From contig NZ_WOTN01000001.1 of assembly GCF_010993745.1 (NCBI RefSeq), positions 685,235 to 749,234 of the forward strand: a stretch of DNA of 64,000 nucleotides, read 5' to 3'. Positions 1-64,000 of this stretch are shown one piece after another (within the stretch, counting starts at the first letter, position 1; every line of letters begins with the position of its first letter). The position numbers and the translations under genes are program-made. Under the pieces are notes generated by a model. That model was not told the origin of the DNA. It was given only the letters and a program-made list of their open reading frames with translations, and ran no database searches. This DNA comes from Fodinicola acaciae. GTDB taxonomy: Bacteria; Actinomycetota; Actinomycetes; Mycobacteriales; HKI-0501.

Positions 1-330
1 TGGTGCGTGCTCAACGAGCACGGCCACCGGTGGCTGGCCGCCGCGCCGGTGCGGATGCAGCCGGACACCGGCATGACCGCGGGCGTGGCCGGCGGCGACG
101 GGCTGGCGCTTCTGACAAAACCGGACGAGTCGGCGATCGGCGCGACCGGTTTCGGCGCGGACGGCGACGTGCTGACCGTTCGCCTGCTCGACCACGTACG
201 TGCGTGGCACGCGGCCGGCCGTCCTGGCACGAGCGGCCTGTGCGTCAAGGCCGTGCCGCCGACGACTCCGGCCGATGGCGGTGAGGTCATCGACAAGACG
301 TACACGCGGCTGGTGATCAGCCAAACGTAG
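1..330 (+). CDS. C-terminal fragment of a protein-L-isoaspartate methyltransferase-like protein (partial at window edge)
   Basis: The frame is open from the first base and stops with TAG at 328-330, leaving about 109 residues of a longer protein. The tail has a run like RLLDHVRAWHAAGRP followed by a short beta-rich end, which resembles the C-terminal extension of actinobacterial PCMT-family or FxLD-system methyltransferases. The SAM-binding core would lie upstream of the window, so the assignment rests on weak tail similarity only. The next gene begins immediately downstream, so the two may be cotranscribed. Confidence 0.4.
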   Translation, partial: WCVLNEHGHRWLAAAPVRMQPDTGMTAGVAGGDGLALLTKPDESAIGATGFGADGDVLTVRLLDHVRAWHAAGRPGTSGLCVKAVPPTTPADGGEVIDKTYTRLVISQT

Positions 331-339
331 GATGATCGC

Positions 340-1503
340 ATCGACACCGATCCGAGTACGCGCCTGCGCGCCGTCGCGCTCTACGCCGGCGGTCTGCTGG
401 GTCCGCTCGGTGGAGGCGTCGTCTCGCCGGTACTGCCGGAGATCGCCGACAGCTTCCACGCCGAGCTGAGCCTGGCTGGCGCCTCGCTCACCGTCTACAT
501 GGTGGTTTTCGCCGGTTTTCAGCTCATATCCGGCACGTTGGGGGAGCGCTACGGCCGGCGCCGGTCGGTGCTGATCGCGTACGGCGGCTATCTGGTCGCC
601 TCGCTGCTCGCCGCGCTCGCGCCGACGATCAGCGTGTTCCTGGTCGCGCGCGCACTCCAGGGGCTGGCCAACGCCTTCACTACGCCGCTGCTGATCGCCG
701 GCCTCGCCGACACCGTGCCGCCGGAGCGCCTCAGCCGGTCGATCGGCACGTACGGCGCCTGCCAGGCCGCCGGCATGTCGCTGGCGCCGCTGTTCGGCTC
801 AGCCGCCGGCGTCTTCTCGTGGCGGTGGGCCTTCGTCGGCGTCGCGCTGATCGCCGGGCTGCTCGCCCTGGCGCCGCCGCCAGGTGCACCGCGGCCGGGC
901 GCGAGCGCGCCCTCGTACCGGCCGCTGCTGACGGTGCGGATGGGGCTGCAGTCCTTCATCGCGCTTGTCTCGTATCTCGGCGCCAACGGCGTGGTCTTCC
1001 TGGTCGCCCTGTACGCCGAGCGCCGGCTCGGCATCCCGGACGGTCTGGTCGGCCTGGTGCTGGTCGGATTCGGTGTGGCCGGCATGGCGCTGGCCACGCT
1101 GTGGGGTGGTGTCTGTGAGCGGTTCGGGGCCGTACGCGCGACCGCCGTCGGCATGGCGGCGAGCGGCCTGCTGGTGGCGGCGGTCGCGTGGACGACCTCG
1201 GTGGCCGTACTCGTCATCGTGTGGATCGCGGCCGGTGCGGTCTCGTCGCTGGCCAACGTCGGCCTGCAAAACCTGAGCGCCCGCGAGGTGCCGGACAACC
1301 GCGGCGGCGCGGTGTCGGTGGTCTCGGCGTTCCGGTTTTCCGGAGCGGCGATCGCGCCGCTGGTGTGGCTGCCGCTCTATCCGGTCGGCCTCGGTCTCGG
1401 CCAGCCGCAAGGGGAGTTGGCTTTTGGCGGCGCCGGCCTGGCACTCGTACTCGGAGCGGTCGCCGCGAGCGGCCTGCTGGTCGTTCGGAAGGGGACCGGT
1501 TGA
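340..1503 (+). CDS. MFS drug/metabolite exporter (DHA1-like), start codon unresolved
   Basis: A hydrophobic protein with about twelve membrane segments and the MFS motif A (GERYGRRR) after the second segment, typical of Bcr/CflA or AraJ-like proton antiporters. The first canonical start in frame is ATG at 499, but that would remove a convincing first membrane segment (ALYAGGLLGPLGGGVVSPVL) encoded in the same frame from about 376. The frame is open back to the stop at 328-330 without any ATG, GTG or TTG. ATC at 340 has AGGA seven bases upstream; a small indel after the out-of-frame ATG at 332 is the other explanation. It ends with TGA overlapping the ATG of the sugar kinase by one base, so the two are coupled. 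Substrate unknown. Confidence 0.75.
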   Translation: MDTDPSTRLRAVALYAGGLLGPLGGGVVSPVLPEIADSFHAELSLAGASLTVYMVVFAGFQLISGTLGERYGRRRSVLIAYGGYLVASLLAALAPTISVFLVARALQGLANAFTTPLLIAGLADTVPPERLSRSIGTYGACQAAGMSLAPLFGSAAGVFSWRWAFVGVALIAGLLALAPPPGAPRPGASAPSYRPLLTVRMGLQSFIALVSYLGANGVVFLVALYAERRLGIPDGLVGLVLVGFGVAGMALATLWGGVCERFGAVRATAVGMAASGLLVAAVAWTTSVAVLVIVWIAAGAVSSLANVGLQNLSAREVPDNRGGAVSVVSAFRFSGAAIAPLVWLPLYPVGLGLGQPQGELAFGGAGLALVLGAVAASGLLVVRKGTG

Positions 1504-2417
1504 TGGCGCGGCTGGTGCACATCGGGTCGGTGATCGTCGACATCGTCATGTACGTGCCGGGTTTTCCGCGGCCTGGCGGGGATGTGCTGGCGACGCGCAG
1601 CGAGATCACCCCTGGCGGCGGCCTGAACGTGATGATCAGTGCGCGCCGGCAAGGCGCGGCGGTCGCGTACGCCGGACTGACCGGCACCGGTCCCTTTGGC
1701 GAGCTTTGCCGGCAGGAGCTGGAAAAGGCCGGCATCGAGCTGCTGCAGCCGGCGTTTCTGGGGGAGGACACCGGCTATGACGTGGCGCTGGTCGACCCGG
1801 CCGGCGAGCGGACCTTCGCGACCAACCTCGGCGCCGAGTCGCGGCTGGACACCGAGCATCTGGAGCGCATCGTGCCGGCGTCCGAGGACGTCGTCTACGT
1901 CTCCGGTTACGGTCTGCTCGACGTACACAACGGCCGTGCTTTGGCTCACTGGCTGACGAAACTCGATCCAGCGGTGACCGTCGTGGTCGATCCGGGACCA
2001 CTGGTCGGTGACATCCCCGCAGACGCGCTGCGGGCCGCCATCGCACGTACGGACTGGTGGAGTTGCAGCCGGCGCGAGGCGACCGTCATGACCGGACTCG
2101 CCGATCCGGCGCGGGCGGCACGTGCGCTCGCCGGCCGTGGTCGCGGCGGTGTGGTCGTACGCGTCGGGCCGGACGGCTGCTTTCTTGCCCAAGCACGTGA
2201 GGTCGTGCCGGTGCCCGGACATTCGGTGTCCACTGTGGACACCAACGGCGCCGGCGACGCGCACGTCGGAGCGTTCGTGGCCGGCCTGCTCGCCGGCCAT
2301 GAGCCGCTTCCTGCGCTGGCGCGGGCAAACGCGGTCGCCGCGCTCGCCGTCACCCGCTGTGGCCCGGCGACGGCACCGACCGCCGCCGAGGTCGACGAAT
2401 TTCTTACGAGGACTTGA
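1503..2417 (+). CDS. PfkB-family carbohydrate/nucleoside kinase
   Basis: A 304-residue ribokinase-superfamily kinase that would phosphorylate a sugar or nucleoside using ATP in the cytoplasm. The N-terminal substrate motif PGGGLN lies near residues 37-42. The C-terminal signature DTNGAGDAHVG begins at about residue 246 and supplies the catalytic base Asp at about 252; the usual DTTGAGD is DTNGAGD here. The ATG overlaps the TGA of the preceding exporter, so both are likely one transcript. The 3' end overlaps the convergent MHS transporter by 14 bp. The specific substrate cannot be read from the sequence. Confidence 0.88.
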   Translation: MARLVHIGSVIVDIVMYVPGFPRPGGDVLATRSEITPGGGLNVMISARRQGAAVAYAGLTGTGPFGELCRQELEKAGIELLQPAFLGEDTGYDVALVDPAGERTFATNLGAESRLDTEHLERIVPASEDVVYVSGYGLLDVHNGRALAHWLTKLDPAVTVVVDPGPLVGDIPADALRAAIARTDWWSCSRREATVMTGLADPARAARALAGRGRGGVVVRVGPDGCFLAQAREVVPVPGHSVSTVDTNGAGDAHVGAFVAGLLAGHEPLPALARANAVAALAVTRCGPATAPTAAEVDEFLTRT

Positions 2418-3711
2418 GTTCCTTGTCCAGCGTCTCGCTCGCCGGACTGAGCGGCTGGCCGGGTCGTACGCGCACGAAGAAGGTGGCGGCGAGGCCGATG
2501 ACGGTGACCGCCGCCAGATAGTCGGCGACCGAATAGACAGTGCCGGTCCGCGACTGCAGTGCCTGCGCGATGGTTGGCGCGAAGGCGCCGCCGAGAATGG
2601 CGCCGACCGCGTACGCGAGCGACGCGCCGCTGTAACGCACGGCCGTCGGAAACATCTCGGCATAGAGCGCCGGCTGCGGACCGTATGTGAAACCGAGGCC
2701 GACGGTGAAAAGCAGCAGTGCCACCACGATCAGGCCGAGGTTGCCGGTGTTGAGCAGCGCGAAGAACGGAAACATCCAGACCAGCTGCGCGACGAAACCG
2801 ATCTGGTAGACGCGCTTGCGGCCGTAGCGGTCGGACAGCCAGCCGGCCAGCAACGCGGTGGCGAGCCAGCCGAGCGCCGAGAGCATCACCGCGGTCAGGA
2901 TCGCCGAGCTGCCGATCTTGAGCGCTTTCACCGCGTACGACTGCACATAGCCGCCGGTCGTCATGTAGCCGGCGGCGTTGTTGGCGGCAAACATCAGCGC
3001 GCCGATCACCACCAGCGGCAGGTGGTTTTTCAGCAGCGGCACCAGCGGCACCGCCACGCGTGCGTTGGAACGCCGTATTTCGTGGAAAACCGGGCTTTCG
3101 GCGACGCGCGTACGGACAAACAGGCCGACCACGATCAACACGATGCTGAACAGGAACGGGATCCGCCAGCCCCAGGCCAGGAACTGGTCCGGCGTCGTCG
3201 CCGCTGCCGTGATCGCGAGGATGCCGTTTGCCAGCAACAGGCCGATCGGCACGCCGATCTGCGGGAAGGCACCATAGAGGCCGCGCCGCTCGGTCGGTGC
3301 GTGCTCGACGGACAACAGCGCCGCGCCACCCCATTCGCCGCCGGCGGACAGTCCTTGCAGGATGCGTAAGACGACCAGCAACACCGGGGCCGCCACGCCG
3401 ATCGTGGCCGTCGTCGGCAACAAACCCATCAACGCGGTCGCGATCCCCATCAGCAGCAGGGTCAGCACCAGCATCGGACGCCGGCCGATCCGGTCGCCGA
3501 GGTGACCAGCGATGATCGCGCCCACTGGACGGAAGAAGAAGCTGATGCCGATGGTCGCGAACGAGAGCAGGAGCGCGTCCTTGCCGAGCTGTCCGAAAAA
3601 CTGGGTCGCGAAGACGAGGCCGGAGCAGACCGCGTAGATGAAGAAGTCATACCACTCCACCGTCGTGCCGACCATCGACGCCAACACGACCCGCCGGTGT
3701 TCTCTGTTCAT
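2404..3711 (-). CDS. MHS-family metabolite:H+ symporter (shikimate/alpha-ketoglutarate permease-like)
   Basis: A 435-residue MFS transporter of the metabolite:H+ symporter family, importing an organic acid or zwitterion with protons. It starts MNREHRRVVLASMVGTTVEW; the TVEWYDFF motif in the first membrane segment is characteristic of this family. The loop 2-3 motif GHLGDRIGRRP follows at about residues 69-79, and a sugar-transporter-like GGEWGGA motif occurs near residue 145. About twelve hydrophobic segments are visible. It is monocistronic, and an imperfect palindrome just upstream (3733-3756) could be its operator. The substrate is unknown; the nearby kinase and hydantoinase genes do not define it. 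Confidence 0.87.
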   Translation of the reverse strand: MNREHRRVVLASMVGTTVEWYDFFIYAVCSGLVFATQFFGQLGKDALLLSFATIGISFFFRPVGAIIAGHLGDRIGRRPMLVLTLLLMGIATALMGLLPTTATIGVAAPVLLVVLRILQGLSAGGEWGGAALLSVEHAPTERRGLYGAFPQIGVPIGLLLANGILAITAAATTPDQFLAWGWRIPFLFSIVLIVVGLFVRTRVAESPVFHEIRRSNARVAVPLVPLLKNHLPLVVIGALMFAANNAAGYMTTGGYVQSYAVKALKIGSSAILTAVMLSALGWLATALLAGWLSDRYGRKRVYQIGFVAQLVWMFPFFALLNTGNLGLIVVALLLFTVGLGFTYGPQPALYAEMFPTAVRYSGASLAYAVGAILGGAFAPTIAQALQSRTGTVYSVADYLAAVTVIGLAATFFVRVRPGQPLSPASETLDKELKSS

Positions 3712-3732
3712 GGGGACTCCCGGAACGGCTGG

Positions 3733-3756
3733 ATTGTATACGTAAAGATATACGAT
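3733..3756. promoter_or_regulatory. Candidate operator upstream of the MHS transporter
   Basis: The arms ATTGTATA and TATACGAT are separated by 8 bases and match at 7 of 8 positions as an inverted repeat. The site lies 22 bp before the transporter's start codon, where a repressor would block the promoter. GTATAC-type half-sites are common for GntR and TetR regulators; the cognate regulator is not identified. Confidence 0.45.
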
Positions 3757-4155
3757 CTGCCGGCACAGGTCGATACCCTGACGGGAAGGCGGAGAATTGT
3801 GCGGGACGTCCGGAAAAGCGAATTACCACCGCCGGAGGTGGCCGGATCGGGTCAGCCGGCTTTCTTGTGAACGCGTTGACAACGTACGCGCGAATCTGAA
3901 AAGCCGCCGTGCGCAAGTCGTCCGACAATGGCCGTCGAGCCCGGTGATCGAGGTGGCGCCGGCCGCGTCCGGCCAGCTCGCCGCGCGTACGCCGAGAAAA
4001 CCTTTGTACGCAGCGAAAACAGGCGACCACATTGGTGGGATGTTCGAGCCTCGACCGGCGTTCGCGGCCGTTCGACATTATCGACACTCTGTGAGAACCG
4101 CGTTCGCAGATTGAAGTTGGCCGCGCGGCTTGGCGTCTGTCGTTACAGTGCTGGG
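3757..4155. other. Divergent intergenic region between MHS transporter and tetR
   Basis: No convincing gene is visible in this stretch. A perfect TTGACA at about 3878 has no good partner -10. A TACAGT hexamer at 4144-4149 lies six bases before the tetR ATG, which suggests that tetR is transcribed from its start codon as a leaderless mRNA. Confidence 0.35.
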
Positions 4156-4680
4156 ATGCAGACACGCACTGCGCGGCCGCGCACCCTGAGCCGGCCGGCC
4201 ATCCAGGCGGCAGCCCGCCGCATCGTGGACACCGAAGGACTCGCGGCGCTGACGTTGCGCCGGGTGGCGCAGGAGGTGAACACCGGTCAGGCCTCGCTCT
4301 ACCGGCACATCGCCGACCGGGACGAGATGCTCCAACTGCTGGTCGACGAGTTCGCCGCGAGTTATCCGCTGGAATCCGGACGCGGTGGCGCCGAACAACG
4401 GCTGATCCGCCAGTGGCGGCTCACGCACGACCACCTCGCCGGGCATCGCTGGGTCGTCGAGATCGTCGCGGAAGGCAACATCTCCGCGGCCAGTTCCGAC
4501 GAGCTGAGCCAACACAACCGTTCGCTGTTGGTCGCCGCCGGCGTCGCCGCGAGCCAGTCCGCGAAAGCCGAACGCGCGTTGTGGAGCCTGACCATCGGCT
4601 ATCTGCTCAACGAGCGCGGTGCCTCTGACGGCGACTACAACTGGGCCCTCACTCGATTGGTACGAGGACTTCTCGGTTAG
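4156..4680 (+). CDS. TetR-family transcriptional regulator
   Basis: A 174-residue DNA-binding protein. The N-terminal helix-turn-helix spans about residues 15-60, with a recognition segment like NTGQASLYRHIADRDEML. The C-terminal ligand domain belongs to the TetR_C family that follows HTHs of this type. The ATG at 4156 is chosen because it gives the normal short N-terminus and follows a TACAGT -10 directly. A hairpin with TCCAAC/GTTGGA arms (4686-4701) and a second perfect hairpin (4749-4778) follow the stop. Target unknown; the divergent transporter and the downstream acyltransferase are both candidates. Confidence 0.85.
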   Translation: MQTRTARPRTLSRPAIQAAARRIVDTEGLAALTLRRVAQEVNTGQASLYRHIADRDEMLQLLVDEFAASYPLESGRGGAEQRLIRQWRLTHDHLAGHRWVVEIVAEGNISAASSDELSQHNRSLLVAAGVAASQSAKAERALWSLTIGYLLNERGASDGDYNWALTRLVRGLLG

Positions 4681-4748
4681 CTGGGTCCAACTTTTGTTGG
4701 AGTCGCGATACCTGAGGTGTCAGCCGGATAACCCGCAGGAGTGAACGC

Positions 4749-4778
4749 GGATCGGCGTCCGTCGCGGGACGCCGATCC
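4749..4778 (+). terminator. Hairpin terminator after tetR
   Basis: Perfect 12-bp inverted repeat (GGATCGGCGTCC and its complement) with a 6-base loop, lying between tetR and the acyltransferase gene. There is no T run, as is common for actinobacterial terminators. Confidence 0.55.
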
Positions 4779-4804
4779 GGTCGGCCGCTCCGTAGTTTTC
4801 CGGC

Positions 4805-6124
4805 ATGACCTCAGCAGCCATTGCCGCGCCGGTGCGAATGCCGGTCGGTGCGCGGGACCGTTTCGTCGACGTCCTCCGCGTCTTCGCGATTCTCGCGGTC
4901 GTCGTGCAGCACTGGGCCCTGCCGGCGATGCAGTTCCGGGACGGCCAGATGATCGTCGGCAGCGCGCTGCAGTCGCCTGGCGCGCAGGCGGTCACCTGGC
5001 TCAGCCAGATCATGCCGCTGTTCTTTTTCGCCGGCGGCGCGGCAAACGTGAGCAGCTGGCGGGCGTCGGCCGGCACGGCGAGCTCGTGGCTGGCCGTACG
5101 ACTCGGCCGGCTCAGCTTTCCGGTGCTGGCCGTCTGTGCACTGTGGATCCCGTTGCCATACTTCCTTGCCATGCTCGGAACACCGGCCGACCCGATCGCC
5201 GAGGCCACCATGTGGGTCGCGCGGGTGTTGTGGTTTTTGCCGGTCTATCTGCTGTGTGTGGTGCTGACGCCTTTGCTGGCTCGGTTGGACGGCCGTCGTA
5301 CGGTGCAGGTGCTCGTCGCCTTGGTCGTCGCCGTCGCGGTCGTCGACGTGGCACGGATGACGATCGCCGAGCCGATCGGCTATCTCAACTTCCTCTTCGT
5401 CTGGCTGGCCGTGCATCAGGTCGGCGTCCTGTACGCCAACGGCCAGTTGCGTTTCCTGACACCGATGCGTGCCGCCGGTTGCGCGGTCGTCGCGTACGCG
5501 CTGCTGGCCGCGATGACCTTCGGCGGACCGTATCCGGTGCTGATGCTCGGGATTCCCGGCGCCGGCCCGTCCAACCAGGCACCGCCGACGTTGGCGATTT
5601 TGGTGCTGTCCGCCGGACTTCTCGCGCTGGCGTTCGCCGTGCGGCCAGGACTCCTGCGACTGAGCCAAAAACCGCGCGTACGCGCGCTGGTCGACGCGGT
5701 TTCACCGCGGATGATGACGATCTACCTCTGGCACATGACCGCGTTGATGGCCGGCGCCGGGATCGTCGTGGTGGCGATGGGCTTCTCGACGCCGGCCGGC
5801 CTCGGGCTCGGCTGGTGGCTGAGCCTGCCGGTGTGGATCGGCCTGTTGGCCGCGTTGGCGGTGCCGCTGATCCAGGTTTTCGGTCGGCTGGAACGGATCC
5901 GGATGCCCCGTACACCGGCCGCGGTCGGTCCGGTCCGGGTGTCGGTGGCGGCCGCCCTGATCGGCGCCGGCCTGGTCGGCATCATGGCCGGCACGTACGC
6001 GCCGACGCCGGTGCCGTTGATCGCGACAGCGTCACTGACCGCCGGTCTGGTCGTGTTGAACCGAGCCGGCACGGCGGCGAGGGTGACGCCGGAACGCCAC
6101 CCTCACCAGCCGGTCAGCAGTTGA
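4805..6124 (+). CDS. Membrane acyltransferase (acyltransferase_3 / OafA-like)
   Basis: A 439-residue integral membrane protein with about ten hydrophobic segments. The N-terminus has the family pattern RDRFVDVLRVFAILAVVVQHW; the H in VVVQHW corresponds to the conserved catalytic-region histidine of acyltransferase_3 proteins. It probably moves an acyl group from the cytoplasmic side to a surface sugar, lipid or polymer. No glycan genes lie nearby, so the acceptor is unknown. Its last bases overlap the 3' end of the convergent SCO5389-family gene. Confidence 0.8.
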   Translation: MTSAAIAAPVRMPVGARDRFVDVLRVFAILAVVVQHWALPAMQFRDGQMIVGSALQSPGAQAVTWLSQIMPLFFFAGGAANVSSWRASAGTASSWLAVRLGRLSFPVLAVCALWIPLPYFLAMLGTPADPIAEATMWVARVLWFLPVYLLCVVLTPLLARLDGRRTVQVLVALVVAVAVVDVARMTIAEPIGYLNFLFVWLAVHQVGVLYANGQLRFLTPMRAAGCAVVAYALLAAMTFGGPYPVLMLGIPGAGPSNQAPPTLAILVLSAGLLALAFAVRPGLLRLSQKPRVRALVDAVSPRMMTIYLWHMTALMAGAGIVVVAMGFSTPAGLGLGWWLSLPVWIGLLAALAVPLIQVFGRLERIRMPRTPAAVGPVRVSVAAALIGAGLVGIMAGTYAPTPVPLIATASLTAGLVVLNRAGTAARVTPERHPHQPVSS

Positions 6125-6518
6125 CGAGCTCCGGCGACTGGTTGAGCAGCTGGGCGCGTACGGAGGTGAACGTGCGCAACGCGTCGTCGGCGGACTGGTC
6201 GGTGGGGAAGGCGGCGACCCGGTGGCAGTTCTGGAAGGCAAGCCGCACGCCGAAATGCCGCTCCAGCGCGCCGCGGATCGCGTCACTGGCCAATGCGCGC
6301 AGCAGCTGGCCGCGAGCCTTCTCGGTCGGCGGTTCCAGCTGGTTGTCCGCGAAGGGACGGCCCTGCGCGGTGTTGCCGGCGGTCAGGTCGCCGGCGACCC
6401 GCTCCACCACTTCGTACGCGTACGGCAGGGATTCCCTGATGCACGCGACGAAATCGGTGTCGTCGACCGGGCCGGCCTCGGCACGTTCGAGCAGCTCCGG
6501 CGAAACAGTCAGTGACAT
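6114..6518 (-). CDS. SCO5389-family conserved protein of unknown function
   Basis: A 134-residue cytoplasmic protein matching the actinobacterial SCO5389 family: an N-terminal MSLTVSPELLERAEAG, a central LRALASDAIRGALERHFGVR and the C-terminal TSVRAQLLNQSPELVNC block, all near full length. The function is not known. The ATG at 6518 follows a strong GGGGAG ribosome site, so the much longer upstream frame is not used. A palindrome resembling a Zur box overlaps the predicted promoter, which hints at metal-dependent control. Confidence 0.85.
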   Translation of the reverse strand: MSLTVSPELLERAEAGPVDDTDFVACIRESLPYAYEVVERVAGDLTAGNTAQGRPFADNQLEPPTEKARGQLLRALASDAIRGALERHFGVRLAFQNCHRVAAFPTDQSADDALRTFTSVRAQLLNQSPELVNC

Positions 6519-6554
6519 GAACTCCCCTTCGACAGTGTTGCCAGACATTTGGGT

Positions 6555-6571
6555 ATGAAACCCATTCTCAT
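6555..6571. promoter_or_regulatory. Zur-like palindrome in the promoter of the SCO5389-family gene
   Basis: The 17-mer ATGAAACCCATTCTCAT has matching outer arms (ATGA.A and T.TCAT) and fits the TGAAAnnnATTnTCA pattern of actinobacterial zinc-uptake-regulator boxes. On the minus strand it covers a candidate GAGAAT -10 placed 18 bases from TTGAGT, so a bound repressor would block transcription. This is inference from pattern only; no Zur gene is in the window. Confidence 0.45.
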
Positions 6572-6595
6572 CTTGGGGGAAAACGTCACTCAACG

Positions 6596-8341
6596 TCAAG
6601 AGGCAATGCTGCCGCGTAGCCGCGCCGTCTCGGTCTCGTCGAGGACATAACTGGCCGGTGGCCGCACCAGCGCGTCCGGTTCGCCGACGTAGGAGATGGC
6701 AACACCATACGCGTCGCGTGCCGCCTCGATGGACACGTAACCGTTGACGACATCGTCCAGAACTGCGGTTATGTCCCGCGCGTATGGATCGCCGAAACCG
6801 CCGCCGCCAGGCATCGCGAGCAGCACCTCGTCGTCCGGTGCCAGTGCGACGAGTTGCTTGGCGGGTAACGGTTTTCCGGTGCCGGACGTCAGCGTCCCGG
6901 TGGCACCGGGACCGCCGCCGGACGCGCCTTGGGCGGCGAACCGGATGCGATCGACGTTCGCATTCACGGACCACAGTGTGTCCGTACCGCAGCTGACACG
7001 CAAGACCTGGCCGAGTCCGCCGCGATACGTTCCGGCGCCGCCGGAGTCGGTGCGCAGTTCGCGGCGGTGATGCCGGATCGGTGTCAAGGTTTCGATGACT
7101 TCGGTCGGCGCGGCGCGTACGCCGGTGGGGAAGCCGGTGGTGGACAGGCCGTCCTTCACCGCACGCGCGCCGGAGCCGCCGGCGTGAAAAGTGGTCAAAG
7201 TAAATGGATCCGTGCCATCGGCTTGGCCGCGCCATACGCACATCCACAATGCGTCGGCGCTGTGCGCCAGCAACTTTCCGGGCAGAGCCGGCGCCAGCGC
7301 GGAGAAGATCAGGCTCGGCAGGAAATGCCCGACCAGATGGCGGGACGCGACCGCCGCCGGTGGCCGGCAGTTGAGCACCGAACCCTCCGGCGCGGTCACC
7401 TCGACCGGCCGGAACGAGCCGGCGTTGTGTGGCACGTCCGGCGCGATCGCCGCTTTGATGGCGAAAGAGGCGTACGCGCGCGTGTAGTTGAGCACGACGT
7501 TGACGCCGTGCCGGCTTTGCGGGGAACTGCCGGCGAAATCCAGCAGGATGCGGCGACCGGAAATCGTTACTGTCACCGCCAGCCGCAGCGTTTCCTCGCC
7601 GAAACCATCGGTTTCCAGCTCGCTCGCGTACGTGCCGTCGGGCATCGCCTCGAGCGCGTCTGCCAGTGCCTGCTCCGAACGATCCATGATCTGGGCGGCG
7701 ATAGGGTCGATCGAGTCGAGCTCAAGCTCGTCCATCAGCCGCAGCAGGCTGGCCGCGCCGACGTCGTTTCCGGCCACCTGCGCGTAGATGTCGCCGATCG
7801 TCTCGTCGGGGGTGCGTACGTTGGCGCGGATCAGCTCGACCAGGCTGGCGTCGGGCTCGCCGGCGCGGTAGAGCTTCATGATCGGAAGTCGCAGCCCTTC
7901 CTCGAAAACCTCGGTCGCCGAGGCGGACAGGATCCGGCCGCCGATGTCGGGAGAGTGGCAGCAGCTGGCAAACCAGGCGACCAGCCGGCCGTCACGGAAC
8001 ACCGGCGTCGCGATGGTGATGTCGTTGATCTGGCCGGCGGTCATCCACGGGTCGTTGGTGATCAGTACGTCGCCGTGCTCGACACCGTCCGGTCCGTGCC
8101 GTGCCACGATGTGCGCCATGCCGGTGGCGATCGCGTTGATGTGGCCAGGAGTGCCGCCGACCGACTGCGCCACCATCGCGCCGGCCGAGTCGAAGGCGGC
8201 GCAGGCCAGGTCGAGAGATTCCCTGACCACCGGCGAAAACGCGGTGTTGACCAGCGCGTTTTGCTGCTCTGCCAGGAGGGAGGCGAGCCGGTTGGCCACG
8301 ATCGGCACCAGGATCGGCAACGGTGCGGTCATGCCGTCCAC
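6596..8341 (-). CDS. hyuB: Hydantoinase B / oxoprolinase-family subunit
   Basis: A 581-residue protein spanning the complete HyuB domain found in ATP-dependent N-methylhydantoinases, 5-oxoprolinases and acetone carboxylases. Visible family features are the N-terminal AEQQNALVNTAFSPVVRESLD, the metal-site-like HGDVLITNDPW, and the Gly-rich C-terminal AMPGGGGFGDP. It pairs with HyuA immediately upstream, overlapping it by 13 bp, so both subunits come from one transcript. Start could be ATG 8341 or the second ATG at 8332. The exact substrate (hydantoin, oxoproline or ketone) cannot be decided. Confidence 0.9.
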   Translation of the reverse strand: MDGMTAPLPILVPIVANRLASLLAEQQNALVNTAFSPVVRESLDLACAAFDSAGAMVAQSVGGTPGHINAIATGMAHIVARHGPDGVEHGDVLITNDPWMTAGQINDITIATPVFRDGRLVAWFASCCHSPDIGGRILSASATEVFEEGLRLPIMKLYRAGEPDASLVELIRANVRTPDETIGDIYAQVAGNDVGAASLLRLMDELELDSIDPIAAQIMDRSEQALADALEAMPDGTYASELETDGFGEETLRLAVTVTISGRRILLDFAGSSPQSRHGVNVVLNYTRAYASFAIKAAIAPDVPHNAGSFRPVEVTAPEGSVLNCRPPAAVASRHLVGHFLPSLIFSALAPALPGKLLAHSADALWMCVWRGQADGTDPFTLTTFHAGGSGARAVKDGLSTTGFPTGVRAAPTEVIETLTPIRHHRRELRTDSGGAGTYRGGLGQVLRVSCGTDTLWSVNANVDRIRFAAQGASGGGPGATGTLTSGTGKPLPAKQLVALAPDDEVLLAMPGGGGFGDPYARDITAVLDDVVNGYVSIEAARDAYGVAISYVGEPDALVRPPASYVLDETETARLRGSIAS

Positions 8342-10419
8342 TCCACCAACAGGCTGCCGTCGGCGCGACCGGTGCAGCGCGCGCCAGGCGGCACGACCAC
8401 GGTCGACTCTCGTTCCTCGACCAAAGCCGGTCCGTCGACCACGAAACCGGCGGTGATCCGATAGCGGTCGAAGACCGGAGTGTCGGAAAAGCCACCGAGC
8501 GCGGAAAAGTACGCCGGCCGGCTGCCTTTTCGCGGGTCGGTGCCGACAGCCGGCGGGTCGACGCGCAACCGGAGCGACTGCTCCGGCCGTGGACCGCTCG
8601 CGACCACCCGCCAGGTCAGCACCTCCACCGGGACGTCCGGTCCGACGCGGCCATAGCGCTGCCGGTATTCCCGATGGAAAGCCGAAACCAGGCCGTCCGG
8701 CCAGTCGTCGCCGGTGACCGGTACGCGCAGCTCGCTGCCTTGTCCGGTATAGCGCAGGTCAGCGAACCGTTGGTAGGTCACGCTTTCGGCCGGCACGCCG
8801 GAGTCGGCGAGCAGCCGCCGGCCGTCGTTTTCCATGCCGGCGAAGATGTTTCGCACGACGCCGGCGTCGAAGGCGTCCAGCCGGCCGCCGGCCGAGTGGG
8901 CGAAGTCGAAAGCCAGTGGCGCGGTCAGAAAGCCGACCGAGCTGAGCACGCCGGCGGCCGGCGGCACGATCACCTGTCGCGACCCGAGCGCCGCCGCGAC
9001 ACCGGCGGCGTGCACCGGACCGGCGCCGCCGAATGCCACCAGCGGCAGTTTTCCCGGATCCTGGCCACGTTCGGCCGTGTGGACGCGCGCCGCGTTGGCC
9101 ATGTCCTCGTTGACCAACGCGTGGACTCCCCATGCGGCGTCCACAGTGGACAGTCCGAGCGGCTCGGCGACGTGGGTGCGTACGGCGTTCGTCGCCGCCT
9201 CGACGTCGAGCTCCATGTCGCCGCCGAGGAAATAGCGAGGATCCAGATATCCCAGCAACAGATCGGCATCCGTGACGGTCGGCCGGTCGCCGCCGCGGCC
9301 ATAGCAGGCCGGTCCCGGTGCCGAGCCGGCCGACTCCGGTCCGACCGCCAGCAGGCCGAGCGCGTTGGTCCTGGCCAGCGAACCGCCACCGACACCGATC
9401 TCGATCATGTCGATGACCGGCACCTTGACCGGCAGGCCGGAGCCGGGACGCAGCCGGTATCGGCGGTCCACCTCGAAAGTGTGCGTCACCAGCGGGGCAC
9501 CGTCCTGCACGACGCACAACTTCGCGGTCGTACCGCCCATGTCGAAGGCCAGCAGGTCCGGATGTCCAGCAGCGGCACCGAATGCGGCCGCCGCGAGCGC
9601 TCCGCCGGCCGGTCCCGACTCGAGCATCCGGATCGGATGTCGCGCGGCGGTGTCCACTGTGGCCACCCCGCCGTTGGACAGCATGATGTGTGGCTCTGGA
9701 CCAATCCCGACCGCGGCGGTGCGCTCGCGCAGGTCGGTCAGATAGCGTTCGGCCAGATCGCGGACATACACGTTCGCGACCGTCGTCGAGGACCGCTCGT
9801 ACTCTCGGATCTCTGGTACGACGTCACTGGAAATCGCCACCCGCAGCCGCGGCGCCACCCGCCGGATGATCTGCGCGGCCTGCCGTTCGTGCTCGGGATT
9901 GGCGTAACTGTGCAGGAAACACACCGCGACGGCGGTGACGCCGTGCCGCGCCAAGTCATGCGCGAGCATCTGCACGTGCATCCCGTCCAGCGGAAGCGCG
10001 ACCGTGCCGTCGGCCAGAACCCGTTCTGGCACACCGAAACGCAGATATCGCGGCACGAGAGGCAGCGGCCGCTCGATCATGAGATCGTATAGCTCGTACC
10101 GATGTTCGCGCGCCATCTCCAGCACGTCCCGGAAACCCGCGGTGGTGAGCAGTGCCGTGACCGAACCGGTCCGTTCGATCAGGGCGTTGGTTATCAACGT
10201 GGTTCCGTGCACGAGTTGGCCGATTGCCGCAACGTCCACGCCGGGTTTGCCGATAGTCTCGAGGAGGGCCTGTTCGACACCACGCGCCGGCTGGTCGGCC
10301 GTGGTCAGCACCTTGCGTACCGCGACGATCCCCGTTGAGTCCACAGCGGCCAGATCGGTGAACGTGCCGCCAATGTCCACACCGGTCCGCAGCGCGCCGC
10401 TTGGTGCACTGTTCGGCAT
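8329..10419 (-). CDS. hyuA: Hydantoinase A / oxoprolinase-family ATP-binding subunit
   Basis: A 696-residue HyuA subunit. The ASKHA-fold nucleotide motif GVDIGGTFTD is at residues 13-22; a second phosphate-type motif, FDMGGTTAKL, occurs in the middle, and HGTTLITNALIERTG and GVGGGSLARTN are further family landmarks. With HyuB it would form an ATP-dependent amide- or ring-opening enzyme. The separate A and B genes fit N-methylhydantoinase-type enzymes rather than fused 5-oxoprolinase. A FadR-type regulator is divergently transcribed and an operator-like palindrome lies between the two. Confidence 0.9.
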   Translation of the reverse strand: MPNSAPSGALRTGVDIGGTFTDLAAVDSTGIVAVRKVLTTADQPARGVEQALLETIGKPGVDVAAIGQLVHGTTLITNALIERTGSVTALLTTAGFRDVLEMAREHRYELYDLMIERPLPLVPRYLRFGVPERVLADGTVALPLDGMHVQMLAHDLARHGVTAVAVCFLHSYANPEHERQAAQIIRRVAPRLRVAISSDVVPEIREYERSSTTVANVYVRDLAERYLTDLRERTAAVGIGPEPHIMLSNGGVATVDTAARHPIRMLESGPAGGALAAAAFGAAAGHPDLLAFDMGGTTAKLCVVQDGAPLVTHTFEVDRRYRLRPGSGLPVKVPVIDMIEIGVGGGSLARTNALGLLAVGPESAGSAPGPACYGRGGDRPTVTDADLLLGYLDPRYFLGGDMELDVEAATNAVRTHVAEPLGLSTVDAAWGVHALVNEDMANAARVHTAERGQDPGKLPLVAFGGAGPVHAAGVAAALGSRQVIVPPAAGVLSSVGFLTAPLAFDFAHSAGGRLDAFDAGVVRNIFAGMENDGRRLLADSGVPAESVTYQRFADLRYTGQGSELRVPVTGDDWPDGLVSAFHREYRQRYGRVGPDVPVEVLTWRVVASGPRPEQSLRLRVDPPAVGTDPRKGSRPAYFSALGGFSDTPVFDRYRITAGFVVDGPALVEERESTVVVPPGARCTGRADGSLLVEWTA

Positions 10420-10466
10420 CGGCGGGTGACCTCCGGTGGCAATGGATTACGCTGACGACGCTATCG

Positions 10467-10479
10467 ATCGTCCGACGAT
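10467..10479. promoter_or_regulatory. FadR/GntR-type operator between hyuA and gntR
   Basis: ATCGTCCGACGAT is a perfect inverted repeat (5-bp arms, 3-base centre) and contains the TNGTNNNACNA consensus known for the FadR subfamily of GntR repressors. It sits in the 113-bp gap between divergent hyuA and the FCD-domain regulator gene, so it probably controls both. Confidence 0.6.
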
Positions 10480-10532
10480 TCGACAATAGGACTGTCAGTC
10501 ATCGGAGGAGTTCCACAGGTTGGGATGGGGCC

Positions 10533-11240
10533 ATGATCGGGAACAACAGCTCCCTGTCGATCCGGCAGATCGCCGAGCTGCGCGCCGTGTACGACCGGGA
10601 GAGCACCGCGAGCCGGGTGGCGGCCGCGATCCGCGAGCAGATCGTGGAAGGCGTGATCGCGCCAGGCAGCCAGCTGGTCGAGGAACACATGTGCTCGGCG
10701 CTGCGGGTTTCCCGAAGTACGTTGCGCGAGGCCTTCGCGCAGCTCCAGCGTGACCGGTTGGTCGTGCACGAGCTCAACCGCGGTGTGTTCGTACGCGAGC
10801 TGACCGCCTCGGACATCGTCGACCTCTACCGGACACGCCGGCTGATCGAGTGCTCCGCCGTACGGGAGGCGCAGGAGGTGCCGGTCGTCGTGCTGCGCGA
10901 CATGCGCGCGGCGATCGAGGCCGGCCGGATCGCGATGCGCGCCGAGCGCTGGCGCGAGGTCGCGGCCGCCAGCATCCGCTTCCACCAGGCGCTGGTCGGG
11001 CTGGCGCACAGCGAGCGCGTCGACGAGATCATGCGCCAGGTGATGGCCGAGTTTCGGCTCGCGTACGCGGTGATGAAGGACCCGCGGATGTATCACGAGC
11101 CCTATCTGGCCAGGCATCCGGCGATCCTGGAGGCGCTCGGCCACGGTGACCTGCTGCGTGCGGAGACGCTGCTGCGCCGCTATCTGGACGACGCCGAGGC
11201 GCAGGTGCTGCGCGCTTTCGGCCCGCCGCGCTACTTGTGA
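10533..11240 (+). CDS. GntR-family regulator with FCD ligand domain (FadR subfamily)
   Basis: A 235-residue repressor. The winged helix covers about residues 25-90, with the recognition element SALRVSRSTLREAFAQL and a following NRGVFVREL wing. The C-terminal all-helical FCD domain follows, with the metal/ligand histidine pattern RFHQALV near residue 150 and a later RHPAILEAL. ATG 10533 is chosen because it gives the usual N-terminus; the frame extends upstream only into the operator region. It is divergent from hyuAB and likely senses a substrate or product of that pathway. Confidence 0.88.
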   Translation: MIGNNSSLSIRQIAELRAVYDRESTASRVAAAIREQIVEGVIAPGSQLVEEHMCSALRVSRSTLREAFAQLQRDRLVVHELNRGVFVRELTASDIVDLYRTRRLIECSAVREAQEVPVVVLRDMRAAIEAGRIAMRAERWREVAAASIRFHQALVGLAHSERVDEIMRQVMAEFRLAYAVMKDPRMYHEPYLARHPAILEALGHGDLLRAETLLRRYLDDAEAQVLRAFGPPRYL

Positions 11241-11744
11241 GGTTGTCCGGCGATCCCTAGATGATCTATTCCAAGGGTCGCACCCGCCGGGTCGTCAGGA
11301 GGGCGTGTGTTGTTGATCATGGGGTTTTCGCGTATGTCAAGCTCAAAAAGTGCGTCACAGCCCCATGAGCAACTCGGACAGGCCGTGGCGTCCCGGCAGG
11401 TGGCGAGACGAACTCTATGTGGGACCGATAAGCACCTGTAACGCTAAATGTCCGCCTTGCGGTGTTCATGGTTGGCGCGAAAGCCGATTTACTGGCGTTG
11501 GACGCAAGAAAACGGCTTCACTCCCACCTGGCCGCCGCTCGTGTGACTGAAGTGACTGTTGAGGCGAGCAATGCTGTTGTGACTCATGTGGGTTGGCTTG
11601 CTCGTTGCCCCTGATTCGAGCTTTCCTCGACCGCGACGGCGTCCAGCAATCGGGCACCAAGTCAAGTACGCAAGCTACCCCCCAGCCCTTTGAATAGATC
11701 GTCTAGTGGCCCGAGTCCGAGTCGGGACACTAGGTTCGTCGGAC
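11241..11744. repeat. Dispersed repeat, copy A (truncated)
   Basis: This 504-bp gap contains no credible gene. Positions about 11385-11587 match the block-1 module of copies B (22249-22460) and D (46232-46442). Shared segments include the GTGGCGTCCCGG head, GTGGGAC, a TGTAACGCTAAATG core, GCGTTGGACGCAAGAAA, and the GCTGTTGTGACT tail. The other modules of the family (the 47-bp block, the 37-bp block and the GC-rich arms) are absent, so this is the most degraded copy. Confidence 0.7.
11703..11733. promoter_or_regulatory. Inverted repeat just upstream of the second MHS transporter
   Basis: CTAGTGGCCCGA and TCGGGACACTAG form 12-bp arms with one mismatch around a 7-base spacer, ending 11 bp before the ATG at 11745. 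It could be an operator or a hairpin in the mRNA leader. Confidence 0.4.
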
Positions 11745-13031
11745 ATGAGTGCCGCAGAGGTCGATCCGCGTTTGTTGCGCAGGGTAGTCGTCGGCGCCAC
11801 GGTCGGCAGCATCGTCGAGTGGTTCGACGTCGCCGTCTACGCGTACCTCGTCGTGGTCATCGGTGGCCAGTTCTTTCCTTCACACGATCCGACAGTGTCG
11901 ACGCTGTCGTCGCTGGCGACTTTCGGGATCACCTTCCTGATCCGGCCGGTCGGCGGCATCTTCTTCGGCCATCTCGGCGACCGGATCGGCCGGCAGCGGA
12001 CGCTCGCCGCGGTCATCCTGCTGGTCTCCGGCGCCACGTTCCTGATCGGCGTGCTGCCGACGTACGCGACCGTCGGCGCGCTCGCGCCGATCCTGCTCGT
12101 CGTACTCCGGCTCGCTCAGGGTTTCTCGGCCGGCGGCGAGCTGTCCGGCGCGTCGGCGTTCGTCGCCGAGTACGCGCCGGCCGGCCGCCGCGGCTATCTC
12201 ACCAGCTGGGTCGAATTCGGTGCCATCGCTGGCTTTCTGCTCGGCTCGGCGCTGACGCTGCTGCTCAACGTGGTGCTGTCGGACCCGGCGATGAGCAGCG
12301 TCGGCTGGCGCGTCCCGTTCCTGCTGGCCGCGCCGCTCGGCGTCATCGGCTGGTATATCCGCAGCAGGCTGCAGGAGACGCCGGAGTTCGTCGCGCTGGT
12401 GGAAAGCGGTCAGCGCTCGCCGTCACCGCTGCTGGAGTCGCTTCGGCACAACTGGCGGGAAATCCTGCGGACGGCCGGGATCGCGCTGGTGCAGAACGCC
12501 GCCCTGTACGTGATCGTCACATACATGCCGACATATTTCACCAACACCCTCAAATACTCGCGCATCGAGGCGCCGACGGCGGTGCTCATCACGATGGTGG
12601 TGATCGTCGCGCTGATCCCGCCGCTCGGCGCGCTGTCCGACCGCGTCGGCCGCAAGCCGATGCTGGCCGCGTCCTGCATCGGCCTCATCGCGTTGTCGTA
12701 TCCGATGTTCGCATTGATGAACGCCGGCAACTTCGTGCTCGCGACGGCCGCCTTGGTGGTGCTCGGCGCGTTGCTGGCGACTTTCCTGTCGACAACGCTG
12801 ATCGCGATGAACGAGCTGTTCGCGACGCGCGTACGCTATGGCGGTTTTTCCGTCGGCTACAACGTTTCGGTGTCGTTGTTCGGCGGAACGGCGCCGTTCC
12901 TGGTCGCGCTTCTGGTCGCCGGCACCGGCAACCCGGCCGCGCCGGCGTTCTACATCATCGCGTCGGCGGTCGTCACCCTCGCGGTGATCCTCACGTTGAC
13001 CGAGTCGGCACGGATGGCAAGGCTCGCTTGA
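11745..13031 (+). CDS. MHS-family MFS transporter
   Basis: A 428-residue metabolite:H+ symporter. TVGSIVEWFDVAVYAYL forms the family's first membrane segment, GHLGDRIGRQR is the loop 2-3 motif, and RLAQGFSAGGELSGA matches the family's fourth-segment motif. About twelve hydrophobic helices are present. ATG 11745 (MSAAEVD) is preferred over an upstream GTG at 11706 because the latter falls inside the inverted repeat. It has no operon partners; the convergent deacetylase ends 6 bp away. Cargo unknown, probably an organic acid or betaine. Confidence 0.87.
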   Translation: MSAAEVDPRLLRRVVVGATVGSIVEWFDVAVYAYLVVVIGGQFFPSHDPTVSTLSSLATFGITFLIRPVGGIFFGHLGDRIGRQRTLAAVILLVSGATFLIGVLPTYATVGALAPILLVVLRLAQGFSAGGELSGASAFVAEYAPAGRRGYLTSWVEFGAIAGFLLGSALTLLLNVVLSDPAMSSVGWRVPFLLAAPLGVIGWYIRSRLQETPEFVALVESGQRSPSPLLESLRHNWREILRTAGIALVQNAALYVIVTYMPTYFTNTLKYSRIEAPTAVLITMVVIVALIPPLGALSDRVGRKPMLAASCIGLIALSYPMFALMNAGNFVLATAALVVLGALLATFLSTTLIAMNELFATRVRYGGFSVGYNVSVSLFGGTAPFLVALLVAGTGNPAAPAFYIIASAVVTLAVILTLTESARMARLA

Positions 13032-13037
13032 CAGGCC

Positions 13038-14015
13038 CTAACGATCCGTACTGGCGATCTCATCACCGGGGTGCGGGTTTGGCGCCAGGTTGGCCGGACC
13101 GCCGAGGACCGCGGCGCTGTCCGGCAGATAGTCCTGCAGGACCGCCGGGGTCAGGCCGGCCGCCTTGATCCGGTGCAGCAGGTTGGTGAAGCCGGTGACG
13201 AAGTCGTCCTGGAAATGCAGCAGGATGATGTCGCCAGGATGGAACTTCGGCGGTCCAGGCCGGAGGAACTGGATTTTCTGGCCATGTACGTTTTCCCACC
13301 ACAGCACCAGATAGCGCAGCTTGCACGACTGCATCGCCTTCAGGGTGTCGGCGTTGAAGGCGCGATAGCCGTACGGTGGACGGAAAAGGTTGGGCCGGTG
13401 GCCGAACATCGTCTGGTATTTGCCGGGGACCGAGCAGATCTCCTGCCGCTGCTTGCGCTCCGGCAGGTTGTTGAGCTGGTAGTGGTCCTCGGTGTGGTCT
13501 TCCATCGCGATGCGGTGCTGGCGCAGCCGGTTGAAAAACGCCGGCTCACAGGACGCGACGCCGCCGATCAGGAAGACGGTGACCGGCACGTTGGCCTTGC
13601 GCAGCAGCGCCTCGGTGCGCGGGTCGCGGTTGGCGCCGTCGTCGATGGTGATGAAGACCACCGGCAGCCGCGTCGGGATGCCGCGGATCACGATGGCTTT
13701 CGGTGCGAAGTTGGGCCGCGGTCCGGCACCGAGCCATTCCGCGTCCGTACGCACCGGCACGACCTCCGGCTTGGGCGGCGGGTCGAAGGTCGGCAGCTGG
13801 GGGAGGGCCAGGGTGACCGGCTTCTTGCCGCGCGGATCGCGGCGGCCGCAGTAGTTCTGGGAGATGGCGCGCTGCACCGCCGGCGCGACGGCCGGCGGTG
13901 TCCCGGCCAGACTGGTCGGTGTGGTCGGCGAGGACGACGGACCGGTCGTGACGCAGCCGACCACCAACACGCACATGATGCAGGCGATGGCAACGCTGAT
14001 CCGCCGGCCGAGCAC
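13038..14015 (-). CDS. Polysaccharide deacetylase (CE4/NodB) lipoprotein
   Basis: A 325-residue exported protein. The N-terminus has positive charges, a hydrophobic stretch and a lipobox (LVVGC), followed by a Ser/Thr/Pro linker, so it is anchored outside the membrane. The NodB domain shows the metal/catalytic motif FITIDDGA, the HTEDH histidine motif and the RPPYGYR motif in family order. Likely target is peptidoglycan or another N-acetylated glycan. GTG 14015 is chosen because GGAGG lies 7 bases upstream; the ATG at 14030 overlaps that site and would put four extra residues before the signal. Confidence 0.85.
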   Translation of the reverse strand: MLGRRISVAIACIMCVLVVGCVTTGPSSSPTTPTSLAGTPPAVAPAVQRAISQNYCGRRDPRGKKPVTLALPQLPTFDPPPKPEVVPVRTDAEWLGAGPRPNFAPKAIVIRGIPTRLPVVFITIDDGANRDPRTEALLRKANVPVTVFLIGGVASCEPAFFNRLRQHRIAMEDHTEDHYQLNNLPERKQRQEICSVPGKYQTMFGHRPNLFRPPYGYRAFNADTLKAMQSCKLRYLVLWWENVHGQKIQFLRPGPPKFHPGDIILLHFQDDFVTGFTNLLHRIKAAGLTPAVLQDYLPDSAAVLGGPANLAPNPHPGDEIASTDR

Positions 14016-14161
14016 CCCCCGTGCCTCCATTTCACTTGTCTGACGAGAACGCGAACAACAGATAGACGCCCGACGCCACCTCAATGGTTGCGTCCGTTGC
14101 AGAATTGTTGCCGAGGACTTCCGGGCGCCTTTCGCCGGGGCCGCAACGAAACGGAGGGGCC

Positions 14162-14965
14162 GTGACGATCCGCATCGCGGAGCTTACGGATCCGGTGGAG
14201 CACCAGGCCGTGGCCACGCTCTTCCAGCGCATTTGGCGAGATCCGCAGCTGCCGGTGGATCCGCCGATGTTGCGTGCGTTGTCCCACGCCGGCAACTACG
14301 TTTCCGGTGCGTACGCTGGCGAGGAGCTGGTCGGCGCCGCGGTCGCTTTCCTCGGCATTGACAATGCCGTTACCGACCGGCCGCACCTTCATTCCCACAT
14401 TACCGGGGTGCTCTCCGGTCATCGTGCCAGTGGGGTGGGATATGCGCTGAAACAGCACCAAAGGAGCTGGTCGCTGGACCGCGGGATCGGCCGCGTGTGC
14501 TGGACGTACGACCCGTTGGTGCGACGAAATGCTTACTTCAACTTTCACAAACTCGGGGCCGAACCGGTGGAATACCTGCCGGATTTTTATGGCCACATGG
14601 CGGATGGCATAAACGCCGGCGATCTGAGTGACCGGATGTACATCAGCTGGGACCTTTCCGCTCCGCGCGCGGTCGCCGCGGCGAACGGTGTCGTCAGCGA
14701 TGTGGAGCTGGCCGGCGCCGCCGTACGGCTCGACCATGATGGCGACGCGCCGGGAAAACTGCGCCGGGTCGGCTCAGGTCCGGTGCTGGTGGCGATTCCG
14801 GCGGACATCGAGAAACTCCGCGGCAGTGCGCCGGAAGTGGCCAGCGCGTGGCGGCTGGCCGTACGCGAGGCGATGGTTGGCTGTTTCGCGGAAGGGCGGC
14901 GCGTGGTCGGCGTGGCCAGGGACGGTTGGTATGTGATGTCGGGACGAAACGAGGCGGCACAATGA
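14162..14965 (+). CDS. GNAT acetyl/acyltransferase of the COG3375 type
   Basis: A 267-residue acyl-CoA-dependent N-acyltransferase. It opens with IRIAELTDPVEHQAVATLFQ and has a CoA-pyrophosphate-loop-like region SGHRASGVGYALKQHQRSW near residues 80-100, followed by CWTYDPLVRRNAYFNFHKLG, a hallmark of this family. GTG 14162 follows a GGAGG site directly. Its TGA overlaps the ATG of the racemase gene. In known systems this enzyme N-succinylates D-amino acids, which the racemase then converts to the L form; that role is inferred here from the gene pair. Confidence 0.82.
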   Translation: MTIRIAELTDPVEHQAVATLFQRIWRDPQLPVDPPMLRALSHAGNYVSGAYAGEELVGAAVAFLGIDNAVTDRPHLHSHITGVLSGHRASGVGYALKQHQRSWSLDRGIGRVCWTYDPLVRRNAYFNFHKLGAEPVEYLPDFYGHMADGINAGDLSDRMYISWDLSAPRAVAAANGVVSDVELAGAAVRLDHDGDAPGKLRRVGSGPVLVAIPADIEKLRGSAPEVASAWRLAVREAMVGCFAEGRRVVGVARDGWYVMSGRNEAAQ

Positions 14966-16071
14966 AAATCGCCGGGATCGAGCTGCGCCGGATCGCGATG
15001 CCGCTGGTGGCACCGTTTCGCACTTCTTTCGGCACCGAGACCGAGCGCGACGTGCTGTTGGTCCGGGTCGACGCCGGCGACGCGGAGGGCTGGGGTGAGT
15101 GCGTCGCCATGTCCGAGCCGCTCTATTCGTACGAGCACGTGGACGGCGCGGCCGAGCTGATCCGGCGGTTTCTGGCACCGGCACTGGCCGCCGCGCCGGC
15201 CGTGGACGCATACGCGGTCGACGAGATCTTCCAGCCGTACAAAGGCCATCCGATGGCCAAGACGGCGGTCGAGATGGCCGTGCTGGACGCGCAGCTGAGA
15301 ATCGCCGGCATGTCTTTTGGTGGCTTTCTCGGCGCGGTACGTGACCGCGTGCCGGCCGGTGTGTCGGTCGGCATCATGGACACGGTGCCGCAGCTGCTGG
15401 CCGCGGTGGAGGGTTATCTGGCCGCCGGCTATCTGCGTATCAAGCTGAAAATCGAGCCGGGCTGGGACCTCGAGCCGGTCAGGGCCGTACGCGAGAGATT
15501 CGGTCCGGACATCCTCCTGCAGGTGGACGCGAACACCGCCTACACGCTGGCCGATGCCCGCCATCTGGCCAGACTCGACCCGTACGATCTCCTGCTGATC
15601 GAGCAGCCGTTGCCGGAAGACGACCTGCGCGGCCACGCGGAGCTGGCCAAGGTGATGCGTACGCCAGTATGCCTGGACGAGTCGATCACCTCGGCCAGGG
15701 CCGCGGCCGACGCCATCGCGCTCGGCGCCTGCTCGGTGGTGAACATCAAACCGGGCCGGGTCGGCGGCTATCTGGAGGCACGGCGAGTGCACGACGTGTG
15801 CGCCGCGAACGGCGTTCCGGTCTGGTGCGGCGGCATGCTGGAAACCGGCCTCGGCCGGGCCGCCAACGTCGCGCTCGCCGCGCTGCCGGGTTTCGTCCTG
15901 CCCGGTGACACCTCGGCCTCCGACCGCTATTACCGCGCCGACATCACCGCGCCCTTCGTGCTGGAGGACGGCCACGTACGCGTGCCGACGGCCGCCGGTC
16001 TCGGCGTCGAGATCGACACCGCGCAGCTCGCCGATCGTACGACCGCCACCGAGTGGATTCCGTTTTCCTAG
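14962..16071 (+). CDS. N-acylamino acid racemase / o-succinylbenzoate synthase family enzyme
   Basis: A 369-residue enolase-superfamily enzyme. The second Lys of the KLK motif falls at residue 163, Asp189 in QVDANTAY, Glu214 in IEQPLPE, Asp239 in LDESI and Lys263 in NIKPGR. These are exactly the positions of the catalytic and Mg2+ ligands in actinomycete N-acylamino-acid racemases. Because family members often also make o-succinylbenzoate (menaquinone), sequence alone is ambiguous. Overlap with the GNAT gene and absence of men genes favour the amino-acid racemase role. Confidence 0.88.
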   Translation: MKIAGIELRRIAMPLVAPFRTSFGTETERDVLLVRVDAGDAEGWGECVAMSEPLYSYEHVDGAAELIRRFLAPALAAAPAVDAYAVDEIFQPYKGHPMAKTAVEMAVLDAQLRIAGMSFGGFLGAVRDRVPAGVSVGIMDTVPQLLAAVEGYLAAGYLRIKLKIEPGWDLEPVRAVRERFGPDILLQVDANTAYTLADARHLARLDPYDLLLIEQPLPEDDLRGHAELAKVMRTPVCLDESITSARAAADAIALGACSVVNIKPGRVGGYLEARRVHDVCAANGVPVWCGGMLETGLGRAANVALAALPGFVLPGDTSASDRYYRADITAPFVLEDGHVRVPTAAGLGVEIDTAQLADRTTATEWIPFS

Positions 16072-16093
16072 CAGCGATGGGACAATCCTGGCG

Positions 16094-16549
16094 ATGACCG
16101 ACTCACTGCCCGAAGACCCCTTTCACCGCCGGCTGCACCACGTCGCGCCGGCGATGTTTTCCACCGATACGGCGCAGACCGGCGGCATGCGCCGGGTCGA
16201 GGCGATCAGCGGCAAGTCGGTCGGCTCGCGCAACCTGTGGATGGGGCAGACGCACGTCGCGGCGGCGACCAGGTCGGCCAACCACCACCACGGCCACTCC
16301 GAGACGGCGATCTACGTGGTCAGCGGCCATCCGGTCTTCGTGTTCGCGGACATCGACGGCGACGATCCGGGCCGCGAGATCCGGCTGGAAACCCGGCCCG
16401 GCGACTACGTTTTCGTGCCGCCGTACGTGCCGCACCGCGAGGAGAACCCGGATCCGGACGAGGAGGCCGTGGTGGTCATCGCGCGGACGACCCAGGAGGC
16501 GATCGTGGTCAATCTGCCCGATCTGTCCTGGCGATCAATCAGCGGCTGA
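16094..16549 (+). CDS. Cupin-domain protein
   Basis: A 151-residue single-domain cupin. The metal-site motif is HHHGHSETAIYVVSG at about residues 61-75, followed by the second cupin motif PGDYVFVPPYVPHREENP. The visible His and Glu residues are those that bind a divalent metal in active cupins. It is downstream of the racemase with a 22-bp gap and may be cotranscribed. It could be an isomerase, a dioxygenase or a small-molecule binding protein; no substrate is indicated. Confidence 0.8.
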   Translation: MTDSLPEDPFHRRLHHVAPAMFSTDTAQTGGMRRVEAISGKSVGSRNLWMGQTHVAAATRSANHHHGHSETAIYVVSGHPVFVFADIDGDDPGREIRLETRPGDYVFVPPYVPHREENPDPDEEAVVVIARTTQEAIVVNLPDLSWRSISG

Positions 16550-16590
16550 CGCTCTGGCGCGGCCGGTGCCGATCGGCTACCGTCGGTCGC

Positions 16591-16665
16591 ATGCCATTGC
16601 TGGTTGCTCGTCGCTATGTCGACTACATGCGACTTTGCAGCACAGCGTGTCGCCTGTCCGGCTGA
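16591..16665 (+). CDS. Cys-rich leader peptide upstream of metX
   Basis: A 24-codon ORF (MPLLVARRYVDYMRLCSTAC then RLSG and stop) that matches the actinobacterial 'putative leader peptide' pattern RR-x-VD-xx-R-L-x-S-x-x-C found before sulfur-assimilation genes. Its two Cys codons (at 16636 and 16648) would make translation sensitive to cysteine supply. It lies 53 bp before metX, which makes methionine precursors. Attenuation as the mechanism is inferred from the known family. Confidence 0.75.
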   Translation: MPLLVARRYVDYMRLCSTACRLSG

Positions 16666-16718
16666 GTTCTCATTGACCGGTTCCGGCATTCACCTCGCAC
16701 GCCGGATTATGCAGACAG

Positions 16719-17882
16719 GTGGCTGAATTGACGACTCTTCGCGCGCTCCCGCCGGCCACCGGCGCGTGGCGGCCGGGGGACGCGACCGGGCGCCGGCAGT
16801 TTTTCACCGCCGGCCGGCCGCTGCAGCTGGAGTCCGGCGACTCGCTGCCGGATTTCCAGCTGGCGTACGAGACCTGGGGGACGCTCGCGGTCGACCGGTC
16901 CAACGCCGTACTGGTGCTGCACGCGCTGACCGGTGACAGCCATGTCGCTGGCCCGGCCGGCGACGGCCATCCGACGCCGGGCTGGTGGGACGGCCTGGTC
17001 GGGCCTGGTCGCGTGCTGGATCCGGCCCGGTTCTTCGTGGTGGCGCCAAACGTGCTCGGTGGGTGCCAGGGCAGCACCGGTCCGGCCTCGACGGCGCCGG
17101 ACGGCGGGACGTGGGGGAGCCGGTTTCCGGCGCTGACCGTACGCGACCAGGTCGCCGCCGAGGCCGCGCTGGCCGACGCGCTCGGCATCGGCACCTGGGC
17201 GGCGGTGCTCGGCGGCTCGATGGGTGGCATGCGCGCGTTGGAGTGGGCCGTGACGCTGCCGGACCGGGTGGCGTCCGCGCTCGTACTCGCCGCGCCGGCG
17301 CAGGCCTCCGCCGAGCAGATCGCCTGGGCCTGGCCGCAGATCCGCGCGATCGAGGAGGATCCGGGCTGGCACGGCGGTGACTACCACGACCTGCCGGCCG
17401 GCGAGGGTCCACACAACGGCCTCGGCATCGCGCGCCGGATCGCGCACATCACCTATCGCAGCGAGCCGGAGCTGTCCGCTCGCTTCGGCCGGCAATACCA
17501 ACATGGCGAAAATCCGCGCGACGGCGGCCGTTTCGCGGTGGAGTCGTATCTGGACCATCACGCGACCAAGCTGGTGCACCGCTTCGACGCGGCCAGCTAT
17601 GTCACCCTGACCCGCACGATGAACAGCCACGACATCGGCCGCGGCCGCGGCGGCGTCGAGGCGGCGCTGCGCCGGATCACCGCTCGTACGCTGGTGGCCG
17701 GCGTCGACAGCGACCGGCTCTATCCGCTCGCGCAGCAGGCCGAGATCGCCGCCGGTGTCGGCACCGACCTGCGGGTGATCAGCTCGCCGTACGGTCACGA
17801 CGCGTTCCTGATCGAGGTCGACCAGATCGCCGCCCTGCTGACCGGCCTGGTCGCCTACCAGCGCGCGAAGTCCGACCGGTAG
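16719..17882 (+). CDS. metX: Homoserine O-acetyltransferase
   Basis: A 387-residue alpha/beta hydrolase-fold enzyme that acetylates homoserine in methionine synthesis. The family signature NVLGGCQGSTGP is at about 111-122, the nucleophile Ser167 in GGSMGG, Asp332 in VDSDRLYP and His360 in YGHDAF. Starts with GTG at 16719. A Cys-rich leader peptide ORF precedes it, fitting sulfur-responsive control. The 3' end overlaps the convergent PAP2 gene by 28 bp. Confidence 0.93.
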   Translation: MAELTTLRALPPATGAWRPGDATGRRQFFTAGRPLQLESGDSLPDFQLAYETWGTLAVDRSNAVLVLHALTGDSHVAGPAGDGHPTPGWWDGLVGPGRVLDPARFFVVAPNVLGGCQGSTGPASTAPDGGTWGSRFPALTVRDQVAAEAALADALGIGTWAAVLGGSMGGMRALEWAVTLPDRVASALVLAAPAQASAEQIAWAWPQIRAIEEDPGWHGGDYHDLPAGEGPHNGLGIARRIAHITYRSEPELSARFGRQYQHGENPRDGGRFAVESYLDHHATKLVHRFDAASYVTLTRTMNSHDIGRGRGGVEAALRRITARTLVAGVDSDRLYPLAQQAEIAAGVGTDLRVISSPYGHDAFLIEVDQIAALLTGLVAYQRAKSDR

Positions 17883-18568
17883 GTGCCGGAGTTCGGGCTC
17901 GAGTCGACGCGCCGCGGTGGTGGGCCGTCGGCCACGGACGCCACGCTGGTCGTGCCGAGCACCGGCGCGAGCAGCGTCACCGACCGCAGTCTCTGTACGA
18001 GCAACGTCACCGGCCGCGCCACCAGCAGAGATGCCAGCGCGACCGCGCTGCCGAGCAGGAAGCCGGCGACCACGTCGTGCGGATAGTGCGCGCCGACGAA
18101 CACCCGCGACGCGCCTTCGGCCAGCGCGAGCGGCACCGCCGCCCAGACGAGCTTGCGCCAGATGAGGATCAGCGCGACCGCTCCGGCGGCGGCGAGTACG
18201 GCGTGGTTGCTTGGAAACGACCAGTCGGCAGCGGCCGGACACGGGTCGATCGTCTGTACGCCGGCGATCGCGCGGCACGGCCGCAGCTCCTGCACGAGAT
18301 CCTTCAGGACCGTACTCAGGACGTACGCGACGCCAACCGCCACGACGCCGAGAGCGACGAAGGCCATGCCACGCGCCGGACCGCGTCTGGCTCTCCACCA
18401 GGCCAGGCCGAACAGGCCGAAAATCACCAGCAAACCGAGTTGCGTGCCGATCGAGGCGGCCACCTGGACCAGGAACGGCGATTTTCCGCCTGCCTGAGCG
18501 ATCCCCTGATAGAGGCCACCATCGAACCAACCGCCTGGCACCGTTGCCGCGGCCAACGCCATCTGCAT
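17855..18568 (-). CDS. PAP2-family membrane phosphatase
   Basis: A 237-residue integral membrane phosphatase. The three PAP2 motifs are present in order: KDLVQELRP (K-x6-RP), SFPSNHA (PSGH-type, here PSNH) and SRVFVGAHYPHDVVAG (SR-x5-H-x3-D). About five to six hydrophobic helices surround them. It probably removes a phosphate from a lipid such as phosphatidate or undecaprenyl pyrophosphate at the outer membrane face. It is convergent with metX and not part of an obvious operon. Confidence 0.87.
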   Translation of the reverse strand: MQMALAAATVPGGWFDGGLYQGIAQAGGKSPFLVQVAASIGTQLGLLVIFGLFGLAWWRARRGPARGMAFVALGVVAVGVAYVLSTVLKDLVQELRPCRAIAGVQTIDPCPAAADWSFPSNHAVLAAAGAVALILIWRKLVWAAVPLALAEGASRVFVGAHYPHDVVAGFLLGSAVALASLLVARPVTLLVQRLRSVTLLAPVLGTTSVASVADGPPPRRVDSSPNSGTYRSDFARW

Positions 18569-18638
18569 GCACTCGACATTATGAATTCACCGTGCGTCCA
18601 GCATCGGTCCTCCGGTTGATCACCGTCATACCGCCGGC

Positions 18639-19091
18639 TTACAACGGATCCAAAACATTGTTGGTGTCGCGGCGATAGATGATCGAGCTGCGGAAGCTGA
18701 CGATGTCGCGGCGGTCGCTGAGCTTGTCGACCAGAAACGCGTGCAGGTGGTCGATGTCGCGTACGGCCACGTGCACCAGGAAGTCGTCGTTGCCGGCCGT
18801 GCCGAACACGGTCAGCACCTCCGGAAGGTGGCGGACCCACTGGTGGAACGAGTCGATCACCGACCGGTTCAGCGGTCGCACCTGCACGCTGACCAGCGCC
18901 TGCACGTGCCGGTTGAGCGCGGCCAGGTCGACCTCGGCGTGATAGCCGCGGATCACGCCGCGCTGGCGCAACAGCCGCGTCCGTTCCAGACAGGTCGACG
19001 GCGCGATGCCGATCTTCTCGGCGATCTCGCGGTTGGACTGGCGCGCGTCTTCCTGTAAGTGCCGGACGATCGCCGAATCAACTTCGTCCAT
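18639..19091 (-). CDS. Lrp/AsnC-family regulator
   Basis: A 150-residue regulator with an N-terminal HTH (DARQSNREIAEKIGIAPSTC, about residues 14-33) and a C-terminal RAM ligand domain ending RRDTNNVLDPL. ATG 19091 follows a GGAGGAG site 12 bases upstream. It is divergent from a valine-dehydrogenase-type gene across a 106-bp gap, the layout in which Lrp proteins sense branched-chain amino acids and control the adjacent dehydrogenase. Confidence 0.88.
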   Translation of the reverse strand: MDEVDSAIVRHLQEDARQSNREIAEKIGIAPSTCLERTRLLRQRGVIRGYHAEVDLAALNRHVQALVSVQVRPLNRSVIDSFHQWVRHLPEVLTVFGTAGNDDFLVHVAVRDIDHLHAFLVDKLSDRRDIVSFRSSIIYRRDTNNVLDPL

Positions 19092-19197
19092 CGCGATCAA
19101 TCTCCTCCGCTGCCGAATTATCTTCGGCAGAGCCGTCGAAACGATGGCCATCAGCTTAATCTCACTGCCATCCATCGCTCGTTGTTTGGAGGCGTAC

Positions 19198-20226
19198 GTG
19201 GCGTGGGAGCATCAGCAGTTGGTCGTCCGCCGCGGTGAGCGGACCGGCCTGCCGGTCGCCGTCGCGATCCACTCGACCGTGCTCGGCCCGGCCGCCGGCG
19301 GCTGCCGGCTGTGGCAGTATCCGGACTGGCGTGCCGGCGTCGAGGACGTGTTGCGGCTGTCGAAGGCGATGACGTACAAGTGCGCCGTCGCCGGACTTTC
19401 CTACGGTGGCGGCAAAACAGTCATTCCGCTGCCGGCTGGCCGGGTGCTGACCACCGCCGAACGCGAGGCGGTGCTGGAAGACGCGGCCGACATCGTCGAC
19501 TCGTTTGGCGGCGCCTATCTGACCGGACCGGATGTCGGCACGTCGTCGGCCGACATGGTCGTGATGCGCCGCCGTACGCCATACGCGTATTGCCTGCCGG
19601 AGAGCGAAGGCGGCACCGGATCGTCGAGCGGACCGACCGCCGTCGGCGTGCTCGCGGCGCTGCGAGCCGCCGCGCGTACGGTGCTCGGCACGGACGATCT
19701 GGCCGGACGTCGCGTCGTCATCAGCGGCTTGGGGTCGGTCGGAGCGATCGTCGCGCGATCGCTGGCCGGTGGCGCCGAGGTCGTCGTGTCCGATGTGGAC
19801 GATGCCAAGCGGCGTACCGCCGAGGAACTCGATCTTTCCTGGGTGGAGCCCGAAAAGGCGCTGGCGACACCGGCCGACATCATCGTGCCGGCGGCGGTCG
19901 GCGGGGTGCTGAGTCCGGAGACGGTCGCGCGGTTGGACTGCGCTTTGGTGGTGGGACCGGCAAACAACCAGCTCACCGACGACTCGGTGGCCGGTGCGCT
20001 GGCCGGCCGCGGCATCGTGTGGGTGCCGGATTTCGTTGCCAGCGCTGGGGGAGTGATCTACACGTTGTCTCGCGAGTCGGACCGTCTCGACCACGACGGC
20101 GCGATGGCCAGAGTGGAGCGGATCGGCGACACGGTCGGCACGCTTTTGGCGCAGGCGCACGCAAACCGTTCGACCCCGCTGGCCGAGGCCATCGCGCTGG
20201 CCGACCGGAGGCTCAGCGGGTCCTGA
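19198..20226 (+). CDS. Leucine/valine/phenylalanine dehydrogenase family
   Basis: A 342-residue NAD-dependent amino acid dehydrogenase that oxidatively deaminates an amino acid to its 2-oxo acid. The substrate-binding and catalytic lysines lie in KAMTYKCAVAGLSYGGGKTV (Lys61 and Lys73), the family GPDVGTSSADM follows, and GLGSVG marks the NAD fold. The GTG at 19198 has GGAGG five bases upstream and aligns with family N-termini; the upstream ATG at 19144 would add an unsupported extension. Catabolism of branched-chain amino acids under control of the divergent Lrp is the likely role. Confidence 0.87.
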   Translation: MAWEHQQLVVRRGERTGLPVAVAIHSTVLGPAAGGCRLWQYPDWRAGVEDVLRLSKAMTYKCAVAGLSYGGGKTVIPLPAGRVLTTAEREAVLEDAADIVDSFGGAYLTGPDVGTSSADMVVMRRRTPYAYCLPESEGGTGSSSGPTAVGVLAALRAAARTVLGTDDLAGRRVVISGLGSVGAIVARSLAGGAEVVVSDVDDAKRRTAEELDLSWVEPEKALATPADIIVPAAVGGVLSPETVARLDCALVVGPANNQLTDDSVAGALAGRGIVWVPDFVASAGGVIYTLSRESDRLDHDGAMARVERIGDTVGTLLAQAHANRSTPLAEAIALADRRLSGS

Positions 20227-20770
20227 GCATGGCGAGGGCGCCGGAAATGGCTCTGTCGAAGGCATCCGGCGCCTGGGCCGCGCGAGCCAGCACGTAGCCG
20301 CCTTGCAGCATCGCGACCAACGCGCTGGCAGTCTCGTATGCATCGAGGTTGTCGTTGATCTCGCCGGCATCCTGTGCTTGCGCGACGACCTCGGCGAGCC
20401 TTGTCTGCAGCCAGCCGATCGTCGCGTCGACCGGCTCGCGCAGCGTCGGACTCGCCACAATGTCGGGATCCTGTGTCAGGCCACCGATCTGGCAGCCGCG
20501 TAGGACGTCGCGCTCGCGGGTCAGATAGGCCTCGATGCGCCGCAATGGCGTACCAGCGCCGGAAAGGTGTCGTTCGACCTCGGCGCGCAGCTCGTCGGCG
20601 CTGCGCCGGACCGCGGCCAACGCCAGGTCGGCCTTGCCGGAGAAGTGGTGATACATGCTGCCCTGGCCGGCGCCGGCGCGCTGCTGGATGGCTTTCGGGC
20701 TGGTGCCGACATAGCCGCGTTCCCAGAGCAGCTGCCGCGTGCTCTCGATCAGCTTCTCCGCCGTGTCCAT
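20213..20770 (-). CDS. TetR-family transcriptional regulator
   Basis: A 185-residue repressor with HTH GTSPKAIQQRAGAGQGSMYH and FSGKADLALAAV in the first 55 residues, and a C-terminal domain of the LmrA/YxaF-like TetR type. A perfect 16-bp palindrome (20781-20796) lies 10 bp before its start codon, so it very likely represses itself. The MarR gene ends just beyond that site, on the same strand. It overlaps the convergent dehydrogenase by 14 bp. Confidence 0.88.
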   Translation of the reverse strand: MDTAEKLIESTRQLLWERGYVGTSPKAIQQRAGAGQGSMYHHFSGKADLALAAVRRSADELRAEVERHLSGAGTPLRRIEAYLTRERDVLRGCQIGGLTQDPDIVASPTLREPVDATIGWLQTRLAEVVAQAQDAGEINDNLDAYETASALVAMLQGGYVLARAAQAPDAFDRAISGALAMLRTR

Positions 20771-20780
20771 CCAGCCAGTT

Positions 20781-20796
20781 TACCTACCGGTAGGTA
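20781..20796. promoter_or_regulatory. TetR operator palindrome
   Basis: TACCTACCGGTAGGTA is a perfect 16-bp palindrome placed between the marR stop and the tetR start. Length, symmetry and position are those of a TetR-family autoregulatory operator. Confidence 0.7.
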
Positions 20797-20802
20797 CACG
20801 GA

Positions 20803-21246
20803 TCAGGGCTCCCGGCGTGCCATGTCCGACAGCGTCCGCAGTGCGCGCAGAAAACCCTTCCGGTCGGCGGCCGGCAGCGTCGCCAGGAGTTCGTTCTCGC
20901 GCGCCTGGATGTCGGCGCGTACGGCACGGCGCAGCTGGCGGCCGGCGTCGGTGATCGCCAGCAGCCGTACCCGCCGGTCGTCCGGATCCGGTTCGCGGCT
21001 GATCAGGCCGCGGTCCTGCAGCTCGTCGAGGTAGGCGATGATCCGCGTCTTGTCGGCGCCGATCGCCTCGGCGAGCGCGGCCTGCGTGCGGATCGGGTTG
21101 TCATCCGGCCTGTCATCGAGCGCGGTGAGCACCGAGTAACCCCACATCGAGACGCCGTGCCGGTCCAGCACCGGATGCTCGGCGGCGATCAGCGACCGTA
21201 CCAGCGGAGCCAGCATCGCGGCGAGGTCGGGACGCGCGTCGGTCAT
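20803..21246 (-). CDS. MarR-family transcriptional regulator
   Basis: A 147-residue winged-helix regulator. The recognition helix region is QAALAEAIGADKTRIIAYLD, followed by the wing LISREPDPDDRRVRLLAITD, which is diagnostic for MarR. It is divergent from a DinB-like gene; a pair of direct repeats in the 52-bp gap overlaps that gene's start codon. Regulation of the neighbouring thiol-dependent enzyme is plausible. It probably senses a phenolic or oxidant. Confidence 0.88.
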   Translation of the reverse strand: MTDARPDLAAMLAPLVRSLIAAEHPVLDRHGVSMWGYSVLTALDDRPDDNPIRTQAALAEAIGADKTRIIAYLDELQDRGLISREPDPDDRRVRLLAITDAGRQLRRAVRADIQARENELLATLPAADRKGFLRALRTLSDMARREP

Positions 21247-21270
21247 GTCGGTGAAGATACCTGTTGACAG

Positions 21271-21302
21271 ATCATAAGCGCACGCACATCATAAGCGTAT
21301 GC
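21271..21302. promoter_or_regulatory. Direct repeats between marR and the DinB-like gene
   Basis: ATCATAAGCG occurs at 21271 and again at 21288, each followed by a YAYGC-like sequence (CACGC, TATGC), with a 17-bp offset. A TTGACA -35 precedes at 21264-21269. The second copy contains the ATG of the rightward gene (21299), suggesting a leaderless transcript and a MarR operator in one. Confidence 0.5.
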
Positions 21303-21889
21303 CTATTACTTCGATCGATGTCGTCGCGCTCGACGCGCAAGCCGTCCGTACCACCATCGACCTCGTTTCCCTTGCCGCCGCTGACGATTGGCGCAAGCCG
21401 ACGCCATGCGAAGGTTGGACGTTGTACGGCCTCGTCGCCCACATGACCGCACAGCACTACGGCTTCGCCGCCGCCTCGACCGGCGTTGGTGAGCTGTCAG
21501 CATGGGGCTGGCGACCGCTCGGCGACGACCCGGTCGCCGCGTACCGAGCCGCTGCCGAACACGTGCTGGCGGCCTTCGCCGAAGACGGTGTGCTAGAACG
21601 GATTTTCCCGCTGCCGGAGTTTGGCGCGGAGGTCCCCGGCGCCCAGGCCGCCGGCTTCCACCTGGTCGACTACGTCGTACACGGCTGGGACGTGGCGAAA
21701 ACTCTCGGCGTGTCAGTGGAATTCGCGCCAGAGGTGCTCGACGCGACGCTGGAAATCGCCAAAGCGGTGCCGGACGGCGAGATGCGCCGGGCCCCCGGCT
21801 CATCCTTCGGGCCGGTGGTGGCATATAGCGGCGGCGTCAAGCTTGACCACATCGTCGCCCTCCTTGGGCGTTCGCCTTCCTGGCGCTGA
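21299..21889 (+). CDS. TIGR03086-family DinB-fold protein (mycothiol-dependent enzyme-like)
   Basis: A 196-residue four-helix-bundle protein. The motifs are TPCEGWTLYGLVAHM near residues 34-48 and HLVDYVVHGWDVAKTLG near 120-136, supplying the metal-binding histidines seen in mycothiol-dependent maleylpyruvate isomerases and relatives. It may act in thiol-dependent detoxification. The ATG lies inside a candidate MarR operator. A large repeat element begins immediately after its stop. Confidence 0.82.
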   Translation: MPITSIDVVALDAQAVRTTIDLVSLAAADDWRKPTPCEGWTLYGLVAHMTAQHYGFAAASTGVGELSAWGWRPLGDDPVAAYRAAAEHVLAAFAEDGVLERIFPLPEFGAEVPGAQAAGFHLVDYVVHGWDVAKTLGVSVEFAPEVLDATLEIAKAVPDGEMRRAPGSSFGPVVAYSGGVKLDHIVALLGRSPSWR

Positions 21890-22757
21890 CGATATTCGGC
21901 AGTGGGTCCGTGTGTGGGCCGCGGGCTGGGTAGGGGTTTAGCGGGTTGCGTTTTCTGTTTGGTGCGTTGGGAGGGTCGGGCTCTTCATTTTTGGTGCGTT
22001 TGGGGGGTGGTGGCGCCTGCGCGGCGGGCGCTCCTGCGCGGAGGGCGACCTCAAGGGGAGGGGCGCGCGGGGTTTCGTTGTTGGTTGGGTTGGGTGCGGC
22101 GTGTGCGGTTTCGTACGGCGTGTGGTCCGGTTTGTCCGTTCTCCTCCGTCGGAGTCCGGAGGATGAGCACATGTGCTCAAGCAAAGCTCGCCGACGGGGG
22201 AGAACGGACAAACCGGACCAGGAGCGTGGATGGATCGCCGGAGTTGCGGTGGCGTCCCGGTCTGCGGCGGGAAGATCCAATATGTGGGACGAGAAGCAGA
22301 TGTAGCGCTAAATGTTCGACTTGAGAGGTTTGTAGATGGCATGAATGTCGAGTTACTTGCGCTGGACGCAAGGAACAAGGCCTTCACGCCACAACGATCC
22401 CCGGAGGCTGTGACGGGTGTGACTACTGAGGCTGATAATGCTGTTGTGACTGCTCGGCTGCGACAGACGTCCGTTTTGATGTCTTGTTAAACAAGTATTA
22501 CGCAGTCAGCGGCTACGGCACGATCGTTTGGCGTCCAGACCGACGGGTTGCTTCCCATGCGTGCCCGGACAACCAGCCCCGCCGCAAACGCGCAGCCGAC
22601 CCCCATGCACACCGATTGGCATCCACGCGCCCCTCCCTTGAGGTCGCCCTCCGCGCAGGAGCGCCCGCCGCGCAGGCGAAAAACCAACCACCCCTGACGC
22701 AACAACCAGGAGACGCACCCACCCCGCCACCACAACCCAGCTAAGGGTCCCCGCGCC
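21890..22757. repeat. Dispersed composite repeat, copy B (largest, with terminal inverted repeats)
   Basis: This 868-bp gap has no credible gene. It starts with a G/T-rich tract (about 21900-22014) and ends with an A/C-rich tract (22678-22745), so the ends are complementary in composition. Inside are a 52-53 bp inverted repeat (22015-22067 with 22626-22677, one indel), a 28-bp hairpin (22125-22218), block 1 (22249-22460), a 47-bp block (22463-22509) and a 37-bp block (22522-22558). Short ORFs across it use codons unlike the neighbouring genes. Related copies occur at about 11385, 28440-28890 and 46200-46540. Confidence 0.8.
22125..22218. repeat. 28-bp inverted repeat hairpin within copy B
   Basis: Arms 22125-22152 and 22191-22218 match at 27 of 28 positions around a 38-base loop. 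The loop itself contains the perfect palindrome TGAGCACATGTGCTCA (22164-22179). No counterpart was seen in the other copies. Confidence 0.8.
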
Positions 22758-23399
22758 TCAGCTGCTACCAGTCGTGCTGCTGCTCTGCCCCGGATCCCAA
22801 CCCCGACTAATCTGCACTGTCCCATTTTGCAGCGTGCCGGTGATCGACTCGCGCTGGTTGCCGGAAGTGAAGATCACCGAGATGGAGTTGTCCATCTTGA
22901 TGGTGCCGGCCGACCAGCCGTCTGCCGCGTTTGGGGCTGCGCTCAGCGTCGTCGCGGTGTAGGTGAAAGTCACCGAGCTGGCGCTGTGTTCGGCGTTGAC
23001 CACCATGGTTTTCGGCTTCGGTGGCGGAGCGGTGCTCGGCTTGGTCGGGCCGGTGCTCGGGTTGGGGTGGCTGCCGGGTGGCTGCGCGCCGGGGTTGGTT
23101 TGGTGGTGGTTGCTGGGGCTGCCGCTCGGGCTCGGCGACGTGCTCGGCGAGCCGGACGCGTCGACTGGGGAATCGCTCGGATCGCCGGGTGTGGTGCTCG
23201 GCGTTGGGCTGGTGCTCGGCGTCGAGGCCGCGTTCGTGCGGTAGGTGTCCGCGTTGGAGCTGGCGAGCAGCTGCGGAATTCCGTACCAAATCGCGACATT
23301 TATCAGCACACCGGCCACGGCGACACCGGTGATCGCAAGCCGTCGGGTCCCTTTCACGCGGCGACCATACTGGATTGCCGGCAGGCCACCGAAAGGCAC
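22758..23399 (-). CDS. Membrane-anchored Ser/Thr/Pro-rich secreted protein of unknown function
   Basis: A 213-residue protein. A short basic N-terminus is followed by one hydrophobic segment (AITGVAVAGVLINVAIWYGI), then a long Ser/Thr/Pro linker (about residues 55-130) and a compact beta-rich C-terminal domain of about 70 residues that I do not recognise. It is therefore probably an extracellular domain on a stalk. The start may be GTG 23399 or a later GTG beginning VKGTRR. It stands alone between repeat copy B and the PhyH gene. Confidence 0.65.
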   Translation of the reverse strand: MPFGGLPAIQYGRRVKGTRRLAITGVAVAGVLINVAIWYGIPQLLASSNADTYRTNAASTPSTSPTPSTTPGDPSDSPVDASGSPSTSPSPSGSPSNHHQTNPGAQPPGSHPNPSTGPTKPSTAPPPKPKTMVVNAEHSASSVTFTYTATTLSAAPNAADGWSAGTIKMDNSISVIFTSGNQRESITGTLQNGTVQISRGWDPGQSSSTTGSS

Positions 23400-23532
23400 C
23401 CTCAGCTAACAATTTTCCGGTAATACACGGTAATAACGCAATGACGACAAGTGAAAACCGCCACGGTCGGCCGGCCGTTGTTTTCAGCTTTTGCCGTGAA
23501 TTGCCGGAATTCCACCGTTCAGCTGGCTGAAC

Positions 23533-24366
23533 TCACTCGTGTTTACGTGTGACGGTGTGTCGCCCGGTCATCGCGATCGCCGGCTCACCGTCCGCATCCA
23601 CCCACACGCCGCATTCGCCGCCGCCCTCGCTGACGTCCAGCTCGACGGCCGAGCCGTCCATCCGCAGGACGGGGTGGTAATACTGCGCGACCTGGCGCGC
23701 GTCGGCTTGGATGTAGTGGCCGATCAGAGCTCGCCGGAAGCGGTCGGTGCTGCGGTTGGGGAGGCTGCCGTGCACCAGGGATCCGTTGAAGAACAACACA
23801 TCTCCGGGTTCCATCTCGACCTCGACGGCGTCGTGGCGGTCCGGCAGCGGCACGGTCACGTCGGTGAAGCTGACCGCGGTGTCGGCTTTCTCGGTGCACA
23901 GCACCGGCCAGCGCTGGCTGCCCGGCACGACCATCATGCAGCCGTTGTCGGCATCGGTACGGTCCAACGCCGTCCACGCGGCCATGCAGGTGCCCGGCTC
24001 GACCTTCAGATAGAAGTTGTCCTGGTGCAGCGCCTGCCCGCGTGAGCCGGCCGGCTTGAAATAGAGCATCGACTGCACCGCGTACGGCTCCACACCGAGC
24101 AGCCCGACCAGTCGGTCGCGGATCCGCGGGTCGAGCAGCCACCGCAGCGTCGTCTCGTCCCAGCGGTGCATCTGCGCCAGCCGTGGATAGCGGCGCAGCG
24201 GATCGCGTGCCGTCGCGTCCGGACCCGACTCGCGGTGCCGGACCGGCGCGCGATGGCGGACGGCCATGTAGTGGTCGCGCAGTTGTGCCGTCTCCTCGGC
24301 GGAAAACAGTCCGCGTGCGACGACGTATCCGTCGAGGTCGAACTGAGTTGCGGACGAAACGCTCAT
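23533..24366 (-). CDS. Phytanoyl-CoA dioxygenase (PhyH) family oxygenase
   Basis: A 277-residue Fe(II)/2-oxoglutarate-dependent oxygenase. The HxD metal motif is in LHQDNFYLK, the substrate region MAAWTALDRTDADNGCMMVV precedes the double-stranded beta-helix core, and the distal His with the 2-oxoglutarate Arg lie in HGSLPNRSTDRFR. Start ATG 24366 follows GAGGAG; the longer frame is unlikely. It is divergent from an AraC regulator that probably controls it. The substrate is unknown. Confidence 0.87.
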   Translation of the reverse strand: MSVSSATQFDLDGYVVARGLFSAEETAQLRDHYMAVRHRAPVRHRESGPDATARDPLRRYPRLAQMHRWDETTLRWLLDPRIRDRLVGLLGVEPYAVQSMLYFKPAGSRGQALHQDNFYLKVEPGTCMAAWTALDRTDADNGCMMVVPGSQRWPVLCTEKADTAVSFTDVTVPLPDRHDAVEVEMEPGDVLFFNGSLVHGSLPNRSTDRFRRALIGHYIQADARQVAQYYHPVLRMDGSAVELDVSEGGGECGVWVDADGEPAIAMTGRHTVTRKHE

Positions 24367-24457
24367 CGGCGATGCTCCTCGGCAATCCGTTGGTACGCTC
24401 ATCGTCGGTTCCACAGAGGCTTTCGGCCAGTCATGATCGACGCAAGGAGTCGGACTT

Positions 24458-25264
24458 TTGACTCATCCGCCGCTGGCACCGCTGGAGCTGACGCTGCTTT
24501 CACCGCCGACCTACTGGCGCTGCGAGCCGAGCTGGTCGTGGCATTCCCGGCCGCTGCCCGACCATCTGCTGTGGTGTGTGCTGGAAGGCGTTGGCGAGCT
24601 GCGGCTCGACGGTCGTACGGCTGCGTTGCACGCCGGCGTCTGCGCGATCTTCGCGCCTGGCGACGCACCCGTGGCCACCCACGATCCGCTCCGCCGGCTG
24701 GTCGTTTTCGGCATGCATTTCTCGGTGGCCGGCGACGACACGGTCGTGCCGCCCGGCCGCTGGCAGTCTGTGGCCGACCGTGAGCTGCTGGCCGCGCTGG
24801 CGCGCCGCTGCGAGACGAGCTATCGGCGCGGCGACGCGCTCGGCCGCCGGCACGCCGCACTCGGCCTGGAACACCTGGTTTGCCTGCTGTGGGAGGACAA
24901 TCTGCACCCGGCCGGCCGGGTCGACCAGGTGTTGGCCGACATCGCCGCGGCGATCCGGCACGACCCCGGCCGGATGTGGACGGTCGCCGAGTTGGCGGCT
25001 CGCGCGTCGCTGTCGCGAGCGCAGTTCACTCGCCGGTTCGCCGCGTACACCGGTGACCCGCCGATCCGCTATCTGACTCGCGCGCGCGTCGATCGAGCGC
25101 GCCACCTGCTGACCGAGACCACGATGTCGGTGACCGAGGTCGCCGCCGCGCTCGGCTATCGCGACCTCGGCTATTTCGGCCGGCAATACAGACAGTTCCT
25201 CGGTCACGCGCCGAGCCGCGACCGGCATCGCGACCACGATCCGGCCGGCATGATGGAGGCATGA
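24458..25264 (+). CDS. AraC-family transcriptional regulator
   Basis: A 268-residue regulator with an N-terminal cupin-like sensor domain and two C-terminal HTH motifs: WTVAELAARASLSRAQFTRR and MSVTEVAAALGYRDLGYFGR. The TTG start at 24458 is supported by an AAGGAG site about 10 bases upstream and agrees with the family N-terminus. It is divergent from the PhyH gene and overlaps the next gene by an ATGA, so it probably controls both in response to a small molecule. Confidence 0.88.
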   Translation: MTHPPLAPLELTLLSPPTYWRCEPSWSWHSRPLPDHLLWCVLEGVGELRLDGRTAALHAGVCAIFAPGDAPVATHDPLRRLVVFGMHFSVAGDDTVVPPGRWQSVADRELLAALARRCETSYRRGDALGRRHAALGLEHLVCLLWEDNLHPAGRVDQVLADIAAAIRHDPGRMWTVAELAARASLSRAQFTRRFAAYTGDPPIRYLTRARVDRARHLLTETTMSVTEVAAALGYRDLGYFGRQYRQFLGHAPSRDRHRDHDPAGMMEA

Positions 25265-25875
25265 CACTGAAACGGAAAGAGGCATCGGACGCGGTCACCG
25301 ATCTTGGCTGGCGGCTGGTGCTCGGCGCCTTCCGCGCGTACGTCCCGGCGTCGTCGATCGCGGACGCGGCGCGGATCGCGCTCAGCGCCGCGGAGATCGG
25401 CGACGAGCGGCTGCGGATCGACGTACGCGCGGACGGCGTGCACCTGACCATCGAGGTGCACGCCTCGCGAGTGGGAGCGGCCGAGGTCGAGCTGGCGAAG
25501 GCGCTGTCGGCGGCGCTGCCGACCACACCGGACGGCGTGCAGGCGATCGAGTTGGGGATCGACGCCATGGACATCCCGGCGGTGTTGCCGTTCTGGGAAG
25601 CGGTGCTGGCGTACGAGCGGGTCGGCGACGCACTGGTGGATCCGGCCGGTCTGGGACCGGCTGTCTGGTTCCAGCAGATGGACGAGCCGCGCCGCCAGCG
25701 CAACCGGATCCACTTCGACGTGTCGGTGCCGCACGACCAGACGGAGGCGAGGATCGCCGCCGCGCTGGCCGCCGGCGGCACGCTCGTCTACGACAAGGAG
25801 GCGCCGGCCTTCTGGGTCTTGGCCGACCCGGAAGGCAACGAAGCGTGCGTCACCTGCTGGCAGGGCCGCGATTAG
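25261..25875 (+). CDS. VOC (glyoxalase-like) protein with pterin-dehydratase-like N-terminal domain
   Basis: A 204-residue two-part protein. The N-terminal 90 residues resemble the 4a-hydroxytetrahydrobiopterin dehydratase fold (region LRIDVRADGVHLTIEVHASR), and the C-terminal half is a VOC/glyoxalase_6 domain (IELGIDAMDIPAVLPFWEAV, then IHFDVSVPHDQ). The PCD active-site HHP pattern is not evident, so the first domain may not be catalytic. Its ATG overlaps the araC stop. Confidence 0.78.
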   Translation: MTLKRKEASDAVTDLGWRLVLGAFRAYVPASSIADAARIALSAAEIGDERLRIDVRADGVHLTIEVHASRVGAAEVELAKALSAALPTTPDGVQAIELGIDAMDIPAVLPFWEAVLAYERVGDALVDPAGLGPAVWFQQMDEPRRQRNRIHFDVSVPHDQTEARIAAALAAGGTLVYDKEAPAFWVLADPEGNEACVTCWQGRD

Positions 25876-25881
25876 GGGCCT

Positions 25882-25999
25882 CTAGAGTCTGTCTCCATAT
25901 TCTGCGGGGCGATAGCCGAGCCGCTGTCACATCTTTCTCGGGCCGCCTGACGGCAGGATCTCGACTCTCATCCCCCCGGAATATGGAGACAGACCCTAG
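25882..25999. repeat. 118-bp inverted-repeat element between convergent genes
   Basis: Arms 25882-25902 and 25979-25999 match at 20 of 21 positions, separated by 76 bases. The stop codon of the leftward lipoprotein gene (25996-25998) lies inside the right arm. It may be a bidirectional terminator or a small non-autonomous insertion. Confidence 0.7.
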
Positions 26000-26325
26000 G
26001 CCTGCGTCACGTGCAGCACGACCTTCTCGGAGGTGATTTCTTGGACGGTCACCTTCAGGCCGCTGACCTCGACCGGCTGGCCGGCGGTCACCTGGACCCG
26101 CTGGCCGGCCACCTCGACGGTCACCTGCTGGCCTTGTACGCCGACCAGTTTTGCCTTGACGCCGAGGATGTTGGCCTCCGCGTTGACACCTTGGTCGAAG
26201 GTGATCGTGCAGCCACTCGTGGTGCAGTTGGTGGCAGTGCCGTTGGAGTTGCCGCCGCAGCCGGCGGCGAAAGCGAGGGCTAGGGTGGCCAGAAGGACGC
26301 CGACGATGGTTCGTACGGAGTGCAT
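25996..26325 (-). CDS. Small lipoprotein of unknown function
   Basis: A 109-residue protein with a signal peptide ending in a lipobox (AFAAGCGG, Cys at about 23), followed by a beta-rich domain rich in Val and Thr with repeated turns. The mature part includes two Cys in TNCTTSGCTITF that could pair. It resembles small DUF-type exported proteins of actinobacteria but no function is recognised. Its 3' end runs into the 118-bp inverted repeat. Confidence 0.7.
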   Translation of the reverse strand: MHSVRTIVGVLLATLALAFAAGCGGNSNGTATNCTTSGCTITFDQGVNAEANILGVKAKLVGVQGQQVTVEVAGQRVQVTAGQPVEVSGLKVTVQEITSEKVVLHVTQA

Positions 26326-26345
26326 GTGCCAAGTGTAAAAGATCC

Positions 26346-27230
26346 TTGGGACGTCTGGTGACCAGCCCGTACCGCCGGCTCCAGGTGCCGGTCCCCGGCG
26401 GTGGGCTGGCGGTCGGCGTCTGGGGTGTCGGCGAGCCGCTCACTCTGCTCGTCCACGGCATCACCGGTTCGCATCTGGCCTGGTCACTGGTCGCCGAGCA
26501 GGTGGCGGGCGACGGGAACGGGATGGGGACCGGCACGGTCGCCGGTGTCGATCTGCGCGGCCGCGGCGACAGCGGCTCGGTGGCCGGACCGTACGGCTTC
26601 GCGCGGCACGCCGACGACTGCGCGGCCGTGCTCGACCGGCTCGGCGCGGCCGAGGTCGTGGTGGCCGGTCACTCGATGGGTGGCTTCGTGTCGCTGGTGC
26701 TGGCCGACCGGCATCCGGAACGGGTGAGCCGGCTGGTCCTCGTCGACGGCGGACCACCGCTGCCGCCACCGCCTGGCGACACGGCCGAGGAGCGGATCGC
26801 CACCGTCCTCGGACCGGCGGTGCAGCGGCTGCGGATGCGGTTTCCGAGCCGGGTCGCCTATGCCGACTTCTGGCGTGCGCATCCGGCCTTCGCCGAGTGG
26901 AACGCGGCCATTCAGTCCTATGTGGACTATGACCTGACCGGCACCGAGCCGGAGCTGCGCAGCAAGGTCAGCGAGGCCGCCGTACGCGAGGACTCGGTCG
27001 ACATCCTGGAAGGTGACGCATTGCGCGAGGCGTGGCAGCGGCTGCGCCACGACGCGGTTTTCCTGCGCGCCGAAAGGGGTCTGCTCGACCAGCCGGTGCC
27101 GCTCTATCCGGAGGTCGCGCCGATCGAGGCGAAGATGCCGGTGCGTACGCTCGCCGGCACCAACCACTACACCATCCTGCTGTCGGAGAAAGGGGCCGCG
27201 CCGGTCGCCGCGGCGATCAGGACCGGCTGA
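26346..27230 (+). CDS. Alpha/beta hydrolase
   Basis: A 294-residue hydrolase. LLVHGITGSHLAW is the oxyanion-hole HG region, GHSMGGF near residue 103 carries the nucleophile Ser, and AGTNHYTILLS near the end supplies the catalytic His. The start is either TTG 26346 or GTG 26358; neither has a strong ribosome site. It could act on an ester, epoxide or lactone; no partner genes give a clue. Confidence 0.8.
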   Translation: MGRLVTSPYRRLQVPVPGGGLAVGVWGVGEPLTLLVHGITGSHLAWSLVAEQVAGDGNGMGTGTVAGVDLRGRGDSGSVAGPYGFARHADDCAAVLDRLGAAEVVVAGHSMGGFVSLVLADRHPERVSRLVLVDGGPPLPPPPGDTAEERIATVLGPAVQRLRMRFPSRVAYADFWRAHPAFAEWNAAIQSYVDYDLTGTEPELRSKVSEAAVREDSVDILEGDALREAWQRLRHDAVFLRAERGLLDQPVPLYPEVAPIEAKMPVRTLAGTNHYTILLSEKGAAPVAAAIRTG

Positions 27231-27236
27231 CCGTGT

Positions 27237-27248
27237 TTTAGCGCTACA
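27237..27248. promoter_or_regulatory. TTTAGCGCTACA palindrome at the promoter of the secreted I36-like gene
   Basis: This 12-mer is the reverse complement of TGTAGCGCTAAA, the core found in repeat copies B and D, and overlaps a TACACT -10-like hexamer (27245-27250). The dyad resembles LacI-family half-sites. Confidence 0.4.
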
Positions 27249-27280
27249 CTGACCGCCGTTGTTTCGACTATGGAGGTCTT

Positions 27281-27652
27281 GTGTCCCGTAAACTTGGAAA
27301 AATCGCCGCGGTAGCCGCGGCGGCGAGCGTCGCGAGCGGAGTGCTGTTCGCGGCCAGTCCGGCCGAGGCGGCGTACGATTGCCGCTATGGCAAGGTCTGC
27401 CTCAACACCGGCACCTTCGGCAACGGCAGTCGCTGGGAAGTGCCGAGCTGTGGCGAGCACTGGTTGCCGTCCGGCTTCGCCTACCATACGCATTCCGTGC
27501 AAACCTGGGGAAACTCGGTGACGCTCTTCTGGTTTGACCAGGACGGCCAGGGTGGCTACATCCACCAGATCGGCTTCGTCGGCCAGAACGCGCAGACCAA
27601 CCTCGACGCGCAGACCGCCGACCTGCTCAACTACGTCCGCGTCAACTGCTAG
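27281..27652 (+). CDS. Secreted small protein, peptidase-inhibitor I36-like
   Basis: A 123-residue exported protein. A signal peptide of about 30 residues (ends ASPAEAA) precedes a Cys-containing domain, YDCRYGKVCLNTGTFGNGSR, reminiscent of SMI/I36 peptidase inhibitors of Streptomyces. Six Cys would be expected, but only four are seen (DC, VC, SC, final C). GTG 27281 has GGAGG four bases upstream. It is followed by a strong hairpin. Confidence 0.72.
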   Translation: MSRKLGKIAAVAAAASVASGVLFAASPAEAAYDCRYGKVCLNTGTFGNGSRWEVPSCGEHWLPSGFAYHTHSVQTWGNSVTLFWFDQDGQGGYIHQIGFVGQNAQTNLDAQTADLLNYVRVNC

Positions 27653-27664
27653 GTCAATGCCACG

Positions 27665-27710
27665 TCGAGTGTGGGGAAATCGGCATCCCACCAGATTTCC
27701 CCACACTCGA
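27665..27710. terminator. Bidirectional hairpin terminator
   Basis: Perfect 17-bp arms (27665-27681 and 27694-27710) around a 12-base loop, between the convergent secreted-protein gene and the maltokinase-cap gene. Confidence 0.8.
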
Positions 27711-27737
27711 TGCGTCGCCAACCACAGGACCGAGTGG

Positions 27738-28343
27738 TCAGCGGATGCCGGCGAGTACGCCTGAGCCGCCGGACCACGCACCGGTGAGCGTGTCCGTGAC
27801 GGAGATCTCCGTCCCCACGACGCGTACGACCACAAGCTCAACGCCGCCGCCGCGTACGACCGTCGTCCCGCCGTCATCGTGGCAGGTCACGGCATCGATC
27901 ACCGGTGAACGGCCGGCCGAGCCACTGCCGGCGACCGTCGCGGACGGCTCGCGGCGTTGCTGCTGGCCGTCCGTCGCGAAGATCTCCTCCGCCTGGCCGC
28001 CGTCGCCGACCACGACCGACGCGGCCGCCGCCACCCACACCGGATCGGCGCAGCCGTCGTAAACCCAGCGTTTCCCCAGCACCGAGTGCTCGGTCGTGCC
28101 GACCAGGAAGTCGTCGGCGCCGGCCAGGGGAGCATCCCGATATGTCAACGGTGTGTGCAGGACGGGACCGTCGGACCGCACGATGAGAGCCTCCAGGCCG
28201 ACCTCGCCGGCCGGGTCGTCGAAGCGGTACGCGCCGAGCCGTCGTACGTTCGGATCGCCGGTGAACCAGGACCGGCCCGGCAGCCACGCCGCCAACAGCT
28301 CGAGTTTGGTCGGACTTATCGTCGCGGAATGGATGAGAGCCAC
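27738..28343 (-). CDS. Maltokinase N-terminal cap-like domain protein (CG0192-related)
   Basis: A 201-residue protein. The N-terminal MALIHSATISPTKLELLAAW and WLPGRSWFTG, then GAYRFDDPAGEVGLEALIV and HSVLGKRWVYDGCADPV, match the maltokinase N-terminal cap family, but the kinase domain is missing. Stand-alone versions occur in actinobacteria next to glycogen or trehalose genes; none is nearby here. Its role in maltose or trehalose phosphorylation is therefore uncertain. Confidence 0.78.
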   Translation of the reverse strand: MALIHSATISPTKLELLAAWLPGRSWFTGDPNVRRLGAYRFDDPAGEVGLEALIVRSDGPVLHTPLTYRDAPLAGADDFLVGTTEHSVLGKRWVYDGCADPVWVAAAASVVVGDGGQAEEIFATDGQQQRREPSATVAGSGSAGRSPVIDAVTCHDDGGTTVVRGGGVELVVVRVVGTEISVTDTLTGAWSGGSGVLAGIR

Positions 28344-28994
28344 GCGTCAGACTCTAACAAATTTCGCGGTTTGGTAAGGAATTCCCGCTGCTCGAGGAGC
28401 AAGTACGACTGGCGGCAGTTGAGACGCCCGGGCTTCCTGGGGCATGCATCCCGTAGCTGGTTGTAGTGGTGGTGTTGGTTTCTGTGTCGTGTTGCGTGAG
28501 TGGTTGCGTCGTCCGTTTTGTTGCGTTGGGTGGATGGTTGGGTTTTCGCCTGCGCGGCGGGCGACCTCAAGGGAGGGGCGCGTGGATGCCAATCGGTGTG
28601 CATTGGGGGTGCGGCTGCGCGTTTGTGGCGGGGCTGGGTTTTCTGGGCAAGCCAGGTCACCTTTGGAAGCAACCCGTCGGGATGGACGCCAAACGGTCTT
28701 CCTGTAGCGCTACATGTCCGTTTTGCCGGCTTGTCTGTTGATGGCAAGGCCTACTTACGTGCGCCTGACGCACGCATGGGGGCCTTGCGAACATTGAGGG
28801 CGGCCGGGGTGGTGCTGGTGTGGCTGACAATGCGGGTGAGACGGTCTGATCGCGTAATGCTTGGTTAACAAGACATCAAATCGGGTGTTTAGTGCGGACG
28901 ACTCTCTTGCTGCGGGTATGTTCGGCTTGTCGTTGCTTGTCGGCGCCGACCCTGACGAATCTCGGTTTTGGCTGGTCGGGGTTAGTGTGGCGAG
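28344..28994. repeat. Dispersed composite repeat, copy C (opposite orientation, rearranged)
   Basis: This 651-bp gap has no gene. On the minus strand it matches copy B: the GC-rich arm and its flank (about 28545-28640), the 37-bp block (28665-28698) and the 47-bp block (28846-28885). The palindrome TGTAGCGCTACA (28703-28714) and about 45 bp of the block-1 head follow in plus orientation. A hairpin (28744-28788) and about 60 bp of unique sequence sit between these and the 47-bp block. The modules are thus in a different order from copies B and D. Confidence 0.75.
28744..28788. terminator. Hairpin inside copy C, related to the rbpA/pgl hairpin
   Basis: Outer arms GCAAGGCC/GGCCTTGC and inner arms CGTGCG/CGCACG with a 6x6 internal mismatch. 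The right arm matches the right arm of the hairpin at 54939-54987 at 18 of 20 positions, so the two hairpins appear to share an origin. Confidence 0.55.
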
Positions 28995-29849
28995 ATGGCG
29001 GTGGAGGCGAACAGGCGGCAGATCGAAGGCGGTGTCCACCGGGACCTCGCCGAGACGATGACCTACGGCGGCTACCTGCATCTGGAGGAGCTGCTCGGCG
29101 CGCAGCATCCGATGAGCAGGCCGGTGCACCACGACGAGATGCTGTTCATCATCCAGCACCAGACATCCGAGCTCTGGATGAAGCTGCTGATCCACGAGCT
29201 TCGCGCGGCTCTGCGGCACATCGCCGCCGACGAGTTGGCGCCGGCGCTCAAGCTGCTGGCCAGGATCAAGCACATCCAGCGGCAGCTTTTCGAGCAGTGG
29301 GCCGTGCTGGAGACACTCACGCCGATCGAGTACGCCGAGTTTCGCCGGTTTCTCGGCCGTTCCTCCGGTTTCCAGTCGGTGCAGTATCGGCTGGTGGAAT
29401 TCATGCTCGGCAACAAAAACGCTGACATGCTCGAGGTGTTCCGGCACGACAAGGTGGCGTTGGCGGAGTTGTCGGAGGCGTTGCGTACGCCCAGCCTCTA
29501 CGACGAGTTTCTGCGCTATCTCGCGCGACACGGCCACGACGTGCCGGCCGAGATCGTGCGGCGGGACGTGACCGAGGCGTACGTGCCGCGGCCGAAACTC
29601 GTGCCGGTGCTCAAACGCATCTATGAGAACCGGCAGGACTTCTGGCCGGAATACGAGACGTGTGAAGAACTGGTGGACGTCGAGGAAAGCTTCCAGCTCT
29701 GGCGGTTCCGGCACATGAAGACGGTGGAGCGGGTGATCGGTTTCAAACCGGGGACCGGCGGCTCCAGTGGCGTGGCGTTTCTCCGGGCCGCGCTGGACCT
29801 GACTTTCTTCCCGGAGATCCTGGCCGTTCGGACCGAAATCGGACGGTGA
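28995..29849 (+). CDS. kynA: Tryptophan 2,3-dioxygenase
   Basis: A 284-residue heme dioxygenase that cleaves tryptophan to N-formylkynurenine. The N-terminal [17 protein letters not shown], the [15 protein letters not shown] segment and the heme-ligand His240 in [14 protein letters not shown] followed by KPGTGGSSG are all present. Full family length. No kynureninase or formamidase gene is adjacent, so the rest of the pathway must be elsewhere. Confidence 0.93.
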
Positions 29850-30095
29850 CCGAGATCGCGCGTACGGACCGCCGCGGCTAGCAGTATGCTTGCCGAGGCC
29901 GCCGGGTCGGGTGCCTGGCGTCTTGGCCTTGGTTCGAGGATGTCAGGAGGTGGGGCTCGTCATGCCGAGTCAACCTCCGAGTAGTCGTCGCTAGAGACGA
30001 CGACACTGCGCGCAATTCCCTCACCCCACTTCCCTTGGTGACGGCCGTCGTGTCCGCGTGACACCGCTTCACCCAGTGCTGAAGAAGGCATCCTC
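29850..30095 (+). promoter_or_regulatory. Possible structured mRNA leader of corA
   Basis: This 246-bp stretch has several potential stems, for example TCGTCG/CGACGA around CTAGAGA near 29980-30005. It does not match the M-box magnesium riboswitch consensus that I know, so it is offered only as a structured leader. A polypyrimidine stretch precedes the gene. Confidence 0.25.
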
Positions 30096-31244
30096 ATGAT
30101 GGCAAACCGTCTGCGTGTGCTGCTGCCGAAGAAAGTCATGCCGGGCTCGTACGGCGCCAACGTGCAGCTCGCGCCCGAACGCTCGATGGACCCGACGCCG
30201 GAGCGCCGCTGTCCGCCGGTCGAGAAAAGCGTGATCGACAGCGCCGTCTACTGCCGCGGCAAGCGGACGGACTCGCCGCCGACGCTGGCCGACACCTACC
30301 AGGTGCTGTCCGACAAACCGGGCAGCATGGCCTGGATCGGCCTCTACCGGCCGGCCGAGGCGCAGGTGATGTCCGCGGCCGAGGAGTTCGGCCTGCACGA
30401 GCTCGCCGTCGAGGACGCCATCACCGCACACCAGCGTCCCAAGCTGGAGCGTTACGGCGACACGCTTTTCGTCGTGTTGCGTGCGGCGCGCTATCGCGAC
30501 GAGACCGAGGAGGTCGAGTTCGGCGAGCTGCACATCTTCACCGGGCCCGATTTCGTGCTGACCGTGCGACACAGCGAGGCGCCCAACCTGGCCGCCGTAC
30601 GCCGCCGGATGGAAAACGACCCGGACCTGCTGCGGCTCGGGCCCGAGGCGGTCCTCTACGCCATCCTGGACGCCGTCGTCGACGGCTACGCGCCGGTGGT
30701 CGCCGGCCTGCAGAACGACATCGACGAGATCGAGACCGAGGTCTTCAGCGGCGACCCGAAGGTGTCGCGGCGCATCTACGACCTCTCCGGTGAGGTCATC
30801 GAGTTCCAGCGCGCCACCCGGCCGCTGCTGAAGATGCTCGAAGGCCTGTCCGCCGGCTTCGACAAATACGGCACCGACGAGGAGCTGCGCCGCTATCTGC
30901 GCGACGTGGCCGACCACGCGACGACCGTCGTGGAGCGGGTCGACAGCTTCCGGCAGATGCTCACCGACATCCTGACCATCAACGCGACACTGGTCAGCCA
31001 GGCGCAGAACGAGGAAATGAAGCATCTGGCCGAGATCAGCTACGCGCAGAACGACCAGGTCAAGAAGATCTCGTCGTGGGCCGCCATCCTGTTCGCTCCG
31101 ACGCTGATCGGCACCGTGTACGGGATGAATTTCGACAACATGCCGGAGTTGCACTGGGTTGGCGGTTATCCGTTCGCCGTACTGCTCATGGCCGTCGTCT
31201 GCCTAACGCTCTATATAGTCTTCAAAAAGCGCGACTGGCTTTAG
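30096..31244 (+). CDS. corA: CorA-family Mg2+/Co2+ transporter
   Basis: A 382-residue transporter that admits Mg2+ or Co2+ through a pentameric pore. The large cytoplasmic N-domain ends in a long helix, followed by two C-terminal membrane helices; the selectivity motif YGMNFDNMPE starts at residue 342, with GMN at 343-345. The C-terminus ends KKRDWL, as in the family. ATG 30096 is preceded directly by ATCCTC sequence and lacks a strong ribosome site; an ATG at 30099 is the alternative. The long leader could regulate it. Confidence 0.9.
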   Translation: MMANRLRVLLPKKVMPGSYGANVQLAPERSMDPTPERRCPPVEKSVIDSAVYCRGKRTDSPPTLADTYQVLSDKPGSMAWIGLYRPAEAQVMSAAEEFGLHELAVEDAITAHQRPKLERYGDTLFVVLRAARYRDETEEVEFGELHIFTGPDFVLTVRHSEAPNLAAVRRRMENDPDLLRLGPEAVLYAILDAVVDGYAPVVAGLQNDIDEIETEVFSGDPKVSRRIYDLSGEVIEFQRATRPLLKMLEGLSAGFDKYGTDEELRRYLRDVADHATTVVERVDSFRQMLTDILTINATLVSQAQNEEMKHLAEISYAQNDQVKKISSWAAILFAPTLIGTVYGMNFDNMPELHWVGGYPFAVLLMAVVCLTLYIVFKKRDWL

Positions 31245-31278
31245 GCTCTAAGGGTCTGCCAACCCCGGAGGGCCCGTC

Positions 31279-32232
31279 GTGAAGGTTGTCGTCGCCGAGC
31301 CGTATCTGCTGCCACACCGCGACCTGCTGATCTCCAAGGCACCGCCAGGCACCGAGTTTTCCTGGTCCGAGCAGGATCTTTCCGGTGTCGAGGTCTATAT
31401 CGGATCGGTGTTCACCGCCGAGATGGCCGCGTCGGCCGACCGGTTGCGGCTCGTACAGGTGGCCGGAGCCGGGACGAACGGGGTCGACTTCTCGGCGTTG
31501 CCGGCGGATGCGTTGTGCGCCAACACTTTCCACCACGGTGCGTCCATCGGCGAGTACGTCGTCGCCGCGCTGATCCTGCTCGCGCGGCGGATTCCGGAGC
31601 AGGACAGGGCGTTGCGCGACGGCCGCTGGCTGTCGCCGAAGCTTCCCGGTGGCCTGCCGCAACCGTCCACACTGGACGGTAGGACCGTTGGTTTCGTTGG
31701 TTTCGGCCACATCGGCGTGTCCGCGTGGCGGTTTCTGCGCGAGCTGGGCATGCGTGCGGTCGCGGTGACCGGCAGTGGAAAAGCCGACCCGGTCGCGTAC
31801 GGACTGGACTGGCTCGGCGCCACCGACCGGCTGACCGATCTGCTCGCCGAGTCTGACGCGGTGGTGGTGAGCGCACCGCTGAACGAACAGACGACCGGCA
31901 TGATCGGCGCCGCCGAGCTGGCCGCGATGAAACCCTCGGCAATCCTGGTGAATGTCGGACGTGGTCCGTTGATCGACGAGCGGGCTCTGTACGAGGCGTT
32001 GCGTGACGACGTGATCGCCGGCGCGGCGATCGACGTCTGGTATCGCTATCCGGGCGTCGACGGACAGGCGAAGCCGAGCGTCTTTCCGTTCCAGGATCTC
32101 GGAAACGTGCTGATGACACCACACGTCTCCGGCGTCACCTCCGACACCTTTCGCGCGCGGATCGGGGATATCGCGGAAAACCTGCGCCGGCTGTCGCAAG
32201 GTGAGGCGCTGCTGAACGTGGTGTCGCCATGA
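31279..32232 (+). CDS. D-2-hydroxyacid dehydrogenase
   Basis: A 317-residue NAD(P)-dependent enzyme. GFGHIG starts the Rossmann fold at about residue 140, VNVGRGPLID carries the catalytic Arg region and TPHVSG the catalytic His. GTG 31279 has a good CGGAGGG site. Its stop overlaps the ATG of the mannitol dehydrogenase-type gene (ATGA), so these two redox enzymes form one unit, probably processing a sugar acid. Exact substrate unknown. Confidence 0.85.
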   Translation: MKVVVAEPYLLPHRDLLISKAPPGTEFSWSEQDLSGVEVYIGSVFTAEMAASADRLRLVQVAGAGTNGVDFSALPADALCANTFHHGASIGEYVVAALILLARRIPEQDRALRDGRWLSPKLPGGLPQPSTLDGRTVGFVGFGHIGVSAWRFLRELGMRAVAVTGSGKADPVAYGLDWLGATDRLTDLLAESDAVVVSAPLNEQTTGMIGAAELAAMKPSAILVNVGRGPLIDERALYEALRDDVIAGAAIDVWYRYPGVDGQAKPSVFPFQDLGNVLMTPHVSGVTSDTFRARIGDIAENLRRLSQGEALLNVVSP

Positions 32233-33707
32233 GATTCCGGTCGCTGCCGGCCCTGTCCCGGCGCGCGCTGTCCGGCTGGCGCGGCCTGCTCGCGCGGCCG
32301 TCGCACACCGGGATCGTGCACCTTGGCCTCGGTAACTTCCACCGTGCGCACCAGGCTGTCTACACGTCGGAGGCGCTGCGCGCCGAGCCTGGTCCATGGG
32401 GGATCCTGGCCGCGACGAACTCCTCACGCCGGCTGGTTTCCGCGCTGGCGGCACAGGATCTGCTGTATTCGGTCGCCGAGCTGTCACCGTCCGGCGTGCA
32501 CGTGTCGGTGCCGTCCGTCCACACTGGACTGTTGATCGCCGCCGAGGACCCGGCCGCGTTGGTCGCCGCGATCGCCGCTCCTGCCACCAGGATCGTCACG
32601 CTGACGGTGACCGAGAGCGGTTACTCGTACTCGCCGGAAAGCCAGGGCCTGGCGCTGGACTCGCCGGACATCCGCTACGACCTGGAAAACCCGTCGACGC
32701 CGCGTACGCCGATCGGCGTCATCGCGCGCGGCCTGCACCGGCGGATGACCGCCGGCCTTCCCGGCCTGACCGTGCTCAGCTGCGACAACCTGGTCGCGAA
32801 TGGTCGGCGTACGCGCCGGCTGGTGCGCGAGTTCGTCGAGGCGATGCGCGCGCCCGAGCTGCTGCAGTGGATCGACCAGCACGTCACGTTTCCCGGCACG
32901 ATGGTCGACCGGATCGTGCCGGCCACGACCGACGCATTACGGGCTCTGGTCAGCGAAAAGCTGCATGTGCTCGACGCCGTGCCGGTGCCGGCCGAGCCGT
33001 TCAGCATGTGGGTCCTGGAGGACGACTTCGCCGCCGGCCGGCCGCGCTGGGAGGCCGGTGGCGCGATTTTCTGCGACCAGGTCGGGCCGTACGAGGTGAT
33101 GAAGCTGCGGCTGCTCAACGGCACGCACGGCCTCATCGCGTATCTCGGTTTGCTGGCCGGTCAGGAGTTCATCGCCGAGGCCATCCGGGTGCCCTTCGTC
33201 GAAGAGGCCGCGCGCCGGATGATCGCCGAGGATTTGCTGCCGTTGCCGGAGTTTCCGGACGGCGTCGACCTGCCGTCCTATGTGGACCAGCTGTTCGAGC
33301 GGTTCCGCAACGAGGCGCTCGGCCACCGTACGGTCCAGGTCGCCTCCGACGGCTCGTTGAAGCTGCCGCAGCGGATCGGTCCGGCGATCCTGGACAACCG
33401 GCGAGCCGGCCGGATGCCGCAACTGCTCGCGTTGGCGATCGCCGCGTACGTGTGTTGCGTGGCGCCGCTGGACGGTCAGCTCGTACGCGGCGCGGAGCAG
33501 ATCAGGGACCCGGCGCTGCCGCGATTGCGTGCACTGGCAACCGAATCAACCTCCATCGCCGGACTGGTGACAGCGGTTTTCCAGCGTGGCGAGGTCTTCG
33601 ACGCCGAGATCGGCGGCGACACCGAGTTCGTCGCCAGAGTCGCCGAGCTGGCCAGGCTGATCCGCGTGCACGGCGTGGCGCGAGCCGTCGCCGACACCGT
33701 GGTCTAA
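32229..33707 (+). CDS. Mannitol/fructuronate-type long-chain polyol dehydrogenase
   Basis: A 492-residue polyol or sugar-acid dehydrogenase. The N-terminal HLGLGNFHRAHQAVY is the family NAD-binding motif, FPGTMVDRIVPAT is the centre, and the catalytic Lys lies in MKLRLLNGTHGLIAY. Related enzymes reduce fructuronate, tagaturonate or oxidise mannitol; this one cannot be narrowed. It follows the hydroxyacid dehydrogenase with a 4-bp overlap and ends convergently with the MetE-like gene, sharing 4 bp. Confidence 0.87.
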   Translation: MRFRSLPALSRRALSGWRGLLARPSHTGIVHLGLGNFHRAHQAVYTSEALRAEPGPWGILAATNSSRRLVSALAAQDLLYSVAELSPSGVHVSVPSVHTGLLIAAEDPAALVAAIAAPATRIVTLTVTESGYSYSPESQGLALDSPDIRYDLENPSTPRTPIGVIARGLHRRMTAGLPGLTVLSCDNLVANGRRTRRLVREFVEAMRAPELLQWIDQHVTFPGTMVDRIVPATTDALRALVSEKLHVLDAVPVPAEPFSMWVLEDDFAAGRPRWEAGGAIFCDQVGPYEVMKLRLLNGTHGLIAYLGLLAGQEFIAEAIRVPFVEEAARRMIAEDLLPLPEFPDGVDLPSYVDQLFERFRNEALGHRTVQVASDGSLKLPQRIGPAILDNRRAGRMPQLLALAIAAYVCCVAPLDGQLVRGAEQIRDPALPRLRALATESTSIAGLVTAVFQRGEVFDAEIGGDTEFVARVAELARLIRVHGVARAVADTVV

Positions 33708-34816
33708 CCCCAAACCTCCGCCGCCGTCTCGACGATGAGCGACAGCTTGGCGACCTGGTCGTCGTAGGTGAGCGCGTTGCCGTCCACAGTGGACGAGAAA
33801 CCGCACTGACCGGAGATGGCGAGCTGGTCGATGTCCACGTACCGGGTGGCTTCCTCGATCCGCCGCTTCAGGTCGTCCTTGTCCTCCAGCTGCGGCCGTT
33901 TCGTCGTGACCAGGCCAAGAACGACCATCTTGTCGGGTGGCACATAGCGCAGCGGCGCGAAGCTGCCGGAGCGCGCGTCGTCGAACTCCAGGAAGAATCC
34001 GTCGACGGCGAGATCGCCGAACAGCGCCTCGGCCACATAGTCGTAACCACCTTCGGCGACCCACGATGACCGGAAGTTGCCGCGGCACAGGTGCGTGGTG
34101 ATCGTGACGCCGTCCGGCCGATCCTTCAGCGCTTCGTTGATCTGCTTGATGTTGCGCAGATGCTGGTGCTCACCATCGGCGCCCATCGCGGTGATCTGCT
34201 CGCGCTGCTTGGGATCGTTCAGATACGCCAGGCTGGTGTCGTCGAGTTGTACGTAGGTCGCGCCGAGATCGGCGAGCCCGCGGATTTCCTGTGCGTACGC
34301 TGCCGAAAGGTCGGTCCAGAACTGCTCGAGATCCGGATAGACCTTCTCGTCGATGGACGCGCGGCCACCGCGATAGTGGACCATGCTCGGCGACGGGATC
34401 GTCTGTTTCGGGGTGGTCTCCACGATCGACTTCAGAAAGCTGAAGTCCTCGCCGAAAATCGTCTTGTCCAGGGTGATCGGCGCGTCGACGTGGATGCCGG
34501 ACGGGGTGAACTCGATCGTCCCGGACTCGTTGCGAAACTGGACCTTGATGTTTTCCGTCACCTTGGTGACGCCACCGAGCTGGTAGATGAAGTCCATGTG
34601 CCAGGAACCACGCCGAAACTCGCCGTCGGTGGCCGACTGCAGGCCGACGTCCCGCTGCATCCTTACGACCTCGCGGATGCAGTCGTCCTCAATCGCGCGC
34701 AGTTCCCCGGCCGGCAGCGTCCCGGCGGCGACATCGTCGCGGGCTTTCAGAAGTCGTTGCGGCCGCAGCAGGCTTCCGACGTGGTCGGCCCGAAACGGCG
34801 GGGTCGTACGCTTCAT
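33704..34816 (-). CDS. MetE C-terminal-like methyltransferase (UROD/MetE superfamily)
   Basis: A 370-residue protein equal to the C-terminal half of cobalamin-independent methionine synthase. Motifs include RADHVGSLLRPQRLL at the N-terminus, THLCRGNF with the zinc-site His and Cys, and a late SGQCGFSS. The zinc ligands HxC and a later Cys are in place. As a stand-alone half it is not a classical methionine synthase; such proteins transfer methyl or other groups to thiols. It is coupled to an IclR gene by an ATGA overlap. Confidence 0.83.
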   Translation of the reverse strand: MKRTTPPFRADHVGSLLRPQRLLKARDDVAAGTLPAGELRAIEDDCIREVVRMQRDVGLQSATDGEFRRGSWHMDFIYQLGGVTKVTENIKVQFRNESGTIEFTPSGIHVDAPITLDKTIFGEDFSFLKSIVETTPKQTIPSPSMVHYRGGRASIDEKVYPDLEQFWTDLSAAYAQEIRGLADLGATYVQLDDTSLAYLNDPKQREQITAMGADGEHQHLRNIKQINEALKDRPDGVTITTHLCRGNFRSSWVAEGGYDYVAEALFGDLAVDGFFLEFDDARSGSFAPLRYVPPDKMVVLGLVTTKRPQLEDKDDLKRRIEEATRYVDIDQLAISGQCGFSSTVDGNALTYDDQVAKLSLIVETAAEVWG

Positions 34817-35646
34817 CTGGCCACTCCTCGCGCGACGGGGTCCTCGATCATGTCGGCCGTGGTCGGCAGCGCCGGGGCGCGGTGGATGCCGGGATTGCGC
34901 AGCACGCGGGAAACTCCCTGCGCGGCGGCGCGCACGGCCGTGGTGAGGCTCATCGGGTCGATGCCGTTGTTGCGTACGACAAGGGAAATCGCCGCGACGA
35001 CGTCGTTGCCGCCATCTCGCACCGGTGCGGCGACCGACAGCGCGTCGAGGGTGATCTGGCCGTCGCTGACCGAAAATCCGGTCCGCCGGATGTCGGTCAG
35101 CACGCGCCGCAGCCGGTGCGGATCGGTCAGCGTCTTCTCGGTGAACCGAGCCAGCGGCTCGGTCAGTACGCGTTCCTGGATCGCGGCCGGCGCGTGTGCG
35201 AGCAGGACGAGACCGACGCCGGTCGCGTGCAGCGGCCAGCGCGCGCCGACCCGGGTGCGAACGGTGACCGCGTCCCAGCCGGTGATCCGCTCGACGTACA
35301 CACCGTCGCAGCCGTCGCGCACCGCCAGCTGCACGTTTTCGTGTGTGGCCTCGTAAAGATCCTGCATGAACGGCAGCGCGGCCTCGCGCAGGCCGAGGCC
35401 GCGCGGTGCCAGCGCGCCGACCTCCCACAGTCGCAGCCCGATCCAGTACGCACCGCGCTCGTCGCGTTCCAACGCGCCCCAGTTGACCAGCTCGCGGACC
35501 AGCCGGTGCGTGGTGGTCAGCGGCATGCCGGTGTGCCGGCTGATGTCGCTGAGCCGCAGCATCGGGCGTTCGGTGCTGAACACCTCCAGGATCGCCAGCA
35601 CCCGCTCCGCGACCGTACGCACGGGCTGGGAGGCGTCCCGTTTCAT
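34813..35646 (-). CDS. IclR-family regulator
   Basis: A 277-residue regulator. The N-terminal winged HTH runs through LRLSDISRHTGMPLTTTHRL; the C-terminal IclR effector domain follows with DGCDGVYVERI and the LHATGVGLVLLAH pattern. ATG 35646 has a GGAGG site; the longer upstream frame is rejected. It is cotranscribed with the MetE-like gene and a possible operator (35750-35786) lies 104 bp upstream. Confidence 0.88.
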   Translation of the reverse strand: MKRDASQPVRTVAERVLAILEVFSTERPMLRLSDISRHTGMPLTTTHRLVRELVNWGALERDERGAYWIGLRLWEVGALAPRGLGLREAALPFMQDLYEATHENVQLAVRDGCDGVYVERITGWDAVTVRTRVGARWPLHATGVGLVLLAHAPAAIQERVLTEPLARFTEKTLTDPHRLRRVLTDIRRTGFSVSDGQITLDALSVAAPVRDGGNDVVAAISLVVRNNGIDPMSLTTAVRAAAQGVSRVLRNPGIHRAPALPTTADMIEDPVARGVAR

Positions 35647-35749
35647 CCCCACCTCCGGCCGTCTCGAGCATGGTGACGTGCAAGCGCTGTCACGCGGCAT
35701 GTCATCTGCCACCTTGCTCGAGCGGCGCGGAGCCACGAAAGGAGTCTTC

Positions 35750-35786
35750 CACTGGACGGAAATGAACTATCCGTATCGCCAGTGGT
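35750..35786. promoter_or_regulatory. Inverted repeat upstream of the IclR gene
   Basis: CCACTGG and CCAGTGG are 7-bp arms separated by 23 bases, with inner ACGGA/TCCGT also complementary. It lies in the only gap of the cluster, between iclR and the FAD monooxygenase end, and may be the IclR operator. Confidence 0.35.
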
Positions 35787-35879
35787 CCAGATGCCACCGA
35801 TGTGGTGGAGATAGTACAGAAGGAGGTTTTCCAGGCCAAACCGCGTTTCGACGGATTCGACAGCGGTGCCTGCCGGCCG

Positions 35880-37223
35880 TCAGCCGACCGGCGTCAGCCG
35901 TTCCTCCGCATCGACGACCGGCTGGTCATAACCGAGTGCTGCCCGGCGAAGCGGTGGAATGGCGCCGCAGGCCTTGAAAAACAGCCGCGTACGCAGCCGG
36001 CTGAGAGCGTTGCGCGTGGCGGCCTGCTCGGTGTTGCGTACGGCGTCGCGGACCGTGGCGAAGCCGTGCTCGCGCATGGCCGCCTCGTACGCGCCGATCC
36101 CAGCGACCAGCTCTTTTTCACCTGCCGCAACGGAAATCAGCGTACGACGCAGCAGGTTGGCGTCCCACAGCGCGGTGTTGCCGCCGAGTCCGCCGACCGG
36201 CGGCATGTGGTGGATCGCGTCGCCGAGCACGGTGACTCGACGGGACGGCCACGCTTCCACCGGTGCCGCCGCGGTGAATCCGACCGCACGCAGCTGGTCG
36301 GCGTCCTTGACCAACCGCCGCAGGCTCGGATGCCAGTCGCGGATCCGGTCGCCGACCACGTCCAAGATCGGGGGGCCGGTCAGTTCCGTGAAGCCAGCCG
36401 GAAAAGTGTCGCTGCTGCCGATCAGGGCCCAGAGGATGTAGTCGTTGTCGCGGGAATCCTCGACCAGCTCGCGCGGGTCGAGGCCGAGCGCGAGCAGCTG
36501 GTCGCCGAGCCGCTCGGCCACCTGCGCCGGATCCTCGCGGCGCCGGAAGACCGCGGTGAAAAGGAAATCACGCTTCGGCCAGAATACGTTCTTGCGCGCC
36601 AACAGGATCTCCGGCAGCCAGGCCAGGGTTTCCGGTGTGAGCATGAGTTTGCCGGCGACACCGATGGCCGGGATCTGGGTCGTGGTGGCTCGCGGCACCA
36701 GCTGCTCGCGGACTCGTGAACGGGTGCCGTCGGCACCGATGAGCACGTCACCGGTGGCGCGGCTGCCATCGGCGAAGTACGCCGTCACCGTGCCGTCGCT
36801 GTTTTCTTTATAGCGAAGGAATTCTTTGTCGAAATGGACGAGGTCGGCCAGGCCGGCGAGGAGGATTTTCCGAAGTGTGATCCGGCTGACCGCGTGCTCG
36901 GTGTTCAGCGGGTCGTCAGGGTCGGCGGCCGGTCCGTCGTTGCCGAGCAGCACCAGCTCGCGCATTTTCTCGTCCAGGAAACCGATCCCGCGGCCGGCGT
37001 CACCGGCGGTGGCGACCAGTACGCGCCACAACGCCGGCGGCAGGCAGTCGTGCAGCGCCACCGCGCCGGTGGAGTTGACGTTGATCCGATAGCCTTGCGT
37101 ACGCGAGTCAGGCGTCCGGTCGCGCTCGTACACCGCGACGCTGACCCCGGCCTGTTTCAGGCCCTGTGCAAGGCAAAGTCCGCCGATGCCGCCGCCGATG
37201 ACGACCACGTGCAGAGGTTTCAT
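35880..37223 (-). CDS. FAD-dependent monooxygenase (PHBH fold)
   Basis: A 447-residue flavoprotein hydroxylase. The N-terminal dinucleotide motif GGGIGGLCLAQGL begins at about residue 10, GADGTRSRVR is the conserved DG motif, and VTVLGDAIHHMPPVGGLGGN is the GD motif. It resembles TetX-like and aromatic hydroxylases. The PadR regulator upstream overlaps it by an ATGA, so it is under that regulator. A role in detoxifying an aromatic antibiotic or xenobiotic is inferred, not shown. Confidence 0.87.
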   Translation of the reverse strand: MKPLHVVVIGGGIGGLCLAQGLKQAGVSVAVYERDRTPDSRTQGYRINVNSTGAVALHDCLPPALWRVLVATAGDAGRGIGFLDEKMRELVLLGNDGPAADPDDPLNTEHAVSRITLRKILLAGLADLVHFDKEFLRYKENSDGTVTAYFADGSRATGDVLIGADGTRSRVREQLVPRATTTQIPAIGVAGKLMLTPETLAWLPEILLARKNVFWPKRDFLFTAVFRRREDPAQVAERLGDQLLALGLDPRELVEDSRDNDYILWALIGSSDTFPAGFTELTGPPILDVVGDRIRDWHPSLRRLVKDADQLRAVGFTAAAPVEAWPSRRVTVLGDAIHHMPPVGGLGGNTALWDANLLRRTLISVAAGEKELVAGIGAYEAAMREHGFATVRDAVRNTEQAATRNALSRLRTRLFFKACGAIPPLRRAALGYDQPVVDAEERLTPVG

Positions 37224-37768
37224 GTCGATCCGCCTTCCGTTGGTGGCAACGCCGCCAGCAGGCGGTCGTGCCAGCTGATTTCGGCTTCCAGCCGCAGGAT
37301 CGTGTGGTCGAAGGCGAGCGGCTCCAGGCCGGTCAGCCAGGGAGCCGCCTCCTCGTACAGGCCGCGCCAGAAGTCCAGCTGTGACTGGAAAGCCTCCCGG
37401 CGCGACCGGACGGCCTCGCGCATTTCGCCGTCGTCCAACAGGTTGCCGTGTTGCAGGACCAGATACATGGGCTCCGGCCGCAGTTTCGTGTCGGCGAGTA
37501 CGGCACGGATCTCGCCGACCAACTGCGCGCGGCCTTCGTCGGTGATGCCGTAGACGGTCCGGGCCGGCAGGTTGCCTTCCTGCTCGGTGCGTACGACCTC
37601 CACGAGGCCTTCGTCGGCCATCCGGCGCAGGGCGCCGTACAGCGAGCCGGGCTTGATGTCCGTCCACAGCTCGACGCGATCCTGTTGGGCCGCGCCGCGG
37701 ATCTTGTGTCCGTGCATCGGACCGCGGTCGGCCAGCGCGCCGAGGATGAACAACCTGGTTCCTAGCAT
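37220..37768 (-). CDS. PadR-family transcriptional regulator
   Basis: A 182-residue regulator. The PadR winged helix includes FILGALADRGPMHGHKIR and SLYGALRRMADEGLVEVV, and the C-terminal helical domain is of the Vir_act type. ATG 37768 gives the family N-terminus; the frame reads further upstream only through operator DNA. It heads a two-gene unit with the monooxygenase. Two matching palindromes directly upstream suggest autorepression. Confidence 0.88.
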   Translation of the reverse strand: MLGTRLFILGALADRGPMHGHKIRGAAQQDRVELWTDIKPGSLYGALRRMADEGLVEVVRTEQEGNLPARTVYGITDEGRAQLVGEIRAVLADTKLRPEPMYLVLQHGNLLDDGEMREAVRSRREAFQSQLDFWRGLYEEAAPWLTGLEPLAFDHTILRLEAEISWHDRLLAALPPTEGGST

Positions 37769-37772
37769 GCGA

Positions 37773-37828
37773 CTACTCAAACACGAGTACCTGCACCTAG
37801 TCAAGCAAGACTACTCACATGCGAGTAG
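37773..37828. promoter_or_regulatory. Two tandem PadR operator-like sites
   Basis: CTACTC-N6-GAGTA at 37773-37789 and the perfect CTACTC-N6-GAGTAG at 37811-37828 have centres 38 bp apart. The first lies just 4 bp from the padR start codon, and the second is next to the end of the SDR gene. Confidence 0.65.
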
Positions 37829-37831
37829 AAA

Positions 37832-38569
37832 TCAGTCGTCGAGGCTTCCCATGCTGAGGTTGACGGTCGTGCCGGTCAGGCCGGCGGCCTTGTCGGAGGC
37901 GAGGAAGACAGCCGTGTTGGCCAGGTCGTCCAGCGTCGACAACCGGCGCGTGTGCGTGCGACTGGCCAGCGCGTCGTGGAACTGTTGCCACGACTGACCG
38001 GACGCGGCGGCGTAGGACTCGAAGCTCTTCTGGATCCGTGGCGTGTCCGGCATGCCCTGCGGACGCAGACCGACAACGCGTACGCCGTGCGGCGCGAGCT
38101 CGGCGGACAGGCCCCTGGTGAGGGCCTCGACCGCGGCCATCGCCGCGCCGCCTCCTCCGACGTAGGGCACGCCGCTGCGCGCCGGCGTCGAGGTCACCGC
38201 CATGATCACACCCGATCCGCTGGCGACCATCCGGCGGGCCGCGAGCCGCGCGGTCAGGAAGTACGAGCGCGCGTACGTCGCGATCGGCAGCAGGAACTGG
38301 TCGGCCGGCATGTCCGTGAGGGACATACGTGTCGTGGGATTCGGCAGGCCGATCGCGTTGAACGAGATGTCGACGCGACCCGCCTCGTCGACCACGGCCC
38401 GCAGGTGCTGGTCGATCGCCCGCTCGTCGAACGCGTCGACCTCGGCACCGGCGACGTGGTGGCCGGTGAGAAACAGCCGGGCGCCTTCGGCGGCGAACGC
38501 GCGCGCGACCGCACCGCCGACCGCGCCGGCGGCACCGTAGATCACCGCGACCTTGTCCTTGAGCAGCAT
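37832..38569 (-). CDS. Short-chain dehydrogenase/reductase with degenerate active site
   Basis: A 245-residue SDR. GAAGAVGG at 12-19 is the cofactor motif, and NAIG replaces the usual NAAG. The active-site Ser is kept (AVTSTPARSG), but the region that normally reads YxxxK is PYVGGGGAAM, with no Lys four residues after Tyr. The C-terminal GLTGTTVNLSMG is typical. ATG 38569 follows an AAAGGA site. It is unclear whether it is catalytically active. Confidence 0.83.
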   Translation of the reverse strand: MLLKDKVAVIYGAAGAVGGAVARAFAAEGARLFLTGHHVAGAEVDAFDERAIDQHLRAVVDEAGRVDISFNAIGLPNPTTRMSLTDMPADQFLLPIATYARSYFLTARLAARRMVASGSGVIMAVTSTPARSGVPYVGGGGAAMAAVEALTRGLSAELAPHGVRVVGLRPQGMPDTPRIQKSFESYAAASGQSWQQFHDALASRTHTRRLSTLDDLANTAVFLASDKAAGLTGTTVNLSMGSLDD

Positions 38570-38668
38570 GTCTGGTCCTTTCCGGAGAAGTGTCGGACCA
38601 TGCAGACACCGGTGGATTGGCGAAATGGTCGGCGACCAGTTCGCGGCCGCTGCGGTGTCGGTACGGAA

Positions 38669-39646
38669 ATGGGACAGACGATGACCGTGGAGTTGGTCGA
38701 GCGGGCCCAGGCCGGCGACGGTGAGGCGTTCCGCGCGCTGACCGAGCCGTACCGCCGTGAGCTCCACGTGCACTGCTATCGGATGCTCGGGTCGCTGCAG
38801 GATGCCGAGGACGCGCTGCAGGACACGCTGCTGGCCGCGTGGCAGGGGATCGGTGGATTCCAGCGGCGCGCGTCGGTGCGTACGTGGCTCTATCGGATCG
38901 CCACCAACCGGTGCCTCAACGTGCATCGCGCGGCCAGCCGTCGCCCGGCGAAGGCATGGAACATGCCGGACACCGAGCGACCGGAGCCGACCGGCCTCGG
39001 CGAGCTGTCGTGGCTCGAGCCGTATCCGGACGTGTTGCTCACCCCGGAGGCGACGTATGAGCGCGGGGAGACGATCTCACTGGCTTTCGTGACCGCGCTG
39101 CAGCTGCTGCCGCCGCGTCAGGTGGCCGTCCTGGTCCTGCGTGACGTGCTCGGCTTCGCGGCCAGCGAAGTGGCCGGCATGCTCGACACGACCGTCGACT
39201 CGGTCAACGGAGCGCTCAAGCGAGCGCGCGCCGGCCTGCGGCATGAGCGTCCCGAACCGGCACCGGCCGCCGGCTCCGCGGCCGAGCGGGAGTTGATGGC
39301 GGAGTTCACGCGTGCGTACGAGTCGGGTGACGTCCAGGCGCTGGTGGCGCTGTTCACCGACGACGTGTTCGTCTCGATGCCGCCGATGCCATACGAGTAC
39401 GCCGGCATCGAGGCCGCGACCAGGCTGTTCGCCGGCATCTTCGACTCCGGCCGGCGGCTCGACCTGGTGCCGACGCGGGCCAACGGCCAACCGGCGTTCG
39501 CGACCTACCTGCGCACCGCCGGGCGGCCGTCCGGCGGCCTGTTCGTCCTCACGCTCAGCGGCACGCGGATCAGCGCCTTCACGCGCTTCGAGCCAACCGT
39601 GCTGCGGTGGTTCGAGCTTATGCCTGACCGGTCTCGAAGCGGCTGA
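38669..39646 (+). CDS. ECF sigma factor with C-terminal SnoaL-like domain (SigX5/SigJ type)
   Basis: A 325-residue ECF sigma factor. Region 2 includes EPYRRELHVHCYRMLGSLQD and region 4 AASEVAGMLDTTVDSVNGAL. The C-terminal 110 residues form a SnoaL/NTF2-like domain (LMAEFTRAYESGDVQALVAL) that controls such sigma factors in place of an anti-sigma. ATG 38669 or 38681 are the possible starts. The gene is followed by a convergent NTF2-like gene, then an NADH-dehydrogenase-like gene. Its stimulus is unknown; family members respond to oxidative stress. Confidence 0.87.
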   Translation: MGQTMTVELVERAQAGDGEAFRALTEPYRRELHVHCYRMLGSLQDAEDALQDTLLAAWQGIGGFQRRASVRTWLYRIATNRCLNVHRAASRRPAKAWNMPDTERPEPTGLGELSWLEPYPDVLLTPEATYERGETISLAFVTALQLLPPRQVAVLVLRDVLGFAASEVAGMLDTTVDSVNGALKRARAGLRHERPEPAPAAGSAAERELMAEFTRAYESGDVQALVALFTDDVFVSMPPMPYEYAGIEAATRLFAGIFDSGRRLDLVPTRANGQPAFATYLRTAGRPSGGLFVLTLSGTRISAFTRFEPTVLRWFELMPDRSRSG

Positions 39647-39938
39647 TCCGGCCGTCGGTCACGAAGAACTTCCAGGCCGTACGCATCGAACCCCAGGTCG
39701 AGTTGCTGTACTGCACGATCATCGACCGGCCGTCGTCGGACTGCGACTCGATCACCATGTGCCCCTTGGTGTTGAAGATCTCCCGGTCGCTCCACTCGCG
39801 CAGGTCGCGGTCGGTGCCGTCGTCGGACATGGTCGCGTTTTCGGTCAGAGCGTCGAAAAAGGCGGCGCGGTCGCCGGTGTTGACGGCCTGTACGAACGCC
39901 TTGACCGTCGGATTCGTCAACTCCTGTACGTGCACCAT
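39618..39938 (-). CDS. SnoaL/NTF2-like protein
   Basis: A 106-residue single-domain protein of the nuclear transport factor 2 fold. It starts at ATG 39938 (MVHVQELTNPTVKAFVQAVN) with a G-rich site upstream. Its last 29 bp overlap the sigma gene on the opposite strand. It may modify the sigma factor or bind a small molecule; no catalytic residues are recognised. Confidence 0.78.
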   Translation of the reverse strand: MVHVQELTNPTVKAFVQAVNTGDRAAFFDALTENATMSDDGTDRDLREWSDREIFNTKGHMVIESQSDDGRSMIVQYSNSTWGSMRTAWKFFVTDGRISRFETGQA

Positions 39939-40014
39939 GTCGTCCCCCTTCGTCACACCTGGTCGTGCTGTCTCGTCCGCAGTGGTGAGAGACCAACTCG
40001 AACGAGGTGACGAT

Positions 40015-41127
40015 ATGACAACTCAGATCGTGGTGCTCGGCGGTGGTTACACCGGCCTCGGCGCGGCGAAGCTGGCGGCGCGGTGGACCGGTGCGCAGGT
40101 GACCCTGGTGAACGCGAGCGACCGGTTCGTCGAGCGCGTACGGATGCACCAGCTCGCCTCCGGACAGCGGCTGCGCGACCTGCCGTTGCGTGAGTTGCTG
40201 GCGAAAACCGGCGTGCGGCTGGTGGTCGACAAGGTCGTCGCGGTCGACCCGGACAGCCGCACCGTTCGGCTGGAGGTCGGCGCTCCGATCGCGTACGACC
40301 AGCTGATCTATGCGCTCGGCAGCCGGGCCGACCTCGACTCGGTGCCGGGCGTGCGCGAGCACGCGTTCACGGTGGCCAGCCACGACCAGGCCGTAGACCT
40401 GCGCGAACGGCTGCGCCAGGCCGGCCAGACGGTCGCCGTCGTCGGCGGTGGACTGACTGGCATCGAAGCGGCGTCCGAGCTGGCCGAGACCTATCCGGAC
40501 CTGAAGGTGCGGCTGCTGACCAACGGCACGCTCGGTGCCGCGGTGTCCCGGAAAGCACAGCACCACCTGCGGAAAGTCTTCGCGCGGCTCGGTGTGGACG
40601 TACGCGAGAACGCGCGCGTCGTCGAGGTGCGCGCCGACGGTGTGCTGCTTGCCGAAAACGAACACGTCGGTGCCGACACGGTCGTATGGACCGCCGGTTT
40701 CGAGGTGTCGCCGCTGGCCGCCGAGGCCGGCTTCGAGGTCGACGCGCGCGGCCGGATGGTCGTCGACGACACGCTGCGCTCGGTGTCGCATCCGGATGTG
40801 ATCGGCATCGGCGACGCGGCCGCCATGCATCGCGAGACCGGACAGGAGTTGCGGATGGCCTGTGCGACCGGACTGCCGACCATGCAGCAGGCCGTACGCG
40901 CCATGGCCAACCGGATGCACGGCAAGCCGGCCAAGCCGGTCGGCTTCCGGTTTTTCAACCAGTGCATCAGCCTCGGCAGGCGGGACGGCCTCGTGCAGTT
41001 CGTACGTGGTGACGACAGTCCGCGCGAGGCGATCCTCACCGGCCGGGCGGCGGCTCTGTACAAGGAAACCATCGTCCGCGGCACGGTCATCTTCGAAAAC
41101 CACCCGACCATGCCGGCCTCTGTGTAG
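40015..41127 (+). CDS. NDH-2-like FAD/NAD(P) pyridine nucleotide-disulfide oxidoreductase
   Basis: A 370-residue flavoprotein. The FAD motif [11 protein letters not shown] is at residues 9-19; a second dinucleotide motif [16 protein letters not shown] lies near 145, and GIGDAAAM near 265 binds FAD. It resembles type-II NADH dehydrogenases but the C-terminal membrane anchor is weak. It follows the sigma factor cluster and may belong to a redox response. A perfect hairpin terminates it. Confidence 0.85.
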
Positions 41128-41132
41128 CCGAT

Positions 41133-41176
41133 GCAAGAGTTGGGCACGTTCGAATGCGGCAGTGCCCAACTCTTGC
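41133..41176. terminator. Hairpin terminator after the NDH-2-like gene
   Basis: Perfect 15-bp arms (GCAAGAGTTGGGCAC and complement) with a 14-base loop, lying just before the uvrC start. No T run. Confidence 0.8.
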
Positions 41177-41237
41177 GTACTCGGTCGCGGCACGGGACTC
41201 GCCTTTACCGTCGCACCAACGAGCTAGGCTCAGGTGC

Positions 41238-43325
41238 GTGCCGGATCCATCGACGTACCGGCCCGCGACGGGCACGATTCCCGAATCGCCGGGTGTATAC
41301 CGCTTCCGCGACCAGACCGGTCGGGTGGTGTACGTCGGCAAGGCCAAAAGCCTGCGACAGCGGCTGAACTCGTACTTCGCCGACCCGGCCGGCCTGCATC
41401 CGCGGACCTACCAGATGGTCACCACCGCGGCCAGTGTCGACTGGGTCGTGGTCGGCACCGAGGTCGAGGCGCTGCAGCTGGAATACTCCTGGATCAAGGA
41501 GTACGACCCGCGGTTCAACGTCCGCTATCGTGACGACAAGAGCTATCCGAGCCTCGCGGTGACGCTGTACGAGGACTATCCGCGGCTGATGGTGATGCGG
41601 GGCGCCAAGCGCAAGGGCGTCCGCTACTTCGGTCCGTACGCGCACGCCTGGGCCATCCGCGAGACCCTCGACCTGCTGCTGCGTGTGTTTCCGGCGCGCA
41701 CCTGCTCGGCCGGCGTCTTCAAGCGGTCCAACCAGATCGGCCGGCCGTGCCTGCTCGGTTACATCGGCAAGTGCTCGGCGCCGTGCGTCGGCCGGGTGAG
41801 CGCCGAGGAGCACCGCGCGATCGTCGAGGACTTCTGCGACTTCATGGCCGGCAAGACCGACCAGATGATCCGGCGGCTGGAGAAGGAGATGCGTGCCGCC
41901 TCCGACGACCTCGACTTCGAGCGTGCGGCGCGGTTGCGTGACGACATCGGTGCGCTGCGGCGTGCGATGGAGAAGCAGGCGGTGGTGTTCGGCGATGGCA
42001 CGGACGCCGATGTGGTGGCCTTCGCCGAGGATCCACTGGAGGCCGCCGTCCAGGTTTTCCACGTACGTGGCGGCCGCGTACGCGGTCAGCGCGGCTGGGT
42101 GACCGAGAAAGTGTCCGATGTGGACACTGGCGAGTTGGTCGAGCAGTTCTGCACGCAGATCTACGGCGGCGAGTCCGGCGAGGCGGTGCCGCGCGAGGTG
42201 CTGGTGCCGCAGCTGCCGGATGACGTGTCGGTGCTGTCGTCGTGGCTCACCGAGTTGCGGGGCGCACGCGTCGATCTGCGAGTGCCGCAACGCGGCGACA
42301 AACGCACTCTGCTGGAAACCGTACAGAAAAATGCGGCGCAAGCATTGATGCAGCACAAGCTGCGCCGCGCTGGCGATCTGACCGTACGGTCGAAAGCGCT
42401 GTCGGAGATCGCCGACGCGCTCGGTCTCGACGACGCTCCGCTGCGCATCGAGTGCTACGACATTTCGCATGTGCAGGGCACCGATGTCGTCGGATCGATG
42501 GTGGTCTTCGAGGACGGTGTGCCGCGCAAATCCGAATACCGGCGGTTCGCCGTACGCGGCGAGGGCACGGTCGTGGAAGGCGAGCGCGGTCCGGACGACA
42601 CCGCCGCCATGGCCGAGGTGCTGCGCCGCCGGTTCACCCGCTACCTGTCCGAACGGCGCACCGAGGACGGCCCGGTCGGAGAGGGGATCGACCCGGAGAC
42701 CGGCAAGCCGAAAAAGTTCGCGTACGCGCCAAACCTGCTGGTGGTCGACGGCGGCGCGCCGCAGGTTTCGGCCGCGGCCAACGTACTCACCGACATGGGG
42801 ATCACCGACATCGCGCTTTGCGGCCTGGCCAAACGGCTTGAGGAGGTGTGGCTGCCGGGCGAGGACTATCCGGTGATCCTGCCGCGCAGCAGCGAAGGCC
42901 TCTACCTGTTGCAGCGCGTACGCGACGAGGCACACCGCTTCGCCATCACCTACCACCGGCAGAAGCGGTCCAAGCGGATGACCGCGTCCGCTCTGGACAG
43001 CATCCCCGGTTTGGGGGAAACCCGCCGCAAAGCGCTGTTGAAACATTTCGGTTCACTGAAAAAGCTCCGGCAGGCCAGCGTCGAGGACATCACCGACGTG
43101 CCGGGGATCGGTTTGCACACCGCACAAGCCGTACACAGTGCTCTCGGTGGGGTGGCGGCAAATGGCGTTTCGGCGCCAGCTACGGTAGATCAGTCTTCGA
43201 CGCCGGACGAGGGGGAGTCGGCCGGGGTCGAGCCGGGGGATGAATTCTCCGCGGGGGATGCCGTCGCCTTCGATGCGGCGACGGGAGAAGTGCTCGAGCC
43301 GGACGCTGGGGAGGGGCGGCAGTGA
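41238..43325 (+). CDS. uvrC: UvrABC system protein C
   Basis: A 695-residue nucleotide-excision repair endonuclease. The GIY-YIG domain includes [19 protein letters not shown] at 19-37; the UVR motif is [20 protein letters not shown], the RNase H-like second nuclease follows ([19 protein letters not shown]), and the C-terminal HhH pair begins [20 protein letters not shown]. An acidic tail extends about 60 residues. GTG 41238 is the start. It overlaps rapZ by 4 bp. Confidence 0.95.
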
Positions 43326-44239
43326 CCGGTGGGTCGTCAGCGCAGGCCCGGCCGGTGGACACGCGACTGTCCACGGTGCCTCCTGTGATGGACCTGGTGA
43401 TCGTCACCGGGTTGTCCGGGGCTGGCCGGTCCACAGTGGCGCGTGCGTTGGAAAACGTCGGCTATTACGTGGTCGACAACCTTCCGCAGTCGTTGGTGAT
43501 CACCATGGCCGGGCTGGCCGCGCAGTCCGGCGGCGCGGCCAGGCGAACGGCGATCGTGTTGGACGTACGCAGCCGCGCGCTGTCCTCCGACATCGCCGAG
43601 GCGATCCAGCAGCTGCGGGCCCGCGACTTCCATCCTCGGGTGATCTTCCTGGAGGCGGCCGACGACGTGCTGGTGCGGCGCTACGAGAGCGTACGCCGCA
43701 AGCACCCGCTGCAGGGTGACGGCCGGCTGCTGGACGGCATCACCGCCGAGCGCGCGCTGCTGGCCAGCGCGCGCGGCGAGGCCGACCTGATCATCGACAC
43801 CACCGAGCTCAACGTCAACCAGCTGCGCAACCGGGTCGAGGAGATCTTCGGCGACGAGTGGCACCGGCTGAAGGCGACGGTGCTGTCTTTCGGTTTCAAG
43901 TACGGCATTCCGCCGGATGCCGACTTCCTGGTGGACGTACGGTTCCTGCCCAACCCGCACTGGGTTCCCGAGCTGCGGCCGCTGACCGGCCAGCATCCGG
44001 ACGTCGCCGACTTCGTGCTGCGCCAGCCTGGCGCCACCTCGTTCATGTCCCGCTATGCCGGCCTGCTGACCGACGTGGTGGACGGTTTTTCCGGGGAAGG
44101 CAAGCAATATCTGACGGTCGCGGTCGGCTGCACCGGCGGCAAGCACCGCAGCGTGGCGATGGCCGAGCGGCTCGGCGCCCTGCTCGAGGAGGGTGGCCTG
44201 CCCGTCCGGGTGGTGCACCGCGACCTGGGGAGAGAGTGA
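43322..44239 (+). CDS. rapZ: RNase adapter protein RapZ-like ATPase
   Basis: A 305-residue P-loop protein. Walker A GLSGAGRS is at residues 30-37, YYVVDNLPQ follows, and the C-terminal [16 protein letters not shown] is the conserved RapZ signature. It is cotranscribed with uvrC, yvcK and whiA, as in most actinobacteria. In Gram-positives it binds GTP/ATP and affects cell wall and small-RNA or signalling pathways, but the target here is not known. Confidence 0.93.
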
Positions 44240-45225
44240 CCGTGAACGTCGTCGCCATCGGTGGCGGACACGGGCTCGCGGCGTCGGTCCGTGCGCTCAA
44301 GGAGCTCGACGAGCGCGTCGACCGGCTCGACCTGAGCGCGGTCGTGTCGGTCGCCGACGACGGCGCCTCCTCCGGCCGCGTACGCTCCGAGCTCGGCATC
44401 CTGCCACCCGGCGACCTGCGCAAATCGCTGGTCGCGCTGGCCGGTGAGAGTCCGGCCGCGCAGACCGCGGCGGAGCTGTTCGAGCACCGGCTCGGCGGCG
44501 ACGGGCCGCTGGCCGGCCACGCGGTCGGCAACCTGATCCTGGCCGGGCTGCTGGAGCGGCTCGGCGACGCACCCACCGCGCTGTCGGCGGCGGCCGCGAT
44601 GCTGGACGCGCGGGGGAGAGTGCTGCCGGCGGCCGAACAGCCGCTGGTGCTCGGAGGAGAGGTGATGGTGACCGGCTCGCGGCGGCCGGTCATGGTCGGC
44701 GGCCAGGCCGCGCTGGTCCGTACCCGGGGCCGGATCCGCCGGCTGTGGATCGAGCCGGCCGACCCGCCGGCGTGCGCGGCCGCCACGCAGGCGATCCGCG
44801 CCGCCGACACCGTGGTGATCGGGCCGGGCTCGTGGTTCACCAGCGTGCTCGCGCCGTTGCTGGTGCCGGAGATCGGCGAGGCGGTCGCGGCGACCCGCGC
44901 GAAGGTGGTGCTGGTGCTCAACCTGGCCGCAGGGCCGGGGGAGACCGAGGGGATGACGGCCGCCGACCACGTCGAGGTGCTGGCGGCGCATCTGCCGGCG
45001 CTGCGCTGCGACGCGGTGGTGGTGGATCCGTCGGTGGCACCGGCCGGGTCCACTTTGGACAGTGAGTTGACGGCCGCCGCCGGGGCTTTGGGGGCCCGGG
45101 TGATCAACGCGCCGGTTGCGGCGGCCGATGGAACACCCCGTCATGACCAGGCTTTGCTTGCGTCCGCTCTGTGGGGGGCACTGGATGGGGCGTACGAGAG
45201 GATGGCGGTCGACTCATGGCTATGA
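44236..45225 (+). CDS. yvcK: YvcK/CofD-like protein (gluconeogenesis/cell-envelope factor)
   Basis: A 329-residue CofD-superfamily protein. It begins [20 protein letters not shown], followed by [16 protein letters not shown] and a [12 protein letters not shown] block that are the YvcK hallmarks. It binds UDP-sugars and controls carbon use or cell shape in relatives. Start GTG 44236 overlaps the rapZ stop. It overlaps whiA by 10 bp. Confidence 0.93.
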
Positions 45226-46196
45226 CAGCTGCGGTCAAGGACGAGTTAAGTCGCCTCACCGTGACAAAACCGTGTTGCCGTAAGGCGGAGATGGCCGCGT
45301 TGTTGCGGTTCGCGGGGGGTTTGCACATCGTCGGTGGCCGGGTGATCGTGGAGGCCGAGCTGGACACCGGCGCGGCGGCGCGCCGGCTGCGCCGGGAGAT
45401 CAGCGAGGTGTACGGACACACCAGCGAGATCCAGGTGCTCGCGGCCGGCGGGCTGCGGCGGGGCAGCCGCTACATCGTCCGGGTGAGCCGCGAAGGTGAG
45501 GCGCTGGCCAGGCAGACCGGCTTGCTGGACCTGCGCGGCCGGCCCGTACGCGGCCTGCCGCCGCAGGTCGTCTCGGCCGGCCTGTGCTGCACCGAGGCCG
45601 CCTGGCGCGGCGCGTTCCTGGCGCACGGCTCGCTCACCGAGCCGGGCCGGTCGGCTTCGCTGGAGATCACCTGTCCCGGTCCCGAGGCCGCGTTGGCGCT
45701 GGTCGGCGCAGCGCGCCGGCTCGGCATCACGGCGAAGGCCCGCGAAGTCCGCGGTGTCGACCGGGTGGTCGTACGCGACGGCGACGCGATCGGCGCGCTG
45801 CTGACCCGGATCGGCGCGCACGCGAGCGTGTTGGCCTGGGAGGAGCGGCGGATGCGACGCGAGGTGCGTGCGACCGCCAACCGGCTCGCCAACTTCGACG
45901 ACGCCAACCTGCGCCGCTCCGCCCGCGCCGCGGTAGCCGCCGGCGCGCGGGTCGAGCGCGCGTTGGAGATCCTCGGCAGCCAGGCGCCGACGCATCTCAT
46001 CGACGCCGGCAAGCTGCGGCTCACCCACAAGCAGGCCTCGCTGGAGGAGCTCGGCCAGCTTGCCAACCCACCGCTGACCAAGGACGCGGTAGCCGGCCGG
46101 ATCCGCCGGCTGCTGGCGCTGGCCGACAAGCGCGCCAGCGAGATGGGGATCCCGGACACCGAGGCCAGCGTCACCCAGGACATGCTCGCCCAGTAG
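45216..46196 (+). CDS. whiA: Sporulation/cell-division regulator WhiA
   Basis: A 326-residue DNA-binding protein. The N-terminal homing-endonuclease-like fold begins [14 protein letters not shown] and contains [20 protein letters not shown]; the C-terminal HTH includes [20 protein letters not shown], matching the WhiA signature. WhiA binds with WhiB at the onset of sporulation division in streptomycetes. Located at the end of the uvrC-rapZ-yvcK operon; repeat copy D begins right after the stop. Confidence 0.95.
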
Positions 46197-47852
<1,656 letters not shown>

Positions 47853-47853
<1 letters not shown>

Positions 47854-49040
47854 TGCGTACGCTCGACGACCTGCTCTCGGCCGGCGTCGGCGGCACGGCC
47901 GTGCTCGTACGGGCCGACCTGAACGTGCCGCTGGACGCCGGCCGGATCACCGACGACGGCCGCATCCGCGCGGTGCTGCCGACCGTACGCCAGCTCACCG
48001 CGGCGGGCGCCAGGGTGATCCTGCTCAGCCACCTCGGCCGGCCGAAGGGCCAGCCCGACCCGAAATACACCCTCAAGCCGGTGTCCGTACGACTCGGCGA
48101 GCTGCTCGAGACGCAGGTTGCCTTCGCGACCGACACGGTGGGTGAGAGCGCCAAGGAAACCGTTGCGGCGCTGGAAAACGGCGGCGTCGCGCTGCTGGAA
48201 AACCTGCGGTTCGACGCGCGCGAGACCTCGAAGGACGAGGCTGAGCGCGGCGCTTTCGCGACCGAGCTCGCCGCGTTTGGGGAGTCCTATGTGGACGACG
48301 CTTTCGGTGCCGTGCACCGCAAGCACGCCAGCGTCTTCGATCTCGCTCGCAAACTTCCGCACTATGCCGGCAATCTGGTGGCGGCCGAGCTGGAGGTGCT
48401 GCGCAAGCTGACCACCGAGCCGGCCCGGCCGTACGTGGTGGTGCTCGGCGGCTCGAAGGTCTCGGACAAGCTCGGCGTGATCCAGGCGCTGCTGCCCAAG
48501 GTCGACCGGCTGCTGGTCGGCGGCGGCATGTGCTTCACTTTCCTGAAGGCACAAGGAAAGGACGTCGGCGACTCGCTGCTGGAGGACGACCAGGTCGAGG
48601 TCTGCCGCCAGCTGCTGGCCGAGGCAGGCGACAAGATCGTGCTGCCGGTCGACGTCGTCGTCTCCGGCGAGATCGCGCCGCAGGCCACGACGCGGATCGT
48701 CGGCGCCGACGAGATTCCGGACAAACAAAAGGGTCTGGACATCGGCCCAGCTTCCGTCGCCGTGTTCGCGGACGTGCTCAAGAGTGCGCGGACGGTGTTC
48801 TGGAACGGTCCGATGGGAGTCTTCGAGGTGGCGCCGTTCGCCGCCGGTACGCGCGGTGTCGGCGAGGCCGTACGCGCGGTCGACGGCCTGTCGGTGGTCG
48901 GTGGCGGTGACTCGGCCGCCGCCGTACGCCTGCTAGAACTTGGCGAGGATGCCTTCGGCCACATCTCCACCGGTGGTGGGGCCTCACTGGAATATCTCGA
49001 AGGCAAGACACTGCCAGGTCTGGAAGCGCTGGAGGACTAG
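47853..49040 (+). CDS. pgk: Phosphoglycerate kinase
   Basis: A 395-residue kinase. The N-terminal [11 protein letters not shown], the [11 protein letters not shown] active-site loop, and the C-terminal GGGDSAAAV nucleotide motif are in order. Starts at GTG 47853, whose G is the last base of the gap stop codon, so it is translationally coupled. The final [17 protein letters not shown] is family typical. Confidence 0.96.
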
Positions 49041-49045
49041 AGAAC

Positions 49046-49891
49046 ATGGCCCGTACGAAGGCTGTCGCGCCAGCTGGCCGGCGACCGCTGATCGCCGGCA
49101 ACTGGAAGATGAACCTCAACCACCTCGAGGCGATCGCGGTGGTGCAGAAGGTGGCGTTCAGCCTCTCCGACGAGCTGCTCACCGAGATCGAGGTGGTGGT
49201 GCTGCCACCTTTCACCGATCTGCGAAGTGTCCAGACGATGGTCGCTGGCGACCGGCTGCTGCTCGGCTACGGCGCGCAGGATCTGTCGCCGCACGACAGC
49301 GGCGCATACACCGGCGACATCAGCGGTGCGATGCTGGCCAAGCTCGGCTGTCAGTACGTGACGATCGGCCACTCCGAGCGGCGCGAGCACCACGGCGAGA
49401 CCGACGAGATCGTCAACGCGAAGGTGCTCGCCGCGCGCAAGCACGGCATCACGCCGATCCTCTGCCTCGGCGAGGGATTGCACGTACGCAAGGAAAACGG
49501 CCACGTCGCGCACTGCACCGACCAGCTCCGCGCGGCGCTCAACGGAGTCAAGGCGGAGTCGATCGTCGGCACCAGCGACGGTGAGTCCGACACCGTGCCG
49601 GTCGATCTGGTCATCGCGTACGAACCCGTCTGGGCCATCGGCACCGGCGAGGTCGCGACCCCGGCGGACGCGCAGGAAGTGTGCGGGTTTCTGCGCAAAA
49701 CCATCGGTGAGTTGTACGGCGCGGACGTTGCCAACGGGATCCGCATCCTCTACGGCGGCTCGGTGAAGTCGTCCAACGTCGCCGGCATCATGGCCGAGGC
49801 GGACGTGGACGGCGCACTCGTCGGCGGCGCCAGCCTGGATCCGGAGGAGTTCGCGCGGATTTGCCGGTTCCGTGAGCATGTGAAAGCGTAA
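49046..49891 (+). CDS. tpiA: Triosephosphate isomerase
   Basis: A 281-residue TIM barrel. AGNWKMN with catalytic Lys near residue 21, [13 protein letters not shown] with catalytic His, and [11 protein letters not shown] with the catalytic Glu are conserved. About 20 residues longer than usual at the N-terminus ([14 protein letters not shown]). Ends the glycolytic operon before a strong terminator. Confidence 0.96.
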
Positions 49892-49918
49892 CGGCCGGAT
49901 AACCGGAAACGAGCGCGG

Positions 49919-49956
49919 GGGACCTACCTGTTATCCCAGGTAGGTCCCTCTTTTTT
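49919..49956 (+). terminator. Rho-independent terminator after tpiA
   Basis: Perfect 12-bp arms (GGGACCTACCTG and complement, 49919-49930 and 49937-49948) with a 6-base loop, followed by CTCTTTTTT. It is the only classical T-tailed terminator I see in the window. Confidence 0.9.
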
Positions 49957-50152
49957 GGACTGAAAAGGTCCGAACCGATTCCGCGCGTGTCCGGCTCGAC
50001 CCGGTTTTGTTACTAGTAGGTCACGATTGTGCGTCGGGCTTGGCGTTTTTGGCCCACGGGGACGCTCGGCGGCATTAGAGTCCCGCTGGTTCGTGGTTAT
50101 CGGGCCACGCCGCGTACCGGTGACCCGGAGACTGAAAGGCAGAAACCAGTCA

Positions 50153-51157
50153 ATGACGCAGTCGGTTGGTGACACCGAGCTCGCTCACACCCCGGAAATG
50201 GTGCCGCAGGAGTCGGCCAAGGAGATTCGGGGTCGCTCGCTCTGGCAGATCGCGCTGCGCCGGCTCCGCCGCGACAAGGCGGCGATGTTCGGCGCCGTCC
50301 TGGTGTTGATTTTCGTCATCCTGGCGCTGATCCGGCCGCTGCTGGATCTGGTCGCCGGCGTCGACCCGTTCACCTTCGACTCCAAGGCGATCAACGACTC
50401 CGGCCTGCCGCTGGGCTTCCTCGGCGGCGTCTCCGGCAACCACTGGCTCGGCGTCGAGCCGTCCACCGGCCGCGACCTGATGGCCCGGCTGCTGTACGGT
50501 GTCACCACCTCACTGGCCGTGTCGGTCGTCTCGGCGATCGTGGCCGTCGGCGTCGGTGTCGTCACCGGCATCGCCGCCGGTTACTTCGGCGGCTGGGTCG
50601 ACGGCCTGATCAGCCGGATCGTCGACATCCTGCTCGGCTTCCCGCAGCTGCTGTTCCTGATCGCGCTCACCCCGCTGATCGCGAACCGGCTGGACGACAC
50701 GTTCGGGATCGACACCACCAACCCGTTCTGGCGAGGTCTGATCCTGGTCGTGGTGATCTCGTTCTTCGGCTGGCCGTACTTCACCCGGGTGATCCGCGGC
50801 CAGGTGCTGTCGCTGCGCGAGCGCGAGTTCGTCGACGCCGCCCGTACGGTCGGCGCGAGCGGACCGCACATCCTGTTCCGCCAGATCCTGCCGAACCTGT
50901 GGGCTCCGATCATCGTCTTCACCAGCCTGATCATCCCGGTCTACATCACGCTGGAGGCCTCGCTGGCCTACCTCGGTGTCGGCTTCGTGACGCCGACGCC
51001 GTCGCTCGGTGTGATCCTGTCCGACGCGGTCAGCTGGTCGACGGTCGTCCCGACGTACTTCTTTCTTCCCGGCATCGTGCTGTTCCTGATCGTGCTCGGG
51101 TTCAACATCTTTGGGGACGGGCTGCGCGACGCGCTCGACCCAAGGTCCAGCCACTAG
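50153..51157 (+). CDS. ABC transporter permease (DppC/OppC type)
   Basis: A 334-residue permease with about six membrane helices. The N-terminal OppC_N region (RRLRRDKAAMFGAVLVLI) and the EAA-like loop (EREFVDAARTVGASGPHILF) that contacts the ATPase are visible. It begins a three-gene set with a binding protein and a DppB-type permease, but no ATP-binding gene follows. Likely imports oligopeptides, nickel complexes or other solutes using ATPases from elsewhere. Confidence 0.88.
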   Translation: MTQSVGDTELAHTPEMVPQESAKEIRGRSLWQIALRRLRRDKAAMFGAVLVLIFVILALIRPLLDLVAGVDPFTFDSKAINDSGLPLGFLGGVSGNHWLGVEPSTGRDLMARLLYGVTTSLAVSVVSAIVAVGVGVVTGIAAGYFGGWVDGLISRIVDILLGFPQLLFLIALTPLIANRLDDTFGIDTTNPFWRGLILVVVISFFGWPYFTRVIRGQVLSLREREFVDAARTVGASGPHILFRQILPNLWAPIIVFTSLIIPVYITLEASLAYLGVGFVTPTPSLGVILSDAVSWSTVVPTYFFLPGIVLFLIVLGFNIFGDGLRDALDPRSSH

Positions 51158-51259
51158 CGGCTGGAACGGCGGCCTCGCCGAACCGATGGCTCCACCTAAA
51201 TGGGACCGTCGCCACTCTTTGGGGGATCCAATGAGGGATGTAGGAAGGGTAGGGAGCGC

Positions 51260-52960
51260 ATGACGCTCAGGAAAAAACGGGCCATTCAGTGGTTCGCGGC
51301 GGGGGCCGTGGTCGCCCTGCTGGCGAGCGCATGTGGCACGCCAGGCTCTGAAACCGGTGGTTCGGGTGACGAGAAGGTCCAGCGGGGCGGGACGCTGACC
51401 CTGCTCGACCTGGCCGACTTCGAGCACCTCGACCCCCGGCGCAACTACGTCGCCTCGCAGTTGCAGCTCGAGGTCCTGTACGCGCCGACCCTGGTGTCGT
51501 ACAAGAACGCCACCGGCTCGGCCGGCACCGAGATCGGCGCCGACGCGGCGACCGACACCGGCACCAAGAACGCCGACGCCACCCAGTGGACGTTCACCAT
51601 CCGCAAGAACCTGAAGTGGCAGGACGGCAAGGCCGTCACCTGCCAGGACTTCAAGTACGGCATCGAGAGCTCGTTCTCCGACGTGCTGACCGACGGCCCG
51701 GCGTACCAGAAGCAGTACCTCAAGGGTGGCCTGGACTACAAGGGCATCTACCTTGACCCCAAGGGCCTGGACTCGATCAAGTGTGACGGCGACAAGATCA
51801 GCTTCACGCTGGCGCGCCCGATCGCGGACTTCAACTACGCGCTGACGATGGGCATCTTCGCCGCGGTGCGTAAGGACAAGGACACCAAGGAGAAGTACGA
51901 CCAGCAGCCGTTCTCCTACGGTCCGTACATGATCAAGTCGCACGTCCGCGACCAGAGCCTCGAGCTGGTGCGTAACCCGTACTGGAGCCAGGCCGACGAC
52001 CAGATCCGGAAGAACAACCCGGACAACATCAAGTTCACCTTCGGTCTCGACCAGGCGGTCATCGCCGACCGGCTGATCCAGGACAAGGCAGCCGACCAGC
52101 GGACCGCGACCTTCGGCAACACGCAGGTCCCGGCGCAGAACGTGCAGCAGGTCCTGAACGACCCGAAGCTGAAGGCGCGCACCTTCGGTGGCATCGACCC
52201 GTACGTGTGGTACGTGGCGGTGAACACCGCCAAGGTCAAGGACCTGAAGTGCCGCCAGGCCTACCAGTACGCGACCAACAAGCGCACCTACCTGACCGCC
52301 ATCGGCGGTGACGCGCTCGGTCAGTACGCCACCTCGATCCTGTCGCCGACCATGAAGTCGTACAAGGAGATCGACCCGTACGGCCTCAAGGACAAGCCCG
52401 AGGGCGACCCGGCCAAGGCCAAGCAGCTGCTCGCGCAGTCGCCGACCTGCCCGAAGAACATCAAGCTGGACTACTCGCAGACGCCGACCGGTGACAAGAT
52501 CGCCGCGTCGATCAAGGAGGCGTTCGCGCGGGCCGGCATCACGGTGACCGCCAACCCGATCGCGCGCAAGCAGTACTACAGCACGATCGGCAAGCCGGCC
52601 ATCGAGAACGAGCTGGCCTACGCCGCGTGGGGTGCGGACTTCCCGCGCTGCTCCTCGGTCATCCCGCCGCTGTTCGACGGCACCCAGATCCCGCCGGCGG
52701 GTAACCAGAACTTCGCGCAGCTCAACGACCCGGCGATCAACCAGGGCATCAAGGAATCCGCGGCCCAGACCGATCCGCAGAAGGCCGAGGACACGTGCTC
52801 CGCACTTGACCTGAAGGTCCAGCAGACCGGTGCCATCATCCCGCTCCGGTACGAGAAGGCCCTGTTCATGCGGGGCTCGAAGGTCACCGGTGCGCAGATG
52901 AACGCGGAGTACAGCGACATCAGCCTGCTGAACGTCGGTGTGGCTCCGGGTAACAGCTAG
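51260..52960 (+). CDS. ABC transporter substrate-binding lipoprotein (family 5)
   Basis: A 566-residue extracytoplasmic solute-binding protein. The signal ends with a lipobox (LLASAC, Cys about 25). The SBP_bac_5 domain follows (GGTLTLLDLADFEHLDPRRN, then WTFTIRKNLKWQDGKAVT). ATG 51260 follows an AGGGAG site. Codon choice is strongly biased to C-ending codons, as in highly expressed genes. An imperfect hairpin after its stop may raise its level above the permease. The ligand is unknown; oligopeptides are most likely. Confidence 0.9.
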   Translation: MTLRKKRAIQWFAAGAVVALLASACGTPGSETGGSGDEKVQRGGTLTLLDLADFEHLDPRRNYVASQLQLEVLYAPTLVSYKNATGSAGTEIGADAATDTGTKNADATQWTFTIRKNLKWQDGKAVTCQDFKYGIESSFSDVLTDGPAYQKQYLKGGLDYKGIYLDPKGLDSIKCDGDKISFTLARPIADFNYALTMGIFAAVRKDKDTKEKYDQQPFSYGPYMIKSHVRDQSLELVRNPYWSQADDQIRKNNPDNIKFTFGLDQAVIADRLIQDKAADQRTATFGNTQVPAQNVQQVLNDPKLKARTFGGIDPYVWYVAVNTAKVKDLKCRQAYQYATNKRTYLTAIGGDALGQYATSILSPTMKSYKEIDPYGLKDKPEGDPAKAKQLLAQSPTCPKNIKLDYSQTPTGDKIAASIKEAFARAGITVTANPIARKQYYSTIGKPAIENELAYAAWGADFPRCSSVIPPLFDGTQIPPAGNQNFAQLNDPAINQGIKESAAQTDPQKAEDTCSALDLKVQQTGAIIPLRYEKALFMRGSKVTGAQMNAEYSDISLLNVGVAPGNS

Positions 52961-52977
52961 ACAAGCACAATGGCCAG

Positions 52978-53010
52978 GCGGTACGCCGGCACGACCTGCC
53001 GGCGTATCGC
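52978..53010 (+). terminator. Hairpin between binding protein and second permease
   Basis: 14-bp arms with one mismatch (GCGGTACGCCGGCA against TGCCGGCGTATCGC) and a 5-base loop. It probably acts as a partial terminator or 3' stabiliser that gives more binding protein than permease. Confidence 0.55.
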
Positions 53011-53076
53011 ATCTGGTCCGCACCATCCCACCGCGTTGCCCCACCCGGCCAGCGGCCGTATACCAGGAAGACCTCG

Positions 53077-54114
53077 ATGATTCGCTACGTACTCCGGCGA
53101 CTGCTCCTCGCGGTCCTGACGCTGTTTGTGCTGTCAGTGGTCTGTTACGGGTTGTTCTTCGCCATCCCGACCGACCCCGCGGCGGTGTCCTGCTCCAAGC
53201 AGTGCACGCCGCAGGCACTCGCCGGCGCTCGGCACAAGCTCGAGCTGGACATCCCGATCCACTGCCAGTACCTGCGCTTCGTCAAGGGCTTGGTGGTGAC
53301 GCGCGAGTACCAGAACAAGACCGGTCCGACCAACTTCCTCGGCTGTCCCGAGGTCGGTGCGAAGACCGCGGAGAGCTACGCGTGCAACGCGCCCTGCCTG
53401 GGCTACTCGTACGCCCGGGACACGTCGGTGACCGACCTGATCGCGCCGAAGCTGCCGGTCACGGTGTCGCTCACGTTGTACGCCGCCGTGCTGTGGATAG
53501 TGATGGGTGTCGGCGCCGGCATCCTGTCCGCGCTCAAGCCAAGAAGCATCGCCGACCGGATCGTCATGATCCTGGCGCTGGCCGGCGTGTCACTACCGAC
53601 GTTCTTCACTGGCCTGACGATCCAGAAGTTCGTCATCGACCAGGGTTTCTGGCCGATCCGGCCGGAGTTCTACTCGCCGTTCACCCAGCCCTGGTATTTC
53701 ATCCAGGCGATGTTCATGCCGGCCTTCGTGCTGGCGATCGCCAACGCGGCGATCTATGCCCGACTAACCAGGGCCAACATGCTGGAGACCCTCAACGAGG
53801 ACTACATTCGGACGGCCAGGGCCAAGGGCCTGAAGGAACGTAAGGTCGTCTCCAAGCACGCCCTGAGAGCCGCGCTGACGCCGCTGGTGACCATCGCCGG
53901 CCTGGACATCGGTGCGCTGCTCGGTGGCGCGATCATCACCGAGAAGGTCTTCAACGTGCAGGGCCTGGGCTTCCTGGTCGTCGACGCGGTCACCAACCTG
54001 GACTTCCCGGTGATCACCGCGACCACCCTGCTGGCGGCCGGTTTCATCGTGTTCCTGAACCTGATCGTCGACCTGCTCTACGGCGTGATCGACCCGAAGG
54101 TCCGGCTGGCCTGA
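53077..54114 (+). CDS. ABC transporter permease (DppB/OppB type)
   Basis: A 345-residue permease. The N-terminal MIRYVLRRLLLAVLTLFVLS opening is typical of DppB, the large periplasmic loop has several Cys (VSCSKQCTP, CNAPCLGY), and the EAA loop (EDYIRTARAKGLKERKVV) is near the C-terminus. It is the partner of the DppC-type permease. No ATPase gene follows before secG. Confidence 0.88.
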   Translation: MIRYVLRRLLLAVLTLFVLSVVCYGLFFAIPTDPAAVSCSKQCTPQALAGARHKLELDIPIHCQYLRFVKGLVVTREYQNKTGPTNFLGCPEVGAKTAESYACNAPCLGYSYARDTSVTDLIAPKLPVTVSLTLYAAVLWIVMGVGAGILSALKPRSIADRIVMILALAGVSLPTFFTGLTIQKFVIDQGFWPIRPEFYSPFTQPWYFIQAMFMPAFVLAIANAAIYARLTRANMLETLNEDYIRTARAKGLKERKVVSKHALRAALTPLVTIAGLDIGALLGGAIITEKVFNVQGLGFLVVDAVTNLDFPVITATTLLAAGFIVFLNLIVDLLYGVIDPKVRLA

Positions 54115-54129
54115 CCCGACGCGCGTACG

Positions 54130-54160
54130 ACGGTGCCTGGCGCATCCCGCCAGGCACCGT
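54130..54160 (+). terminator. Terminator after the DppB-type permease
   Basis: Perfect 13-bp arms (ACGGTGCCTGGCG and complement) with a 5-base loop, 16 bp after the permease stop. Confidence 0.75.
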
Positions 54161-54210
54161 TCGCGTATCCTTGGACTCCTCACCACGATTACAGGAAGGC
54201 CCCGGCCAAG

Positions 54211-54447
54211 ATGACCCTGGCGTTGTCCATCGTGCTCATCATCGCGAGCCTGTTGCTCATCGTGCTGGTGCTGCTGCACAAAGGCAAAGGCGGCGGCCTG
54301 TCCAGCATGTTCGGCGGTGGCGTCAGCTCCCAGCTGTCCGGCTCGTCGATCGCCGAGAAGAACCTCGACCGCATCACCATCGGTGTCGGCATCCTGTGGT
54401 TCGTCTGCGCCATCGGCCTCGGCCTGCTGCTGAAGTTCAACATCTGA
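54211..54447 (+). CDS. secG: Preprotein translocase subunit SecG
   Basis: A 78-residue membrane protein with two hydrophobic helices (LSIVLIIASLLLIVLVLLHK and IGVGILWFVCAIGLGLLL) separated by a Gly/Ser-rich loop containing the GGGLSSMFGG motif. Assists SecYE in protein export. It follows tpiA in many actinobacteria; here the ABC transporter is inserted between them. Confidence 0.93.
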   Translation: MTLALSIVLIIASLLLIVLVLLHKGKGGGLSSMFGGGVSSQLSGSSIAEKNLDRITIGVGILWFVCAIGLGLLLKFNI

Positions 54448-54585
54448 GCGCCTGCTGCAGGCGACAAAACTCGCTTACCGGACCGATCCGTGGTCGATTG
54501 ATCGAACCTGGCCCAAGCCGGCCGGGTGTCCGGCGTAACATCAACTGACACTGAAGTCGAGCGGCGACCAGACAGGAGCGCAACT

Positions 54586-54927
54586 GTGGCTGGTGGGAAC
54601 GCCATTCGGGGGACTCGGGTCGGAGCCGGCCCGATGGGGGAAGCTGAGCGAGGCGAGTCGGCGCCGCGGCGCCGGATCGGATTCTTCTGCGCCAACGGAC
54701 ACGTCACCCGGCCGGCCTTCTCCATGGAGGTGGAGGTCCCGGACACCTGGGACTGTCCGCAGTGCGGCCTGCCGGCCGGCAAGGACGCGGCGAACCCGCC
54801 GGCGGCGCCGCGTAACGAGCCCTACAAGACGCATCTCGCGTACGTCCGCGAGCGTCGCTCCGACGCCGACGGCGCCGCGATCCTCGACGAGGCCCTCAAC
54901 CGCCTCCGCGAACGCCGAGGCGAATAG
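54586..54927 (+). CDS. rbpA: RNA polymerase-binding protein RbpA
   Basis: A 113-residue transcription factor that binds RNA polymerase and the primary sigma factor. It begins MAGGNAIRGTRVGAGPMGEA and holds the zinc-site FFCANGH and CPQCG motifs, and ends with the sigma-interaction helix LDEALNRLRERRGE. GTG 54586 has an AGGAG site. The upstream in-frame extension is rejected because it is not in the family. Confidence 0.95.
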   Translation: MAGGNAIRGTRVGAGPMGEAERGESAPRRRIGFFCANGHVTRPAFSMEVEVPDTWDCPQCGLPAGKDAANPPAAPRNEPYKTHLAYVRERRSDADGAAILDEALNRLRERRGE

Positions 54928-54938
54928 CCCTCAGAAGT

Positions 54939-54987
54939 TCGCATGGCCACCATGCGTGCGTTCAACGCACGCATGGTGGCCATGCGA
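54939..54987. terminator. Long palindromic bidirectional terminator between rbpA and pgl
   Basis: Perfect 24-bp arms (54939-54962, 54964-54987) around a single C, forming a 49-bp palindrome between convergent genes. Its right arm matches the hairpin in copy C (28744-28788) at 18 of 20 positions. Confidence 0.85.
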
Positions 54988-55002
54988 CTATCAACCCCTG
55001 GG

Positions 55003-55746
55003 CTACCGCAACCCCGCGGCGGCTTCGCGGTCGACCAGCCACTTGGTGGCCGTACGGCCGACCGCGCCGGCCGCCGGCACGTCCGCGGGGTTCGCCCCGT
55101 TGACCGCTCGGCCGACCGCTTCCGCCTTGTCCTTGCCGGCCACCACCAGCCAGATCTCCTCGGCGCTGGTGATGGTCGGGAAGGTCAGGCTGAGCCGGTT
55201 CGGCGGCGGCTTGGGGCTGTCGTGGACGGCGACGACCGTACGCTGTGACCGGCCGGCCTCGGAGTCGGGGAAGATCGAGGCCACGTGGCCCTCGCCGCCG
55301 ACGCCGAGCATCAGCACGTCGAAGACCGGCACCTTCCCGTTGCCGTCGGCCAACAACTCCTCCGCATAGCGCGCGGCCGCCGCGGCGGCGTCGTCGCCGT
55401 CCGGGCCGTCGGTGGCGGGGAAGTGGTGTATGCGCTTGGGGTCGAGCGGCAGCTTCTCCAGGAAGATCTGCCGCACCTGCTCGTCGTTGCGGTCGGCGTC
55501 GCCGGAGCGGACGAACCGCTCGTCACCCCACCACAGGTTGACCCGGCTCCAGTCGACGGTCGACGCGAGCGGCGAGTCGGCGACCGCGCCGAGCGACAGC
55601 GTGCCGACCGTGCCACCGGTCAGCACCGCCGTCGCCTCGCCGCGTGCCGCCTGCGCGTCGGCCAGCTTCGCGATCAGCCGCGCCGCCACCGACTGGACGA
55701 GCGTGTCCCGGTCGGCGTGGACGACGACGATCGGGTCCGCGCTCAT
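55003..55746 (-). CDS. pgl: 6-phosphogluconolactonase
   Basis: A 247-residue enzyme of the oxidative pentose phosphate pathway. LTGGTVGTLSLGAV near the N-terminus, VNLWWGDERFV and MLGVGGEGHVASIFP are the family motifs. ATG 55746 overlaps the opcA stop (ATGA). It is the last gene of the six-gene leftward operon. Confidence 0.94.
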   Translation of the reverse strand: MSADPIVVVHADRDTLVQSVAARLIAKLADAQAARGEATAVLTGGTVGTLSLGAVADSPLASTVDWSRVNLWWGDERFVRSGDADRNDEQVRQIFLEKLPLDPKRIHHFPATDGPDGDDAAAAAARYAEELLADGNGKVPVFDVLMLGVGGEGHVASIFPDSEAGRSQRTVVAVHDSPKPPPNRLSLTFPTITSAEEIWLVVAGKDKAEAVGRAVNGANPADVPAAGAVGRTATKWLVDREAAAGLR

Positions 55747-56699
55747 GAGCGTCCCTTCGACGCGGTTGGCTTCTTGGCCGGGGCCTTCGCATCCAGCTTC
55801 GGTACGCCTTTGGTGAGCGTGTCGGCGTACACGTCGTCCGGGTCGAGCCGGCGCAGCTCCTCGGCCAGGCACTCGTTGAGCTTCCGGCGTGCCAACGCCA
55901 GCCGGCGGGTCGGCTGGTTGGGCTGGTCGAGGGTCGCGGTCTGGCCGTCCGGCCGCTCCAGCACCACCGCTCCGGCCTTACGCTCCAGCCGTACGCTGAC
56001 GATCCCCGGACCCTTGTTGGTCCGGCGCCGCACCGGGCATTTCAGCGCGTACGCGAGCCAGCCGGCCAGCAGTTCGGTCGACGCACTCGACGCCTCGCCG
56101 GTGACGACGGCCTCGGTGACCTTGTCGTACGGCGGCTGGTCCAGGGCCGCCGCGAGCGCGGCACGCCACAGCGTGAGCCGCGTCCAGGACAGGTCGGTGT
56201 CGCCGTCGGCGTACGCCTCGCGGCGCTTGTTGAGCGCCGTGACCGGCCGCTTCGCTGTCATGGCGTCGGTGATCCGGCGCTGCGCGATCCGGCCGATCGG
56301 GTCGTCGGCGAGGTCGGCCGGCGGGTTCGACGGCCAGTACGCGACCACCGGCGCGTCGGCCAGCAGCAGCGGCACGACGACCGAGTCGGGATGCGCGGCG
56401 AGCTCGCCGGAGAGCCGCATGACGATCACGTCGCTCGCGCCGGCGTCGCCACCGACCCGGATCTCCGCGTCGAGCCGCGACCTGCCGCGTTTTTCGCCGG
56501 TCAGCACGACGATCACCCGGCACGGATGCTCACGGCTGGCGTCGTTGGCCGCCTCGATGACCGGCTCGCTCTCCTCCGGCGAGGTGACGACGACCAGGCT
56601 GAGCACGCGGCCGAGCGCGACCGCGCCGCCGGAGTGGCGCATCTCGGTGAGCCGCCGGTCGATCGCCGACGTGGTGGTGTCGGACAGGGTGACGATCAC
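55743..56699 (-). CDS. opcA: Glucose-6-phosphate dehydrogenase assembly protein OpcA
   Basis: A 318-residue OpcA protein. Recognised by the DVIVMRLSGELAAHPDSVVV region, VVAYWPSNPPADLADDPIG, and the C-terminal ELLAGWLAYALKCPVRRR. OpcA is needed for assembly or redox control of Zwf in cyanobacteria and actinobacteria. GTG 56699 start, overlapping zwf. Confidence 0.93.
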   Translation of the reverse strand: MIVTLSDTTTSAIDRRLTEMRHSGGAVALGRVLSLVVVTSPEESEPVIEAANDASREHPCRVIVVLTGEKRGRSRLDAEIRVGGDAGASDVIVMRLSGELAAHPDSVVVPLLLADAPVVAYWPSNPPADLADDPIGRIAQRRITDAMTAKRPVTALNKRREAYADGDTDLSWTRLTLWRAALAAALDQPPYDKVTEAVVTGEASSASTELLAGWLAYALKCPVRRRTNKGPGIVSVRLERKAGAVVLERPDGQTATLDQPNQPTRRLALARRKLNECLAEELRRLDPDDVYADTLTKGVPKLDAKAPAKKPTASKGRS

Positions 56700-58252
56700 G
56701 GCCGCCTCCAGCTTCGCCCGTCGCGGGCCATCATCTCGTCGGCCGACGCCGGTCCCCAGGTGCCGGACGTGTACGGGTCGGGTTGACCCTGCTTGGCCCA
56801 GAACCGCTCGATCGGGTCGAGGATCCGCCAGGACAGCTCGACCTCCTCGTGCCGCGGGAACAGCGGCGGATCGCCGAGCAACACGTCCAGGATCAGCCGC
56901 TCGTACGCCTCCGGCGACGCCTCGGTGAACGACGCGCCATAGCCGAAGTCCATCGTCACGTCGCGGACCTCCATCGCGGTCCCCGGCACCTTCGAGCCAA
57001 ACCGCATGGTCACGCCCTCGTCCGGCTGCACGCGTACGACCAGCGCGTTCTGCCCCAGCTCCTCGGTCGCGGTCGACTCGAACGGCAGGTGCGGCGCGCG
57101 CTTGAACACCACGGCGATCTCGGTGACCCGCCGGCCGAGGCGCTTGCCGGTCCGCAGATAGAACGGCACGCCGGCCCAGCGCCGCGTGTCGATGTCGAGC
57201 TTCACCGCCGCGTACGTCTCGGTGATGCTGTCCTTGGAGATGCCCTCTTCCTCCAGATAGCCGATCACCTTCTCGCCGCCCTGCCAGCCGGCCGCGTACT
57301 GGCCGCGGGCGGTCGACGTGCCGAGGTCGGCCGGCAGGCGTACGGCCGAGAGCACCTTTTCCTTCTCCAGCCGCAGATCGCGCGCGTCGAAGGAAACCGG
57401 CTCCTCCATCGCGGTGAGCGCGAGCAGCTGCAGCAGGTGGTTCTGGATCACGTCGCGTGCGGCGCCGATGCCGTCGTAATAGCCGGCTCGGCCACCGATG
57501 CCGATGTCCTCGGCCATGGTGATCTGCACGTGGTCGACGTAGTTGGCGTTCCACACCGGCTCGAACATCTGGTTGGCGAAGCGCAGCGCCAGGATGTTCT
57601 GGACGGTCTCCTTGCCCAGGTAGTGGTCGATCCGAAAGACCGACTCGGGCGGGAAGATCTCGTCGACGACGTTGTTGAGCTCGCGCGCGCTCTTCAGGTC
57701 GTGGCCGAACGGCTTCTCGATCACCACTCGGCGCCACTGGCCCGGTGTCTGGTTCGACAGGCCGGAGCGCGCCAACTGCTTGCACACCACCGGAAACGCG
57801 CTCGGTGGGATGGACAGATAGAACGCGTGGTTGCCGTTCGTGCCGCGAGACTCGTCCAGTTCGTGGATCGTGTCGGCGAGCCGGTCGAAGGCGTCGTCGT
57901 CATCGAACGTGCCTTGTACGAAACGGAAACCCTCGGCCAGCTGCTTCCAGACCGACTCGCGGAAGGGCGTACGCGCGTGCTGTTTCACCGCGTCGTGCAC
58001 GATCTGCGCGAAGTCCTGCTTGGCCCAGTCGCGGCGGGCGAAACCGACCAGCGCGAATCCGGGCGGCAGCAGGCCGCGGTTGGCCAGGTCGTACACCGCC
58101 GGCATCAGCTTCTTACGGGCCAGGTCGCCGGTGACCCCGAAGATCACCAGGCCGCACGGACCGGCGCTGCGCGGCAGCCGGCGGTCCCGCGGGTCGCGCA
58201 GCGGGTTCGTCCAGCCGTCCGGACGTTCGAGCGACAGGCTGGGTTGGTTCAT
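56696..58252 (-). CDS. zwf: Glucose-6-phosphate 1-dehydrogenase
   Basis: A 518-residue NADP-dependent enzyme that begins the oxidative pentose phosphate pathway. FGVTGDLARKKLMPAVYDL is the NADP motif, RIDHYLGKETVQN the substrate-site signature with the catalytic His region, and the rest is of normal length. Its ATG overlaps the pgi stop (ATGA), so translation is coupled. Confidence 0.96.
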   Translation of the reverse strand: MNQPSLSLERPDGWTNPLRDPRDRRLPRSAGPCGLVIFGVTGDLARKKLMPAVYDLANRGLLPPGFALVGFARRDWAKQDFAQIVHDAVKQHARTPFRESVWKQLAEGFRFVQGTFDDDDAFDRLADTIHELDESRGTNGNHAFYLSIPPSAFPVVCKQLARSGLSNQTPGQWRRVVIEKPFGHDLKSARELNNVVDEIFPPESVFRIDHYLGKETVQNILALRFANQMFEPVWNANYVDHVQITMAEDIGIGGRAGYYDGIGAARDVIQNHLLQLLALTAMEEPVSFDARDLRLEKEKVLSAVRLPADLGTSTARGQYAAGWQGGEKVIGYLEEEGISKDSITETYAAVKLDIDTRRWAGVPFYLRTGKRLGRRVTEIAVVFKRAPHLPFESTATEELGQNALVVRVQPDEGVTMRFGSKVPGTAMEVRDVTMDFGYGASFTEASPEAYERLILDVLLGDPPLFPRHEEVELSWRILDPIERFWAKQGQPDPYTSGTWGPASADEMMARDGRSWRRP

Positions 58253-59889
58253 CCGGTGGTCTCCACGGCTGTCAGGATCCGGTCGATGCCGGCCGGGCGG
58301 TCGGTCAGGTGGAAGCGGAACACCGGCCGGCCGCGCTCGCGCAGTACGGCCGCGTCGCCGGCGGCCTGCGCGCGCTGCAGCACGCCGAAGGTGAACGGCT
58401 GGCCAGGGATCTCCAGGTCCTCAGTGACGGCGCCGGTGATCTGCAGGAAGACGCCGATCGGTGTGCCGCCCTTGTGATACTGGCCGGTCGAGTGCAGGAA
58501 ACGCGGTCCCCAGCCGAAGGTCACCGAGTGGCCGGCGCGCTTGGCGAGCGGTTCACGTACGCCGGCCAGCCTGCGGTCGGCATGCCGGTCGAGGTATGCC
58601 TGTACGGCCAGATAGCCGTGGTCGCCGATCTGCGCCAGCACCTTGGCCAGCGCTTCCTCGACGGTCGCCGCGTCGGCGAGCGCGTCGGCCGGGCCGAAGA
58701 CCTGCACGGGGCCGTCGACGAAGACCGGCTCCTCGTCGGACTGCGCGGCCGCCGGGTTGGCCAGCAGGTCGCGCGCCGCCTGCTTGGCGGCCTCCACGTC
58801 CGGCTGGTCGAAGGGGTTGATGCCGATGACCCGGCCGGCCAGCGCGGTGGCGAACTCCCACACCAGGAACTGCGCGCCGAGCGGGCCGTTGACGGCCACG
58901 TCGAGGCCGGCTGTGGCCGACTCCCCGGCCTTCAGCGAGCCGCCGACCGAGACGGCGAGCACGTCGTCTCCGCGCGTACCGGTGGCGGTGGGGGACTCGA
59001 CCGCGACCGGCAGGATGCCTTTCCCGTCCTTGCCGGTCGACTCGGCGAGCAGCTGCTCGGCCCAGTCGCCGAGGCCGACCAGGCCGGTGCCATCGGAGGC
59101 GATGACGACCTTGTCGCGGCCGGCCTTGTACGCCGCGCCGAGCGCGACACCGAGCGCGACCGCCGGACCGTCCAGGTCGGCGAGCGACGCGCGTACGGCC
59201 GCGGCCTCGTCCAGCAGTGCGGAGATGTCCACGCCGGCCAGCGCCGACGGCACCAGGCCGAAGGCGGTGAGCGCCGAATAGCGGCCGCCGACGTTGGGAT
59301 TGGCCAGGAAGACCGCGCGTACGCCGGCCTCACGTGCCGACTTTTCCAGCGGTGAACCGGGATCGGTGACGACCACGACGCGTTTGTTGGCGTCCGCCTC
59401 GGAAAGGCCGGAGTCGACCAGGGCTTTCACGAACGCGGCGCGGTGGCTGGCCGTCTCGACCGTGCCACCGGACTTGGAGGAGACGACCATGACCGTACGG
59501 TCGAGTTTTTCCTCGATCGCGGCGCGAACCTGGCCGGGGTCGGTGGTGTCGAGTGTGACCAGCGGCTTGCCGACCGTCTCGGTGATCACCTCCGGCGCGA
59601 GCGAGGAGCCACCCATGCCGGCGAGCACGATGTGGTCGAGCCCTTCGGCCACCAGCTCGTCGCGCAGTTTGGCCAGCGGCTCGACCAGGTCGCGCGACTC
59701 GGCGGCCAGGTCCAGCCAGCCGAGCCGCTTGGACGCCTCCGGCTCGGCGGCTGGGCCCCACAGCGTGGCGTCCCCGGCGGACACCTTCGCGGCGACGTCG
59801 TTTTCCTTGAAATCAGCCAACACCTCGGCCGCGCCGGGCACCTCGTACGCGCCGGTGACCTGCAACCCGCCAGCTGCCGCGTCGGTCAT
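58249..59889 (-). CDS. pgi: Glucose-6-phosphate isomerase
   Basis: A 546-residue SIS-domain isomerase of the actinobacterial type encoded with tal and zwf. It lacks the classical long N-terminus but has [15 protein letters not shown] and the [12 protein letters not shown] phosphate loop, [11 protein letters not shown], and a C-terminal [18 protein letters not shown]. Starts ATG 59889, overlapping the tal stop. Confidence 0.93.
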
Positions 59890-61001
59890 TTGGCGCCGCC
59901 GTCGAGCTGGCCGCGCACGGTGTCCAGCAGCTGCTTCCAGGACACCTCGAACTTCTCGACCCCTTCGTCCTCCAGCACCTTGACCACGTCGTCGAGGTCG
60001 ACGCCGACCGCGGCCAGCTTGTCCAAAGTGGACCGCGCCTCGTCGTAGCCGCCGGTGACCGTGTCGCCGCGGATCTCACCGTGGTCGCCGGTCGCGTTGA
60101 TGGTGGCCTCCGGCATGGTGTTGACGATGCCGGGAGCGACCAGCTCGACGACGTAACGCGTGTCCGGGAAGGACGGGTCCTTCACACCGGTGGAGGCCCA
60201 CAGCGGACGCTGCGGCCGTGCACCGGCGTCGGCCAGTGCCTGCCAGCGGTCGGTGCCGAACTTCTGCTCGTAGTGCTGGTATGCCAGTCGCGTGTTGGCG
60301 ATGCCGACCTGGCCGCGCAGCGCCTTCGCCTCGTCCGAACCGATCTTGTCCAGGCGCTTGTCGACCTCGGTGTCCACCCGGGACACGAAGAACGACGCGA
60401 CCGACTCGATCTTGGACAGGTCGTGGCCGTTCTCCTTGGCCTTCTCCAGGCCGGCCATAAAGGCGTCCGCGACCGCGTCGTAGCGCTCCAGCGAGAAGAT
60501 CAGCGTGACGTTGATGCTGATGCCGTTGGCCAGCGCCTCGGTGATCGCCGGCAGACCCTCCTTGGTGGCCGGGATCTTGACGAACATGTTCTCCCGGTCG
60601 ACCAGCCACCAAAGCGCCTTGGCCTCGGCGACCGTGGTGTCGGTGTCACGAGCCAGCCGCGGGTCGACCTCGATGGAGACCCGGCCGTCGACGCCGTTGG
60701 AGGCGTCGTACGCCGGCCGCAGCACGTCGGCGGCCCAGCGCACGTCGTATGTGGTGATGGCGCGTACGGCCTCCTCGACCGAGACCTTCCGGCGCGCCAG
60801 GTCGCGTACCTGCTCGTTGTATTCGTCGCCGTGTTCCAGCGCCTTGGCGAAAATCGTCGGGTTGGTGGTCACGCCGACCACGTGCTTCTCGCGCATCAGC
60901 GTTTCCAGGCCGCCGGTGCGCAGCCGGTTGCGGTCCAGGTCGTCGAGCCAGATCGCGACTCCGGCGTCGGACAGCTCGGCGAGTGGTTTGTTGTCAGTCA
61001 T
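59886..61001 (-). CDS. tal: Transaldolase
   Basis: A 371-residue TIM-barrel transaldolase. [13 protein letters not shown] near the N-terminus and [20 protein letters not shown] with the Schiff-base Lys identify the family; the length agrees with the long actinobacterial form. Its stop and start overlap with pgi and tkt. Confidence 0.96.
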
Positions 61002-63078
61002 TTTCCGTCACTCCAATGCTTTCCTTGGCAGCCTGTACGACGGCGCTCTCGGTGATGCCGAACTGCTCGTAGAGCGTCTGGTAGTCAGCGCTGGCACCGA
61101 AATGCTCGATGCCGACGTGCCGTCCGGCGTCGCCGATCAGCGACCACCAGCTCTGGCTGATGCCGGCCTCGACGCTGACGCGTGCGTGTACGTCGCGGGG
61201 GATGACCTGGTCTCGGTAGGCCTGGTCCTGCGCGTCGAACCATTCGCGGCACGGCATCGACACCACACGAGTAGGAACGCCGTCGGCTTCCAGCGTCTTC
61301 CGCGCGGCCACCGCGATCTGCACCTCCGAGCCGGTGGCGATCAGTACGACCCGCGGCTTGCCGCTGGAGGCGTCCGCCAGGACGTAGCCGCCCTTGCGTA
61401 CGCCCTCCAGCGAGGTGCCCTCCAGCGTCGGTACGTTCTGCCGGCTCAGCGCCAGGCCCGCCGGCCGGTCGGCGTGCTCCAGCACGACCTGCCAGGCGTA
61501 GACGGTCTCGTTGGCGTCACCGGGCCGTACGACGTCCAGGCCAGGGATGGCACGCAGCGCGGACAGGTGCTCGATCGGCTGGTGCGTGGGTCCGTCCTCG
61601 CCCAGACCGATGGAGTCATGCGTCCAGACGTAGGTGACCGGCAGCTTCATCAGCGCCGCGAGCCGTACGGCCGGTCGCATGTAGTCGCTGAAGACCAGGA
61701 ACGTGCCGCCGTAGACCCGGGTGCCGCCGTGCAGCGCGATGCCGTTCATGACCGCGCCCATCGCGTGCTCGCGAATGCCGAAGTGCAGCACGCGACCATA
61801 TGGACCGCCGGGGAACATCTTGGTCTGGTGCTCGGTCGGCACGAACGACGGCTCGCCTTTCGGCGTGGTGAGGTTGGACTCGGCCAGGTCCGCCGAGCCA
61901 CCCCACAGCTCCGGCAGCACCGGCGCGATCGCGCTCAACACCTCACCGGAGGCCTTCCGCGTCGCCAGGCCCTTGGGGTCGGCGTCGAAGTGCGGCAGCA
62001 CCTCGGTCCAGCCCTGCGGCAGCTCGCGCTTGGAGAGCCGGTCGTGCAGTGCCTTGCGCTGCGGGTTGTCGGCGGCCCATTTGTCGTACGCCTGCTGCCA
62101 TTTCTGGCGTGCGGCCTGGCCGCGGTCGATGACCTTGCGCGCGTGCGCGATGACCTTCTCGTCGACGTCGAAGGACTTGTCCGGGTCGAAACCGAGGACC
62201 TTCTTGGTGGCCGCGACCTCCTCGGCGCCGAGCGCGGCGCCGTGGGCCTTGCCGGTGTTCTGCAGCTTCGGCGCCGGCCAGCCGATGATCGTACGCAGCA
62301 CGATCAGCGACGGCTTCGCGGTCTCGGCTTTGGCGGCCAGGATCGCATCGTTGAGCGCCGGCACGTCCTCGTGATAGCCGTTGCCGCCCTTGGTCCAGTC
62401 GACGGTCTGCACGTGCCAGCCGTACGCCTCGTAGCGCTTGGCCACGTCCTCGCTGAAGGCGATGTTGGTGTCGTCCTCGATGGAGATCTTGTTGTCGTCG
62501 TAGATCAGCGTCAGGTTGCCCAGCTGCTGATGGCCGGCCAGCGAGGATGCCTCCGCGCTGACACCTTCCTCCAGGTCACCGTCACCGCAGAACGCGTAGA
62601 TCTGGTGGTCGAAGGGGCTCTGGCCGGGCTCGGCGTCCGGGTCGTACAGGCCACGCTCGCGGCGGGCCGCCATCGCCATGCCGACCGCGTTGCCGACGCC
62701 CTGGCCGAGCGGACCGGTCGTGGTCTCCACCCCGGCGGTGTGACCGTGCTCGGGGTGACCGGGGGTCAGGCTGCCCCACTTGCGCAGGTTTTCCAGGTCC
62801 ACCAGCTCCAGGCCGTAGCCGGACAGGTAGAGCTGGATGTAGAGAGTCAGGCTGGAATGACCGTTGGACAACACGAAACGGTCCCGGCCGGTCCAGTCCG
62901 GAGCGGTCGGATCATGTCGCAAGATGCGCTGGAAGAGCAGGTACGCGGCCGGCGCGAGGCTCATCGCCGTACCAGGATGACCGTTGCCGGTCCTCTGCAC
63001 GGCGTCGGCCGCGAGGACGCGGATGGTGTCTACGGCACGCTGGTCCAGATCCGACCAGTCGAGGTTTGCGTCGGCCAC
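60994..63078 (-). CDS. tkt: Transketolase
   Basis: A 694-residue thiamine-diphosphate enzyme, the first gene of the tkt-tal-pgi-zwf-opcA-pgl operon. [17 protein letters not shown] lies near the N-terminus, the thiamine motif [13 protein letters not shown] with its downstream NKIS is present, and the mid-protein [18 protein letters not shown] is the substrate signature. The promoter lies in the 202-bp gap shared with the FKBP gene. Confidence 0.96.
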
Positions 63079-63280
63079 GATTGCTCCTGCTCAGAAGGGC
63101 TGTTGTCCTACGGTTTCGTACCCGGTTTCGACCCTACCGAGGATCCGTGTGCTCGCCAGATCAGGGCACGCCGGAGGGCCGACTCTTGGATCACATGTCG
63201 ACAGTTGTTCCCGCACGGTCCACCGACTATGCCGGGTCATACACTTTCCGACGCTACGAAACCGCGAAGAAGGAGCTGGC

Positions 63281-63655
63281 ATGGCGCTGGAGAAGCCCGA
63301 GATCGATCGTCCGGACGGTCCGGCGCCCGACTACCTCGACATCGAGGACGTCGTGGTGGGGGACGGTGCCGAGGCCACCAAAGGCAACAACGTCACGGTG
63401 CACTACGTCGGCGTCGCGCACTCCACCGGCGAGGAGTTCGACGCCTCCTGGAACCGCGGCGAGCCGTTCACCTTTCCGCTCGGCGGCGGACGGGTCATCA
63501 AGGGCTGGGACATGGGTGTGCAGGGGATGAAGGTCGGTGGCCGGCGCAAGCTGGTGATCCCGGCGCACCTCGGCTACGGCAATCGCGGCGCCGGCGCGGC
63601 CATCCGGCCCGGTGAGACGCTGATCTTCGTGGTCGACCTGCTGAGTGTCGGCTGA
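63281..63655 (+). CDS. FKBP-type peptidyl-prolyl cis-trans isomerase
   Basis: A 124-residue cytoplasmic foldase. It contains the FKBP core: VHYVGVAHSTGEEFDASW, then GGGRVIKGWDMGVQGMKVGG and IPAHLGYGNRGAG, with the family's aromatic pocket residues. ATG 63281 has AAGGAG nine bases upstream. It is divergent from the tkt operon. Confidence 0.94.
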   Translation: MALEKPEIDRPDGPAPDYLDIEDVVVGDGAEATKGNNVTVHYVGVAHSTGEEFDASWNRGEPFTFPLGGGRVIKGWDMGVQGMKVGGRRKLVIPAHLGYGNRGAGAAIRPGETLIFVVDLLSVG

Positions 63656-63775
63656 CCCCGGCAGACGTGGTCGGAAACCTGGTACTACGATCTGTAGAAC
63701 ACGGTCGACCGTTCGGGAGAGGGCGATGAGCTACCCAGCAGCTGAGCTCCACCTTCGGAGTTCGGTGGCGTCCGC

Positions 63776-64000
63776 GTGACCGCGGTCTCCGACCAGAGCG
63801 CAGCTCCGGCGCCACCCTCGCAACCGGAACACGTCGCCACGCCGGCGCCGCGCACTTTCGGCACGGTCGTACGCGGATATGTCGCGCTGACCAAGCCGCG
63901 GATCATCGAGCTCCTGCTGATCACCACGGTGCCGGCGATGTTCATGGCCGCGCACGGCCTGCCGCCGCTGTTCACCGCCGTCGCCACCCTGGTCGGCGGC
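63776..64000 (+). CDS. ctaB: Heme O synthase (protoheme IX farnesyltransferase), partial
   Basis: The first 75 residues of a UbiA-family membrane prenyltransferase cut by the window end. A hydrophilic Pro-rich N-terminus is followed by [20 protein letters not shown], the conserved family start. GTG 63776 is the only in-frame start giving this N-terminus; an upstream GTG at 63765 hits a stop. Gene order next to tkt is typical of actinobacteria. Confidence 0.88.

Follow-up and report, generated by a model that had tools for sequence, protein, structure and literature searches.

The window analysed here is a 64,000-nucleotide stretch (C1:685235-749234) of a high-GC genome of 8.86 Mb in four contigs (C1-C4), and four of its intergenic gaps, designated A to D, hold copies of a composite repeat. 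The closest relatives of this genome's GAPDH are actinobacterial, and the nearest one with a name is only 81% identical. Comparison of the window with itself recovered the direct and inverted blocks described in a first-pass annotation, and a 342-nt consensus of the repeat core matched all four gaps, with no match in the reversed window used as a control. The modules thus lie where they had been placed and, as was claimed, all four copies stand between genes.

Among these copies, the full architecture is found in B, which occupies its whole gap (21890-22757, plus strand) as delimited by the module map and by flanking genes assigned from open reading frames and family matches. It contains an inverted R unit in the left arm (21944-21968, minus strand; 88% match to the R consensus), a left-arm T module (22014-22063, plus; 100%) with an inverted counterpart at 22630-22678, and a Ta module (22064-22110, plus; 94%). 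The H hairpin that follows (22124-22219, plus; arms at 22124-22152 and 22191-22219) was seen both as an inverted repeat in the self-comparison and in the module map. The core, modules Ca to Ce, extends over 22226-22566 (plus; 89% to the core consensus, E = 8e-120), and is followed by a right arm of inverted Tb and T (22600-22678, minus; 97-98%) and a right-arm R unit (22697-22724, plus; 93%).

Copy D, in the gap between whiA and the GAPDH gene (46197-46740, plus), comprises the core (46236-46548, plus; 89% to consensus, E = 4e-106) and right-hand R units without T arms; its right limit was set at the onset of similarity to the GAPDH promoter of a congener. Copy C (28496-28901, minus) is inverted, as had been noted, and represents a short subtype which reads R, T, Tb, S, Ce, X palindrome, Cd in the module map. 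Two separate inverted segments of it, 28655-28709 and 28846-28901, match the core consensus, and its X palindrome (28744-28791, no strand assigned) was detected by self-comparison and module mapping. Copy A, already described as a remnant, is a diverged Ca-Cc segment devoid of arms (11375-11584, plus; 74% to consensus, E = 1e-34).

Module architecture and hairpins

Modules were mapped over about 2 Mb of stretches from the genome, and their order was read from about 60 clusters of at least two modules each in 1.2 Mb. Full copies measure 0.6-1.0 kb and display a fixed order: inverted R(n), T, Ta, (H hairpin), Ca, Cb, Cc, Cd, (inverted Cc or X palindrome), Ce, (G hairpin), S, inverted Tb, inverted T, R(n), where parentheses mark optional modules; many of the copies in these clusters are shortened or decayed. 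R motifs, with a unit period of about 33 nt, were found 114 times near clusters and not once elsewhere in the 1.2 Mb. The outward R arms are C/A-rich and G-poor, and their units diverge stepwise from the consensus in the outward direction, the score dropping from 0.76 to 0.30 across six steps. Because the outer R units fade gradually, neither a clean outer end nor a target-site duplication was definable in the element copies.

This combination of features can be set against two known types of repeat. As in MITEs, copies are numerous (about 116 cores), short and devoid of a full-length gene; the T and R arms are inverted, with outer R units that fade in place of a sharp edge. A fixed module order with optional internal modules, as in BOX-type repeats, is also present. 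No autonomous partner with matching ends was found in the approximately 2 Mb examined; a candidate autonomous copy between distant T modules on C3 (a 9.5-kb pair) turned out to be two separate elements.

The H and G hairpins form a graded, symmetric length series: some copies have none, others short ones and others nested double hairpins in which the innermost loop is R-like. The inner H stems occur in three different versions, each self-complementary. Complementarity of H was 99% within a copy versus 84% across copies (four distinct pairs only, P = 0.07), and that of X 89% versus 84% (P = 0.01); in the T arms no within-copy pairing link of the kind tested for H and X was seen. Pairing that is kept in the small hairpins H and X fits DNA hairpins as well as RNA. 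X itself is a family of 45-bp near-perfect palindromes (GCATGGCCACCATGCGTGCG...), in which stems vary and pairing is mostly kept. It also stands alone outside the elements, at window positions 54938-54985 and at C4:654790, 660155, 688335, 759264 and 785237; some of these lone palindromes lie close to the origin, a region from which the composite element is missing.

Copy number, range and gene context

The first-pass annotation had described the shared modules as found nowhere else in the window. Two corrections apply: the palindrome at 28744-28791 belongs to the X family and recurs outside the elements, for example at 54938-54985, and the repeat family extends over the whole genome. The genome-wide search for further copies that had been proposed as a check gave about 116 core sites in 8.86 Mb, compared to 0 for a reversed-pattern control (17-mer of the core, at most 2 mismatches). 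A 15-mer of the T module was found at 144 genomic sites versus 3 in the control, and a BLAST of the core against its own genome gave 204 candidates, with 40 strong copies among those scored.

Outside this genome, 60 relatives gave no comparable copy, their two matches being short (25-39 bp, E about 7e-4), and neither did 398 other genomes of the same order, a search of limited sensitivity in which two candidates per genome were scored. Searches of plasmids and phages revealed no element copy, and none was found in genome contigs of 84,980 species (one exact 25-mer as query) or in viral contigs, these contig scans being by exact 22-25-mers only. The family thus appears lineage-specific, being known from one actinobacterium and from no other species searched.

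The 69 near-complete cores diverge from their consensus by 9.7% on average, with one third of the columns nearly invariant. As even the closest two cores differ by 4.3%, there is no sign of recent movement. Linkage between columns weakens with distance (r2 of 0.14 between neighbours, 0.025 at long range), the pattern that an exchange of segments among copies would produce.

Elements are located in 38 convergent, 12 divergent and 46 tandem gaps, compared to 65, 121 and 185 among background intergenic regions of at least 100 bp in the same DNA (gene calls from a simple home-made caller). The enrichment in convergent versus divergent gaps (Fisher P = 3e-7) indicates a preference for gaps at the 3' ends of genes, where some copies come after an ordinary hairpin-plus-T-run terminator. 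Synteny around parts of the window is shared by a congeneric draft genome and by a second genus of the family, both of which lack the element. Between alignable flanks, the whiA-GAPDH gap measures 543 bp in this genome, whereas the congener has about 185 bp at that place and the second genus about 125 bp; a gap at C1:3.201 Mb measures 822 bp here versus 58 bp in the congener. The intergenic gaps of these relatives are too diverged for a base-level alignment of empty sites or target duplications.

Orientation of the copies follows the replication fork

The dnaA gene is located at C4:596,668, and a dif-like site was found once in the genome, at C1:1,302,253. GC skew flips at this dif-like site, from about +20 to about -17 per thousand, and with the inferred contig order C4-C2-C1-C3 the two arms leading to it from dnaA measure 4.47 and 4.39 Mb. 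Fork direction was set from these two landmarks and from GC skew; it is skew-supported within C1 and C2 and less certain in C3 above 0.75 Mb and in C4.

Of 98 elements with a called orientation, 73 point with the fork (74%; P = 1.3e-6) and a quarter against it; the excess over the leading-strand share of genes (53%) is also significant (P = 1.6e-5), the P values for the family being approximate throughout because the copies are not fully independent and some may stem from duplication. Convergent and divergent gaps alone gave 35:15 (with:against). Tandem gaps gave 27:6 for genes co-oriented with the fork and 10:3 for genes opposed to it; both ratios favour the fork, so that gene direction adds nothing visible. 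Orientation goes with the replication fork, not with the genes. An apparent coupling to the upstream gene (24:4 in the first 1.2 Mb, 30:16 in a larger sample) was gone once the fork was considered; it is explained by replication, as fork direction accounts for orientation.

The copies are also unevenly spread along the chromosome. Among 104 listed core sites (not all of the approximately 116), 27 are in the ori-proximal half and 77 in the ter-proximal half. Only fragments were observed in the 400 kb around dnaA and in the 200 kb around the dif-like site (within about 100 kb of it), the latter region being devoid of intact copies.

Origin of the repeat family

The first-pass annotation had left the choice between a mobile element and a structured RNA. 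Its mobile half is borne out by more than 100 dispersed intergenic copies of fixed architecture with inverted arms, by the short syntenic gaps in relatives, by the 3'-end preference and by the fork-polar orientation. The alignment of three quarters of the copies with the fork is suggestive of a mobile element whose insertion took place at replication forks. We consider it probable that what occupies the gaps is a single lineage-specific, non-autonomous mobile repeat in several copies, BOX/BIME-like in build but longer, inserted with fork polarity. Insertion would have been carried out by a fork-sensing machinery, for example via the single-stranded lagging-strand template or the sliding clamp, and copies would have been tolerated mainly downstream of genes. 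They may now be decaying and swapping sequence among themselves, with hairpin tips lost through palindrome-linked deletion, while the mobiliser may be lost, unrecognised or unlinked. Points against this explanation are that intact copies are missing around the dif-like site, unlike in known fork-targeting elements, that even the closest cores show no sign of recent movement, and that neither a transposase nor an autonomous copy, a target-site duplication or a sharp end came to light for the family; within the genome the only driver searched was a Y1 transposase, for which PF01797 gave no match (control genomes were positive). One unlikely variant is that the family spread, independently of a Y1 transposase, through a replication-coupled process that has not been described before. 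It would have acted on folded single-stranded DNA rich in hairpins and would have left nested hairpins and fork-polar insertions along the middle of both chromosome arms.

Some of the same observations could also be read in terms of function. Transcribed structured RNAs, or terminators for the upstream gene such as two-way Rho-dependent terminators, would agree with the 3'-end and convergent-gap preference, with the composition of the R arms and with the pairing kept within copies in H and X. Folding of the core alignment was weakly better than that of column shuffles on the sense strand (z = -2.3) and not better on the antisense strand (z = 0.06). The covariance check proposed in the first-pass annotation did not, however, reveal the covarying helices of a conserved RNA core, the strongest column couplings being neighbours in linkage and not base pairs; no Rfam match was found within the window, some copies come after an ordinary terminator, and it is the fork, not gene direction, that explains orientation. 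The RNA half of the earlier proposal is therefore not upheld for the core, and we regard an RNA or terminator role as quite improbable. Selected polar chromosome markers, comparable to FtsK-orienting or other architecture sequences, would account for an orientation that reflects function and not insertion, as well as for the ter-proximal excess and the nearly invariant core columns. Such markers should be densest near dif, where only fragments remain; in addition, a quarter of the copies are wrongly oriented, many are shortened or decayed and the congener has no such repeats, all of which renders a marker function distinctly improbable.

That the core is a family of small protein genes, whether decaying or still working, is barely credible. 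One sense frame of the core does show fewer amino-acid changes than expected (ratio 0.59), but it carries an in-frame stop in 39 of 69 copies, and the coding reading was rejected on these stops; no open frame survives. The ratio is much alike in the sense and the antisense frame, which is what uneven column conservation would bring about. Neither the sense nor the antisense peptide had a Pfam match, and the sense peptide had no tblastn match in plasmids. One antisense frame displays 0 stop changes across the 69 copies, compared to about 15 expected from the substitution spectrum.

Among known systems, the BOX elements of Streptococcus pneumoniae are the nearest analogue of the mobile repeat in build and gene context. 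They are modular, hairpin-forming and lineage-restricted, are present in around a hundred copies and are enriched between convergent genes (PMC3049150), all of which is similar here, the likeness being one of architecture only. BOX elements consist of three modules in 67-637 bp and have inverted ends and target duplications, and an insertion sequence has been proposed as their mobiliser (PMC3049150), whereas the element described here has more than ten modules in 0.6-1.0 kb and no defined ends or mobiliser. About 61% of BOX elements are on the leading strand, a bias that mirrors coding bias (PMC3049150); the fork bias of 74% observed here goes beyond the coding bias of 53% in this genome. REP/BIME sequences with RAYT transposases (PMC2817692) are likewise high-copy extragenic repeats with palindromes in a mosaic arrangement, but the core here is long (about 340 nt) and non-palindromic, and membership in this class fails because the Y1 transposase is missing. 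Precedents for an orientation that follows host replication are IS200/IS605 and Tn7-TnsE, which have a preference for sites of replication termination and depend on TnpA or TnsE (PMC5371812); in contrast, intact copies here are missing around dif and no driver was found (Y1 only was searched).

The repeat thus represents a high-copy modular family in an isolated actinobacterial lineage, longer and richer in modules than pneumococcal BOX. Its statistical link to replication direction, separate from gene direction, makes fork-coupled spread testable by strain comparison, and the family provides a natural archive in which the shortening of hairpins and the exchange of sequence among scattered copies can be followed. 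A congener harbors a repeat of its own, a 167-bp fold-back palindrome with sharp ends and 12 full copies; it is a real repeat, but one unrelated to the composite element.

Follow-up and report, generated by a model that had tools for sequence, protein, structure and literature searches.

The near-perfect inverted repeat at positions 22014-22678 of the window (the whole 64,000-nt stretch of Fodinicola acaciae DNA that was analysed) is the middle of a foldback element and not the terminus of a 663-bp MITE, as an earlier note on this DNA had proposed. The element is non-coding, about 0.8-1.05 kb long, and forms one long quasi-palindrome with nested hairpins. With moderate confidence, we regard it as a lineage-specific, non-autonomous foldback element with a spread or retention linked to the replication fork.

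In a repeat search of the window, the arms of this copy (copy B) were recovered as 49 nt at 22014-22062 and 22630-22678, 96% complementary and separated by a spacer of 567 nt. When one G indel was allowed, the pairing extended to about 22067/22626, confirming the inverted repeat with a single indel that had been described at 22015-22067 and 22626-22677. On the plus strand, copy B consisted of a left outer array (21935-22013) of two degenerate G/T-rich units of about 33 nt, of the GTTGCGTTT-GGGGGTGGT type; the left arm (22014-22067; repeat search and left-arm profile); an unstranded nested hairpin (22123-22220) with 49-nt arms that were 82% complementary; the conserved core (22236-22527; 319 bits with the core profile); a right module leading from the core to the right arm (22528-22625); the right arm (22626-22678; repeat search and right-arm profile); and a right outer array (22679-22745) of about two degenerate A/C-rich units, the reverse complement of the 33-nt unit. 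Elsewhere the nested hairpin was missing, short or enlarged by an additional loop of about 60 nt, and the right module, short in copy B, also occurred in a longer form that restored the palindrome.

The two outer arrays paired with each other in the fold. Positions 21935-22745 folded as a single RNA hairpin of -462.5 kcal/mol compared with a shuffle mean of -349.5 kcal/mol (z -16.7; 0 of 20 shuffles as stable), in agreement with the earlier suggestion that imperfect pairing continues into the G/T-rich left and A/C-rich right flanks. Folding as DNA gave a z of -15.5, and a larger copy folded to -667.7 kcal/mol, a value calculated without shuffles. An Rfam search of window positions 15000-30000 yielded no family match for the element, only sub-threshold matches to microRNA models at the nested hairpin (32.3 and 26.5 bits, where the gathering thresholds are 95 and 90), which were attributed to chance.

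Units of the same kind were dispersed over the host genome (8.86 Mb in four contigs, C1 to C4). The core motif had 106 matches and the reversed control none, and the arm motif, with three mismatches allowed, had 105 matches and its reversed control none. A profile search of retrieved regions, chosen from 100 listed of the 106 core matches plus the arm sites, detected 97 cores above 100 bits, 68 of them at 240 bits or more; these 68 are referred to as closer copies and the rest of the 97 as diverged relatives. At least two closer copies from later regions (C1:2242637, minus strand, and C4:1390808, plus strand) stand outside the statistics. At least 44 left arms and 53 right arms were found; both are lower bounds, because the filter missed arms that can be seen in the sequence (two or more on the left and one or more on the right). 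The contrast between 105 arm matches and none for the control, together with the presence of both arms on at least 35 of the 68 core copies, indicates that the inverted repeat is not a product of chance.

Alignment of 30 copies gave the order of outer G/T-rich units, arm, optional nested hairpin, core of about 290 bp, short or long right module, opposite arm and A/C-rich units, with about one to six outer units on each side that decayed away from the arm. Among the arm matches listed, left arms were mostly GGGGAGGGG and right arms mostly GGGAGGGGG. Since these forms prevailed across the listed copies, the one-base indel is a trait of the family and not damage to copy B, and the consistent difference between left and right argues that the arms were not homogenised by template switching. 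In the 18 best pairs listed, copies were 84.7-91.3% identical over 780-1065 aligned bases, and most pairs aligned through the arms and inner arrays, indicating a unit of about 1 kb. Homology in these pairs extended past the arms by as much as 116 bp on the left side and 213 bp on the right. Because homology between copies runs tens to about 200 bp past both arms, the unit does not end at 22015 and 22677, and the 663-bp unit was not supported. Nearest-neighbour identity among the 68 copies had a median of 90.5% (range 85.6-96.6%); near-identical copies were absent, so there was no sign of current activity or of a brand-new copy.

Within the window, a second closer copy was located at 46218-46509 (plus strand, 285 bits; core without matched arms) and a diverged relative at 11376-11585 (plus strand, 126 bits; core only). 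A half element at 28547-28900 (minus strand) combined a right arm with the right module and a portion of the core; its arm carried the 17-bp deletion that had been noted for copy C. Half types bearing only the right arm also occur in the family, of which this copy is an example.

The element was absent from a relative at sites occupied in the host. In a same-genus genome (G001, 74% complete), one collinear contig (C82) had gaps of 58, 250 and 570 bp without the element where the host carries copies at C1:3201573, 3205264 and 3214155; in one of these gaps the host arrays span nearly stop codon to stop codon. These absences indicate that the family spread in the host lineage. Vertical inheritance of the whole gap was not seen at these three sites, all on the one contig, and the view of a palindromic, dispersed, non-coding and mobile-looking unit was borne out. 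At the site of copy B itself, window positions 20213-23247 corresponded to 575 bp in G001, where the element and three neighbouring genes were missing together, so this is no simple empty site. The missing genes include those for a regulator of the MarR type and for a protein resembling maleylpyruvate isomerase. The two genomes also differed in content near the copies at about 11.4 and 28.5 kb. One G001 gap at an element site of the host (L234 4478-4728) was read as carrying a different inverted-repeat element, GTGTCCTGGGTTCGAAGTTCG ... CGAACTTCGGGCGCAGGACAC.

A DNA search of 60 relatives detected no copy in G001 and, besides the host's own genome, a single 40-nt match (in G002), which by eye lay within an ordinary long reading frame and was rejected. 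The exact core pattern had no match in genome contigs of 84,980 species (GTDB) or in viral contigs, and the exact 22-nt unit pattern had none in genome contigs, collections from which the host's own or very near records may be absent. Plasmid and phage records likewise held no match to the element, and a literature search on palindromic and foldback repeats, actinobacterial MITEs, orientation bias and terminators found nothing on it.

Unexpectedly for elements of this sort, the closer copies were mostly aligned with replication. Replichores were set from GC skew and dnaA (on C4), with the contig order inferred from skew, as the chromosome is not closed. Skew was positive on C2 and on C1 below about 1.4 Mb, and negative on C3 from 0 to 0.9 Mb and, beyond 1.5 Mb, over most of C1. 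The exceptions were the C1 3.0 Mb bin (+0.0007) and the C3 1.5 Mb bin (+0.0084), the latter being the sole bin read beyond 0.9 Mb there, a single region without a closer copy. Closer copies were absent from C1 1.06-1.88 Mb, around the inferred terminus, and the exact turning point of the skew is therefore immaterial. The top strand ran along fork movement in 57 of the 68 closer copies (p = 1.3e-8); in 300-kb bins, 14 had the same orientation, one the opposite and two were ties (p = 0.001). By gene context, 23/27 copies at convergent sites were fork-aligned, as were 17/19 at ++, 9/12 at -- and 8/10 at -+ sites, and 457 of 837 genes of the same regions were fork-aligned. Transcription was ruled out as the cause of the orientation because the bias holds at convergent sites and in copies that oppose both neighbours. 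The bias was first seen on early copies and then counted on a wider set from the same genome, and the count is thus not an independent test.

The diverged relatives showed no bias (16/27 fork-aligned; two C4 relatives of the 29 were left out because C4 holds the origin). The lack of a bias in this older group counts against a reading based on insertion only. Moreover, the GC skew of the element itself was positive, averaging +0.067 over 35 full copies, so the orientation may be selected or mutational and not set at insertion.

Under the favoured reading of a fork-tied foldback element, spread or retention would be coupled to replication. The top strand would most likely lie on the lagging-strand template, exposed as a folding single strand, and a putative enzyme acting in trans may move or copy it; gene-end gaps would be the places where insertions are tolerated. 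A stronger version, which we put forward as a tentative possibility, is that these elements represent a novel type of mobile DNA in bacteria: foldbacks of kilobase size that would move as the folded lagging-strand-template strand without a detected Y1 transposase, by a host-encoded or other fork-linked process, and that are fork-aligned on both replichores. Elements that exploit replication, such as Tn7 with TnsE and IS200/IS605, are marked by alignment with the fork. Its presence in a large family of foldbacks for which no enzyme was recognised makes it testable whether big palindromes can themselves be the substrate of fork-linked spread. Kilobase palindromes are regarded as unstable DNA, and how they persist at about a hundred places becomes a second, testable question.

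The anatomy was compared with that of known systems. In the eukaryotic foldback elements (Drosophila FB and Galileo), long inverted arms contain tandem short repeats around a non-coding middle, the length varies and there is no enzyme of their own. The element shares each of these features, including long inverted arms partly made of tandem short repeats, but it is bacterial, intergenic and about 1 kb long, with a conserved core whose orientation relative to the fork is maintained. Like the RAYT-linked REP, BIME and REPIN sequences, the family is made up of mosaic palindromes, around 100 in number, that lie in intergenic DNA and frequently at gene ends; however, its unit is about 1 kb and not the 20-40 bp given for REP palindromes (PMC3733652), and no Y1/RAYT enzyme was found. 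Orientations of Tn7/TnsE and IS200/IS605 follow replication and favour termination regions, according to PMC5371812. The likeness to these systems is in orientation only: no such enzyme was tied to the family, and unlike insertion that favours the far side of the chromosome, closer copies are absent around the inferred terminus. The element also has long inverted arms, whereas IS200/IS605 derivatives have subterminal hairpins without inverted terminal repeats. A search of the host genome for PF01797 (Y1) gave no match, with controls detected in 5 of 14 genomes, and an IS200/IS605 or RAYT origin was ruled out for want of a Y1 enzyme. PF04986 (Y2) also gave no match, but its controls were detected nowhere and this result says nothing.

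The main rival is an ordinary MITE, that is, a deletion derivative of a DDE-transposase IS with a fork preference, whose autonomous parent has been lost. PMC5371812 reports that binding of the sliding clamp, together with similar orientation biases, is a feature of several IS families, which makes a MITE of this type the chief competitor. The MITE reading proposed earlier stood in so far as the units are short, dispersed in many copies and non-coding inside, have inverted arms and are missing from the relative. It failed on the sharp ends and the parent. The arms of the element are internal, with homology and decaying tandem units continuing outside them, and the outer units fade without a sharp edge, so that the short target duplications expected earlier could not be defined, the boundaries at the three G001 gaps being blurred. 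A transposase with matching terminal repeats was not found either: in the retrieved regions, which took in nearly all of the 100 arm sites listed (of 105), no called gene was flanked by arms on both sides. Nested hairpins also set the element apart from MITEs, and strong fork orientation is not a MITE-defining trait. We consider this explanation unlikely.

Somewhat more doubtful is an element useful to the host, either a two-way transcription terminator or insulator or a replication-polar signal, that was kept and oriented by selection. Such a role would fit the placement, since convergent gaps made up 37 of 91 element-bearing gaps compared with 103 of 692 others (p = 4e-8), and 96 of 97 cores were outside genes as called by a simple codon-usage script. 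A location between convergent gene ends is consistent with an intrinsic terminator, the transcription stop being putative. Core conservation, highest at columns 71-80, 111-150 and 231-270, came in blocks that persisted in the diverged relatives, as a useful element would also have it. On the other hand, the element was absent from the three collinear G001 gaps and from the DNA search of that genome, its orientation tracked the fork and not transcription, and almost no copies were origin-proximal (C4, C3 beyond 0.7 Mb and C2 below 0.8 Mb: 0/68 closer copies, or 1/70 with the later regions, namely C4:1390808). Covariation of core columns mostly tracked subfamilies and gave no convincing stem support, and a conserved RNA fold of the core was rejected on that ground; given the lack of an Rfam family match as well, a structured non-coding RNA was not supported. 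A coding core was excluded, as nearly every copy was interrupted by stop codons in each of the six frames.

Other actinobacterial genomes contain hairpins whose stem tip is similar, which also speaks for a host-useful element. A sequence-only model of 47 cores had matches in 11 of 101 genomes including the host's, weak outside it, with 5 to 21 matches in each of five genomes of one other genus (g33, family f14), which we take to be Amycolatopsis. Most of the matches inspected were perfect hairpins of small size in intergenic DNA, and in some a core-like stretch came next. Those of g33 resembled the element core in a stem tip CTTGCGCTAGGCGCAAG followed by a GTTGTGACTGGTGTGGCA-like stretch; they differed in being short and perfect, and their matches to the core were weak (E 1e-6 to 1e-2). 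Judged from these weak scores, the core appears to belong, in enlarged form, to an older actinobacterial hairpin family. In the foldback reading that we favour, the core would derive from such short intergenic hairpins, and the family shows how these may grow into large nested structures.

Growth of the arrays and palindromes in place by slippage and template switching, with copies kept alike by gene conversion, would account for the variable number of 33-nt units and their outward decay, and for mosaic copies that share one half only (e.g., L009/L024). Template switching did occur: the 25-pair core stem had 5-13 mismatches in 92 of 94 copies, 0 of 25 in C3:520046 and three in C3:510734, with sequence copied in opposite directions, so that these two hairpins were rewritten by template switching at a quasi-palindrome. 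Events of this type are described in PMC8794818. However, homology blocks of about 1 kb that take in the arms and inner arrays and recur at unrelated sites, and G001 gaps of 58-570 bp without any element require movement of the whole unit, and growth in place is very improbable. Hardly credible is a retron-type reverse transcriptase whose single-stranded products would be incorporated at lagging strands, a route that would yield the observed orientation: the only reverse transcriptase found (415 aa, retron-family, C4:365843 region, L235 1252-2499; best PADLOC matches RT_other and RT_outgroup) had none of the element's parts (core, arm or unit) in the 14 kb of C4 that were examined around it, leaving a retron origin unsupported.

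Several smaller features were recorded. A diverged-core subfamily comprised C1:271924, C1:1263657, window 11376, C2:177478 and C2:564759; a CAAGTGCGTGACAG-like left flank was common to its aligned copies, and two more were picked up by the core motif. A terminator-like hairpin at window 28744-28790, within the half element, had a 50-nt match in G001, and the copy at C2:1271222 (L024) had a similar hairpin in its left flank. A further small palindromic element, TCTGTCTCCATATTC ... GAATATGGAGACAGA, was present at window 25886-26001, and 42-47 nt of it matched six places in G001 at 84-87%.
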